Source: Heliocidaris erythrogramma
Lineage: Eukaryota; Echinodermata; Echinoidea; Camarodonta; Echinometridae
Direction of reading: 5' to 3'
Assembly (NCBI GenBank): GCA_025617745.1
Contig: CM046856.1
Location: forward strand, 48,984,873 to 49,048,872
DNA: 64,000 nt
Every line of letters begins with the position of its first letter. Positions within the stretch are counted from its first letter, which is position 1. A model generated the notes under the pieces. That model worked only from the letters and a program-made list of their open reading frames with translations. It did no database searches and was not told where the DNA came from. A program made the translations under genes and the position numbers. Positions 1 to 64,000 of the stretch are shown one piece after another.

Positions 1-1058
1 TTGATTTCAATCCTCCATTTATGAGGATATGTATGATTAATAACTACATTCAGTTTGGGTTTGTAAAAAAAAAAGAAGATTCCTTTAATATGTACAAAAA
101 AATATTGACAGAAGTTGGAGTGTATGTTACATATTTCCTTACTCTCATGTTTTCAGCATGAATTTATCAAAGAGGAAGATTTCACCTGGTAGACCTTTCA
201 GATTATTTTTTTCACAATATCAGCGTGATATTATCTGATATAATGTGACTGAACTCCTTGTGACCTGTTGTTTTGTTGTTTTCCTTATGGGTACTATTTT
301 AAAGAATTCTTTTGAGATATTTGATATTTATGTCAGAAAGTTTCAAGCAAAATAATCTCTTTGTGTGTCTACCTGATAAAATTGCCTACTCTTAGCGTAC
401 CACAGCACTTTTCTCTGTATTTGCAATAGCGAGGTTGAAAATGCTAAATGTTCACTATTGATGATTTTTAGACCTATCCAAACAGAATTCAGAACTACAT
501 TTTTTTTTAAAGCTGTAAATCACTTTTACTCTATAATGTTTGTGGATTGTCATATTTTTGAATATATCATTATAGTGTGTGTCACTTTTGTCATATCAGT
601 TTTCACGTGGGAAATTTTCTTGACTTTCCCTAATATGATGACAGTCATACATACATGTGCCTGTAGTTGGAATGATTTTTTTTTTTTGGGGGGGGGTGAT
701 TTAGGTCCATTATACATGAACACATTATTTGTATTGTTCTAAATGTTTTGTCTTTTATGTAAATAATTATGTATTTCATTGTCTTTTTTATGTATTTCAA
801 TGAGCACCAGAACGTTAATCCATTTCCCCCATTTATGTATATTGCAGTTACTTTCACCCATTGTGTAAATACAAACATTGTATTCATATTTTTTGTCTGT
901 TTATTTAATTTTTTTATCTTGTTTGTTTTTTGTTTGTTTTTCTTTTTTGGGTCACTGTATTTTTTTCTTCATGTGTAAAAATGTATTTACAACTTCATGA
1001 GTACTCACATCATATTGCAGAAGTTCTATTTATTTCATCTCATATTAATTATTTCTTT

Positions 1059-1089
<31 letters not shown>

Positions 1090-1129
1090 TTTTATCTCTT
1101 TATCTCTTTGTCTTTACATCAGTTTTCAG
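1..1129. other. Intronic or upstream sequence of the collagen gene
   Basis: AT-rich sequence with T-rich runs and a (TC)n tract at about 1062-1090, just before the first confident acceptor. One weak exon candidate at 157-188 has a good pyrimidine tract and AG and a phase compatible with exon 1, but a poor donor and no recognisable protein. Nothing else coding is seen. Confidence 0.5.
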
Positions 1130-1221
1130 GAAGTGGGGAGGAGCCTACAGAGATGCCTGACATGCCTATCACATACTTCACCCAGTATGACGCTGAGACT
1201 CCATCAACTCCAAAAGTACTG
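1130..1221 (+). CDS. COL15/18: Collagen exon 1 of window: acidic non-collagenous segment
   Basis: The acceptor follows a long pyrimidine tract (ttttcag) and the donor is gtaagc. It enters with two bases of a Gly codon and ends in phase 0. The peptide begins [16 protein letters not shown] and has no Gly-X-Y. It is the end of the N-terminal non-collagenous region. A Ser-Gly followed by two Glu is a possible glycosaminoglycan site. Confidence 0.75.
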
Positions 1222-4200
1222 GTAAGCTCGCATCCCCATCAACATCCTGTTGCCATGGTGATGATGAGAACCACAAGGTTTCAGAGAGGGTGAACGAGAG
1301 GGTAGATGATGACTGTGGTGGCTGTTTCCACAAAAAAAATTATTTGGTGATTCTGATAAGGATGTAACTATATACTGATAACTGGGGGTTAGGAATGGGG
1401 ATGAAACATCCGAAAGTAGCCCTTGAAGATGAGGAGGGTGTATCTGTGGTAACACTGAGATACCTTTGGGTTAAGAATTGGGATGGTGGTATCCAAAAAT
1501 TCCCTTCCATTGATGTTTTGATGTAACTTGGTATCTGAACGAACCTCATGAAGATGATTGTATTGGTGTATAAAATTGAATTTGTTAAGGTAGAAGAGTT
1601 ACCATGGAGATGACAAGGGTAAGAATGGAATTAAGAAGAGGATGATCTTGGAAATACATACTTGCAAGAGAAGGGACATGAGGTTATGAGAAGGTATTGG
1701 TAATAATAATGTACAGCAATATATTTAGATGAGATAAAGGGAGGAGAATATATCTCCTCCCTTTATCTCCTCTAAATATATTCATCTCCTATGAAGATAG
1801 GAGATGAGAAAGAGAGAGGGTGAGAGAGAGAGAGAGAGAGAATGACAGAGAGAATGACAGAGAGGTGAAGATGAGAGTATAAAAGTGAGAGCAAAAATGA
1901 GAAAATGGGAAAGACAGAGAGAAAGAAGAAAGAGAAAGGGAGTGATGCAAAGAGAATGATTGAGAGCGAGAGAGAGAGAGAATGACAGAGGTGCAGACGA
2001 GAGTGTAAAATTGAGGGCAAAAATTGGAAAATGGAAAGACAGAAAGAAGAAAGAGAAAGGGAGTGAGGCAAAGAGAATGAGGGAGAGAGAAAGAGAGAGA
2101 GAGGGAGTGAGTGAGAGAGAAAGAGAAACAGACAGATAAGACAGCAAGAGGGAGGAGAGAAGAGGAAATTGGATGATAAAGGATGAGATATGGATGTATG
2201 TTATAAAGAAAGGGGAGGGAGGGAGGGACAGGAGAGGCAAGATACCAGTGGTATCATCAAAGTGCAAGATCACTCAATACTTTCCAGCCTGAGATAAGAT
2301 GATGCTGACTGATGCAGTGTCCCCAAAGACTCTCATCTCATGATGAAGAGAGTTTAATGACCTAGGCCCTATTCACACTTGGAAGATACAACCCACTCTA
2401 ATACAGGATCGCCCTAAATAAGAGCATTCTCGTGTAGGTGTGGAGGCACAAATGCACTAGAACATGCTCCACTAGCAATGCTCCACTAGAAATGCTCCAC
2501 AAGCAATGCAAGTGATCTGACAAATGCTCTGGCATCATTCGCTCCAGGCTTTGTCATGTCAAAGATTTGAGGTTAGGTTTAGGGTTACATTTGGGTCTTT
2601 TGTTAGGTTTAGGGTTAGGGTTCAAGGTTGAAGCTTGGAGTTTGGTTAATGTTCGAAATTGACTGCAGAGCTGTTTTCACCAGAGGATGTGTTATAGAAC
2701 CCTACTGGAGTGCAAAGTTAGCTGAACTACCTTATTATACCTTAGTCACACCAGGGAAATGTAATTCTCTGGTCACACCACCAAGCTGACCCCAAACTGA
2801 CCCATCCTTGGCACTTGGAAGTAATGTATGTTTTTTGTGTCTTTTGTTGGTCTGGTGTCTTCAGTCTTGTTGGTGTGTCTAGGGTATTAAAGAGGTACTA
2901 AGAGTGTCCTACTTGTGTGTTTCAGGGTCGCTCTTAGCGCTCTTGTGCTGTTGTGTGACTGGGGTCCATACTGGGCTCATGTTCAACTGCTCTACCAAGG
3001 TTACATGAAGCAGTCTGACAGAGACATTGGCATGTAACATCTGAATTAGCCATTACAGATCGTTTGCTCATTGACTGATGGATGGGCTGGCCAGTAATAG
3101 AAACCCAGCCAAGGTTATGTTACCACAGGGTTAGGGTTGCAGCCTTCCCTTAAAGTGAATCTTCAGTTCTGGTAATAGAATAACCTCTCTAGAGGAACTG
3201 CTTAACCTGTTGGATACCAAGCCCGAAATAACTCGGGTTGGAGTTTACGGAAAATATTTGTCGTACCAAAATTAAATCGTATCCAATGGGTTGAAGTAGA
3301 TGGGTTGCAAAACTTTCTGGAAAGCACATTCGCTGAAAAAGCATGATTCTCACTGGCACTTATGAGATCATGTGTAATTGTGTTTACTTAGCAAGATGAC
3401 TAGTTTGGATTTCCTTATCTTTCTTTGCTTCTTACCCAGCTATAGTACATTTTCTACCAAGTTTGCTTGTGGGGTTGTACAACACATGCTCTGGCAAAGA
3501 TTGCCCCAATACCATTCCTACACGAACTGAATTCTTAATTTCCACCCTGGACCAAGCACTTATACTTAAAGGCATTTGGTAACTTTGTGGAGGCTTGATT
3601 CAATAAATTGTTGAATTTTGATATCTGTCTTGTATAATGATGTTCAGAAGGATAAATAAATAGCCAGGCATAGAAAGGTTTTCAAATATATAATGCTATT
3701 TATTATTAAGATATCTATGACTGAATACTCCCATTTACGAAAGCGTATGGCCATACGCTTTAGTCTAACACTGAGTCTATGGGGGAAAATGAGTCTGGCA
3801 ATTCTGGTCACTTGCATATGTTTACTTTTGTGAAGGATATGATGATTTTGAAGTGCTTTTTTTCCCCCTGGCTTCATTTTCACACCATATTACATACACT
3901 GATAGCATGTAAGGCCAGGCAGCTCAGATTTCATCAAGCCTCTACAAAGTTACCAAATCACTTTAACCCTAGCTAAACATAACCTAATACCCAGTTGCAC
4001 CCCTAACCCTAACCCTATATTTCTGACGAAAAATAAAGCCCTTAGTATTTTTTCGCCAGAGCGTATGTTTGAGTACCGATTGTGAATATTAGTTCATTTT
4101 AGTACTGGAATTCCACTGTAAAGTGGATTTGTTTCTGTGGGAATCATATTTCCATCATTGCAATACCAGATCCTTCATACGCCAATGACTTACATGCTAT

Positions 4201-7200
4201 TCTTACAAAAAAGGAATTTTCACCCATAATTCCTGCATTGTGGGCAATACATATAACAGGCTTTTGACAAAGGGTTTTAGAAGAGCGACATTCTTACATT
4301 TGAAGTTGAATTATCTTGTATAGAAATGTCAAAGTTCAAAGTTACTGGAAAGACTGTATAAGGACATACACACCAAAAAGGATTTTAAAAAACCCCATTA
4401 AATACAAAGGATTTGATATACCTACTTTCATGCTATTCCTGGAATATGATTCTATTGATCCTAGGATTTTTTTTCTTCTCAATAATCTTTATTAATGATT
4501 CCATGTAAGACAAATTATACAATCAACATATTCTCTTTGAATGTTTTAACAAAATGAACAAATAAAATACTTTATCATCACTTATATAATTATCATGCAA
4601 AATATTCTTCCTCTGGATTGTAAAATCAAACTAGTGAAAGTACGTTTCCAATGTTGTAACTGAATTGAAATTATTCCATACATGGATGACCCTTTTCATA
4701 CCCCAGCTCAGTACTCATCACCAATTGTAAGTAGACACTGCATCTGAATGTGTGAATTGTCACTAATCTGATTGTAGTTTACTAGTTTTCATGGTCTACT
4801 CTTCTTATATCTCATATTGAGTTTGATGAAAATGCGAAGTAAATGTATTCCAATCAGTTAGATGGGGAAGAGAGACCTGTGAGTCAATATAATATTTTGT
4901 GAAATGAACTATTATATCACCAATCAGATGCCCCTCTCCAGTGAATCAAATAATGATGATAATGTTTTCTTAAATGCTCCCAATGACAGCTACCAGCCAG
5001 TGTACAGCCACCCTTAGAGCAAGTAGCCACCATCCTACCCAAGGCATCCCCCACCACACCCTCAGCTCAGGCCACGCCTTCCTCCCAACCAGCTGTAGTC
5101 ATTCCTCCTGGCCACACTGACAAAGGACAGAAAGGAGAGGTGGGTTGGCCCGGTATAAACGGTATCCATGGCAACCCAGGTGTCTCAGGGCCACGAGGAG
5201 TACCAGGTTAGTAACATCACATAAGTTTCTGTTCCACCTCCCTTGCTCCAGAAGGTTGCACCGGAGTCTGTATGGGCACTGTGTCATATATCCCATTTAT
5301 ACTGGGAGTTAGGGAGTTTCAACTCTCAAGTCTGGACAAGATGTGCCCTAAATCCTGTCAGAAACAGGCAAACAAAATTCAGGATGCCCTAAAGTTAGGG
5401 TTCTTTCAGAGGTGTTGAGGTCTGGATGAGAGGTGCTCTAACACCAGTATAAAACTTTGCTGGGTTGGTTTGAGATGGATGCAAAGTGATCTGGTTGTCA
5501 ACTATAAAATTATTGTGCTATTAGTTCACCACTCCTGAGAAAGAAGAAATTACTAATTTAGTTTGGTATTTAGTATCTAAACTTTAACAGATGTCTAAAG
5601 CCCACCGCACACTCTGTGATCAGTCTGCGATCTGATTTCGGAAGAAAATATAATAGCATTTGGTATAAACATTTAAACAAGTGAAATATTTTTGATTGAG
5701 GATCTAAATAGACGTATAGGTAGTAAAATCAAAATTACGGCTTACTGCGATCCTTCTAGTTGGTGGAAAGGCTAAATCGGCTCCAAATCGTAATGACATC
5801 TGAGCAGTCCTGCGATTGTCTACGATTTGAAGCTGATTTGACCTTTATTCCGATTAGAAGGCTGACAAGGGACCAAATGCCTGCGTTTAATATTCATGTT
5901 ATGGTTCAGAACCTGAATCAGGAAGATTTTATTTGTTTCAATGTCCACATTTTATAATGCTATTGCAATTTATTTCTAAAATCAGGTTGCAGTTGATCCT
6001 ATAGTGTGCGGTGGGCTTAGCTTGTACTGGAAAACCAGATATTTTGTATTCTACGACATGAAACTTCACAAAACAGTAATTTTTCACAGCAAAAAAAGTT
6101 CTTGCAAATCACAAACATTCTATGTTGTGATTCAGTTAATTACTGCCACCAAATCTCCACCACTATTTAAATTCATGAAGTTTCATGCATATTTTAGTTT
6201 CTGGTTTTGCATTGTGTTATGAAATTTAATTGACAAGGCTAGAGAATGCTTGTGTATAGATAACCGAAACAGATGATAACAACTTCAAAACAAAACAAAT
6301 TCAAAAAATCTAGGTACATGTAGTTCTTGCTTTAAATGATGAAATAAATTTAAACACTTTCTTATATAGCAAAGACTAAGTATATATGCATGTTATGTAT
6401 GCTTGCTTACTGTAGATTTATTCTTAAGTGGTGTTTTCGTCTTTTTAACCCTCTTGATCCCCTAAAGCAAAGGTAATCCTGAGGTAGTGTGCAGGTTTGT
6501 CACTCCAAACCTAGACATGACTTAATGGTTATTGCAATAGAAATGTAATAAAGTTAACTATATTAACAGATACTCATGTAATTGATTCTAATAATCTTCT
6601 AATGTTCATGTATGAGTTACATAGATGTGTGACCCAATACTTAGTGGAAAGTATTTAGTAGACTTTGAATTCTGAATACCAAGGCCAATTGATATTTGCC
6701 GACTGTACAAGCAGCGTAGTTCGGAGCATTTTAAACAGAACAAATAGAACAATGTTGATGAAAATTGAATGTGCAAAAAATATTCTTTATAATGCACAGT
6801 GTGAGTCAATAAAAAGGAAATGCAGATTCAGCCCTAAATATTGTTGCAATCAGTACATATAGATTTAATCTCAGATACTCACATTGTAAGCCTATCATGT
6901 TTCCTTTAATTTGACACCTTGATCAATAAAATCCGACCATGGACAGCTGAACAGTAACATTTTTCCTGATTCATGTCAAATTTGCCTCTGCCCAAGTTTT
7001 GAGTAAAATGGATGATCAACACAAGGTTGGTTGAATGGTCTGCATTTCAGTTGAAAGCACTCAAAAGGAATGAACTCATGAACACCATTCAGGCCAGAAC
7101 TTGGGTAAAGATGATTTTGACATACTTTTTAAAAATGGCCAGTGCTCAGTCATTCATGGTCGGCTTTTGGTAAACAGCCTATCAAATTGAAGGAGACATT

Positions 7201-9603
7201 ATCAACTATCATACCATTATAATACATTTCAGCGATTTCAGTACGATTTCAAGATATTGGGGCTTGAATATGGGTTCCTTATTGACTTATACTGCATAGT
7301 ACAATAAAAGGATTAACTTATAAGAACTAGACATAAATGTAAGTAATATGCAGTGAAACCTTGTCATTCCAAAATGCTCTAAGCAAGCTTTACAAGCTAT
7401 GTTGAAGGAATTAACCTTGATAGCAATGTGCTGTGAATGTTAGCAGAAGATATATTTATCGTAGAGTTTTATATTTTGTTTCTAATGTAGCTTCATAAAA
7501 TAACTGTTTCTGCTTTGGATTGACAACAATTGTATGTTGTGTGTTGTGTTCTGTTCCGTCCTCTAACATTCTATAGGTGAGACCGGACCCCAGGGGCCTG
7601 AGGGACCTAGCGGGCCCAAAGGGGAAAAAGGTGAGTTCTAAATGGTTCTTTGACACTCGTAGCTGCCAACTATTCCTATTTTGGGTCTTTAAGCTATGGT
7701 CTGAACTCCGGATTCCCCCTTGTTTTTAAAACTGTTGATAAACATGTAAAAGACACTTTATTCCTAATTCTGCCTTGAGAGATTCCAAATTTAAGCTTTG
7801 GAAATTTAGCAGACATGGACACAGGTCTTCGGTCCTGTTTTCTTCATGACATGTGATATTTCTGAAATAATTTGGAAAATTGCAAGGTTTTAAAGATTGA
7901 TGTGTTAGTACTCATGATCAAATTTATGAGGCCTCGTGTTTAGATTGTATAAAGCGAAATGATAGCGTTGCTCCAGCTTTAGCCAAGCTCCCAATAAAGC
8001 GGTTGAGCATTCACAGAATTTGGGAGTAATTCTATTTGAATTTCGTCTGTACAAAAGACAAAATGGAAAATAAACTGTGAGAAGAATTAAAAGGAGATAA
8101 TCTTTGCTAGTGTCTGCCATACGTTATATAAATCTGGGGGGAAAATGTGTGATGTACACAATGTGGGATCTCTTGAGGAGATAGGAATACCCTGGAGGTG
8201 ATGATGTGGGTCAGGATGTTATTTAGAGAGGTATCTCCAGGTGCCTATCAACTCATCGGTGCTTTTAATGGTGTTTTGATTCCATCAGTCCATCCTATCT
8301 ATTTCCATCTCCCCCAGCTATCCTCCATCTCCCCTAGCTATCATCTTCATCATCTCATGTTTTGTGTGAAGCCATTCTCCTTGGAATGACTCCAGATGGG
8401 CTGTCCCACATCTGTATCCATTTATTATGTCCGATCACCCAAATCGCTCTCTTCCAACCTCTTTTGATGTGATCAGTTTAGGTTTAAATGAGAAGATTAA
8501 GTACTAGTAAAGTTGAAATATAGTTTGTGAGCTTCCTCATTCATATCTTTTTGTTTTGGAGAAAATCAGGTGGACAGGATTAATCTGAAGGTCCTGCCAT
8601 CATTTAAATATGAATAGAAATATTTGAAAACTAAATTTGATGCCATGTATTTGTGCAGTCCCATATATTCAAATCTGTGGTCCTGACATGATAAAGGAAA
8701 TCTATACAATCTAACCTGGAGCTATGTTTAGCAAATACAAAACCTATGAACAAGAGGCAGATAGAAACGCTGATTTACAAGTGACTTGAAATTCGTACCT
8801 CTCCACAGTGTGAATGGTTTGAATTTTATTTAACAGTAGTTAAATTACAAAAGTTGAAATAGAACCAGGAGAATATCGATGGAATATATAAGATGGAATG
8901 ATTTAGCAAATATGTTAGTGAAAAAATTTCATATCAGTCATTGTCAAATTTTCTGTTTAGAGAATGTACATGTAATGCTGAAAATAAAGACCTGGCAAAA
9001 TTCTTCCCTTTTCAGAAATATATATAAAGCATTTTTATATAATATCCATGGTGCATTTTTTTTTGCAAATATGTTTTTGTCATTATTTTCCTACAGTTGC
9101 ATTACTGCTGTCAGCATCATTGATTTCATGCAATCATTTTGTTTTCATTTTGACTCTGTATATGACCGTTCATCATCTTATTTTTCTTTCTTTGCCCATA
9201 ACTGTGTTAATGTAATGTTGCTATTTAATTAACATTTTGCTTATACACATATCCCTGCTGGCATAGTTTCTACTAAATGCATGGTAATGATCTATTTATG
9301 AAAGAAATGTGTGAAACATTAGCCACTAAAACATACATGTAAAAAAGTACTAATCTACATAACAAAATGAAGACATTATTTTGAAATTTGAATTTATATA
9401 GTTCACTTTTTGTTGATTATGATTTTCCATCTAAATACCTGTGAATTTATAATTATTTTGTGAAATATTCTATCCTCCATTACTGTTTTTTCTCTAACAT
9501 GTTATCTTGCTTATTTTTTTTGCTCTTTATCATATTCACTACCCCTCCCTCCCATTTTTTTTCAGTCTTTCTCTCTTTCTCTCTCTTTCTCTCTCAATCT
9601 CTC

Positions 9604-9691
<88 letters not shown>

Positions 9692-12600
9692 GTATTCATG
9701 TGTTACTAAGAAATTTACATCAAAATATATATATTTTGTAAATATCACTTATTCTTTGTCTCTTGGTGTCCAGTAACAGTATTATAAAATTGATCTTCCA
9801 CCATCTTTCATTTTTTGATGTTATCATAGTCATGTCACCATTCTTATCATTTCTTCTTGAGCTCTCCCATGCTAAATTATCCCAAAATGTGCACTTTCAA
9901 AGTTTAAGTTAATCCTTGTATCTGGCTAGTTCAAATTAAAAAAAAAACCTAATTGAACACTTGCCATTTAAGGAAGGCTTGAATTCTTGAAGTTTATTAT
10001 TATACTCCAATGAAGTTAACCCGCTCTGTGCCAGGGGCAGTAAATCCTGCCCCAAACTGTGGTTATCAACCAAAGGACTAGGATTGGTTATGTTTTCCTT
10101 CCTAACAGAAACAAGCATTGTGAAGTTTGTGCCCCATGAATACATTTCATGCCCAATTGGACAATACAATAAGCATTATAAGTCAAAATATAAACCTTTG
10201 AAAGTTCATTTTAATGAAGATTGTTCAAAAGTTTGATGGCACAAATGGGGTTAAAGATAAAGTTGAGTTCTGGTCATGCGGTTACATTGTGAAAGAATGT
10301 GTCTTAAAGCAATCATGTCAACATAAGAATTGGTATATACTGTGAGGTTTTGGAATCATCAAAATGATAAGAAATTGACCCATTCTTGCTGAAAAAGCTC
10401 ATGCACTGCGCACAGAAATGAGTATATGGCACTGCACACATATGTGGAATGAATGTTCGGCCCGAACACTTCAACTATTTCTCTTTATATTTCGAATATG
10501 TGGGCATTTGAAGAGCAATCCTTTTCAGGAGACAATTCTACTAAGATGTTCTTCCAAACTGACATAAAAGGAATGAGAAAGCTCACAAATCATTTTTTCA
10601 CCTTTCCCAGAACTCAACCTTCCCTTTAAGGTTCATACTACTCCTATCTTTCCTCTCAGGTGACTTGGGTGATGCAGGACCCTTGGGACCACTTGGCGAG
10701 GAGGGGTTACCGGGCGTGGCAGGTCCCCCAGGTGACCCAGGGATCCAGGGTGAGAAGGGTGGTGCAGGAATACCGGGACCGAAAGGAGAACAGGTGAATT
10801 TTTATCAAATGGGATGCAATGATGTTAATGATAAAGTGCATGTATCAATCTTAAGGGGTGCTCAAGGTGCCTAGAAAAAGAAAGAATAAATCACTATGAA
10901 CACAATGACAAAGAGAGCGGACAAAATATACACCTCCTCATTGTACCCTCCACAATTGCTCTGGTAGACAAAAGAACATCCCGTCATTACTATTATGTGA
11001 AATAAGTAGAACAGGTGAATATGCATGTGACACCTGTTCTACGTATTTTTACATCATAGCAATGAAGGGATGTTCTTTTGTCTACCAGAGCAATTTTGGA
11101 AGGTACAATGAGGAGCTGTATATTTTGTCCGCTTCTTTGTTCGCCATGTTCATAGTGACTACAGTCAAACCTGCTTTAGTGACCACCTGTATAGAAAGAC
11201 CACCTGTCTATAAAGACTACAATTTTCGTTTCCCTTGAACAATGTTTCTCATTGAAATGTGTATTAAAGGAACCTGTCCATAAAGACCGCTTTTCTTGTC
11301 TCCCTTGAGTGGTCTTTATAGACAGGTTTCACTGTATTACCCGGGCTTCAGTGAACCTTCCCTAAGATGCTGCAAGCATTCAAAGAATTCTTGATACCAG
11401 GGGAGCGTTTCATCAAGTGTCTTGTCAGTGATTTTTACTGACAAATTTGCTCTCAGCCAATCAGATGCAAGGATTTCAGTAGCTTATAACAGTTGTCTGT
11501 AAAAATCACTGACAAAATGCTTGATGAAACGCTCCCCAGGTATCCACTTTAACTACACCTGGGTTAAGAGTGGCAAATGTAGATTGGTGTCTTACCAAAG
11601 GACATTATAATGTTGCAGCTGGGTCATGAACCAAGAACCATTTGAACCACAGTTTGGTGACTTATCTACTAGACCATGATACCTAACAATGTGATAGTAC
11701 TAAATTTGTGTTTAGCAAATTCAAGATATTAACCCTTTCAAGACAATTATGTGGTTTGGCTTAATAGTTTGATTCAGAGCTCTAAAAAAATTACCAGGTG
11801 CATGAGTAGAAAGAGCAAAAATTTCTGCACACACTATGTCCATTTTTGTTGCATGACCATATTGCGTTTGATGCCAAGAATAAACTTTAAAATCCCTAAA
11901 TTGCCAACAGACGTTCAAAGTCATTGATTTTTTATAAAAAATTGGCAAGTTTTAAAACTTTTCGACAAAATTCCTAACCATGTGTAGGCCTATTGTTTTC
12001 AGAAACATTACACCTTATTAGAACCATGTAGCACTGAAAGAAAAATATTGTTGCCAATTTGAAGAACAAAATGTGATCAATTTAGCCCTTATATGATTCC
12101 TGTCCTGAAAGGGTTAAACAGTGCCTCTATAGACTTCGGAAAGTACCCTGGCTTTAGAACCAGCAGTCATTATCATTAAATCAGCACACAGTGCATTACA
12201 CAGAATATATTCCACCTTGTACCCATTTTATACCCTTGGATTGAGAGAGACAATGTAGATAAAAGGCCTTGTCTGAGGACTTTGGATTTAATGCTAATAA
12301 ATATACATCTACATGTATGTCAAAATGATATCAGCCATGATTCTACATCTAACATAGATAACACAAGACCATGTAACTGAAATAAGCAATTTCACCGCTG
12401 TATTCAAATGTTATGTTTGCATATTCACCTATAAACATTGCTCTTGGAGAATCATAATTCTGCCAGCCAATTGCTTGTTATAGGTGATATGAATTGTCAG
12501 TCACCTAGGGTTTATATATAAAACATCCACAACTTTTCATATATACTTTTTCACTGCTCCATGCACTATATATTTATATAGATTTTGTAATTGAGGGGTT

Positions 12601-15600
12601 TAGATATTTGATTGGAGATGGTCAATCCACAGCATGGCACATAATGTCCTTAAGAAAGGCATTTTATCTTTACTGTTTCTCTCCACCCAGGTTTTAAATG
12701 GTTACTCTGTAGGATGCATTGGGGGCACCTGTAAAATGGTAAACTGCCTGGAATGCTCCCCAAGTAGTGGACAATGTGCACAAGTTTTGTGCAGACAATT
12801 TGTGCAGGCAAGCCTGAATTTGATGACGGGCGCTATATAAATTCAATTTTTTTAAGTTATGTAACAGTTTTGATGATTTTGTCTTTGTTTCCTTGATCCC
12901 AGGGAGAGCCTGGTGTTGTGCCAACTCTCAGCTATGAAGATATGATGAACCTGAGAGGAGAGAAGGTAATTATAAAGTGAAGGTTGAGTAATGGTCATGG
13001 TGAAAAAAATTTTGAGCTTCAATTCTCGTTCAGTTCTTGTTCAGTTTATTCCTGAGTAGAAGGATATCATGGTACATGCAGCAGTACATCAAATGGATTC
13101 CACTTGGAATGCTCTCATATTCACAATATGAAAATTAATAGTTAACTTGTTTGTGTGGTCCCATGTACCAATGTCTGTGTGCAGTTCTTGTTATGACTCG
13201 TAATTGTAAGTAATGTTCAGATTTTTTGTATTCATTTTTCATGATTCCCGAACCTCGACTAAAATTCTAACATGCAAAATTGTTTCTAATAATCAACCAA
13301 TAATCAACCATTCAAAATGACATCTGGACAGTTTCTTTCACAATGATGAAAAGTCTACATCACCTTTATTACAACCAGCTGCGGTACATGTACTATTCTT
13401 CACTTCACTTCACTGTGTGTGTTTGAATGTTGTATTCTACACTCAAACACACAGCAATGAGAGTGTGATTTTACTATGTTGTTTTCAAAACAAATGACCA
13501 CTTGTTGCTTTTTATTTCTGAGGTATGTTTTCATGAACAAAAGAAAATCATGGGAAATAATTATTTTGACTTGTATTCCAAATACAAAAAAAATTTCCTT
13601 TCTTTAATCAAACCACAATATTCTGTTCATTTATCTCTTGAATGGCTTCATATTTCTTCTTTTTATTTATTATTATTATTATTATTAGTTGTAGTAGTAG
13701 TATTAGTATTAGTATTAGTATTATTATTAAATTTATTTATTTATTTATTTTTTTTTTTTTTGAGGGGGGGGGGTATATTTCTTGTGAATAATTTCTAATG
13801 TTGTTTTTATTTTCATTTCTTTCCAAACAGGGAGAGCAAGGACTACCCGGTAGAGACGGGTTTAAGGTATGTATGATACTACTTCAGTTCAAGATTCATT
13901 TACTTCATTGTAAGAAATGTTACTAAAAAATGCATGTAATGGGAGATAATCCCTAACTTTTAGAATAATAGATTTGTTGACTTCTAATTATCCTGATATT
14001 TGATGATAATTTTGAAAGAATGTTTTTCTTTTGTTTCACAGGTTGAAGAGTGACCTCAATGGAAACATGTCATTATTTCATGATTTGACTTCATAGAAGC
14101 ATATGCTGGGCAATATGTTTTTCTTTCTTTCTTTCTTTTCCCAGGGTGTACATGGATCAATCGGTTTTCCAGGAGTTGCTGGTCAGGATGGATTACCAGG
14201 ACCAAAAGGAGATAAGGTTAGCATCTTTGTACCAAAGAGACTTTCTGTTATAAAACTATTCATATGTTGCTTGATTACTTTTCCAAATGCCAGATACACT
14301 GCTGCTACATTGCAGGATGTGTGACTTTTACAACGAAATTGCAAGAGTCACAATATTGGCTTCTTGTATAGATTTCTTATTCACCATGCAAGGCTCTCAA
14401 GGAACTTCAATATTACTCAGCTTTAGCTAATATTGGTTACTGATTTCAGTAACACCATTCAAGGCATTTATTATGCCTCCACCCACCGAAGGTGGGTGCC
14501 GGAGGCATTATGTTTTCGGGTTGTCCGTCCGTCCGTCCGTCCGTCCCACTTCTCGTTACCGCGATATCTGAAGAATCATTTGAGGTAGGAACCTCAAACT
14601 TGGTACTAGTATGTATCCCCATACGAAGATGAACTGATTAGATTTTGGGGTAAGTAGGTCAAAGGTCAGAGGTCACAGAGGTCAATTTACATGAAATTAC
14701 ATAAAAATTCTTGGTTTTTAGCACCGTTACCGCGATATCTCAAGAACTATCTGAGGTGAGAACTTCAAACTTGGTACCAGTATGCATACCCATAGAAAGA
14801 TGAACTGATTAGATTTTGGGGTAAGTAGGTCAAAGGTCAGAGGTCAATTTACATAAAATTACATGAAATTACTGGTTTTTAGCCTCGTTAGAGTTTGAGC
14901 CATCAACTGAATTTAGGCGGAGGCATATAGGAGACGCAGTCGCATTCATCTTGTTCATACTAGGTATCTCATTTACTACACCCGGGCGGAGTGTGGCAAG
15001 TGTAGATTGATGATTTGCCATAGGACATTATTTATGGGTCATTGGTCCTATTTCCTAAAAGAGAACATACAGTATTTCACAATTACATTTCAATACCTTC
15101 AGCATGATGTATTTGAAGGAAAAATATCAGTATTCATACAAAGCTAAATTAACCTTATAGGTGGATAAAAATCTTGTGCCTACTACCTCTGTTTTTTATG
15201 TTTGTTTGTTTAACAAGGTTTTTGTTCATAAGCAGATCATGCTGCAGATCTCAATAGTGGGAGTTACAGCAAAAACCTTTTCTTCAGTAATATCTGCCGA
15301 GAAGCTCCCTTACACTTCTAACCTAGTTTTGTTTTGAAAAATCACTCTGCGTTTGTAATCTACACTTGGATCAAATCTCTTCTATGATAGTTTTCAACTT
15401 TCTTCTTGTAGGGTGAAGTTGGAGTAGGTTTACCAGGAGCTCAGGGTAAACCTGGACAGAAAGGAGAATCCGGGGAACGGGGACCACCAGGTCCCTCATC
15501 TCTTGAAGTGAGTAAATGGCTTTTCACATTTTTTGTTCATTCCTCACATCATTTTTCTCCTGTAACTATTGTATCTTTTGATTATCTGATCCTTTGCGAA

Positions 15601-18600
15601 GCTTTCATATTTTCTGTTTTGCAGAAATAGGCCTCTTTTAGTTATTGATACATATAGATCTTTATTTGTACAGGTATTATCAGAATTACACATCGTCTGC
15701 TTTAATAAAGCCAAAAGGATGTTAACTACAGAGTTAAATTCAACCCTTCTGACTCTCCAAAAACAATGTGATCTTCAAGTGGATGGATCACCATACTGTA
15801 ATGATGATTCATTTGTAAAATAGCTAGTTATAGAAAATATGTAGGTTGGAACCTATGTCTTGTTTTTATGTTTCCAAAGAAATAACCTACATGTTAATGT
15901 AGCAAAGTCATTTTCTTATTATGTTATTTATATCTTTCCCACGATTCTCATTTCCTACAGGGTTTCATTGAAGGATCTGGACTGGATATGTTCATGGTAA
16001 GCTTCTTGGTTTATTTCTTTGTACATGTCCTATGTAGTGATATGATTCTAGAATATATAAATATTCTGTATATAACAGGTATAATTTATATTGAAATGAA
16101 TACATGTATGTCATAGAGACAACTTGAATGTGAATGTTTTTGCAATTTTGTTTATTTTTCCGTCGGTAAACATTGCTCATTTGTCTTTTAACAAACTCCG
16201 TGATGACTTTTTGTACCGTATTCATCTAAATCAATAAACAGTTCAACTACTTCCATGTCAGTTTTGAAATATTGCATAGTATCTTTTATGAAGCTGTTGG
16301 TAATTTATGATCTATCTCACTCTCTCTCTCTCTCTCTCTCTGCATTTTCTTTCTTATTTCACATCAAGACTACCATTAGACTTAGAGTTTTGAAAGTATT
16401 GGAATCTTTATTCATACAAATCACCCAAAGTTATTAACTTTATTTCCTCCTTGTATGAATCATACCCACAGGGTCAGCCTGGTTTACCTGGACCTCATGG
16501 ACCTATGGGACCACGGGGACCCATGGGCAAACCTGGTCTAACTGGGATTCCTGGTCTCGATGGTATGCCAGGAGAACCTGGCTTTCCAGGCCGAGATGGA
16601 AGGCCTGGTCCCAAGGGTGAACCAGGAGCTCTGACGGAGGAGGAGATCTTTGAAGAGATAGCCAATCTTACAGCGGCGTTTGAGATTGATGGGTTGCCAG
16701 GACAAGATGGGTTTAATGGATCCAGAGGTTCCCCTGGTAGACCAGTGAGTATTGGTGGTTGGAATGATGGTGGTAGGGGTATTCATGGTGGTGGTGATGA
16801 TGGTGGTAGTGGTAATGATGATGGTAATGGTGATAGTGATGACAATGGTGATGATGCCGGCATGGTTAATTGTGATGGTTATGGTGGTGTTCATGGTAAT
16901 GATGATGGTGGTGGTGATGATGAAGATGTGGTGATGATGAAGTATTAATGTTGTTCCAAGTTCAATTTTATAAGCTGTTTCAATTAATGTAAATCACAAT
17001 GTTTACTATATTATCAGGGTGCTGTTGGTCCTAAAGGAGATCCTGGTATGGATGGAGAACCAGGAATGAAAGGTGAAAGGGTAAGAAGATCAAAAAATTT
17101 ATTCTTCTGAATTTTTTCTGTGATTTTCCCATTTTCTATAATTATTGTCACATCATATTTGGCTGTTTTGAGTCAACTATGAAGATCTAGATGTCCCAAA
17201 ATCTCCAACCCGACATCATTACATTAGAGAAAGAACCCAGCTAGAATAAAATCAAATATAGAATCAAATATTCATATGTAGTTTTTAATGATTTTGATAA
17301 TTGTGTGAACATTTAATCTGTTTTTTATTCTGCAGGGACCGTCTGGTGTGCCTGGTGTTGAGGGAGTACAGGGAATAAAGGTAAACTTTAGTCAGTTTTC
17401 TAGCATTGATAGAAAGATGGGGAAATAAAAGTTGGAAAAAAATGGTGATGAAGAAGAGGTAAAAAGGAAAATATGTAAAATTAGTGGGAGAGTGAGATGG
17501 AAGAAAAACTAGAAAACCATGGATAGGGAAGGGGGAGGGGAGAAATTCTTTAGCTAAAGCTTTTGTGATGGTCATTGTGGTCAGACCTGTATGGGTAATT
17601 TCTAAATGAGAGCCAGTTTTATGAATACTACGGTTTATAATTACTCAAATATGAAAACATTTGTGTCGTAATTTATACAATGTAAACTAACCGATGTAAT
17701 CAGGAATCACATTATACATGTACACTCAGTTGCCTAGAAATTCAATTGAATGTACACGATAGTGATGATTTGCATGGTGAACTATTCAATATTTAAACAG
17801 ACCATTGCAATCACATGTTATCCACTCATTTTCTAGGGAGATTCAGGGCAGAATGGTATACCAGGTGTACCAGGCCTCGCTGGTATTCCAGGGGAACCTG
17901 GTCAGAATGGGGCCAGGGGACCACCAGGCCCCGCCGGTCCTCCTGGGCCTCCTGGAGCTTCACCCCTCCTACCACCAGGCTTCCCATGGACCAATACGGC
18001 ATTGGTGAGTATCATTGATGACCTTTGACCTGTTCTTACTGCATTTTCTCAAATATATGGGGAAACTTGCTTTGGAAATCACATGTATAGAAAGACCAAC
18101 TGTCCTAGAAGACTTCATTTTTGGTTTCCCTACTTGTATTAAAGTAACCTGTATGGAAAGAGCAGATGCTGATAGACACCGCATTTTGTATTGGTCTCAG
18201 TTGAGCTGAATTTATCTACATGAACATGTCTCACTGTAACTTATTCAGCTTTTCTACTTGAGAAATCAACACAAATATAGATCATTTTGATAATGATAAT
18301 ATAATGCACTCTAACTATGTAGTTTCTTCTTCGTGGATGCAGGCATTATTAGACTGTTTTATTCATCAGCCATGTTGCAAACCAGTCTTGGATTTTCATA
18401 TCTTCGTCCTGATGTGTAGAACGAATGCTGTTTGAATGTAACCAAAGTTTTTTAATTTCTGTTTTGGTCTCCTTACTGAGCTCTTGACTATAACACTGTT
18501 ACTGATTTAGCACTTACATTGATATTTTTTTGTTACCTCATTCCATGACTTTTGTATCTCTCCTCCCATCTACAGAATCAAGACCAAGAAGGAAGTGGAG

Positions 18601-21600
18601 ATGGCATCGGAAGTGGAATATGGAGTGGAACCGTCCCACCTGTAAGTTATCAGTTTTGTCATACTGATCTTCTTTACAAATTAAGCTGCTTACTCCTGGA
18701 TTTCCATGTGAAAATTGTTTTGTACTGGATAAAATACATGTAGTTCAGATATACATGTATTTGTATGCATGATTTTTTTTAAAGGGTACTGCAACAAAGA
18801 ATAAATAAATCCAACACAATCAATATGTGTATCAGTGAATTCCACCTAAATTTGGACTTTCGGACAAGTACTTGCAATTCAAGACGGACAGTGTAGCTTT
18901 TTTTCATTTTCTCACATTCTGATTTCAAATCATGAGTGTGAACTGCTACACTGCAGTGACACATTGTGTAAGTATGACAAATTGTGTACATTTTCATGTG
19001 TCATTTCCCATATTCCTCATCACAGTACATGGTTGGTACGCCTGGTCCTCAAGGCCCACCAGGGCCAGAGGGGATGCAAGGAGAACCAGGACTGGTTGGA
19101 GAACCAGGAATGCCAGGAGGACCAGGAGCTCCAGGGATGCCTGGTGCTAATGGAGATAGTGGAGACAGGGGGTTACCTGGACCAAGAGGGATGCAGGTGA
19201 GTTTATTGTTCCAGGAACTGCATCACCTTGTGCAAGCTCTTAAAGACATCACTATTGTTATTCATACTTTGCCTACATACATAAACCTGTTGAAATACAT
19301 GTTTCAATATTTCGTGAACTATCAGGAATGCTATCATTCAGGCTATTACATGATTTCAAGCCCTTGAACCTCCCTGGTTTCAGGCTCCTTCAGGTTTCTT
19401 ATTATACATCACATATAGGGCTCCAAGACAAGTATGGTTGGATCTCTTTCCAGGTAATGCTCATAGGCTAAAATCAGCTGGTAATCCTGTGTGAACTTGG
19501 TGTAGTTTCAAAGGGTTAGATTATGCCAATAGGCAAAATTTGACATAACTCATGTTGTGGTATGAAACTAGTGGCTATGTAGCTTCTGGCCATTTCCTTT
19601 AGATCACCCACTCTTGCAACTTGGTGGCAGCAGTGGGATCGCAATGATATTTCCATTCATATTGGAGATAAGAAGACATTGAAGATAAAGTGCAGTTAAC
19701 CCGGTGACTACTGAATTCTTTAACTCTCATACATGTAGGCTTAATACAGGAGCCACCCGGTTCCCGTAGTCTATGGCTTAAACATGAGAACGCAAGGAGG
19801 AGAAGACACTCAAATACCTAAAGAGCTGATGTACAATCGTGTTTCTCTTCAAGAATTTTGTAGCTGGTGTACAACCAGTGGCTAGATGGTCTCTGTTCCT
19901 TTTCTTTAGACCACCTGCTCCTACAACTGGATGGAATCACATTGAGATTTCCAATGATGTACAATCGTGTTTCTCTTCAAGAATTTTGTAGCTTGAAAAA
20001 CACATTTTTGATGTTGTGGTGTACAACCAGTGGCTAGGTGGTCTCTGTTCCTTTTCTTTAGACCACCTGCTCCTACAACTGGATGGAATCACATTGAGAT
20101 TTCCAATGGGGGTCGGATGGGTGAAAAGACATTAACCAGTAGCCTACGGGAACCGGATGGCCCCTGTATTAAGCCTGTGAAAATTAAAGAATTCAGTAGT
20201 TATCGAGTTAAAAATAAAGTGCTAATAAGCAGGAGAATGAATGTCAAAGACATCATAATACTCCAAGATACGTACATGTAACATCATGTGTTTCTTATGC
20301 ATACATGTATCTTGTAAACATGTGTTTGATGATGAAGAAAATAATTTGTCATTCTTTTAAATTATAGAAAATTTTATAGTTAAATTATGATTTTCCCCAT
20401 TGAGAATTTTTACTAAAGTGTTACATACATGTATTTCATATAATCAGCCTGTTGTGCTTTTCCGCTTTGTTGAGGTAATTCCTATTTCGTATGATTTCAA
20501 CTCAGTATATCTATGTATTCGCATTAATTCTACTTTACATGTGATCCTTGTCTACAGGGAGAGACTGGTGCGGATGGAGCCGCAGGACCAAAGGTTTGTA
20601 CTCAAACTTACAGAGATTCACTTGCTTGTCTTTAGTTGCAATCACATTGTAACTGTGCAATTTTCTGCAGGATAACAATTTGAAGCCTTTTCACATCCAT
20701 TTATATGCTAACTAACCAAGATTAACCAAGATTAACATGAAATACATGTGTAATGAATCTGCAAAGAGGGAAATATTTTCACTAATGAGAGAAAGGTTAG
20801 AGAAAAAAATTGATAGCTCACTGTATCTCTGGGCAATGAAGAGTACTTAATGCATGATTGGAATCAGCCCCATATCGTTTTTTTCAGCTACAAACTTATA
20901 AAATGTTTGAATTCAATCATCGTTCTGAGTGAGAAATGTACTCTTCCCAAATATGATCTGTACTATTAATACAGCAGGATTGTTAGTTACCATTTTTGCA
21001 TGACTGATTTACAGAGCCTATAAGGAAAGAAGTATAATGTATTTGCTTCAAGTTTTGTAGTTTTTTTTTTCTCTCTCGTTTTTTTGTTTGTTTTAGGGTG
21101 GCAAAGGAGAACGTGGATATCCAGGACAGCCAGGGTTGGATGTAAGTGTCTTCTCCTTACTCTTCTTTTCTTCTTATCTTCTTATCCTTCTCTTACACAT
21201 TATATTCCTCTTCATCATCAGTCTTCGCTTCTTACCTTATCATTCTCTGCATTTCACTAATATCAATATTGATACCAAACACAGTGTTGATTTGTCTGTC
21301 TAAAAGATGAAATTGATATTTAGGGCGACTCCTTGGTTTGAAAAGATGGTTACAAATTCTATAAAATGTACTAGTATTGTTGATTTTCAGAAATATTTTC
21401 TTTTATTTCTTGTATGATAATCACCCTTTCTTGCTTTTCTGCACAGGGAGCACCAGGACAACATGGTATAGGGGTCCAGGGTCCACCTGGAGACAGGGGT
21501 CTCCCTGGACCGAGAGGCGTACATGGACTCAAGGGAGATCCAGGAGAACAAGGGCCTCCCTGTGAAATCCCACCCGAAATCCTGGCTTTGTCTGAGGTAT

Positions 21601-24600
21601 GCGCATCTAGCACTTGAAAACTTACTCACTATGTGGTAGTATGCAAATACATACGGATATTAAACAAATACTTTGCATATATATGACTGTATAGTGTATT
21701 TTACAGACACTATACAAATAGGCCTATTTTATATCTGGATGATATGCAGCTGTTCCAGGATGGAATGCTGCATCTTCAGTGAACCACATTTTAAGAGAAA
21801 CGGTCTCAAATTATTTCTAAATTGGTCATCATGCAGCAGACAAGTTTTTCTGAAATAAACCACCACAAACATGCTGTAAACCACATTTATTTTAAATCAC
21901 AAATCACATTAGCACATAGGAGACCATGTGTTATGTATGTGGGTGGAGACTATTACATGTACCTCAATTTTGTCCCCATTCTGTGCTCATTAATCAGCTG
22001 TTATGCAGTCTCAAACAAAATCTTTTTACATACATGTATATCATGTATTTATAATTCTGAACTTTCTGTGTAAGTTTTGTTTGCTTGTGTGAGAATTAAT
22101 TAAAATTCAGTCTGATTATGTTTAATGACATCACCTGTCTTCTGCTCATCTCTTATTGCATCTTAGCACTATGTTGGAATGGGTTCAGGCGATATGGGAG
22201 GCATGATTACCAGATCGCCGCAGGATTCAACCTCTACAAAGGGAGATAAGGTAATAATTGATTGTTACCATGGTAACATACATGTAACTTTGATGATGCC
22301 TGGCTCTCTCATCCATATTTGTACTTGAGGTTGTTTAACATGTATTTTTCTTGTACATGTACACAGCCTTCTCCCCATTTCATAACACCCGTGGCATTGA
22401 TACCAAGGGTGAGGAATTTCAGAAAATAAAGACCATGTGTAGATACACTCAACAAGGTTACCGACAAGGGTAATAAATCAGTCAATGCCTACTTTCAATC
22501 TCCAAAGTTGTTTTGGTCCTCAAAAACCACCTCCCAAGGATGTCATGTGGTCACTCAATATGGACCAATAAATATGCCAATGCATACTTTTAACCTGCAA
22601 AAATTGCTTTGGTTCTCTCAGATCACCCCCATGGGATTCAGTAAAGCCATATTTTTGTCAATTTGAACCATGCATAACTTTTGTCCTGCCTAGAAGCCTG
22701 CATATTCAGTCAAACCTGACTTAATAGCCACCTCTCTGTAAAGGCACCCTGCATATATTGGTGAACTTAATTATTTCCAGGAGTTTTAATATGTTGTTTA
22801 ACCTAGAAACGGCACCTGTCTGTAGTGGACATTTTTGTATTTCCCTTGATTGGCCTCTATAGACAGGTTTGACTGTAGATATTCATTTCGTGTATAACAA
22901 AAGGGAGCTTGTGTACCATGTTTTGGTTGAAATACATTAAGGGAGATGGAGAGGATAAAGTCAAGTTATCACAAAATATTGCAAAAATATATTTCTTTTA
23001 ATTTCATATGGGTTTTGATGGAGTACCTGATACATTAGTTTGTCTATGATTCTTTTCTGTACTTAGGGTGATTGGGGAGTTGGAATATTGCAGGGTAGGC
23101 CCAATGTTTGTAATCTTCCAATCTTTTTTTGCAGGATGGTGTGGATTTTGATGGAGTACATACGGTACGGTAGTTTGTCCACAATTCTTTCCTGTCTGCA
23201 GGATGTTTGGGAAAGAAATATTGCAAACTGTATACCTGTATATGTCTTTTCAATGATTTTCTTTTTACAGGGTGATATGGTTTTTGATTGATTACATACA
23301 TGTATATGGATGATATGGTAGCATGTCCACAATTAATCCATGTCCATGCTGTATGCATCTTTTAAATCCTTTTCTTCTGCAGGGTGATATGGGCTTTGAT
23401 GGAGTACCAGGCATGGATGGTACAAAAGGGGCCAAAGGTTATCCTGGACCAAGGGGACCCGGTGGCGTGGAAGGACCTAAAGGAGAAAACGTAAGGCTCA
23501 ATTTATCTTTAATCAGTTTTCCACAAAAACGTTGAAGTGAAATCCTGTAGCCATTTGGTACATGTAAATAAGGAAACGTCCCACCAGTTACATGCAAGTA
23601 TCCTATCAACACATAGATTGAAGAGAGGACTTTGGCTTTTGTACACCTCTTGCTATAGTTGAAAACATATAGTATTTACATTATCATGGTTGGTTGGTAG
23701 TCCGACGTCCTAGCTTCGTGAAGAAAAAAAATCCAGTCTTGTTGCTTTAATGCCCCAACTTAGTTTCCTTCTACATGAAATAACAAATGTGTTTATTTTT
23801 ATCATATAAAAACCAATTTAGGGAACAAAAGGAGACAGAGGACAGAAGGGAAATGTTGGTTATACAGGACCCAGAGGAGTCAAAGGAGACAAGGTAAGCA
23901 TTCTTATCGTCTGTTGATAGCCAGAAGGGCGTTAACTCATATCCTTGCACACAGAGTTAATGCCTTTCTGCCTCTCAACTGTCGCTATTGTGTTGGCTTT
24001 GAAAGAGAGCAGCTGTACGGCAAATTTGATTTGATTTCTGCCGATCAGAGCATGGGCAGTGCACGCACCATGCCAGAATAGTCACCATCTTTTAAATACT
24101 TTTTTACTTACTCTATGTACTTTTACTCTAACTCACTCTAGTTTTATATTATCAGCATAATCATCTGTTCCTATATACTATTACGTATATATTATTCCAC
24201 ATGTCATGATCAACGTTTAACCTGCTTTGATTGACTTTTGGATTATGCAATGGACCCTTTTTTTTTATTAGTGTCTACAGACCTAGTGGAAACGATCTGG
24301 AAGATGAAGAACAGTCCAGAGAAAAACCCTCAAGAACACTTCAAGAAAGAAACAGATCTTCTTGAAATGCAAAAAAATACCAACAAGGCATACAATGTAC
24401 TTGTATTTTTGTCACACATGCAATGCCTGTGAATCATTTCCAACTGAATCTTGATTGGTTGTCTACGGAGTTTTGTATTTAGTGAACAAAGAGTAAAAAC
24501 AATGCTTTTAATATTCTTCTTTTTGTTTCTTTCCAGGGTGATATGTTTACACCTACTGAAGAAGAGATGGTGATGTTGAAGGGCGATGAAGGAGTAAAAG

Positions 24601-27600
24601 GAAGGAGAGGAAAGAAAGGACTCAAAGGCCAGTTTGGTATTCCAGGAAGACCTGTAAGTATTCATTATTGTGTTTGCAAAGTAAATGTATCTAAGTCACT
24701 AAATGATGTATATTGTTCATATTTGTAATGACAGCTTTGTCTGGTCTTGTATATGACACCCCATTATGAGAATCCATTAGACTTGACCCAAACGTGTTGC
24801 CTCAATTTGTCACCTCAAAATACTCTGTAAGTTCAAAATTTCTTTTTCCACTGGCAAAATACCAGTATATAAATTACCAATGAGATGAAGTTGCCTCGTG
24901 ATGAAATTGCAATGATTCGCAAGTATGTGTGCTGCTTTGTAAGAGCTCTAGAGAGTTAAAAACAAAATGATGTTCAAGATATGATGAGGTTCACTCTTTT
25001 CCAGCTTTAGTCTACTCGTGCAATGTGCAATGGATGACTTAAGTTGATTTTAAAAGTAATTTAAAATGATTTGTGTTGGTATTCCTTGCCACACTTAAAA
25101 GATTAGGTCACATGTTTCAATTAATCAGCAAGAATGAAAGTATATTCTTCATATAACAAGGTTTTTCTTCATCTCCGATTCTGTACAGGGACGTCCGGGA
25201 GAACCAGGTCCTGAGGGACAAACTGGACCAGAAGGGCCCGAGGGAGCACAAGGTCAACCTGGTCCACCAGGCGCTGGATCGGTAAGCATACTCTGACCGT
25301 ACAGGGCCCTATTTCATAAAACTTGTTATCAATTACAAGTTACAGTAATTGTTATAAGCTACTGAAATCCTTGAATCTGATTGGCTGAGAGCAAAATTTG
25401 TCATAGAAATGAGGCAGTGGTTATTGATAACAGGTTTTATGAAATGGGGCCCTGGTCTACTTGTGTTGGAGCACTGTGGTATATTGGGGAAGGTTCTTGA
25501 CTCTTATACAAGAGGTCCTGGGTTCAATCCTCTTTTGATGCTTACAAGGTGTTTTATTCCCATTTGTCTTTATCTCTCAACGAAGGTGTATTATATGGGT
25601 ACCTGGCAGATCTGGGTTGTAACAAAATACATCTGGTAAAATATTTGGCAATGAATGAGCATTTATTTATTTAGTTCTTTTAGGGGATGGGTTAGCACTT
25701 GACTTCGACTTAAAAACCAAGATTCTATATCTTAATCATTACTTTTTATTTTTTTATTTTTTCTTCAACTTTATATCTTTTTCGAGACATGATACTTTCC
25801 ATTACGATTTGAATATTCCATTTTCTCTCTCTCTGTACACTGTCTGTTTGTTTTTCATTTTCTATTCTTTCAAATACTTTATTTACTTAGTTACATATAC
25901 AGTGAAATGTGTATATAAAGACCGCTCAAGGAAGACTAGAAAAGCAGTCTTTATGTACAGGTTCCTTTACTTTAATACACGTTTCAATGAGAAACACCTT
26001 TCAAGGGAAACAAAAATTGTGGTCTTTATAGACAGGGGGTAGCTAAAGCAGTTTTGATTGCTTATTTATATTAATATTATTTCATATATTCTGAATTTTT
26101 TTTGTTCTCTTCATGTCTCTAGGGTGACTGTGCTTGTGATCCTTCAACCTTCCCTCCATCATTCTTCCCTCCTGGAGAGAAAGGAGCCAAGGGAGATCAT
26201 GGTTCTCCTGGTCCAATTGGACCTGATGGTGTGCCTGGAGCTCCAGGTTAGTAATTAACTCATGCACTGCTGAATTTTATCATTCCCCTAGGTTCAATAC
26301 AGGAATCACCTTATTCTGGTATTAAATGAGTTAACCTGATGACTACTGAATTCTGTCATTCCCCTCGGTTCAATACAGGAATCACCTTATTCTGGTATTA
26401 AATGAGTTAACCTGATGACTACTGAATTCTGTCATTCCCCTCGGTTCAATACAGGAATCACCTTATTCTGGTATTAAATGAGTTAACCTGATGACTACTG
26501 AATTCTGTTATTCCCTTAGGCTTAATACAGGAATCACCTTATTCTGGTATTAAATGAGTTAACCTGATGACTACTGAATTCTGTTATTCCTCTAGGCTTA
26601 ATACAGGAATCACCTTATTCTGGTATTAAATGAGTTAACCTGATGACTACTGAATTCTGTTATTCCCCTAGGCTTAATACAGGAATCACCTTATTCTGGT
26701 ATTAAATGAGTTAACCTGATGACTACTGAATTCTGTTATTCCCTTAGGTTTAATACAGGAATCACCTTATTCTGGTATTAAATGAGTTAACCTGATGACT
26801 ACTGAATTCTGTTATTCCCCTAGGCTTAATACAGGAATCACCTTATTCTGGTATTAAATGAGTTAACCTGTTGACTACTGAATTCTGTCATTCCCCTCGG
26901 TTCAATACAGGAATCACCTTATTCTGGTATTAAATGAGTTAACCTGATGACTACTGAATTCTGTCATTCCCCTCGGTTCAATACAGGAATCATATTCTGG
27001 TATTAAATGAGTTAACCTGTTGACTACTGAATTCTGTCATTCCCTCGGTTCAATACAGGAATCATATTCTGGTATTAAATGAGTTAACCTGATGACTACT
27101 GAATTCTGTCATTCCCCTCGGTTCAATACAGGAATCACCTTATTCTGGTATTAAATGAGTTAACCTGTTGACTACTGAATTCTGCTATTCCCTTAGGTTC
27201 AATACAGGAATCACCTTATTCTGGTATTAAATGAGTTAACCTGATGACTACTGAATTCTGTCATTCCCCTCGGTTCAATACAGGAATCACCTTATTCTGG
27301 TATTAAATGAGTTAACCTGATGACTACTGAATTCTGTTATTCCCTTAGGATTAATACAGGAATGAGTTAACCTGATGACTACTGAATTCTGTCATTCCCC
27401 TCGGTTCAATACAGGAATCACCTTATTCTGGTATTAAATGAGTTAACCTGATGACTACTGAATTCTGTTATTCCCCTAGGCTTAATACAGGAATCACCTT
27501 ATTCTGGTATTAAATGAGTTAACCTGTTGACTACTGAATTCTGCTATTCCCTTAGGCTTAATACAGGAATCACCTTATTCTGGTATTAAATGAGTTAACC

Positions 27601-30600
27601 TGATGACTACTGAATTCTGTTATTCCCTTAGGCTTAATACAGGAATCACCTTATTCTGGTATTAAATGAGTTAACCTGTTGACTACTGAATTCTGTTATT
27701 CCCTTAGGTTCAATACAGGAATCACCTTATTCTGGTATTAAATGAGTTAACCTGATGACTACTGAATTCTGTCATTCCCCTAGGTTCAATACAGGAATCA
27801 CCTTATTCTGGTATTAAATGAGTTAACCTGTTGACTACTGAATTCTGCTATTCCCCTAGGTTCAATACAGGAATCACCTTATTCTGGTATTAAATGAGTT
27901 AACCTGTTGACTACTGAATTCTGTTATTCCCTTAGGCTTAATACAGCAATCACCTTTTTCTGGTATTAATGAGTTAACCTGATGACTACTGAATTCTGTC
28001 ATTCCCCTAGGCTTAATACAGGAATCACCTTATTCTGGTATTAAATGAGTTAACCTGTTGACTACTGAATTCTGCTATTCCCCTAGGCTTAATACAGGAA
28101 CCGTCTTGTAACTTCCAGTAGGCAATGGGTTAATCCATTGACTTATGAAGACAAGGGAGGGGGAGAGAGAGAGAGGGGGGGGGGGGAGACAGAGTGGTAG
28201 CACAAAATGGAGATTGGAGGAACAAAAATAGAGAGAGAGAAAGAGAAAGAGAGATGAGTCACAGACCGTTAGGTCATCATACAGCTTTGGATAGAATGAA
28301 ATATGTAAGTTTTCAACATACATGTACATACTGTTGTGCAAACTTCTGAAAAACATTGTTAAAGGGATACGCAACCAGGCGGCTGTGGGGAAAGTCAGGA
28401 TCGCGTAAGCCCCATTCACTCGTACACAAAGTTTGTGCGTCGAACGCGTCCGTTGGACTACTGGGATTATATTTCAGGCTGCACGAAGCCGACCGAATCT
28501 CGCACGAGAGCTCGAGCTCAGGCGAAGCGTGCATGTTTGTGCGGCGACCTGTCTATCCGAGGTTTGCGCCCCGCAGGGCAACGGCATGATCAGGTAACGA
28601 ACACGGTGCCCTCTCGCGGCATAAAAACGTCCACAATCGGCGATTGAGTATCCCTTTAAACAGCCCCCTCCCCCCCCTTTGTAGAATATTCTGACACCTT
28701 ATATATATTATTTATAATGTAGGATTGCCTGGTGTTCAAGGGCTGAGAGGACTACAAGGCTATGAAGGAGACCCTGGTAGTGACGGACTTGAAGGCAGAC
28801 CGGTAAGATCTATGTATCACAACTTTCTTGCCCTGCTAAAATCTAGTTTAGATTGTCATGGGGTGGTATTCTGAGAATTATTTTATCTTGATTTTAGTGA
28901 AAAGATTTTATTTGTCATAATAAATTATAAATTGCAACATTTCATTGGTGTTTGTGCAGATGAATTCCACGTACGCAGCCACTTTTGCGCAGTCATTAAC
29001 CAATGATGCGCCACAAGTGTACATTTTGTTATGACAATTAAAATTATTTCACTAAAATCAAGATAAAATAAATCTCAGAATACCATCCATGGTCATCATG
29101 AATTTTTACCCGCTATTGGTGGATTTTATGAAGGCCCTTCTTTGTGAAAATCAATAAAGTTCATCATGAAACTATAAACTTCACTAGAATTGCCAGTTGT
29201 TTCTTCAATAATGGGGTTCCATTTGGTATACTATGAGCCATGACCAACATCTTCATGTGCCTGGCAGAAGGCTGCAAGCATGAGTGGTCAGAGTTTTTAC
29301 TTTTTAGGGTAATTTTGTTATCTACAATGTACTGTAATTTGTATGTTGTACAATTTTGACAAAATGTTTATATTAGTCTGTGATCTGTGTTGCGGGTCTA
29401 TTTTGTTTGTTTTTGATATACTTACATGTGATTGTTATTTTTTTATGGATGATATATCTCAGATATATAGCAGTTTTACTGCAAATTTTACATTAAGAAA
29501 TTACAAAGAGTGTGTTCTGTATTATATAAGCCTGTTGTTTATTGTGCATTGCGCAACTAATAATTGATTGATTGGTGATGGGTGCTTGTTTGTTCCCTTT
29601 TATTATCGGTGCAGGGTGCGCAAGGTGTACCAGGGGTACCTGGAATAGCTGGAGCCAAGGGAGAAAAGGTAAAGCATTATACCCTTAATCTGTTAATGCC
29701 CTTTTCAAGTCCCTATTGATCCCCCTATCTCTGTGTGAATATATACATCAAGCAAAACTACAGCCTTATTGATCAGGAAGACTAATAAATGAGATATTTT
29801 TGTGCACTATTTGTCCCAATCCCTCATGCCTCAATTTGTATGAGCTTAATCCCCGCAAGTATCAGTATCAGTGGTGTCAGTGGTATATGTAGTTGTCACA
29901 TGCCCGCCAAATGCCAGTTTTAAAAAGAAATCTGCCTACTGTAATTCATAATGTGTTTTTTTTTGTCTTTTGATTTTTGTCTTAGAGCTACTGTTTCTTT
30001 CTGTCTGTTCCTCCTCTCTCCCTTTTGTGGACATTGTCCTCCCTCACCCCTTTTCCTTCATCAAATATTGGAAACGTGAATAAGTATATATTTACAGTCA
30101 CACTTATCAAGAGAAACCAGTTTATGATTGAAAAGTCACTGCTTGAGAACTCCATGAAGATGATGATGTAAACCCCTTGAATGACCTTACGTGTTGATTG
30201 TATAACTGATTTCAATCATTCATTCTTATTCATTCTTGTTTCTCTTTTTAGGGTGATCCTGGAGATTTCTTTGTGAATGATGAGGTGTTTATTGGACCTC
30301 CAGGAGAATCAGGTCCTCCAGGCAGAGATGTAAGTTTATGGTTCTCATCGCGAGTTGGTTCTAATCAGGATTTGCCTTCATCCTGTGAGAAAATATGGTT
30401 CCTAGTATTAAAAGCTTTCATCTTCCTTTTTTTTCTCTCTCTCTCTGATTCCATCTCTGTGCCTACATCCCAGTCTCTCACTTTCTCTTCTCTCTTTTGC
30501 TTGCTCTCGCCCCTACTTTCTCCCTCCCTCTTTTTCTTCATCTCTCTCTCTCTCTCTCTCTGTTCCTGCCTATGTCTCATTCTCAGTTCTTCCTGTCTCT

Positions 30601-33600
30601 CCTTCTCTCTCTCTTTCTCTCCTTCTATTGATTTCCATGACTTATTCACAGCCTGCTTTTGTAGTCTATCCTTCTCTTTCTAATTTCCCATCTCACCTCT
30701 GCATTTTTGCACATATCAAAAACATTTTTGTTGCAATATGTAGCATTGAATTTTATAGAATATTTCATCAACCGGTACATTATCTTTGATACGCAATGGA
30801 CCTGTCCCACATTACATTATCCTTCAATACTTGAAAACTGTCCTTTTGATTGTTGATCAGCATTGGTACCATTCATTGACAATTTCAATGATGTAAAGTG
30901 CTGTGAAACAAGTTCAGTTTGTAAGAATGCTTTATAAATGAAAATTATTGTATTTTAGTGTTTTTTTCCAGACCTGTTTATAGAAGTTTGCATCCTTCAT
31001 TTTAACCATCTCCCACATCTTCTCTGCCCCCAGTCAGGGTTTACCCGGAGAGAGCATCAAAGGAGAGCCAGGTGAACCAGGGTATGGCTCCGAAGGTCAG
31101 CCTGGTAGAGATGGGCGTGACGGGCCTCAGGGTCCCCCTGGTCCCCCCGGACCCCCTGGACCTCCAGGGGAACCAGCATACTACAATGGCAATGGAAACG
31201 GTGGCAGGGTAAGTGTCCCTAAACTTTTTATTGTCATCAAAGTATTGATTTTTGAATAAAGAGTAACAGAGTAGCTTAAAACCTGTCTGTAATTATGCAA
31301 ATATTAATACTAATGATTGATACTATATGTTTCATAACTCTCCTCTTAATTTAGACTCATTTTATTTGTTATTATATAATTACCAAAGAATATTGTATAT
31401 TGTATAATATATGTACTTAACGCTGTTTATAAATGGACATCAAGAATCAACTTTTAACTGATTCAATTTGTTATATATTCCACTATAAAGAAGATTGCCA
31501 TCATATCGTGATTCTTAACCCCTTCTATTCCATGAGCTGCAAATTCTGCCCAATAATTTCAGGTGTACAATGCATTTAGTGTAAGAAGGACTTCAACAGA
31601 AATAAAATATTTATATTAATCTTATCCATATGAAAATAATGTTGTACCTAATTCAGCAGTGAAACAATAAATTATTATGAATATAACCCTGGAAAAAAGA
31701 AATCATATATAATTGTGTAGAAGCTGTTGCACAGAAGGGGTTACGATGTGGTAGGGTTGCACATTTGTTGTGGTTGTATATTGACACTCTGCATTACCTG
31801 ATGATTTATTTTGGTTTGTTTGTGTGCTTGGAAATACATGAAGATACTTGGTGTTGCGGTCTAGTGGATAAGTCCCCGGACTGTGAACCACAAGGTATGG
31901 GGTTCGAATCCCTGGTGCAGCACTAATGTCCTTTGGCAATACGTTTATCTACATTTGCCACACTCGACCCTGGTGAAGTAAATGGGTACCTGGCAGGAGT
32001 TAATTCCTCAGAATGCTTGAGCATTGTAATAGCAGCTGGGCTAAAGCCAGGGTAATAATGGAATGCCAGGAGTGGCAAATGTGCCAGACCTAGGCCCTAT
32101 ACAAGCACCCACTATTATTATTATTTTTTATAGTCAAAATTTTCATTTTATCCTCTTTGCAGGGACCAAAGGGTGAGCCAGGAGAACCTGGCAGGGAAGG
32201 CCAATCAGGTTCCCCAGGGTTCGATGGAAGACCAGGCTCTAGGGGCCCTCGTGGACCTCCAGGACCCACTGGCTATGGGGAACCTGGTCCACAAGGGGAG
32301 CCAGGACCACCGGGTCAGCCTGGGGGAGGTGGTGGGCAGGCTGGGGGTGGGGATAATGTACAGGTGAGTGTACGGGCACAGAAACAAAATGGTTGAGGTT
32401 TGCACACCCAGTGGCAGATCAAAGGTTAGAGGCTCAACTCCAAAAGCTATATGACAGCTAAAGAAGGCTTTTCACATTTTTGTAGGCCATTCTTAGCCCC
32501 CCCTCCCATCCCCCAATTTTTTCATTTTCTTGGGGGAGAGAGGGGGGAGGGCACACAGGTGCGCACATTTTAAAATTTTGTCTAAGGTATACCAGATTGG
32601 GTTTTGCCTGGGACACGTGCCCCAGTGCACTTAAAGGAAATTACTGAAAGCTGCATGATTACAAATCAGCTAAAAGAGTACAAACTTACAATTCCCCCAT
32701 TATATATTGAGTGATCTGCATTGTTTGTTGGTTGTCAGAAAGAAGAAATATACTTATCCTAGTTGAAAGAACTTTAATCTGTTGAATAAGTATTGCATAA
32801 GTGTAGACCATCTTGCAATCTTCGCTTCAACAACTGACAAAAGTAAGCTCGTTATTCCCAAATCCAAACTCTCATCAACTGAAACGGGCTTCTCAGTGGC
32901 TTCATCAAAGACGTGGAACAATATTCCACTCTGCATCAGAGAAATAACCTGTCTTGCCATTTTCAAGAGATCCCTAAAAACATATCTTTCCCCAGTATTA
33001 TAATGTTCCAATGTAATCTCTTCCTTTTTTGAGTCTGTCTTTTTGCTATTGCTGTTGTCTTTTCTTTTCAAATTTGTAATCTTGTAAGCGCTATGGTACG
33101 TTCTGTATTTAGCGCTCCTAAATACTATTATTATTATTATTATTATTATTTAGTATTTTTTTCTAGGGATAATGTCCTTATTTCAAGAGATTTGGGCAAA
33201 TTCTTATTTTTTACTTCCTAGATGGCCAGGTTTGCGACCCTCCAGGACATGCAGGATGGCATGAGAGGACTGGAGGTTGGCACACTAGCCTTTATCCTGC
33301 GAGTCCAGGAACTCTACATCAGGGTTGAGACTGGCATGCAACAAGTACTGGTAAGATAGGCCAGGTCCAGAACTGGACCAGGACCAGGAAATTATAATAT
33401 GATTAGTCTAGTGTTATTGAGAGGGAAGCAAGGGGTGTAAATTGTTTGAAAATAGGAGTTGGACGGGATCAGAAAGTCAGGGTTATTGATATTGAATAGT
33501 GGGATATTACTTCATTTCATTTTATTTAATTTCATCTTTATTTCGCAAACCATGATAAAAAGCGTACAAAATATAGCATATATAATAAGTGTGATACATT

Positions 33601-36600
33601 GTAAATATTGAAAATGCAAATTCATATTGAAAAAAAAAAATACATATAAATTAGCAATACATAAATAGATAAATAAATATGAGTATAAAGGAAATATATT
33701 GCGTAAGGAAAATAAACCTAAATTGTGTTCAAGGTAAAAATGGTTTGCGGGCACACCTAAAAAGGCCTAGAGGCCTGCAGGGAAGGTAGCCCATATAGAG
33801 TAAAGTTGAAGCTTTAAAAAGGGAGAAAAAAGAACACAATTATACGGTTGAAGCATTGAACTAATATAGAAAAAAACAAAAAACAAACTTAGATGTAGAA
33901 ATACATGTAGGCCAAAACTAAGAATATGATTGGTCCACTTGTATGGAGGGGAAGATGGATTTTTCAGACTTTGTATAAGCATAAGCTGTCATTCTCACCC
34001 CCAAAGTACTATTCATTATAATTATAAAAGCTCAAATCAGTATTGACTGAATTTCCAAAACTCCAAATAAACTGACTGTTGATTATGGATAGGAACTTCT
34101 TTACAAGTCAAACTGTCTTTAAATAACAATCTTGCAAAGATTATTATTATATTTTGCTTTTTTATCATTGATACAGGCAAAAACCTATTAGACTGTGGCA
34201 TGATTGTAATATTTGTAAATCAGTGATGTAGATCATCTTCTCGTTTAAAGTGTACATGAAATCATTCGTCTTTTTTCTTTGAAATATGTTGTCATTTTGC
34301 ATGCAATATTTTACTATCTATGGTCTTTGACGTCACAAAATATTTCATTTTAGTGTCTATTGTTCATTCTTGTGTGTCAATTCTTTTTGTGTGACTTTTT
34401 CATTTTCAATATTTTATGGCTGTGTGGGCAATACTGGGTCATCAAAGTCATTTTAGATTTTTTGAGGAAATTGTCCTATATCTGATTGAAAGCTACTACC
34501 CGTTATACTAACCATACGTCTCAATTTTATAGCAAAAGTAGACAACATGTAGGCTCTTTTTGCTCTTCCAATTCATTCTCTTGCTTATCCAAAATAGGGC
34601 AATTCAAAGTTGAATATTAGGCCTAATCATGTTTCATATGTAACAAGAGTTTACAAGAACATTCAACAGAAATTGACTTCAAATTTAGAAAGTGTAATTT
34701 TAATTGATATTCAGGTATGCTAATGAGATAGTCAGTACTATGGATATCAGATTTTTATTACTGTTTTGATAAACTCTGATACCTATCAGACATGATTAGT
34801 ATTTCCTTTGGCATGCCCTCCACCTAGTTTATAAAGGATATTATTCATCAAAATAAAAAGGGAAAAATTGTAATTGTAAATGTCACCTTTTAGCCTAATT
34901 TGCCAATAGGAGACGGTCATTGTCTTGCATTTTTTTATGATGGTTGAAAAGTCAATTGGTACTGTGGAAACAAAGTAATGAAAATCATAAACCACATACA
35001 AGTTGAAATTAAATTAAAGTAAGTTGAATTTTGTATCTGCAAAATGAATTATATTATAGATTTTCTTGGTCTAGTATCATACATGTATCTTTCTATTATT
35101 GGGAAATATATGTATACAAACATTGGGTATTAAACATTGGTTATTAAAGTATGGGCTTGAATTGTAACATGTGGGCTTGGAGTGTATAACTAATCAGATG
35201 GACATTTTTAAATTTTACCAGTGGTGTTCATATGGGTTTGCATTATATACATGGATATCTAATCGGTGAAGTGATGCTTAAATTGGAAAAAAAAGTGAAT
35301 AGAGGGCTTAACTGCAGAATGCCCCGCCATTTCAGTGTATGAGGCTTAGCGTTAGGATCAAGGTCGAAGGTCAGGGTTGGGGATACTGAAAGGGATAGTG
35401 TTAGTGTTAGGGTTAAATTCAGAGTTTAACGCTTATGTTAGGGAGAACGCTAGTGCAAGTGTTAGGATGAGGATTAGGGTTAGAGTTAGGTTAAAGTTTT
35501 ATCCCTAGGGTCAATGTTAAATCTAGATTTAGGGTTATTTTAACCGTAGGGTTCAAGTTAGGGTTTAACGCTTAGGTTAGGGTGGGATTTTAACCCTGGG
35601 GTTAGGGTTAGGGATATGGTTTATTATCCCTAGGGTCAGGCTTAGGGTGAAACCATAAGGCTAGGATTAGGGGTTAAACCTAGAGTTAAATTTAGGGTTT
35701 AACATTAAGTTCAGTGTTAGGGTTGACCCTTGGTGTAGGGTTGGGTTAGGGTTAGTGTAATGGTTAAGACTGTAGGGATAGGATCAGTATTAGGGTTAGG
35801 CCCTAGGTTAAGGGTTAGGTTTGGGGACTTGGAGCTACATGTATGGTGGGGTATTTTGCTTTTTAGGAATCTCAATAATGACCTTTGACCTGCAGCCATC
35901 ACAGTATTAATTTCTTCCTTCCTACAGCTCGGAGCTACCTTTACCTTACCACCAACCTATGAACCACGCCCTCAACCACCCATTACATCGAGAACTACTA
36001 CTACTACATTAACACCTACCACCACTGTAAGACTTATGGTTTATCATCATTCTGCACTCATATACTCTATATCCCTATTTCTCTATCTCTCTTTCTCTAT
36101 CCATAATATTTCTCTCTTTCTCTATCCATAATCTTTCTCTCTCTCTCTCTCCCCCCATCTTCCATCTAGCAGATGTTTATATATCTAGCTATTATCTAAT
36201 CCAGCGTCTGATGCAGTGTCTTCTTCGAAAGCTCTTAGTTCTTCTTCTTCTTCCTCTTCTTATCTTTCTCTTCCTCTCTCTCATCTACCACACTCCTATA
36301 CAACTCATATCTACCTCTGCCTCTCTCTTTAACTATTACTCTCTTTCACTCTATCTCTCTCTTACTCTCTCTTCTCTCCCTCTCTTTCTCATGATTAGTA
36401 GTGATTTCTTCTTGTACATACAGTACCTCTTTCTTTCTGTCTATCTCTGTTTTGTCCACATTTCAGTCTCTTTTAGGCCTGTAGGTCATTCTATATCTCT
36501 GTCTCTTTCTCTCTCCATTATTTACCACCTGTCATTTTGTCATTCTTATTATGTCTCTATCTTTCTTTCATTGTCAATTTTATATTCCTTCCCAACTATC

Positions 36601-39600
36601 TAGTACTCTTATTCCCTTTTTACTCTCAAACACTATAGTATCGCAATATTCCAACTCTGTTCTCTCTCATATTTTCCCTCAATTTTCATATCTTGCTCTC
36701 ATTATCTCTCGCCTATATTCATACATTTTCCTATCATTTCTTTCTGATCTTAAGGTTTATCTTTAGATCAGGTTTATCTGCATTCTTTCCAAGTTACTAT
36801 AACTCCACTTTTGCAATTTATTATTTTTTTCATTTAAAGTGTGTTCTAAAGTCATTATACTGAAGTTTATTTATTTTTCTTGCACTTTATGTTCATTCTC
36901 ATATACTCTATGTATAGACTTTTCCAAATACCTTGTCCTGATTTCTAAGAACCAATCTTTATCTTTACTCTGGGCAATTGTCTTGTTAGATACCTCCCTC
37001 AAACTTTACCTAAATGCATTGGTTTATCTGGATCACTCCCTTTGCAAATAATTTTCAGTTCTTTATTTTTCCCCATATTTATATCACAGTTCATGAAGCC
37101 TTACAAATTAATATCCCCAGTATTGCATAACAGCACCTTTATCCCCAAATTTTAGTTTAACCAATGAATATTCTCTCTAACAAAATGTTCCTTTACAAAG
37201 GCCAATGCAGTAAATCAAGTAAAAAAAAAATATGTGTGTTTCATTATGCAAAGTTTTGGTTTGAATAGTTACAAGTGGCTAGTTAGTATCAAAACATAAC
37301 CTTTTTGAAAGGAAACCCATGGCTGCGATTAGGTTCTGTATTTCTGTATGCAAAAAAGTGTATGTCTCATTTTCAAGACAGTATTGACTTCACCATCAAG
37401 CATTTCAATATTGATGTTCATTAGAGTAACATATTCATCAATGTGTCATGTATGTTTCATGAAATATGGGTAAACACTGCATGATTATAATTTGGACTCT
37501 TAGTTGGTATATTTGCATGTGGGTATTCAGTGGCTAGAGATTGTTACAGTCACCTTTCATTTAGAAAGATATTTGATTAAATTTTTAGTTTCTGCTGTAA
37601 GTTTCGAGCTAGATATAGAAAGACATTGGATATGTACAGAGTCCATTCAGTAGTGCCTTTTTTGGCGCTGAGATGATATTGATACTTGCTTTCCTTTCAG
37701 CTGGCACCGTTTGTGGGTCCAACTGAACCTCCTCAGATCCCAGGTCCTGGACTAACAGATGTACCAGAGCCTGAGCTTCCGGGACCAGAAATACCTGTAG
37801 CAGACCAACCCATGGTAAACATAAACAATGTCCGTACATGTACATATACTAATGAAGCTGATGCAGTGAGGAGTATAATTATTGGAGATGATGTGACGTA
37901 ACTGATAGATATGTGTCTGCTTCACCATGAACAACAAAACATGTTGGCAGCATTGGGATACAAACCCATACCATCTAAATAACTGGCAACTCTTTCTTTA
38001 CTGACACTGACATGATGGCAGTAGTGGGATACAAACCAATACCATCTAAATAACCTTTGACTCTTTCTTTACTGACACTGACATGGTGACTGCAGTGGGA
38101 TACAAACCCAGACCATGTAAATTACTGGTAACTTTTGCTTTACTGATACTGATATGGTGACTGCAGTGGGATACAAACCCATACCATCTAAATAACTGTT
38201 GACTCCTTCTTTACTGACACTGACATGGTGACTGCAATGTGATACAAAACCCATACCATCTAAATAACTGTTGACTCCTTCTTTACTGACACTGACATGG
38301 TGGCAGCATTGGGATACAAACCCATACCATCTATAAAGTAACTGTTGACTCTTTTTTTACTGACACTGACATGGTGACTGCAATGGGATACAAACCCAAA
38401 CCATCTAAATAACTATTGACTCTTTCTTTACTGACACTGACATGGTGGCAGCAGTGGGATACAAACCAATACCATCTAAATAACTCGTGTCTCTTTCTTT
38501 ACTGATACTGACATGGTGGCAGCAGTGGGATACAAACCAATGCCATCTAAATAATTGGTGAATTTTTCTTTACTGATACTGACATGGTGACTGCAATGTG
38601 ATACAAACCAATAAAATCTACATGTAAATAACTGTTGACTCTTTCTTTACTGACACTGACATGGTGACTGCAGTGGGATACAAACCCATACCATCTAAAT
38701 AACTGTTGACTCCTTCTTTACTGACACTGACATGGAGACTGCAGTGTGATACAAACCCATACCATCTAAATAACTGTTGACTCCTTCTTTACTGACACTG
38801 ACATGGTGGCAGCAGTGGGATACAAACCAATGCCATCTAAATAATTGGTGAATTTTTTCTTTACTGATACTGACATGGTGACTGCAATGTGATACAAACC
38901 AATAAAATCTACATGTAAATAACTGTTGACTCTTTCTTTACTGACACTGACATGGTGCCAGCAGTGGGATACAAACCCAAACCATCTAAATAACTATTGA
39001 CTCTTTCTTTACTGACACTGACATGGTGGCAGCAGTGGGATACAAACCAATACCATCTAAATAACTCGTGACTCTTTCTTTACTGATACTGACATGGTGG
39101 CAGCAGTGGGATACAAACCAATGCCATCTAAATAATTGGTGAATTTTTCTTTACTGATACTGACATGGTGACTGCAATGTGATACAAACCAATAAAATCT
39201 ACATGTAAATAACTGTTGACTCTTTCTTTACTGACACTGACATGGTGCCAGCAGTGGGATACAAACCAAAACCATCTAAATAACTATTGACTCTTTCTTT
39301 ACTGACACTGACATGGTGGCAGTAGTGGGATACAAACCAATACCATCTAAATAATTGGTGAATTTTTCTTTACTGATACTGACATGGTGACTGCAGTGGG
39401 ATACAAACCCATACCGTCTAAATAAATAACTGTTGACTCTTTCTTTACTGACACTGACATGGTGGCAGCAGTGGGATACAAGCAAATACCATCTAAATAA
39501 CTGTTGGTTCTTATTGACATGGATGTGGCAGTCTGATACAAACCCATGCCATGAAAACGACATGACAGTCATTAATTTTGGCTTCTATCCCTTCTACTGT

Positions 39601-41634
39601 TATAAATTTGTATTTATGTTTCAAAGCTTGTTTTTGAGAAAAAAGGGTGTATAAGGTTTAGAAGATTTGTCGAGATGTAAGTTCATGCTCTTTTCTGGTT
39701 GTTTTACTTGGTAAATTAGACTACTGGACTTACAAACTGTCTGACTGATAAATACATGTATCTGTCAAAAGGTTATTGTATTATTTATATACTCCAAAAC
39801 AGGATCATTTTGGCAATGATTGCTGTATTTTGTATTTGATTTTGCTCCTACAAACTCAAAATCTATGATTCAGAATAGATGTTCGATCAATATTCTCCCA
39901 TTAAGTGCTTCTGGATGTACTATACATGTATCTTTACAGAAGATGTAAGTTTTCATTTTGAATTTAGAACTTTAAATTCTGTTAGTTTTCATCACTAATG
40001 TTTTACCCTGCTTATTTGATTTTCAGCTGTACATGTATGCCCTGAATACACCTCAAGAAGGATATATGATGGGAGGGATCAGTGGTGTGGACTTCAAGTG
40101 TTGGCAGCAAGCGAGGGCAGCAGGGCTGAAAGGAACGTATCGAGCATTCCTCTCCTCTCCTCTGCAAGACATTAAGACTATAGTCAGGAGGCAGGACCAA
40201 GGCTTACCCATTGCTAATGGAAAGGTAACAGAATGAATAGTTTCTAATCAAGCTGATCTGATACATGTAGGTGATTCTGTATCAGCAAAAGAGTACGGTA
40301 TGCTAAGTCTAAAGGGTATACAAATACATGTAGTTGATGAGATATTGTTTTGTAGTCATCCTACTGAACAGATATGTATACAGTATATATTGAAAGGGGG
40401 TTTTATGATAATCAAAAACTTTAATAAACTCATTAATTATGCTCACATTGATTAAAATCATCTCATGTTGACTTTTGCATGATAGATATTTAGTTTTTAT
40501 TGATGTTTTCAAATTTAGTTTGCGAGAACAGGATTATGTACACTTATATGTGTTACCTTCTGTACCAGTTTTTCTTCGGGGTAGGAGAAAGATACAGGCA
40601 GACAGTCTAGCAGCTGCTGATCTTTGCAGATCGAGGAAAAGAAATTGTGGAGCAGCACCTTACTTCATTCCATTTTTTGGTCTTTCTCTCCCTAACAGCA
40701 AGAGGTTCTGTTCCGTTCATGGGATGAAATCTTTAGCGAGGAGGACGAAGCTCCATTCCATAACAGCTTTCACATATACTCCTTCGATGGCAAAGATGTC
40801 ATGACAGATGAAGCATGGTGAGTAACTGTGTGACTCAGAGCAAAATAACAGCGAAACTTGTATATAAAGACTGCTCAAGGGAAACGAGAAAAGTGGTCTT
40901 TCTGGGCAGGTTGTCTCTCGAAAAAAGTCCCTCAAGTTCATTGAGAAATACTGTTCAAGGGAAACAAAAAGAATGTAGTCTTAGTCAGGTGGTCTTTCTA
41001 TACAGCTGGTCCCTGGACTGGAGTGGTGAGAAGGCAAATTAAACAAACAGCTCTTTAAAGTGCACCTGTCAAAAAATCCTGTCCATGTGTTGTAATAAAT
41101 AAAACTCTATTGCCAAATCGAGTTTGTTCCAAAGTAGCCCTCAAAATATAGAAATTTTCTACTTTTCTTTGGTATGACCCTATCACAGTACTGGGTAAAG
41201 AATTCAGCAGAGTGTAATCTTCTGGCTCTATTTAAATGATAATTTGAATTTTTAACTGTCCCCTTCCATGTATCCAACAGAATACACAAGTCTGAGAACT
41301 ATTTAAAAAATTTATTGTTTCATATTGAAACTAAACAAATGAATTCAGCTGCCATGGTACAGTAATTTAAATCCTTTGTTTTTTCTCAAGGTGATAATTC
41401 TTATCCTTGTTTTTCTCTTTCAGGCCCGATAAATACATCTGGCATGGGTCCTACCCCAACGGCGAGCGAATGGCCGAAAGTTTCTGCGAAGCTTGGAGAG
41501 CACAAAACCATTTTGCACGTGGTCAAGCTAGTTCTTTAGCTTCTCATAAATTATTAGGACAAGACGAGTTCCCGTGTAATAATGCCTTTGCTGTTCTATG
41601 TGTACAGACTGCTCAACCTAATGCCAGGAAATAA
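1130..41634 (+). CDS. COL15/18: Multiplexin collagen (type XV/XVIII-like) gene, 35 C-terminal coding exons (gene-level entry)
   Basis: Secreted basement-membrane collagen. The joined exons give about 1,282 residues ending in a stop codon. Domain order is an acidic and Pro/Thr-rich non-collagenous part, interrupted Gly-X-Y blocks, the NC1 trimerization domain (33222-33350 and the start of 35928-36026), a Thr/Pro-rich hinge, and endostatin (40027-41634). The order collagen, trimerization, hinge, endostatin is diagnostic of types XV and XVIII. Vertebrates have two such genes and invertebrates usually one, so the symbol is a family label. About nine interruptions make about ten COL blocks, closer to type XVIII than XV. 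All introns are GT-AG and phases agree at every junction. Several interruptions carry Ser-Gly pairs that could take glycosaminoglycan chains. The N-terminal part is upstream of the window. Confidence 0.95.
1803..2120. repeat. GA-rich simple repeat
   Basis: Purine-rich (GA)n sequence broken by short unique words. A segment of about 120 bases around 1910-1990 recurs at about 2030-2110, so part of it is a tandem duplication. Confidence 0.8.
3573..3958. mobile_element. Foldback (MITE-like) element with a perfect central palindrome
   Basis: The left end atttggtaactttgtggagg is matched in inverse orientation at about 3930-3958. Near the centre, 3740-3761 is a perfect 22-base palindrome around GTATGGCCATAC. 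It interrupts a dispersed repeat whose tail (about 3962-4012) contains CCCTAA-type words. No coding capacity is seen. Confidence 0.65.
5008..5206 (+). CDS. COL15/18: Collagen exon 2: Pro/Thr/Ser-rich linker and start of the triple helix
   Basis: The acceptor is tgtacag; two upstream AGs at 4996 and 5000 give the wrong frame. The first part is rich in Pro, Thr, Ser and Ala. Gly-X-Y begins around [10 protein letters not shown] and continues to the donor gttagt. The exon ends after the first base of a Gly codon. Confidence 0.9.
5596..6019. mobile_element. Foldback element with terminal inverted repeats
   Basis: The left end taaagcccaccgcacact has its inverse, agtgtgcggtgggctta, at the right end. 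The interior is about 390 bases with no credible coding frame, typical of a non-autonomous DNA transposon. Confidence 0.75.
6904..7170. repeat. Dispersed repeat, copy A of a pair
   Basis: About 265 bases that recur in inverted, diverged form at 52771-53030 inside the importin gene. Shared words include 'gacagctgaacagtaac' and 'atcatggatgactgagc', the latter in inverse here. Confidence 0.7.
7577..7630 (+). CDS. COL15/18: Collagen exon 3: 54-bp Gly-X-Y exon
   Basis: Exactly 54 bases, the classical collagen exon size, encoding [18 protein letters not shown] with split Gly codons at both ends. Acceptor ctatag, donor gtgagt. Confidence 0.93.
9555..9690. repeat. TC microsatellite
   Basis: Near-pure (TC)n with occasional extra T. 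Frames through it encode only Ser/Leu/Phe or Arg/Glu runs. Confidence 0.95.
10252..10629. repeat. Dispersed inverted-ended repeat, copy 1
   Basis: Begins ttaaagataaagttgagttc and ends with the near inverse cagaactcaacc...tttaa. A diverged copy in the same orientation lies at 53739-54134 and a fragment in reverse at 46551-46698. Confidence 0.8.
10660..10793 (+). CDS. COL15/18: Collagen exon 4: Gly-X-Y
   Basis: Acceptor tcctctcag after a pyrimidine tract, donor gtgaat. It completes a split Gly codon, then gives uninterrupted Gly-X-Y ([19 protein letters not shown] onward) ending GPKGEQ in phase 0. Confidence 0.93.
10890..11160. mobile_element. Foldback element, near-complete inverted repeat
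   Basis: Two arms of about 120 bases are inverse of one another. The left runs from 'tcactatgaa' through 'gctctggtagacaaaagaac'; the right returns through 'gttcttttgtctaccagagc' to 'catagtgact'. The loop is only about 15 bases around 11020. The RNA would form a very long hairpin. Confidence 0.85.
11161..11336. mobile_element. MITE-like 'tacagtcaaacctg' element, copy 1
   Basis: Starts acagtcaaacctg and ends caggtttcactgta, which are near-inverse termini. The inside repeats 'gaccacctgt' and 'taaagaccgc' words. Related copies lie at 18066-18240, 22705-22876, 25899-26055, 40847-41010 and 53250-53443. Confidence 0.8.
11338..11700 (-). mobile_element. SINE copy in reverse, split by another element
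   Basis: Matches the inverse of the tRNA-like SINE at 31850-32120: 'aatgtagattggtgtcttac' and a degenerate inverse of 'gggttcgaatccc' near 11640. The segment 11401-11537 is a foreign insertion. Confidence 0.7.
11401..11537. mobile_element. Foldback element nested in a SINE
   Basis: Left end ggggagcgtttcatcaag and right end cttgatgaaacgctcccc are exact inverses. The interior carries the word 'agccaatcagatgcaag', shared with copies at 25301-25453, 45990-46093, 46289-46497 and 54808-54957. Confidence 0.85.
12903..12965 (+). CDS. COL15/18: Collagen exon 5: Gly-X-Y with an interruption
   Basis: 63 bases, phase 0, acceptor gatcccag, donor gtaatt. It encodes GEPG, a non-helical acidic insert ([13 protein letters not shown]), then RGEK. 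This is one of the non-collagenous interruptions. Confidence 0.9.
13660..13762. repeat. ATT/GTA trinucleotide and T-rich microsatellite
   Basis: Runs of tta/att, then agt/att, then ttta repeats and a T tract followed by a G run. Confidence 0.9.
13831..13866 (+). CDS. COL15/18: Collagen exon 6: 36-bp Gly-X-Y exon
   Basis: Encodes [12 protein letters not shown], phase 0. Acceptor ccaaacag, donor gtatgt. At 36 bases it is a multiple of 9. Confidence 0.9.
14145..14216 (+). CDS. COL15/18: Collagen exon 7: 72-bp Gly-X-Y exon
   Basis: Eight perfect triplets, [19 protein letters not shown] then PKGDK. Acceptor ttttcccag, donor gttagc, phase 0. Confidence 0.93.
14471..14955 (+). mobile_element. 'GGAGGCAT'-ended element with two internal repeat units
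   Basis: Begins atgcctcc...ggtgggtgccggaggcat, then (GTCC)n, then two diverged units of about 180 bases (14555-14880), and ends near ggcggaggcatataggagac. Each unit carries AGGTCA words spaced by one base (14656-14684 and 14827-14846). Inverse copies lie at 51061-51804 and 60528-61668. Confidence 0.85.
15412..15507 (+). CDS. COL15/18: Collagen exon 8: Gly-X-Y
   Basis: 96 bases, phase 0, acceptor cttgtag, donor gtgagt. Gly-X-Y from [18 protein letters not shown] to GPPGPSSLE, where the helix stops. Confidence 0.92.
15708..15755. repeat. Short hairpin element, copy 1
   Basis: The arm gccaaaaggatgttaact pairs with agttaaa...cccttctgac. Related hairpins lie at 23919-23976 and 44940-44997. Confidence 0.5.
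15961..15996 (+). CDS. COL15/18: Collagen exon 9: interruption with a Ser-Gly site
   Basis: 36 bases encoding [12 protein letters not shown], phase 0. Acceptor ttcctacag, donor gtaagc. With the end of exon 8 it forms a non-helical interruption. EGSGLD is an acidic-flanked Ser-Gly, a plausible glycosaminoglycan attachment point. Confidence 0.85.
16472..16744 (+). CDS. COL15/18: Collagen exon 10: long Gly-X-Y exon with an acidic interruption
   Basis: 91 codons, phase 0, acceptor tacccacag, donor gtgagt. A perfect helix block ([19 protein letters not shown] onward) is followed by an acidic non-helical insert, [20 protein letters not shown], containing an NLT N-glycosylation sequon. Gly-X-Y then resumes. 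Confidence 0.95.
16746..16945. repeat. GGT/GAT-rich minisatellite directly after a donor site
   Basis: Degenerate ggt/gat triplets beginning right after the exon 10 donor. They stay in frame with the exon for about 68 codons (Gly/Asp-rich) before a stop at about 16946. Confidence 0.85.
17018..17080 (+). CDS. COL15/18: Collagen exon 11: 63-bp Gly-X-Y exon
   Basis: Seven triplets, [19 protein letters not shown] then ER. Acceptor ttatcag, donor gtaaga, phase 0. Confidence 0.93.
17336..17380 (+). CDS. COL15/18: Collagen exon 12: 45-bp Gly-X-Y exon
   Basis: Encodes [15 protein letters not shown]. Acceptor attctgcag, donor gtaaac, phase 0. Confidence 0.92.
17837..18004 (+). CDS. COL15/18: Collagen exon 13: Gly-X-Y then non-helical tail
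   Basis: 56 codons, acceptor ttttctag, donor gtgagt. Thirteen or more triplets end in GPPGPPG, then [16 protein letters not shown] starts an interruption that continues through exon 14. Confidence 0.93.
18066..18240. mobile_element. MITE-like 'tacagtcaaacctg' element, diverged copy
   Basis: Contains 'catgtatagaaagacca', 'attaaagtaacctgtatgg' and ends near 'catgtctcactgtaac', matching the inside and right end of the 11161 copy. The left terminus is decayed. Confidence 0.6.
18576..18641 (+). CDS. COL15/18: Collagen exon 14: Ser-Gly-rich interruption
   Basis: 22 codons, phase 0, acceptor tctacag, donor gtaagt. The peptide [20 protein letters not shown] has three Ser-Gly pairs beside acidic residues. 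Types XV and XVIII are proteoglycans with chains in such interruptions, so this is the strongest glycosaminoglycan candidate here. It has no Gly-X-Y. Confidence 0.85.
19026..19196 (+). CDS. COL15/18: Collagen exon 15: long Gly-X-Y exon
   Basis: 57 codons, phase 0, acceptor catcacag, donor gtgagt. After YMV the helix runs unbroken from [19 protein letters not shown] to GLPGPRGMQ. Confidence 0.95.
19560..20211. mobile_element. Composite repeat with inverted ends and internal duplications
   Basis: The segment at 19695-19770 (gttaacccggtgactactga onward) recurs inverted at about 20130-20211. Between them a module of about 150 bases ('gatgtacaatcgtgtttctc' to 'gagatttccaatg') occurs twice, at about 19828-19958 and 19956-20109. 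A third, more diverged copy of its end lies at about 19575-19660. The inverted-end sequence is the parent-like form of the 76-bp satellite at 26264-28100. Confidence 0.75.
20558..20593 (+). CDS. COL15/18: Collagen exon 16: 36-bp Gly-X-Y exon
   Basis: Encodes [12 protein letters not shown], phase 0. Acceptor gtctacag, donor gtttgt (weaker than its neighbours). Confidence 0.88.
21097..21141 (+). CDS. COL15/18: Collagen exon 17: 45-bp Gly-X-Y exon
   Basis: Encodes [15 protein letters not shown]. Acceptor tgttttag after a T-rich tract, donor gtaagt. Confidence 0.92.
21447..21596 (+). CDS. COL15/18: Collagen exon 18: Gly-X-Y then a Cys-containing interruption
   Basis: 50 codons, acceptor tgcacag, donor gtatgc. 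Gly-X-Y from GAPGQHG (with one GIGV imperfection) to GEQGPP, then [12 protein letters not shown] begins an interruption. The single Cys could form an interchain disulfide. Confidence 0.93.
22167..22250 (+). CDS. COL15/18: Collagen exon 19: non-helical interruption
   Basis: 28 codons, acceptor catcttag, donor gtaata. The peptide [20 protein letters not shown] continues to TKGDK. It contains one Ser-Gly followed by Asp. Gly-X-Y resumes at the next exon. Confidence 0.82.
22705..22876. mobile_element. MITE-like 'tacagtcaaacctg' element, copy
   Basis: Begins ttcagtcaaacctgacttaa and ends gacaggtttgactgta, so the two ends are inverse. The interior matches the family. Confidence 0.75.
23007..23382 (+). 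repeat. Three decayed tandem copies of a collagen exon start plus flanking intron
   Basis: Units start at about 23007, 23135 and 23271 and are 112-136 bases. Each begins with a version of the first 25 bases of exon 20 (ggtgatatgggctttgatgg) and ends in a pyrimidine tract plus AG. The acceptor-like AGs at 23134 and 23270 lead into frames that soon hit stops, so these are pseudo-exon starts. Confidence 0.75.
23383..23490 (+). CDS. COL15/18: Collagen exon 20: 108-bp Gly-X-Y exon
   Basis: Twelve perfect triplets, [19 protein letters not shown] onward to GPKGEN. Acceptor cttctgcag, donor gtaagg. 108 bases is twice 54. Confidence 0.95.
23822..23893 (+). CDS. COL15/18: Collagen exon 21: 72-bp Gly-X-Y exon
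   Basis: Eight triplets, [19 protein letters not shown] then VKGDK. Acceptor caatttag, donor gtaagc. Confidence 0.93.
23919..23976. repeat. Short hairpin element, copy 2, just after a donor
   Basis: The arm agccagaagggcgttaactc pairs with gagttaatgcctttctgcct. It lies 26 bases after the exon 21 donor. Related to 15708-15755 and 44940-44997. Confidence 0.6.
24537..24653 (+). CDS. COL15/18: Collagen exon 22: acidic interruption then basic Gly-X-Y
   Basis: 39 codons, acceptor tttccag, donor gtaagt. [14 protein letters not shown] is non-helical and acidic. The following helix ([17 protein letters not shown]) is strongly basic, a possible heparin- or proteoglycan-binding patch (inference). Confidence 0.93.
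25189..25281 (+). CDS. COL15/18: Collagen exon 23: Gly-X-Y
   Basis: 31 codons, [19 protein letters not shown] to GPPGAGS. Acceptor ctgtacag, donor gtaagc, phase 0. Confidence 0.94.
25301..25453. mobile_element. Foldback 'agggcccTATTTCATAAAA' element
   Basis: Ends agggccctatttcataaaac and gttttatgaaatggggccct are inverses. The inside contains the inverse of 'agccaatcagattcaag'. Same family as 11401-11537. Confidence 0.8.
25454..25640 (+). mobile_element. Degenerate tRNA-like SINE copy
   Basis: Contains 'gggttcaatcc', a B-box-like word at about 25519, and downstream 'gggtacctggca', shared with the SINE at 31850-32120. Confidence 0.55.
25899..26055. mobile_element. MITE-like 'tacagtcaaacctg' element, inverse copy
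   Basis: Begins tacagtgaaatgtgtatata with 'taaagaccgctcaagg', then 'gtggtctttatagacagggg', the inverse orientation of the 11161 copy. Confidence 0.7.
26123..26246 (+). CDS. COL15/18: Collagen exon 24: Cys-X-Cys interruption then Gly-X-Y
   Basis: 124 bases, acceptor tctctag, donor gttagt. It starts [20 protein letters not shown], a Cys-X-Cys, Pro/Phe-rich interruption, then Gly-X-Y to GAPG. The last Gly codon is split after its first base, matching exon 25. Confidence 0.93.
26264..28100. repeat. Satellite-like array, 76-bp unit, about 24 copies
   Basis: The unit runs from gaattctgtcattcccctcg through 'ttcaatacaggaatcacctt' to 'gttaacctgatgactact'. The first full spacings are exactly 76 bases (26348, 26424, 26500). 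A few units have small deletions. It starts 18 bases after the exon 24 donor and contains an EcoRI-type GAATTC in nearly every unit. Confidence 0.97.
28140..28255. repeat. Purine-rich GA/G tract
   Basis: Runs of ga and a run of 12 or so G next to the end of the 76-bp array. Confidence 0.85.
28359..28659. mobile_element. TTAA-ended foldback element, GC-richer than surroundings
   Basis: Left end ttaaagggatac and right end gtatccctttaa are inverses. The inside of about 280 bases is clearly GC-richer than the flanks and rich in CG. A TTAA terminus is compatible with a piggyBac-like non-autonomous element, but no transposase is present. Confidence 0.7.
28723..28802 (+). CDS. COL15/18: Collagen exon 25: Gly-X-Y
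   Basis: 80 bases completing the split Gly, then [20 protein letters not shown] to GLEGRP. Acceptor aatgtag, donor gtaaga. Confidence 0.93.
28864..29095. mobile_element. Foldback element
   Basis: Left arm tggtattctgagaattattt and right arm aaataaatctcagaatacca are inverses over about 40 bases, with an unrelated centre. Confidence 0.8.
29615..29668 (+). CDS. COL15/18: Collagen exon 26: 54-bp Gly-X-Y exon
   Basis: Six perfect triplets, [18 protein letters not shown]. Acceptor ggtgcag, donor gtaaag. Confidence 0.94.
30252..30329 (+). CDS. COL15/18: Collagen exon 27: interruption and Gly-X-Y
   Basis: 26 codons, acceptor tttttag, donor gtaagt. [15 protein letters not shown] includes an aromatic/acidic interruption, then [11 protein letters not shown]. 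Confidence 0.92.
30420..30670. repeat. TC-rich low-complexity tract
   Basis: Degenerate (TC)n. The open frames here are simple-sequence artefacts. Confidence 0.85.
31038..31208 (+). CDS. COL15/18: Collagen exon 28: Gly-X-Y rich in Gly-Pro-Pro
   Basis: 57 codons, donor gtaagt. Two acceptors lie four bases apart (cag then tcag); only the second keeps frame. [20 protein letters not shown] leads to a [15 protein letters not shown] run, then [11 protein letters not shown] starts an interruption. Confidence 0.94.
31850..32120 (+). mobile_element. tRNA-derived SINE-like element
   Basis: A tRNA-like head contains 'gcggtctagtggataagt' (A-box region) and a B-box GGTTCGAATCC at 31901-31911. A conserved body follows (ttggcaatacgtttatctac; gggtacctggcagg), with a (TTA)n-like end at about 32110. 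Reverse or partial copies are at 11338-11700, about 14960-15040, 25454-25640 and 56280-56420. Confidence 0.75.
32163..32363 (+). CDS. COL15/18: Collagen exon 29: last Gly-X-Y block and Gly-rich linker
   Basis: 67 codons, acceptor ctttgcag, donor gtgagt. [19 protein letters not shown] continues to GPPGQPG, then [13 protein letters not shown]. This is the C-terminal end of the triple helix. Confidence 0.95.
32760..33155 (+). mobile_element. 5'-truncated non-LTR retrotransposon (LINE) 3' end
   Basis: The frame 32782-33003 encodes a peptide ending [20 protein letters not shown] then LKTYL. This matches the pattern seen at the C-terminus of CR1/L2-like reverse transcriptase ORFs (FS.A..K.WN.LP..IR......FK..LK..L). 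After the stop, about 100 bases lead to an (ATT)n tail at 33120-33150, a usual LINE 3' end. No upstream RT domain remains. Confidence 0.75.
33222..33350 (+). CDS. COL15/18: Collagen exon 30: NC1 trimerization domain
   Basis: 43 codons, phase 0, acceptor cttcctag, donor gtaaga. The segment [20 protein letters not shown] matches the conserved core of the XV/XVIII association domain (pattern G-T-L-A-[FY]-[IV]...[QE]-E-L-Y-[IV]-R-V). It nucleates three chains and keeps the trimer together after cleavage in known family members. Confidence 0.93.
33351..35337. other. AT-rich intron, no feature recognised
   Basis: No exon or clear element. T-rich and A-rich runs are common. Confidence 0.5.
35338..35835. 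repeat. Degenerate TTAGGG-like tract
   Basis: About 500 bases dominated by 'ttagggtta', 'gttagggt' and 'taggg' words with many changes. It resembles an old interstitial telomeric-type repeat rather than a clean (TTAGGG)n. Confidence 0.85.
35928..36026 (+). CDS. COL15/18: Collagen exon 31: end of trimerization domain and Thr-rich hinge
   Basis: 33 codons, acceptor ttcctacag, donor gtaaga. LGATFTLPP completes the association domain. The rest is Pro/Thr-rich ([11 protein letters not shown]), likely O-glycosylated and protease-sensitive as in the vertebrate hinge (inference). Confidence 0.9.
36027..37700. repeat. Intron with TC-rich degenerate sequence
   Basis: About 36050-36740 is pyrimidine-rich low-complexity sequence that yields spurious long frames. 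The rest is AT-rich with nothing recognised. Confidence 0.75.
37701..37814 (+). CDS. COL15/18: Collagen exon 32: Pro/Glu-rich hinge
   Basis: 38 codons, acceptor ctttcag, donor gtaaac. [20 protein letters not shown] continues to VADQPM, proline-rich and acidic. It joins the Thr-rich segment to endostatin. Confidence 0.88.
37940..39553. repeat. Satellite-like array, 71-bp unit, about 23 copies with a 290-bp higher-order repeat
   Basis: Unit: actgacactgacatggtggc, then agcagtgggatacaaacc, then 'taccatctaaataactgttg', then actctttcttt. A variant with 'aaaatctacatgtaaataac' recurs near 38600, 38890 and 39180, so four units form a higher-order period of about 290 bases. Confidence 0.95.
40027..40224 (+). 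CDS. COL15/18: Collagen exon 33: endostatin, first part
   Basis: 66 codons, acceptor attttcag, donor gtaaca. It opens [17 protein letters not shown] and includes [20 protein letters not shown] and IVRRQDQ, matching the endostatin start pattern (VALN...G.DF.C...A...G..GT.RAFLS). It holds the first conserved Cys. The N-terminal His residues that bind zinc in human endostatin are absent. Confidence 0.97.
40699..40817 (+). CDS. COL15/18: Collagen exon 34: endostatin, middle part
   Basis: 119 bases, acceptor cctaacag, donor gtgagt. [20 protein letters not shown] is followed by the family motif [14 protein letters not shown]. The Trp codon is split TG/G across the intron. Confidence 0.97.
40847..41010. 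mobile_element. MITE-like 'tacagtcaaacctg' element, inverse copy
   Basis: 'acagcgaaacttgtatataaag' and 'aggtggtctttctatacagc' match the family in inverse orientation, in the last coding intron. Confidence 0.7.
41424..41634 (+). CDS. COL15/18: Collagen exon 35: endostatin, C-terminal part and stop
   Basis: Acceptor ctctttcag; TAA at 41632-41634. [20 protein letters not shown] leads to [28 protein letters not shown], giving the other three conserved cysteines for the two endostatin disulfides. The Arg equivalent to human endostatin R139 (CEAWR) is present. It ends TAQPNARK. Confidence 0.97.
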
Positions 41635-44600
41635 ATACCATCTTCTTTCCAGATATCGTTCTTGTTGAATATATTGCCATTGAACCTTTTGAATGCAAAT
41701 ATGATGAGATAGTTATAGATTAAATTCCTCAGAGTGAATTTATGATTAATGATGTATTCAATAGAGGATTATTGCATATGCAGTAATTTTCTGTAAAGGA
41801 GACACATATACATGCAGTTATAACTGACTTGCATTCTGTTTAACCCTATACCCCCTTTGGTCGACAAATGGAACGAACGATGGACTACCACATTGAACAA
41901 TTGTCACTTGTGCAGTGTAGGGTTTCAACGCAAAGCGAATAAACAACATCATATGCTGTGTATTACGTAGCTCTGACACAGTAATATGAAGGTCTAGGAA
42001 CCTTTTGTTTCATAAGTGATAAGAACAAATATGTAGAAAATGGATAAGGAGTAATGGAGCATTCTTCCACACAAAAATTCCTGTTAATATTGCCGTTGCT
42101 GACACAGCTATATCTCTTAATGGTTCAACAGGTATTTGCTATCATATATGAAAAAGGCCATATTTGAAAACAGAAGAAACTTTGTGAAAAGATTATGATG
42201 AATATGTAGGAAGATATTTAGTGTGAAATAATGTATATTTCTTGGATTGGAGTTGAACTCACACTGAAGATGCTGTTTTTGGACAAGTACTTCCTAGAGT
42301 AAAAAGTGTATATAATTATTTATGTCACAACAAGATATATTATGACAATGAGAAAGGTTTGTCAAAATTAGGAAATGTAGTGATCTTTGAGGAAAATCAC
42401 GTCTGGAACTGATGATTAAAAATCTGCCAATCCGGCCTTAGATTGTCTTCCATACCAGTATGTAGTTTTATATTTGATATGTAGATCGATCATCGATTTC
42501 AGTGTTAGTTTTGAAGTTGTAAAATTTGATATTTCTTGAGGTAAAAATCCAACTCTCAAATCTAAAAATTCAGAGAAATGTTGCGGTCTGAATGATGATA
42601 TGATAGATAAAAAATGGTAATTCATCACTACGAAAGGGATTTTTCTGAGAGATTTTGGATAGTACAATTACTTACTCGAGGGTGATGTAAAAATGAATGA
42701 GGAAGAAAGACTATTTCATAGTCCTGAAGTCCTGTTGATAAAATTTTTCTACTTTTTCGAAGGATTATGCAGCTCAACCAAAAATAACTTGACAGGTATG
42801 TGAATAGATTGCTTTAATCGTTTGTCACACGTTATAAGCCTCACTCTGCTGATTCTCTGTAATGTTTATCTTGAGTTATGGTAATGAAATTGCATTTAAA
42901 AAGAAACTTTCTTGAATTTCTTCTATATATAAATTGTTTATCATAGATTTTTGAACCCACAAATTTGTCAACTAACAAAAACTCCCTGGAATTCAGATTC
43001 ATTGAAAAGTAAAACTCAACTTTAATTTTATACCAAAATTGTTTGGTTTATATCATGTCTTTATTTCATTTTTCAGAATTCATTTTCTGCCATTACCATC
43101 ACTCAAAATAACCTTTAATTGAACAGAAAATGCATTGTTTAGAAGAGAGATTCTGAATTGTGGAAGTTGATAGCGATTTGAGGAGTTGGATCCAAGTACA
43201 TGTAGCTGATAATACAACAAGGGGGAAAGGAATTAAACAAAAGTTTAGACTGATCTATAACATTGTCTTTCTGAGTGACCATTTTGTACAAGATGTCACT
43301 TATTACAAACAGTTTTGTATTTATCGTGACTTATCAATTGAACAAATGAATAGCCTCTGTGGTAGGTATTTTTGTACAGAATAGGTAGACATTATTTTCT
43401 TGTACATGTACTATAATTCTTTTTGATCATTGAAAAAAGGGCATAGGTCTGAAAACCATTTGCTAAAGATTTGTGAGAATTTGATATTTTTACCTTAGAC
43501 TAAAAATCATGTGATATCAATTGTATGTATTTATTTTAGCAAGTTCAATGAATGGTAGCTTTCAAGCTTTGTATAATTAGTGTTTCCGTTATGCCGCAAA
43601 TTATGTAGATAGAAGATTTCAAGATGAAAATGGATTTTTAAAAATCTTTGTATCTCAATTTACCTCAAGATGGGAAGCTGACACGCATCATGCAAAATTT
43701 GATAAATTTTGGTGCTAATTTCAAATAAAAATAAAAAATAGCATGGCTTGAAAGTGCTTTATAGAAAGGGGAAAGTAAATATTTCTGGCATTTTTAGGAT
43801 TGTCTTTGTAAATAACTTGAATATTTCCTTTTGCCCCTCCCCCGTTTGATTGTCAGTTTGCTTCTGTGTAGATATCTGGATATGAATGTCTGTAGGTACG
43901 TTATGATGCATTATTGAAGTCAAAGCTAATCTGGTGCTATATTTATATTGAAAATACAAACATTTGTGCTCACATTTTTACTCCTAGCTTTTCTCTTTTT
44001 ACTTTTTTCCCCCCTTCTTTTTCTTTTTTAAAGCAAATTTTATGCCCTTGTCAAGTTTTTTAATGATATGTAGTGATGATTTAAGCGACAAGTATATGTG
44101 ATGTACAATACCAACTGGCAACCGATTGGATGCTGCAGACACGCTTGCCCACTTGCCACACTGAGGCAACCTCTGAAAAAGTAATTGTAAATCAAACCTG
44201 TCCATTTGGGCGCTCAAGGAATTTCATCTTTCATCACATCTTTCTGTTTTTTGAGCAAGTGACATTGGTGGTTACAAACAAGAAGTGTAAATACTCCATT
44301 AGACGTATAAAAAATACTATCATAATAACTCTTTGAAAATGGGACTAAGTCATCACAGAGTTAGTGTTATGGAAATGTTACTATGTCACTTGTCCATAGA
44401 AGTCATGTACATTTCATACGTTGGGCAATCTTCAACATAATCTCAGGCACAAAAATGCTGCATTAAATGCTGACAAAACTTGGATTGCGACCTCAGACTG
44501 ACGACTTTACATAGCTAACTCATGTAGGAAAACTGAATTTATATAGCTTATTCAGTTTTGTTTGTAGAGTTGTTTCGGTACATAATTTTTAGGAGCCTGC

Positions 44601-44939
44601 AGAAGCTTTCCATTTTGGCAATGAAGCCTTACCAATGCCTTTAAATGTTTGTAGTATCGCACTTGTACAATGTTGTCCATATGTATGTATTATGAATATT
44701 GAGAAGTTGTTCGTAGAAGTATTTTTTGCTGCACTTTTAGGGCTGAAAATGAATTTTTCTTTGGATGGTTGGTTTAATAATTGTTTTGGGCTGATGAATC
44801 TGTGAAAAGTACTTGTAAAGATGATGCTCAAAATTGCAGATCTGTTTGATGTTTACGAGAGTGCTTCTAGTTCAAAACCTTATACAAATGCCAGTCATAG
44901 AAGTGTAGAACGTCATTGATACATTTGTATGTGTCTTTT

Positions 44940-44997
44940 GAAAGCCAAAAGGGCATTATTGCTTTTAACTGAGAGTTAACACCCATCTGGCTTTCAG
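44940..44997. repeat. Short hairpin element, copy 3, within the probable 3' UTR
   Basis: The arm gaaagccaaaagggcatta pairs with gagttaacacccatctggct. Same family as the hairpins at 15708 and 23919. Confidence 0.55.
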
Positions 44998-45805
44998 CAG
45001 ACCAAATTTATATGATGAAGTATTGCAAAGGTTGGGGCCATCCATTTTGAAAACAAATCGCCTGTATTTCTGCCCATAACACACGTTTTATTTCTTGTAT
45101 CCCTGATTTTCAAATGAATGTGTTTTAGATTGTGGATGCAAGGGACACTTTGCCTCGCCTCAATTTCAAAATATTGCTTGTCGAGTTTTTAGTTATTATT
45201 TTGAAGTATTTTGTACAAATAATGCTTGCCAGGTGCTTAGGCTTATTGTAGTATTGTTTTTCATACAACTCAATCGTTAGTGCTGTTCTTATGTTTACTA
45301 CAAATTATTTTTGATTCGTTCTGTTGATATCTTATTTATGAAACATTTAGAAAATTTGTAGATATTTGTTTTATGTCAAGTTTTGTTGCAAATTTAATGA
45401 TGCTCAAAATACATAAATGTACTTCCATAATTTAATTTTTGATTCCTTGTTTTATTGTACAATGAAGCCAGATGCGACACTTCATTGTGTGATCGTTCTG
45501 TACTTCTTATCCCTTCAAAATATAATATTAAGAGCAAAGAACACAGTAACATATTTTCTGACCATAAGACCTTTATGTTCTATGAGATACTATGAATGTC
45601 AAAGAATTAGTGTATAATGAATTTAAAGGATTTTCATGTTCAATGTGATCATGTATGTAGGCATTTTGGTCCATATTTAAGCTATTAAAAATCAGTCAAT
45701 TCATAGTTTTTACATTTGTCTCCAAATCATGTACTTACAATTTATATGCCATTTTATACAGTCACGATGAAGGCAGATTACAATGGATTGTAATCGAACC
45801 TATGC

Positions 45806-45811
45806 AATAAA
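45806..45811 (+). terminator. Candidate distal polyadenylation signal
   Basis: AATAAA with a downstream T/GT-rich stretch (about 45855-45890). Repeat density rises sharply after this point. The nearer pair at 43724-43735 is an alternative. Confidence 0.5.
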
Positions 45812-45830
45812 AGCTTATGTTTACAAAGAA

Positions 45831-46700
45831 AACTTGTCATATCTTATGTATAATATGTTGTAAGTTTATTGTGTATGAGTGAACACAGTGATAGGATTCC
45901 GTCAAATCAGGATAAGGTTTGAAATGTGATCTCTCTCAGGCCTAAATCACAATTCCCTTTTTTGCTGTTCTTGTTCTCGTTTTGTGTAAACAGGGCACCG
46001 TTTCATTAAAACTACTTCCACAGATCTATGACAAATTGTCTCTCAGCCAATCAGATGCAAGTATTTCATTAGCTGATAACTGTTATTGTATCTTGTTCTA
46101 CAACACATGCTCCAGTGCTCAAGTGTTCTACAGCCAATATCCTACACTGGCAGAATTCAGAACTTCAACCCTTGACTAAACACTTTACCTAACCCCAACT
46201 CTAAATCAACTCTATATCTTTGCCAAAACAAAGCTTAGAGCAAACTTTGCCTCTGCAAATTTCAGGTCACCAGGGGTGGGGGTGGGCCCTTTCATCAAGT
46301 GTCTTGTCAGTGATTTTTACTGACAAATTTGCTCTCGGCCAATCAGATGCAAAGGGGGGGGGGGACCTTTCATCAAGTGTCTTGTCAGTGATTTTTACCG
46401 ACAAATTTGCTCTCAGCCAATCAGATGCAAGAATTTCCGTAGCTTATAACAGTTATTGCAACTTGTTGATAACATGTTTTATGAAACAGGGCCCTGAAAG
46501 CGCCATCATCACCGACTTCTGTTCACCTTTTTCCTCATTTGGTTGTTTTCAGCGAGATTGGGTCAATTTCTCATCATTTTGATGATTCCAAAACCTCACA
46601 GAAAACACCAATTCTTATGTAGACATGATCAACCTTTCCCATTTCATTTGAGACAGTTTCTTTCACAATGTAATCACATGACCAGAACTCATCTTTAAAA
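45831..46700. repeat. Intergenic repeat cluster
   Basis: Contains three partial foldback-family copies ('agccaatcagatgcaag' at about 46035, 46340 and 46420), a repeat with 'acaacacatgctcc' and TAACCC-like words (about 46090-46210), and a reverse fragment of the 10252 repeat (46551-46698). Confidence 0.75.
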
Positions 46701-49700
46701 ATCAAAGCATTCATGAATCAGAACAGGCAAAACCTGTTAAAAACCTTGTTATTAATAAATGATTAACAGCTATCATTTAAGATGGGTTGTAGGTGCTTTT
46801 CATATTACGTTTCATCTTGGTTTGCTTAGTACGATGAGTAATTTGATTCTACCTCAAAACATAATACACACAAGAAATAAACACAAGGTGAAAGCACTTG
46901 TTTCTGTAGAATGTTGATTCAGTTTTAATATCAACTTGTTTTTATTTTTCTGTCTGCTTCCCAAACACATTCATCATGGTCGATTCAGAATGTTTCCTTT
47001 TTTTTTTAATCACTTGGATTTCTTTTATTTATCTCTTTTAGTACATGTATGTTGAGCATGATCAGGAACGTTTCCTGCATTAATCGTGTCAATTCAAACT
47101 TGTAACCGGACCCGTGTAACTACATAGAACAATCTACAGAATCAAATGCATTGAGCTTTGGTTGGAATACAGAGTCAAAATTGGCAACATTTCACAACCC
47201 ACTGTAAGGATAAGTGATGCTGTAACATCCGAAGATTCTTCAGTGTTGCAAAAAGGAAAAAAAAGAGCAGAGAAAGGAAAAAAAAAGAGCAGAGACAGCA
47301 AAACATAGAAATCCTGAGTTTTGCATTCATCCTTTATGGCAAATTGAACGGATCCAAATTTTCTTTCCTCAAAACCATCATCTAACAGTGATGCCACATT
47401 CAAATTATTTGAAACAAAATCCTGTGTGAAATTTTTCAATCAAATTTGTAACTGCACTTTGGGGAAAACATAAATTATAAACAACATTAAATAGATATGA
47501 CTTAATTTCTAGAGTATGAAAGAAACATTCATGACCATGCTCAACATTATAAGATTTTACATTTCTTTAAATAAAAGCAAGATCGATTGTAATGAGATAA
47601 TTCTTGCTTCTGATGGTATTATTCATGTTTGTACTATTACAAAAAAAAAGTCACAAATGAAACAGACTAGTAGCTAAATGTTTCAACCACATTGTCCAAT
47701 AATAATTTGATTTTCTTTCCTCAATACTTTCATACTTCAATAAAAGCTCCTCGTAAGCTTGGAATTCTTCAACAAAAGGAATTTTTCAGAACACTCCTCT
47801 GTCAAACAAAGCGTCTGCATCACACATTTCTAAGAAACGCAATAAGATAAGGTTTTCCACATCATAATACAAAAAAAAAATTATCAATGCAGTAACAAAT
47901 GCATGATCATTAGTCTCTATTACATTACATCAATTCCTCATATTTTTCTGATGTATTGTGCAAAAGACTGGACCATTTTATTTCCTCTTTTTGATGAGTT
48001 TTGTTGAGCAGACGAAGACACAAGTAACAAGTTTTTACAAGACATAATAGTACTCTTCAGTATTTTTTCAACAGGAACAACAAGTAGGACTTTGTATTTT
48101 GCATAGTTTTCCTTTTCTCCTTTTTTTTTAATCAACTTACAAACCAGCTGTAAAGCATGTCTTCCTTTGGAATATTTATAAATTTAACAGAAACATTGCC
48201 ATTTTCGAATATTTCAATAAATAAAGACAATTCTGAAAGAGACATCAAGTACCATAATTGATCAAGCCTTCTGCTGCCTCAAAAACCGGGAGGATTTTCC
48301 AGAATGGCCCAGTCTTTCTAGATTTGTACTTCAAAGTCAGTCTATGTAATTACAACATTTTCATAACACTTGTGCTTTCCATAGCCTGCTCACCCCTGTA
48401 AAGCAAAATGGAATCATCCACTTATTAAGTATGTCCTTAGAGGGTAACCCCACCGATAAATGAATGTGCACTGCTATCTACATTTTCCATTTCATGAAAT
48501 ATGGGCTGATTTTGAAAAAAGAAATTGATGTGTGCAAAGAAAAGCAGAAACCATTTCAAAAGAACTTGAAAGAAAAGCTTGACAATACTCCAAAATGGTT
48601 GCAAACAATGCAACATATGCAAGGTTTACTTGGTAAAGATATGTTAAACTACACAACAGGACATCTTTTCATGAAATGTTTTCTATCATTACACTGAAAT
48701 ATACAGAAATTCAGACGATTGCTGATAGCTAACATTTTATCGAAGGATAACTTGAAACATAATGTACAGGTGAGCAACTAAATATAAACCAAATTTAATT
48801 GTCATTGTATGCACACTGCTCAGATAGGCCATTTATTATTGAAAATTTTATTTGCCTTTCATGAAAATCTATATGGTTATCACAGCTACAGTCTGATTTT
48901 AAAAAAAATGACATTGGGGACATCTATATTAAATAATTTCTTCAAACATTTTCATGTATTGAACCTATACGTAACAAACAATATGCGGGGGGGGGGATCA
49001 GGTTATAAACATATCTGAAAAAAAAAGATTTTGAGCATGACCCAAAAATAAAGACGGGAAGAAAGATGTAGATCTTCTCCTCCAGAGGGCTTTCACAGTC
49101 ACCCACATTCACACACATTCATGCTTTCACAACAAACGATTTGTTCACACTGTTTTAACTCCCTTCGCTATGCATCACCATACATACATCCGAATAAGAC
49201 CTACTACTTCAATGAATGTTCTAAAATTTAAAGACTTGAAATATTTGAGAAAACGGTCAATTTCTGAGAAATTCAAATAGTAAAATGTAAAGGTACAGAT
49301 TTGTAAAAAAATCACTGGACTATGAAAGTTGGTAATCCTACTTTGCCAATCATACTAAGTACTCTTCCCTAATATTTTTTTTTGTAATATAATCATCTAA
49401 ATTTATTTCCAAATTTCTATATCACAGATATTTCTAGACAGGATAGGAATATTTTTTCTTAGAAATATTAGGAAAAGATATTTCAAAGGTACTATTTACC
49501 TTTTGATAATACATTTGGAAAAAATCAGTATAAAAGCTTAAGTGGAAGGTTACAGTTTCTATGCAATTTTCTCGATATTTCTTTCTTTTTTAAAAATCTA
49601 GCTATGATAACATCCATAATTTCATTTTTTTTGTGTGTGTACTGCATTAGAAATGAAATTCTTATCACACTTATTCAAAGTGAATAAGTACTTTCCTTTA

Positions 49701-51060
49701 GTAAACATATAATCTGTTTCTTCAAACTTTCAGGGATGTTCTGACATTTTAGGACAACCTCTTCCAAGGCCATGCCAAAATGTTAAATAGTACGTTTAAA
49801 ACAACGTTTTACATCATCTAGAAATCAAATAGTAAAGAATATTGAAGGTAATATCCAAATACGTGGTCTAAATTGCTTGACAACAGCAAAAAAAATGAAA
49901 ATAATTGCATCAAAATAATGCACATATTTTAAAGTCTCCATATAAGACTAACAAATCTTATATAACATGTACATGTAGGACTATTTTCCAATGCACTACA
50001 GTCACATAAGTTATATTCAAAAACATGAACAGTTATTTGGTGGTATTTTCTTTTTCTAAGTAGGCTTTGGAAATCATTCAACCATGTATATTTCAATCCA
50101 CAATTCAATTCATTGACTGAATGTTTTCAATGAACATACTAAATATTGTAATTTCAAGAATCAAATACAAATATACCCCTATATATCTTTTCATTCTGTA
50201 AGAGGGTGAAATTGGTTTCAAACATATTTGTTTATATCTCTAATTTTTAATTCTTTTTGGCAGAAATATTGCAAGTAGAAAATACCAAATTCATATTCAA
50301 AAGAATGAACACTTATAGTTTACTGGAAGGCATGGAATTTGTATAATACAATAATAAAAAAAAAAGAAAGATCAACACAATAAATATCTTATGAAGTTGC
50401 TGATTTTTTTTTCTAATTTGACACAAAAAGAGTTAAATCATAAAGATTTTTCAAACTCATAAGGAATAGGCTTTAAATGAAGCATTAATTTGTCGTAAGT
50501 TCCATATCCGAGAAATTCATCATGGAATATACTAAAGAAATAAATGAAAAAAGATCCTGAGAATAAATCTGCAAGAAGAGTACTGGTATTTTTTTCCCTT
50601 TCTTTCTTTTCTTTTCCATATTTGTGATTTCTAGTAGATATTGATGCATCATTGCATTACAATGAATGCTGTCACACACACATACACACGCTGTGTCCTC
50701 AGAACACTGACGGTGAAAGACACAGACTCTCCACAACCATCATGCACTTGACTCGCTCTCACTCGCTCGCTCTCCCACTGGTTCACGTCAAATAGCTCCC
50801 TCTCTCACACACCTCTCACCCCTCTCATATTGGGTGTGGCTTTGATTAAGTCGAGAATATTTCCAATGCAGCCTTGGTTCATTTTTCGTTGCTTGGATTT
50901 GGATATTTTTTTTACTTGAATTACATGGAATCAGATGCAAGAATGAAGGCGTAGTCCTGTGATTGGTCAATCTTATCGGGGGTCCCGTCCGTCACGGAGT
51001 GCATGGTTGCCATGGAAACAGCTTATTGGGGCTTGCTGCACAGCTATAGACAAAATAAAG
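46701..51060. other. AT-rich intergenic stretch or distal importin 3' UTR
   Basis: About 4.3 kb with few recognisable repeats and no coding frame that looks real. It could be spacer or a long 3' UTR of the minus-strand gene. The sequence does not decide between them. Confidence 0.4.
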
Positions 51061-51804
51061 GAACAAGATGAATGTGACTGCGGCTCCTATATAATTCAGT
51101 TGATGGCTCAAACTGTTCTTGAAATATTGTGATAACCAGAACAAGAAGCCTACAATTACATGTTAATTGACCTCTTTGACAATTGAACTTATAACTTTGA
51201 GAATTGACCTTACACCTTATAACCGCAAAGTCTGATCACTTTATCTCCTCCAAATCATGAATACAAAATAGTTGAGATATGGTGATCAAAGCTAAAAAAC
51301 ATTAATTTAATTTCACATATGACCTTTATGACCTGTCACCTCTGACCAACATGAACAGGAATATAATCAGTACATCTCACTATGGTGATGCATACTAGTT
51401 CCAAGTTTGAAGTTAATGGATCAAATTGTTCAAGAGAGTATTAACAAGGCAAAAATCTGAAATTTCATGGTAAATTACATCTATGACCTTGACCTTAGAC
51501 CTACATTTGCCAAAATCTAATCAGAAAGTCTTCCTATGGTGATACAAACGGGTTTGAAGTTAATGGATCAAAATGGTTCTTGAGATATAGTGTTAACGAA
51601 GATAACACCTGCAATTTCAGAAATTGACCTCTGTGACCTTTGACCTACATAACCAGATCATCTTCTTATGGTGATACACACAAGCACCAAGTTTGAAGTT
51701 CATACCTCATGTGGTTCAGGAGTTATCGCAAGAACGGGAAAGCAGGATCAACAACCCAAAAACATAATGCCTCCGGCACCACCTTTGATGGGCGGAGGCA
51801 TAAA
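51061..51804 (-). mobile_element. 'GGAGGCAT'-ended element, inverse copy with degenerate core
   Basis: Starts with the inverse of the 14955 end (gaacaagatgaatgtgactg, then cagttgatggctcaaact) and ends ggcggaggcataaaa at about 51804. The core holds about four diverged units with words such as TGACCT (51626-51650). Confidence 0.8.
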
Positions 51805-52275
51805 ACACACATGCAGTAGAAAGATGAAGAACATTCCAAAGGGAGGTGCCCTATATTATATTGCTATCCTTGAATGCTCAAGGTGCCCAGTAAAGAATCA
51901 TATTGCTAACCTAGCCTTAAGGCCTGCTTCCAAGTTCAAGATAAAGAACATAAAGTGGGACCACGCCTAGAAAGTGAAAAACCTGTAAGCATTCAAATAA
52001 TTTCTTCTTACCAACTAACATCAAACTTGACTTCTTGGAATCATTACTATTGAAATGGACCAATCACCAAAATATATTATGCTCTGAATGATATGTGCGT
52101 TCCATAATGTATCCAAACTATTAGCTCCAAATATTATTTCTATAAAAAAAAAAAGTTGAAAATTTGAATTATATCCAAATGAGGTAAAGCGACTTGTGAG
52201 TAGACTACCCAATACACCTGTGTACACACGCATGTGCATGGAACCCAAGTACGTTTGGGTTTTTTAATGCTATCC

Positions 52276-52281
52276 TTTATT
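52276..52281 (-). terminator. Candidate polyadenylation signal of importin beta
   Basis: On the minus strand this is AATAAA, about 150 bases after the stop codon. Other AATAAA words occur further downstream, so the true 3' end is uncertain. Confidence 0.35.
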
Positions 52282-52426
52282 TTCTACATACTTCTTTTAA
52301 CTGTTATCCCAGTAAAATAGTATTGTGATTGCTCATACTAGCTGTACAGAAATTGCGTGACTTAGTGATTGGTCCCGTTTGAATATCAAAATAATTGCCA
52401 TCCCTGACCACTTTCTTACCTTATTC

Positions 52427-52601
52427 TCACTGAGGTTTATTTTCCAGTGCAGTTCTTAGCTTCTTGATCTCTTTGGTTGCCCAGGTGGCCAACGTCTTGG
52501 TCTTCATGACCTTTGACCTTCGACCCTCCGTTAGCAGTTCTTGGATGGATGTCTGCTCTAGGAAGGGTAGCATATCGGTTCCAAAGGCGGCACAAAGATC
52601 C
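52427..52601 (-). CDS. KPNB1: KPNB1 last coding exon
   Basis: Begins with one base completing a Gly codon, then [43 protein letters not shown] and ends ENKPQ with TGA. This is the usual importin-beta C-terminus, slightly extended past the conserved ...TKEL.KL motif. Confidence 0.96.
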
Positions 52602-55600
52602 CTGATCAAACCAAAGATGGAGGGGTTGAAAATGAGATTTCTAATTTTCAAAAACTCAAAACAGTGAGTCAATAAAAAGAAAATTCAAGTCATAATATTG
52701 TTTAAATCAAGTGTAATTGCTCAAATATATTTGAATGATATTGTAGTCTTCTTTAATTTGATAGGCTGCTCCCCAAAATCTGATCATGGATGACTGAGCA
52801 CTGGCCAATTTTAAAAACATGTCAAAATCACCTTTACCCAAGGTTGAATGGTGTTTAGAACCTTCTTTCATTTTGTGTGAGTGCATTCAATCGGAATGGA
52901 GGCCATTTAACTAAACCTTGGGTTGACCATCCATTTCATTAAAAACGTGACATGAATCAGGAAAAATGCTACTGTTCAGCTGTCCATGCTCGGATTTTAT
53001 AGCTCAACATGTTAAATTAAAGAAAACATGATAGGCTACAACATGACTACCTTTGACTAAAGCTGTAAATACCGATTGCAACAATATAAAGGGTTACATC
53101 TGGGTTTCCTTTCTATAACCCACACAAATTAAACTGTTCGCGAAATAGTCTGGCTCGTCCGATTCAGTACAATTTATGGCATATACAGTAATCTTGCTTC
53201 CCATCAGCTTTTGGACTGATCTTTCAATATGTATTTTAAAAAAGTTAAATACAGTCAAACCTGCTTTAGCGACCACCTGTATAGAAAGACCACCTGTCCA
53301 TAAAGACCACAATATTTGTTTTCCTAGAACAGCATTTTCCATTGAAACATGTATTAAAGGAACCTGTACATAAAGACCACCTGCTCATAAAGACCGCTTT
53401 TCTTGTCTCCCTTGAGTGGTCTTTATAGACAGGTTTCACTGTAGTACCTTTGAAAACTCCTTGATGTTACCACTACTTCTCATACTCTGAACATCCCCCT
53501 TGGATCACAGTGATACCTACCCAATAAGCCCAGCACAGGCAGCTACATTACTATCCGTGTGGTCATCATCAGCAGCTAAACGCTCGATGAACGTCACCAT
53601 ATGACTCACATGAGGGAATACTAGTTTGACTTCATCTGTGGGAAAGACACAGAGAGAAAGTGAGTGAGTGATAATAACAATATCCTTAGAATTATAATAA
53701 TATAGACTTATTTACCCACGATATTAACATCAACAGTATTAAAGATAAAGTTGAGTTCTGGCCATGCAATTACAGTGTGAAACAAACTCTCTCAAAACAA
53801 TTGGGAAAGGTTGATCATATCTGCATAAGAATTGGTGTATACTGTGAGGTTTTGGAATCATCAAAATGATAAAAAATTGACCCAATCTGGCTAAACAGCA
53901 CATGCACTGAACACAGAAATGGATTATGTAGGACTGAACACAAATGTGGCATGAATGTTCGACCACAACACTTTTCAGCTATTTCTCCTCATATTTCAAA
54001 TATGAAGGCATTTGAAGAGCAAATCCTTTTCAGGGGACATATCTAATATGATGTTCTTCCAAACTGATATAAAAAGAATGAGAACGCTCCACAAATTATT
54101 TTTCACTTTTCCCAGAACTCAACCTGCTCTTTAATCCTGGCTTTACCCTATCTACCATGACCAGGTAATCAAGCATTCAAGGAAGTCCTTCCTACCCAAT
54201 ACCTGTTTAGGGTGGAGGTTGGAATTGTCACTTTCTATACCTGTGAAATTTCAAATATAAGCCAGCCTTTGTAGTGCTTATGTCTATCACCTTTCTATAA
54301 TGGGAGTAGATTAGTAAATCAATAATACCAAAACACGCAAACTCTACAATACATGATATGGATGACATACAGATTATTCCAGTTTTGTTTATAAATATTA
54401 ATACCATGTTGTATTTAAATGCAGTATTTAAACACATCGACCATGAAGCCTCTACAAAAGTGTATAATGATAAGGAGAAGTTCCAAACAAGACTGGGTGT
54501 ACTTACTACTCATAGTCTGTTTCTCATCTCCTTTCAGACCCTGTACGATGCCAGTGTAAGCTTCAAGGCAGCCTTCCCTTAGCTCATTCTGGTAATCTAT
54601 CATGTCAAAGTCCGTCTGAAAACAAACATCAATAATAATATCCAAAGATTAATTATTATATACTAAAAGAATGTAATGTATCAATTTCTAAGTGATGCAG
54701 TAAAAAAATAAATCTAGATGAACTACTAGAAAGACACTAAGAAAATTCACAAAAAGCCTCATTACCAATTATTGTATTCATCCGATACATGATCCTTGGA
54801 CAATCATGGGCCCTGTTTCATAAAACTTTTAATCAATAACAGCTGCCACAAATATATAAAAAAATTTGTTCTCAGCCAATCAGATGCAAGTATTTCAGGA
54901 GCTTATAACAGTTATTGCAACTTGTTATTGATAACAAGATTTATGAAACGGGGCCAAGGACAATTGCCCCTATGAACTATGAAGACTATCTACCAAACCA
55001 GTTTCTTTATAAAGCATCTACTTTTACATGAGGGCAAGTCCAAGCTATTTTTTCCCATACCGATCACATCTCAGATTGAAGTATATCTGATAAATGTATT
55101 TAGTTGATAGTCCTGCTAGAGCTTTGTTCAGATGAATTATGAAAATAAAATGAGACGTCTGATGTTAATTTAAGTTCAGGGCCTGGTCTTATCAAGAGTT
55201 GCGATCGATTTGAAGCAATCGCAACCCCTATATCTTAAGTACACAGCTGTGATGTTCCTAACCAACAGAAGAATGAGTAGAATGCCCAATCCCACAGAAT
55301 GTTACTTATGTAAAATAAAGGTTGAAAGCTTGCAGTCTATTGAAAACGCTGTATCACAAAGTATGGTGTAAAGGTGACAAAAGAAGGATAAAAATGCAAT
55401 TCTATGAAGAGATTCTCAGTGTCTTAAAACTTGCAAAACTAATTAAACACATCCTGCTCAGCCTGCAGGGTCATGTGGAGCAAGTTTCAATACAAGAGCT
55501 TACTCTGTACCAAAGTTATGGAAGATCAAATTGAGACAAGTATTCAGGGTAGTACAAAATGAAAACTAATGCGACAAAATCCAGAGAAGACAAGCATAGG

Positions 55601-58600
55601 TCTACTAAAAATTGGCAAAAATACCACTTTTAAATTGTTTGGAGCCTCAAATTTTTTTAATTACTTAGAAAAAGTACACTCTCAGAAAAAAACAACTGAA
55701 ATTTGACCTTGTCGACCAAAGACAAGCTCTGACTGACAATCACACAATGCTACTTTTTGTTGATTTTGTTGTGCCTGGTCACATATGTGTCCTATATATA
55801 ATGCTTTCTTTCTTTAAAGTTTGTTCTTGTGTGTCAAGACTATCGCCCTAATTCACAAAGGAAGTTTAAACCATGGGTAAGGTTTGAACCTCCATAAGTG
55901 TACTAAAATAAGCGCACAATGCCCATGCGCGCGTTCAAAGAACATATATGATTGGATCGGATTCCGTGCGCACGTACGCTTAAAAAACCCAGGAGGGGGT
56001 TTAAACCATGGTTCAAACCAAACCTCCTTTGTGAATTCAGGCCTGCATGTCTCACCTTCTCTATTTCTGCCAGAGATGCCTGCTGGAGCGTGAGGAGTAC
56101 TACTTGGAGATAATGCTGGAATTCAGAGCCGATGGCCAGGGCTATATCACCAAACACAGACAGGATCTGAGGCTTAACAGTTTTTTGCACATGGTCGTTC
56201 TGTCAACAAAGAAGTAATAACAATAGTTACATTTGAATATAGAACACACATATCCATTCCAGGGGATGCCCAAGGAACCTACATAGCAGTAATATTACTC
56301 CGGCTTTAGCCAAGTTGCTCAAGGAATTACTTCATACCTGGTATCCATTTCCTAAACCTGGATTCAGAGAGGCAAATGTAGATTACTGTCTTTTCAAAGA
56401 ACATTACTGCCTTTACAGAGCATGTACTGCATTTGATTTTGTTGCACTTCATATTATGTGGGATAGTCTTTGTAAGGAGAACCCGACTTAACTAAACGCC
56501 ACTAACCTGAATGTTCTCCTGAAGAAGAGTCATGATGTGAGGACAGAAGCGAAGAACCTCCTTGTTGAGAGCTCTACAGATATCTCCTACCAGACCTACT
56601 GCAGCCAAGCAGACCTGGTACTCCTGGTAGTTCTTCAGACCCAGATAAAGGAATGGTGTGAAGTGGTCCATGTACTTCATGAAGTCAAGACCAATTACTA
56701 CAAAGGAAATGGGGATTTAAGATTAGTGTAAAGTGCTCCTTGTATGTCATTAAAGGGAAAGTCCACCCTGATATTGAGTTGATTTGAATAAAAGCAGAAT
56801 AATGAGAGAAACAGATGAGCGAAAGTTTGAACAAAATCCGATGGAAAATAAAGTTACAAATTTTTGAAGTTGTAATCAATCAAACACAAATTGGCAACTC
56901 TGTGACGTATCTTGTGAGCCCCTCTTCCATTTGCTCAGAACAAAAAATTTCATAAATTTTTATTTTCTTAGTTGTTGATGAAGGAATATATTTGTTTCAT
57001 ACAGGTTTTGTGTAAAACATATGTGCAATGATTATATCTAGGGTGCATGTATGAATGATTATTTGCTTGCGAGAAAATTTAAGTTGATGACTTTTTTAAG
57101 CACAGGGCAAATGGGAGAAGAGCTCGCAAGATACATCACGGAGTTGCCAATTTGTATTTGATTGATTGCAACTTCATAACTTTCTTATTTCTTATTGAAT
57201 TTTGCTCAAACTTTCATTGATCTGTTTCTTTAATTTTTATGCTTCTTTTACAATCAACTTGATATCACGGTGGACTTCCCTTTCAGTCAAAACCAAGAAA
57301 TATAGAGCGAATGGCAAAGAGAGATTATATTAGTATGAAGTCTGGACCAATAAGTACAGAGGAAATAAAAGAAAGATTTGATTACAGTGAAGTGCTCCAT
57401 GCACTAACTACAGGAAATAGAAGTACAAAGCCAGGATAGACTTCTCTATCACAAAAGTTTCACCTGGTGTGGAATGTATTACTTCAAAAGCACCAAATCA
57501 CCGAAATTCAAATGGTGTAAACTACAATTTTCTTTTACCAAAAATACAAAATCGCTTTCTTGCCGGATTAAAAAAATGAAGAAATTAAAACTAAAAATTG
57601 AATTCATGACGATTGTTCTTAAACTTAGCAGCACAGCAGGAATTAAAGTCTTTATTTAAAAAAAATCTCTATGTGTAGATCAATCTCTCACCTTCAACCA
57701 GTGTTCCTACAGCAAGCAGAGCATCTTCCTGAACTCCTCCCGACTTCCCGCTCGTGTTGTCAAACATCTGCAGCAGAGCATTCATCACATTGTCTGAAAT
57801 CTTGATTGCATCCTCGGGCTTCATCTTCCTAAGCACACTCTGATGAAAGCAAGAGAAACAATTCATGACGAACATGAGTAGATGAAACTGGCATGCAACT
57901 AGGTAGGAGCTCATGGGGAAATGATATGGTACAGCATTTGCAAAGGCTTGTTTACTTGCTATAGGATTAGACATGAAAATTTGAATGTGTAAAATCTTCC
58001 TGATTGCGCTCCATAACATTCAAATAAATATGAACATCATAATTGCATGGTATTTTGGGTCCATCCAGTAGGAGAAAAAGCCCCGATCAGCTGTCAATGG
58101 AAGTGATGTCAGACCATTCACAAGACTGTACCTGATTTGAAGCTGATTAGGCCTTTTCCAGTCTCACAAGACTGTACCTGATTTGAAGCTGATTAGGCCT
58201 TTTCCAGTCTCACAAGACTGTACCTGATTTGAAGCTGATTAGGCCTTTTCCAGTCTCACAAGACTGTACCTGATTTGAAGCTGATTAGGCCTTTTCCAGT
58301 CTCACAAGACTGTACCTGATTTGAAGCTGATTAGGCCTTTTCCAGTCTCACAAGACTGTACCTGATTTGAAGCTGATTAGGCCTTTTCCAGTCTCACAAG
58401 ACTGTACCTGATTTGAAGCTGATTAGGCCTTTTCCAGTCTCGCAAGACTGTACCTGATTTGAAGCTGATTAGGCCTTTTCTCAGACTGATAGGCCCACAG
58501 TACCATACAATTTAAAAAAACATAAGTACTCATATTCCCAGCACGAACCCTAATCATAAAATTTATTCACATTTGATTATCATATGTCTAATGAGTATTG

Positions 58601-61600
58601 TAATGAGATTAATATTTCTTCCAAACTCAGATCACTGTCTGATTGTATACTGTGCAGTGGAATGATTGCATGCGGTTCTTACTCACCTGTAGTGTAGCAC
58701 AGAGTAGACTCTGAAGGTCGTTGTACTGGGTTCGGTCTGAAGCTGTCAACACATGTGACTGTAAACAGCAAAACAAAGAACGTGCACCAATATAAATAGT
58801 CAATACAAACAATGCTGCACTGGATATCACAACTTCATAACATTTTCTGGAGAAAGAATTGTTAGCAAATTTCATTGATCACTGTTCACATTAGAGAGGC
58901 AATACCGCAATAATATATAGCGGTATTCCTGCATACATGTCCCTTTTCATGTATGCATCAGTAATAGAATATTTAGTTGATCAGCAAGTACAACCTTGCA
59001 ATGTTGCTAACCAGCATGGAAGGTGTATTTTGGCCAAGGGTATGACCCTTGAAGCTCTGCTTCACAGTCTACCATCTTTGTGAAGCTATGCTTCACAGCC
59101 AAGCCGTAAATGTCACTGCCATTTTGTGGAAAACAGTTCCTATTTGCCAGGTATAAAAACAGATTCTTTCTATTCACACAAATAATTGCTAGTCATGGGG
59201 TAACTCCAGGGAGCTCCAACGCGCAGCGTTGGAGCTCCAGGTACAACTATCCAAAGTCGACCTCGCCCATTTTATGGCTAATCGCATCACTTAATTTCGG
59301 CAGGTAAGATAGAAATTTGTACTTATACTTAAAGAAAATTACTGTAACTATCTAGCAGGCTCTTTGATTTTACGATTTAACGATTGTTTCGATGAAAAAA
59401 ATGGAATTTCCTCGCCGAGCCAATCTTTTCCCTGTACTGTACCGTCGATTCAAATGACTCGATCGCACTGTGTGTAATGTACCGTATACCGTCGCTGACT
59501 CCCTGGGGTTAGTCATGGGGAAGCATTTGCCTGAAATAAGCAATCTGGTGCTTCCGTTTGCTAGCAATTGCTAGGCTTTTGCTAGTTTCATATCAATATC
59601 AATACCTCCATCTGCAGAATCAGTTGTATCCTCTGAAGGATAATGTTGGTGGTCTCCAAGACATGGCCATAGCAATCAGTGGCTGAGTTCTTGACCATCT
59701 CCATTAGGGCTTCATAGGCAGCACTCCTCAAATTGGCTTGATGGGCATCACCTCTGAAAGAGAACAATGATGGTTTCCATTTTTTAAGAGCTTTCCACAT
59801 TATTCTCCCTAGTGCATTTCTTTCTTTTTATGACTTTTCATTACTCATAAATATATCTTGGTACATTTCAAGACATGCAAGATCAAGCAGAAGCCTTACA
59901 AGACACAATTTACAGTGCTATAAAGCAATGCAGGAAATGCATTATTTTGTACACAAACATGCAAAATGTTGATTTTCACTCCGTTTTGGCCTGACATACG
60001 ACTAAGAAACGTCATGTGAACTTGCACGGATTGTCCAATTTGTGAAAACTTTGTCTCAAAACGTGCGTGACATTAGAAAGAAAGTAGTCCCCAAAAGTTG
60101 TGTCGCAATCTGCGGCAGTCATGTGGCAGTTGTAGACAGGGTTAGGAGTACTGTTAATCCTCTGTTAATCACTGTTAACAAGTGTAAAAGGGGCCTCATA
60201 CTACAGAATGAACCTCACCTGTCTGTTGTTTCCAGCAGTTTCTTGACGATAAGTTCAAATGCCTTTGACAAGCTATATGTGTCAGGCTCTTTGTCGTTCT
60301 CCGCTGATGCCGACTCATACGCATTTTCAGCTAGACTTGAAAATGCCTGAAACAGAAGACAGATCAAGCATCACTGACTAATCACTAATTTGCCTATGAA
60401 AATCCCATAAATGCAGCAATTTCAACATTTAAAAATTCTTAACTTTCTTACTGTTTGTCTGTTTGTTTAAATCTTCACCAACCTTTTTCTCAGATTTTTC
60501 TTAATTCGTCAAATTCAACATGCTGCTAAATTCAGTTGATGGCTCAAGCTCTTCTAGAAATATTTGATAACGAGGCTAAAAACCAGTAATTTCATGTAAT
60601 TTTATGTAAATTGACCTCTGTGACCTCTGACCTTTGACCTACTTACCCCAAAATCTAATCAGTTCATCTTTCTATGGGTATGCATACTGGTACCAAGTTT
60701 GAAGTTCTCACCTCAGATAGTTCTTGAGATATCGCGGTAACGGTGCTAAAAACCACTAATTCCATGTAATTTCATGTAAATTGACCTCTGTGACCTTTGA
60801 ACTTTGACCTACCTACCCCAAAATCTAATCAGTTCCTCTTTCTATGGGGATACATACTGGTACCAAGTTTGAAGTTCTTACCTCAAATAGTTCTTCAGAA
60901 ATCGTAACGGTGCTAAAAACCAAGAATTTCATGTAATTTCATGTAAATTGACCTCTGTGACCTCTGACCTTTGACCTCCTTACCCCAAAATCTAATCAGT
61001 TCATCTTTCTATGGGGATACATACTGGTACCAAGTTTGAAGTTCTCACCTCAGATAGTCCTTGAGATATCGCGGTAACGGTGCTAAAAACCAGTAATTCC
61101 ATGTAATTTCATGTATATTGACCTCTGTGACCTCTGAAATTTGACCTACCTACCCCAAAATCTAATCAGTTCCTCTTTCTATGGGGATACATACTGGTAC
61201 CAAGTTTGAAGTTCTCACCTCAAACAGTTCTTGAGATATCGCGGTAACGGTGCTAAAAACCAAGAATTTCATGTAATTTCATGTAAATTGACCTCTGTGA
61301 CCTCTGACCTTTGACCTCCTTACCCCAAAATCTAATCAGTTCATCTTTCTATGGGGATACATACTGGTACCAAGATTGAAGTTCTCACCTCAGATAGTTC
61401 TTGAGATATCGTGGTAACGGTGCTAAAAACCAAGAATTTTTATGTAATTTCATGTAAATCGACCTCTGTGACCTCTGACCTTTGACCTACTTACCCCAAA
61501 ATCTAATCAGTTCATCTTCGTATGGGGATACATACTAGTACCAAGTTTGAGGTTCCTACCTCAAATGATTCTTCAGATATCGCGGTAACGAGAAGTGGGA

Positions 61601-63786
61601 CGGACGGACGGACGGACAACCCGAAAACATAATGCCTCCGGCACCCACCTTTGGTGGGCGGAGGCATAAAAATGAAGAAACAGATCAGTGAAAGTTTGTG
61701 GCAAATCTAATAAAGAAATTTCAATTTTCAAAGTGGTAATAGACCATACACAAATTGGAACACGCTTCACTCTGCACTAACGTTTTTTTTAGGGGTTCCG
61801 TACTGAGATATTTAGTCTTTCTATAGATAAGCCCAATGTAAAAAATGTTGACATTTTTGGGGTCTGGGCTTAGATTTTGGGTGCCCACGTGTCCCGGGTG
61901 CCTGTTTGTATTGAGTCTTGCTGATAATGACATATTTCATTTGGAAATAAGAAAATTGATATTGTGAAAACTGTCACTACAGAACAAATGGGACAGGTGC
62001 TCAAAAGTTTTATCAAAAGAGTTGCCAGTTTGTGTTTGGTCGCTAACAATTCAATAAAGACATAAATTTCTTATCACTTATAAGACTTTCTGTAAACTTT
62101 CCCAGATCGGCTTCTTTTATCTGTATGCTTTTGATTCAGCCAACCGAAGCAACCTTTCCCTTTAACCCTACAACCCTCGTTCTCCTTACCCAGCAAACGT
62201 TGGCAGCAACCCTTGGCTCATTTCCCAGGCAGGCAATGAGAGCCATCAACAGGTCGTCAAAGTACGGCTGCCCCAGGACGGCCTGCGGTAAGAGTTCACA
62301 GATGCGGCCCAGCGTCCAGGCAACTGTATCCCTGACGACGACACATGGGTCGCAGAGAAGCTCGATGAGGATGGGGAAGGCTTGCATGACAAGGGGGTTA
62401 AGAAGGGTCTCATTGGGCCCTTCTAGGATGGAGCCTTGGGAGTGAAGAGAGGAGAGATGGGAGAGATTCATTATGATACTATCCATGAAGCAGAGAATTA
62501 CTGTAAACGCTGTTATTTTCGCGCGATTAAATTTTCGCGCTGAGCGACACCAAAATATATTCGCGGGTTCTTAAATTCGCGCTGCACAATTACATGCTCT
62601 TATGTACACCCACTCCATTTATTGATATACACACACGCAGTCCATTCAAATGCATACGGCATGCGCAAATACACACACATGCTCAAATATGAATTGGACA
62701 CACACACACCCATATTAATGTGCTTAAGCGAGCAATTCAACCCACATAGCTGTAGGAAATCAGGCTAATATTTTTGCGAGTTCTAGAATTCACGCCTCCA
62801 AAAAATAGCGCGAAATCCACAAAAAAAAAATTAATGTACTACAAATATTTCTGCATTTACAGTAATAGCGACAATTTGTCTTTCAAAGAACAATATTAAA
62901 GTTAATACGAGAAAAAGTGACCTAATAAAAATGTCTAGAAGATCATGAATGTCTTCAACATGACATGGAGAGATGCAGACTTTCATTCACTAGACTTGAA
63001 CTTGAACTATGACTGGCTATAAAAATCGCTGTGCACCCAGCAAAGGGTACAGGTAGAAGCATGGACAAGAAAAACACATTCCAAAGTTTTGACCATTCTT
63101 GGACTACATTAAACAAAAAAAAAGCAAGACATTCAGTTTCTATATTGTACATTAACAGCAACAGCCTACATGTATAACTTCAACAAAGAAAACTCAAAAT
63201 GTTTTTATAATTAAAAAATGTTTGTACACTTCTGCCAAGCACACACAATCTTAAATTGTGATCCGACACATGCTTCAGTGACATTTGCTCCAGGCTCAAA
63301 GAGAAGTTGGAAGAGCAATTGGGTTTTAGGTTAGGGTAATTACAGAAATGGGGTTCGGTTTAAGTAACGCATTAGGATTAGGGTTAATGTTTTCCTTCAC
63401 TTTCTTAATACTCCTTAACCGTTAACCCACAGAAGGCCAGGTAAAAGTGTTTGGGGGTTGATTTTATACATTCTAGCTGTACACAAATTATCTTTTTAGG
63501 CGATTGGTACACTTTAGGTGTATAGTACGGTGCAGGGTTGGCTTGAATTCGTTTAGTGTAGGATATTGACTTAACAACAACTGTCGCTGGAGCCTGTGCC
63601 ATTGAACCTACCAAATGCCATGACAGCAGCGTCTCTGTATTGCCAGTTATCCGACCGAATGTGATTAGTTATGAACGGAACGGCGTGGGAGACGATGTCA
63701 TCCTCACAACAGTTAGCTAGAAGCATCAGACAGACACCAGCAGCTTTGCATGGATTCCACTCGTCTTCGTCATCATTTTCATCTTG
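52427..63786 (-). CDS. KPNB1: Importin subunit beta-1 (karyopherin beta 1), 11 C-terminal coding exons (gene-level entry)
   Basis: Nuclear import receptor made of HEAT repeats. It binds importin-alpha or cargo, nucleoporins and Ran-GTP at the pore. The 11 exons join in phase into about 549 residues ending in TGA. That matches roughly residues 330 to the end of the 876-residue human protein. Landmarks: [17 protein letters not shown] (the acidic loop region), [105 protein letters not shown] and [20 protein letters not shown]. The N-terminal importin-N domain lies beyond the window. It is convergent with the collagen gene. Confidence 0.97.
52771..53030. repeat. Dispersed repeat, copy B of a pair
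   Basis: Inverse of 6904-7170. It shares 'atgactgagcactggcca' and 'tactgttcagctgtccatg'. It lies in the last KPNB1 intron. Confidence 0.7.
53250..53443. mobile_element. MITE-like 'tacagtcaaacctg' element, well-kept copy
   Basis: Starts tacagtcaaacctgctttag and ends gacaggtttcactgta. It is nearly collinear with the 11161 copy, with one extra internal 'ctcataaagaccgc' segment. Confidence 0.85.
53521..53635 (-). CDS. KPNB1: KPNB1 exon: C-terminal HEAT repeat
   Basis: Acceptor tttcccacag, donor gtaggt. It encodes [20 protein letters not shown], then [18 protein letters not shown]. Both ends split codons and match the flanking exons. Confidence 0.94.
53739..54134. repeat. Dispersed inverted-ended repeat, copy 2
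   Basis: Same family and orientation as 10252-10629, 'ttaaagataaagttgagttc' to 'cagaactcaacc'. Confidence 0.8.
54507..54615 (-). CDS. KPNB1: KPNB1 exon: HEAT repeat
   Basis: Acceptor gttttcag, donor gtaagt. [20 protein letters not shown], then [16 protein letters not shown]. It ends one base into an Asn codon. Confidence 0.96.
54808..54957. mobile_element. Foldback 'gggccctGTTTCATAAAA' element
   Basis: Left gggccctgtttcataaaact and right gatttatgaaacggggcc are inverse, with 'agccaatcagatgcaag' inside. Same family as 11401 and 25301. Confidence 0.85.
54958..56055. other. KPNB1 intron without recognised feature
   Basis: AT-rich. A short foldback-like motif around 55865-56040 ('gtttaaaccatgg' near both ends) suggests one more small MITE. 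Confidence 0.45.
56056..56199 (-). CDS. KPNB1: KPNB1 exon: HEAT repeat
   Basis: 48 codons, phase 0. [48 protein letters not shown]. Acceptor gttgacag, donor gtgaga. Confidence 0.97.
56507..56697 (-). CDS. KPNB1: KPNB1 exon: HEAT repeats
   Basis: Acceptor ctttgtag, donor gttagt. [60 protein letters not shown]. It starts with two bases completing a Val codon. Confidence 0.97.
56751..57285. mobile_element. Large foldback element
   Basis: Outer ends taaagggaaagtccacc and ggtggacttccctttca are inverse. Inner arms also pair ('ggcaactctgtgacgtatct' with 'agatacatcacggagttgcc'). Imperfect arms are about 200 bases each. A truncated relative lies at about 61672-62165. Confidence 0.85.
57692..57839 (-). 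CDS. KPNB1: KPNB1 exon: HEAT repeat
   Basis: Acceptor tttcatcag, donor gtgaga. [49 protein letters not shown], ending one base into Val. Confidence 0.97.
58119..58482. repeat. Tandem array, 46-bp unit, eight copies
   Basis: Unit cacaagactgtacctgattt, then gaagctgattaggcctttt, then ccagtct. Copies start every 46 bases from 58119 to 58441 and are almost identical; one base differs at the start of the last copy. Confidence 0.97.
58687..58758 (-). CDS. KPNB1: KPNB1 exon: HEAT repeat
   Basis: 24 codons, [20 protein letters not shown] then ATLQ. Acceptor gtttacag, donor gtgagt. Confidence 0.96.
59606..59753 (-). CDS. KPNB1: KPNB1 exon: HEAT repeats
   Basis: Acceptor ctctttcag (phase requires this rather than the AG two bases on), donor gtattg. 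[49 protein letters not shown]. Confidence 0.96.
60219..60346 (-). CDS. KPNB1: KPNB1 exon: HEAT repeat
   Basis: Acceptor tgtttcag, donor gtgagg. [42 protein letters not shown] plus two bases of Arg. Confidence 0.97.
60528..61668 (-). mobile_element. 'GGAGGCAT'-ended element with six internal units
   Basis: Starts ttcagttgatggctcaag and ends ggtgggcggaggcata after (GGAC)n. Inside, 'tgctaaaaac' recurs at about 60574 (diverged), 60746, 60912, 61080, 61249 and 61419, a unit of 166-172 bases. Each unit holds a cluster of TGACCT words. It lies in a KPNB1 intron. Confidence 0.9.
61672..62165. mobile_element. Truncated relative of the large foldback element
   Basis: Words 'gaagaaacagatcagtgaaa', 'acacaaattgg' and the right end 'aacctttccctttaa' match 56751-57285. 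The left terminus is missing where it meets the GGAGGCAT element. Confidence 0.6.
62190..62434 (-). CDS. KPNB1: KPNB1 exon: HEAT repeats
   Basis: Acceptor ctcccaag, donor gtaagg. [55 protein letters not shown], ending [10 protein letters not shown]. It starts with two bases of a split Gly codon that match the 63612 exon. Confidence 0.97.
62435..63611. other. KPNB1 intron with repeat remnants
   Basis: CA-rich stretch and 'ttcgcgcgattaaattttcgcg' at about 62515-62590 (CG-rich words inside AT-rich DNA), partly inverted near 62770-62825, so probably another foldback element. TTAGGG-like words occur at about 63330-63400. Confidence 0.5.
63612..63786 (-). CDS. KPNB1: KPNB1 exon: acidic loop and HEAT repeat (most 5' exon in window)
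   Basis: Acceptor ctatcacag, donor gtaggt. [58 protein letters not shown] plus one base of Gly. The acidic loop with the D/E run is a signature of importin-beta. Confidence 0.98.
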
Positions 63787-64000
63787 CTGTGATAGGGGAA
63801 AAAATCCAATACTAGGGTAGGAGGCTAATGATCTTTAGTTTACTGGTAAAACTGATGGAAATCGGCTCTCGCCATTAGTGTTTTGACACAATGAGCTACG
63901 ATATAATGAACTAATGAATGAAGTATACTACTCCAACATACTACTCTTACTTGGAGATATGCCTGTTAACAACAAAAAAGTCAAATTCAGCACACTTCTA

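Follow-up and report, generated by a model that had tools for sequence, protein, structure and literature searches.

AGGTCA clusters with DR1 spacing in the core repeats of a HINE-like element of Heliocidaris erythrogramma: a candidate docking array for NR2-class receptors

In the window (the whole 64-kb stretch of DNA analysed here), clusters of the word AGGTCA in direct repeats spaced by one base (DR1) were found in the tandem core repeats of a dispersed element. They are carried by a non-autonomous element of the Helentron-like (HINE-like) type, and the cluster is one of several conserved boxes in its core repeat of about 170 bp. Every transposition and every gain of a core monomer duplicates the cluster. 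The reading tentatively preferred here, although we give it rather less than an even chance, is that the cluster is a working box of the element and would act as a docking array for NR2-class receptors.

The element and its word clusters

The segment 14471..14955, used as query against the genome, matched itself at 100% and 12 further places at 91–93% identity (query positions 1–485 or 2–485). It consists, in this order, of a T-rich left edge, a hairpin formed by the subterminal inverted repeat (subTIR) and an inner repeat, a (GTCC)n microsatellite, two core monomers, the 3' subTIR and a tail. The exons on both sides read Gly-X-Y, and this copy was therefore assigned to an intron of a collagen-type gene. 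The features of this copy and of two further copies in the window are given below, with locus L014 for comparison.

14471..14955, plus strand: whole HINE-like (non-autonomous Helentron-like) copy, in an intron of a collagen-type gene (from sequence)
14472..14483, plus strand: 5' subTIR TATGCCTCCACC, with one mismatch to TATGCCTCCGCC of L014 (from sequence)
14501..14508, plus strand: inner inverted repeat GGAGGCAT, pairing with the subTIR as a 5' hairpin (from sequence; pair also in L014)
14523..14546, plus strand: (GTCC)n microsatellite (from sequence)
14554..14724, plus strand: core monomer 1, 171 bp, four AGGTCA words (nhmmer E = 4.7e-56)
14656..14684, plus strand: word cluster 1, AGGTCA A AGGTCA G AGGTCA CAG AGGTCA, i.e. 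DR1, DR1, DR3 (exact motif scan)
14725..14884, plus strand: core monomer 2, 160 bp, three AGGTCA words (nhmmer E = 4.5e-52)
14827..14846, plus strand: word cluster 2, AGGTCA A AGGTCA G AGGTCA, i.e. DR1, DR1 (exact motif scan)
14916..14927, plus strand: 3' subTIR GGCGGAGGCATA (from sequence and the pair in L014)
14928..14953, plus strand: 3' terminal stretch ending in CATCTTG, then TT; no clear hairpin (right-end comparison and fold)
60526..61667, minus strand: second copy, with left end and six core monomers, without 3' subTIR (from sequence and monomer profile matches)
51064..51801, minus strand: third, diverged copy, right terminal stretch kept, 3' subTIR lost (four monomer matches, E = 4.6e-22 to 2.5e-6)

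The subTIRs TATGCCTCCGCC and GGCGGAGGCATA are 12 bp long and 100% complementary in L014, with one mismatch in the window copy. The inner pair, ATGCCTCCG and CGGAGGCAT, lies 18 nt apart. Folding of the 5' hairpin as DNA, in the common form taken from other copies, gave -15.7 kcal/mol (z = -4.94), a stability equalled by none of 200 shuffles. In HINEs, a stem-loop usually follows the 3' subTIR. None was found here: the 41-nt right end folded at -2.0 kcal/mol (z = 0.21) with 114 of 200 shuffles equally stable, and in L014 a palindrome precedes the 3' subTIR and none follows it. Since the 3' hairpin was tested for and not found, the element is called HINE-like rather than HINE. The copy at 60526..61667 was considered 3' truncated because of its missing 3' subTIR, and the diverged copy at 51064..51801 retains nine exact words and one DR1 pair.

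Element ends were analysed in 49 loci, namely 20 copies chosen without use of the motif (see below) and 29 from a sequence search with the element. Exact right ends were recovered 27 times and were followed by TT in 26 cases. Paired left edges read TTTTTATGC in 21 of 24, in a search which admitted T-rich edges only. Insertion occurs at TT or T-rich sites, and a duplication of T is indistinguishable within T-runs.

Some observations were made on neighbouring and composite copies. Just downstream of the window copy lies a short inverted-repeat-like stretch (ACACCCGGGCGGAGTGTGGCAAGTGT, 14980–15003). Something loosely similar is present behind the copy at L037, and the stretch may thus be a further dispersed repeat. 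Loci L017 and L099 share an identical left flank, in which a T-run comes after a related core monomer; this points either to an insertion into a relative or to the multiplication of a composite element. At L012 and L020, element copies adjoin one another head to tail, an arrangement expected from rolling-circle mobilisation; as both have the same outer left flank, they may represent one multiplied composite and not two events.

The seven AGGTCA positions listed in the earlier note on this DNA (14656, 14663, 14670, 14679, 14827, 14834 and 14841) proved correct, all on the plus strand, with four words in the first core unit and three in the second as it had stated. Its claim of one-base spacing stood for the first two spacings of both units and failed for the third-to-fourth pair of the first unit, where the words are three bases apart (DR3). 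The fourth word of core monomer 2 seems to have been lost with a short deletion.

Across the window, 16 exact AGGTCA-n-AGGTCA pairs were counted, where 100 shuffles that preserved the dinucleotides gave 0.01 on average. Thirteen of them lie within the three copies of the element (4 at 14.5–14.95 kb, 1 at 51.1–51.8 kb and 8 at 60.5–61.7 kb) and three elsewhere, starting at 18019, 35879 and 52507. The latter are solitary AGGTCAAAGGTCA pairs (18019–18031, 35879–35891, 52507–52519 (minus strand)) outside any recognised core monomer, about 0.01 being expected per window. By eye, the pair at 18019 directly follows an apparent splice donor of a collagen exon, and the one at 52507 is seemingly within a coding stretch. 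The window also holds large minisatellite arrays at 26266–28100 (76-bp units), 37939–39506 (71-bp units) and 58118–58480 (46-bp units), and degenerate TTAGGG-like repeats at 35403–35825, in the interior of a chromosome-scale contig. The mitochondrial contig C24 of the genome agrees with an echinoderm host, probably a sea urchin: its COX1 has AAA at four of 517 codons, each at a site usually occupied by asparagine, for which AAA stands in the echinoderm code. The order on C24, with an rRNA-like stretch, COX1, tRNA-Arg and then frames identified by eye as ND4L and COX2, suits a sea urchin, as does the size of the genome.

Spread of the cluster with the element

In order to avoid circularity, 20 copies were chosen by their left end alone from 100 listed places. 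All of these motif-free copies have mismatch-free ends and lie on contig C1, and they are thus likely young copies of a single chromosome. At least one DR1 pair was present in 18 of the 20, which bears out the proposal of the earlier note that a non-autonomous element is spreading DR1-spaced AGGTCA clusters, here into an intron. The comparison with shuffled controls that it had proposed also showed enrichment in this sample: the core arrays of these copies (13,635 bases) held 109 DR1 pairs, where 60 shuffles gave 0.00 on average, the shuffle means for all spacings from DR0 to DR8 ranging from 0.00 to 0.02. Of the other spacings, DR0 was counted once, DR3 64 times, DR7 twice and DR8 64 times, the DR8 count corresponding to the distance from first to third word; DR2, DR4, DR5 and DR6 were absent from the same arrays. 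Within the 20 stretches, 282 words are oriented along the element and 4 against it. The 71 monomers of subfamily A in this sample carry four words in 48 cases, three in 18 and two in 5, and 15 of them have no exact DR1 pair when model columns only are considered.

In the whole genome (1.064 Gb), AGGTCA-n-AGGTCA pairs numbered 39,375 and triples 13,074; the reversed patterns gave 215 and 10, respectively. These sites are not independent, many of them being in arrays with successive sites about 170 bp apart (first 100 places listed). With up to 3 mismatches, the left end of the element occurs 5,587 times in the genome and the right end 2,576 times, the reversed patterns giving none in either case. 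The counts and the anatomy together show that the tens of thousands of DR1 pairs arose because transposition and monomer gain both copy the cluster. An origin by chance or as a low-complexity artefact was ruled out, its probability being practically negligible with counts more than 100-fold above shuffles and reversed-pattern controls.

The carriers of the triples were checked at 18 less-clustered loci picked from 100 listed places (first 5.9 Mb of C1) and at L001. Unrelated carriers were not borne out at these loci: in all 19, every triple was located in a core monomer of one superfamily. Seven isolated DR1 pairs were examined on the listed part of C1. Four are in core monomers (two of these loci, L120 and L121, are nearly identical) and three in other tandem repeats with a start-to-start spacing of about 150–200 bp, themselves found via the motif, which match the core profile only at E = 0.002–0.03. 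These three barely matching tandem repeats, at L117, L119 and L122, each bear a AAGGTCAAAGGTCA cluster, a partly altered form of which recurs in a second unit at L117 and L119. DR1 clusters may thus mark a wider group of core repeats. Altogether, 332,995 bases, mostly chosen for the element, were examined; of their DR1 pairs, 397 are located within monomers and 4 are not, and three of these 4 belong to the window. In viral contigs, the AGGTCA triple was found in 9 stretches and the repeat of the element outside the motif gave no matches; a search of genome contigs also gave none.

With regard to an autonomous partner, 103 rows for PF14214 (Helitron_like_N) were obtained in the genome, with open frames of up to 4,199 aa. 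Many of the matches lie in open frames of 3,000–4,200 codons, several at low contig coordinates, and these loci are possibly recent autonomous elements. No autonomous element sharing the ends was found, which counts against the preferred reading: none of 10 Rep rows (C1 below 62 Mb) had a correctly oriented, listed, mismatch-free right end within 100 kb.

Conservation of the words and its possible causes

In 78 monomers from 18 of the 20 motif-free copies, identity to the consensus was 98.0% in the word columns and 93.3% in the rest. The words were ahead even in the most diverged third of the motif-free monomers (96.4% vs 90.6%). Other 8-base boxes of the monomer reached similar values, i.e. 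98.1% for CTGATTAG, 97.9% for ATTTTGGG, 98.4% for TCAAACTT and 99.3% for TTTTTAGC. Seven of 140 windows of cluster length outscored the cluster in conservation, and the second word is only average, since 78 of 163 six-base windows equal or exceed it. For the identity and allele-count tests, monomer pieces with fewer than 100 aligned columns were dropped, for the subfamily-based tests those covering less than 70% of the columns, and overlapping loci were also removed.

The equal conservation of the other boxes agrees with a passenger explanation, which is a serious if doubtful possibility: the words would belong to the ancestral core repeat and be copied along with it without need of any protein, the low shared variation stemming from a few young source copies and from homogenisation within arrays. 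The copies are indeed young, with a median divergence from the consensus of 4.8% in the motif-free monomers. The receptor consensus used to assess changes in the words was RGKTSA. In an analysis which included motif-selected loci, 867 of 988 words were exact and 920 fitted RGKTSA. Distinct one-base changes keeping the consensus numbered 9 of 35 against 5.8 expected (p = 0.17), and this lack of a significant receptor-specific pattern also favours the words as passengers. Counted per element, 49 of 96 one-base changes kept the consensus, 32 of these being one variant. Only one variant is common: in 32 elements word 2 has T instead of G as its third base (AGTTCA for AGGTCA), a form that still agrees with the receptor consensus.

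The core repeats fall into four subfamilies (clusters with fewer than 4 monomers or 3 loci were dropped), between whose consensuses the words are 99% conserved and the rest 86%, while 2 of 5 spacer positions vary. That the words stay largely intact across subfamilies which differ at other sites argues against mere passengers. Subfamilies B and C were drawn largely from motif-selected loci. When monomers with the selecting triple were removed, the consensus of C showed AGTTCA as second word, that of B AGGCCA as fourth word and no second spacer, and that of D AGGTGA as second word; with the same exclusion, the words were only slightly ahead of the rest within subfamilies, at 95.9 vs 93.0% (B), 93.5 vs 92.3% (C) and 97.2 vs 96.2% (D). 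This evidence for preservation of the words is suggestive and not unbiased.

A load test covered 208 monomers. They came from 50 elements, of which 18 were motif-free copies, 29 had been obtained in the element search and 3 lay in the window; motif-selected loci were dropped. A variant was taken as private when present in one element only and as shared when present in two or more. The shared load, to which differences between subfamilies contribute, was 0.0137 per site and monomer in the words and 0.0657 elsewhere. Among site sets matched for composition, about 1 in 10,000 had a shared load as low, as did 2 of 140 slid masks, the word mask included. This roughly fivefold rarity of shared variants in the words is difficult to reconcile with passengers, as is the presence of DR1 pairs in the three weakly matching tandem repeats, even though these were found through the motif. 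The private load was not reduced in the words (0.00425 vs 0.00297 elsewhere): 134 of 140 slid masks were as low or lower, and 4.4% of the matched sets had a private load at least as high. "Not reduced" is the safer wording than "raised", because some private alleles go uncounted where a shared variant already takes up an allele. The load test replaced an earlier comparison by allele counts (Fisher p = 0.044), in which three alleles per site were the ceiling and loci selected through the motif had been included.

The words thus seem to be kept during propagation of the element, with no clear protection after insertion, old copies being few. In the simplest reading, selection or filtering acts in the transposing lineages and none is detectable afterwards in this modest sample. 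The best slid mask of 24 sites begins at column 118, beyond the first two words; together with the equal preservation of other boxes, this indicates that the constraint is not special to the receptor words. A conserved stretch extending beyond the words, and a constraint which seems to act during propagation, would also be compatible with a non-receptor factor, either the Helentron protein or a host replication or recombination factor, binding the words for excision, replication or array turnover. We regard such a factor as unlikely; to our knowledge, no Helentron Rep site of this form has been described. Direct repeats of such words are the textbook receptor site (RGKTCA; PMC1785376).

Divergence classes were analysed from the nearest subfamily consensus, again without motif-selected loci. 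In 5 of 6 classes the words were less divergent than the other sites, and in the smallest (3 monomers) the two were about equal. Word and other divergence were 0.5% vs 3.3%, 1.3% vs 4.8% and 1.8% vs 7.3% in three of the classes, and 6.3% vs 10.4% and 12.2% vs 17.9% in the 16 most diverged monomers. The narrowed advantage in the latter fits decay in old copies, although these are few. With the words less divergent in nearly all classes, some protection after insertion is nevertheless possible.

These data bear on a co-option by the host, in which intronic copies would serve as receptor response elements, as proposed for primate Alu-DR2. The intronic position of the window copy, the thousands of copies as ample raw material, the lower word divergence in most classes and the nine exact words still present in the old 51-kb copy are all in its favour. 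Against it stand the private single-element changes, which are not reduced in the words, and the shrinking advantage of the words in the most diverged monomers, both in tests which a few co-opted copies would escape. The evidence on co-option is thus mixed or negative; host enhancer use of the copies is unsupported and was considered quite improbable.

The preferred reading, that of a working box, was put into the following scheme. From its preservation in propagating lineages, the box would serve the element itself. An NR2-class receptor (COUP-TF, TR2/4, HNF4 or RXR type) of the germ line or early embryo would dock on the words and would open or position the donor chromatin for rolling-circle mobilisation by the Helentron protein. 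Binding of the putative box by such a receptor is plausible. The contrast observed here, where shared variants avoid the words and private mutations do not, offers a way to distinguish selfish use by an element from co-option by the host, and is applicable to other element-borne sites.

Comparison with known systems

Cg_HINE are non-autonomous Helentrons of Crassostrea gigas, discussed alongside the Pearl family (PMC7492417). The element described here resembles both in having, in the same order, a 5' subTIR with a complementary inverted repeat, a microsatellite, central tandem repeats and a 3' subTIR; the microsatellite is of the GTCC type in several Cg_HINE/Pearl members, and the central repeats of Pearl are about 160 bp long (PMC7492417). 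It differs from Cg_HINE by the lack of a detected hairpin after the 3' subTIR and by a gap of 18 nt between subTIR and inverted repeat, against 1–12 bp in Cg_HINE, and neither GGTCA nor TGACC is mentioned in the main text on Cg_HINE (PMC7492417). Its 12-bp subTIRs are within the 11–15 bp given for HINE subterminal inverted repeats, whereas the 3' subTIR lies 26 nt from the 3' end, compared with 38–60 bp in mite HINEs. DINE-1-like elements, which include the sea urchin Tsp elements (Cohen et al. 1985, as cited in PMC4067079), have been described from sea urchin and molluscs, and share with the present element the layout, the preference for TT or T-rich insertion sites and, in some members, tandem repeats (PMC4067079). 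HINE-like elements with core repeats and the spread of receptor half-sites by a mobile element (Alu-DR2) were thus both known already. In the literature covered, which is partial and has most subscription journals outside it, no report was found of receptor half-sites joined to HINE-like core repeats in an invertebrate.

In human ALT cells, receptors of the NR2C/F type are loaded on variant repeats of the telomeres (PMC13187458). The likeness consists in orphan receptors on a tandem array; in the ALT case the array is made of telomeric TCAGGG repeats and the loading was shown experimentally (PMC13187458), while occupancy of the core repeats is only predicted. COUP-TF, HNF4 and RXR are among the receptors common to distant metazoans (PMC7827873). 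The sea urchin receptor SpCOUP-TF is of maternal origin and alternates between the periphery of the nucleus and, in mitosis, the condensed chromatin (PMC4227642). The NR2-class reading is based on this behaviour, on the loading of NR2C/F on ALT repeats and on the sequence of the words; it is weakened because other boxes are conserved equally well and the pattern specific to receptors is weak. It would offer a testable explanation of how maternal COUP-TF reportedly behaves across the chromatin of sea urchin embryos.

In primates, a mobile element likewise disperses a receptor half-site in direct repeats, namely the retinoic acid response elements of Alu-DR2, with 108,582 DR2 in the human genome, 90% of them in Alu (PMC1785376). 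There, the DR2 motifs reside in a SINE, arose largely via deamination of methylated CpG and are backed by ChIP evidence (PMC1785376). In the present element, DR1 and DR3 motifs are part of a tandem core repeat, were already contained in the propagating form and are candidate receptor sites. If receptors bind them, they would represent an independent, tandemly clustered counterpart of primate Alu-DR2 in an echinoderm host and in a different class of element.
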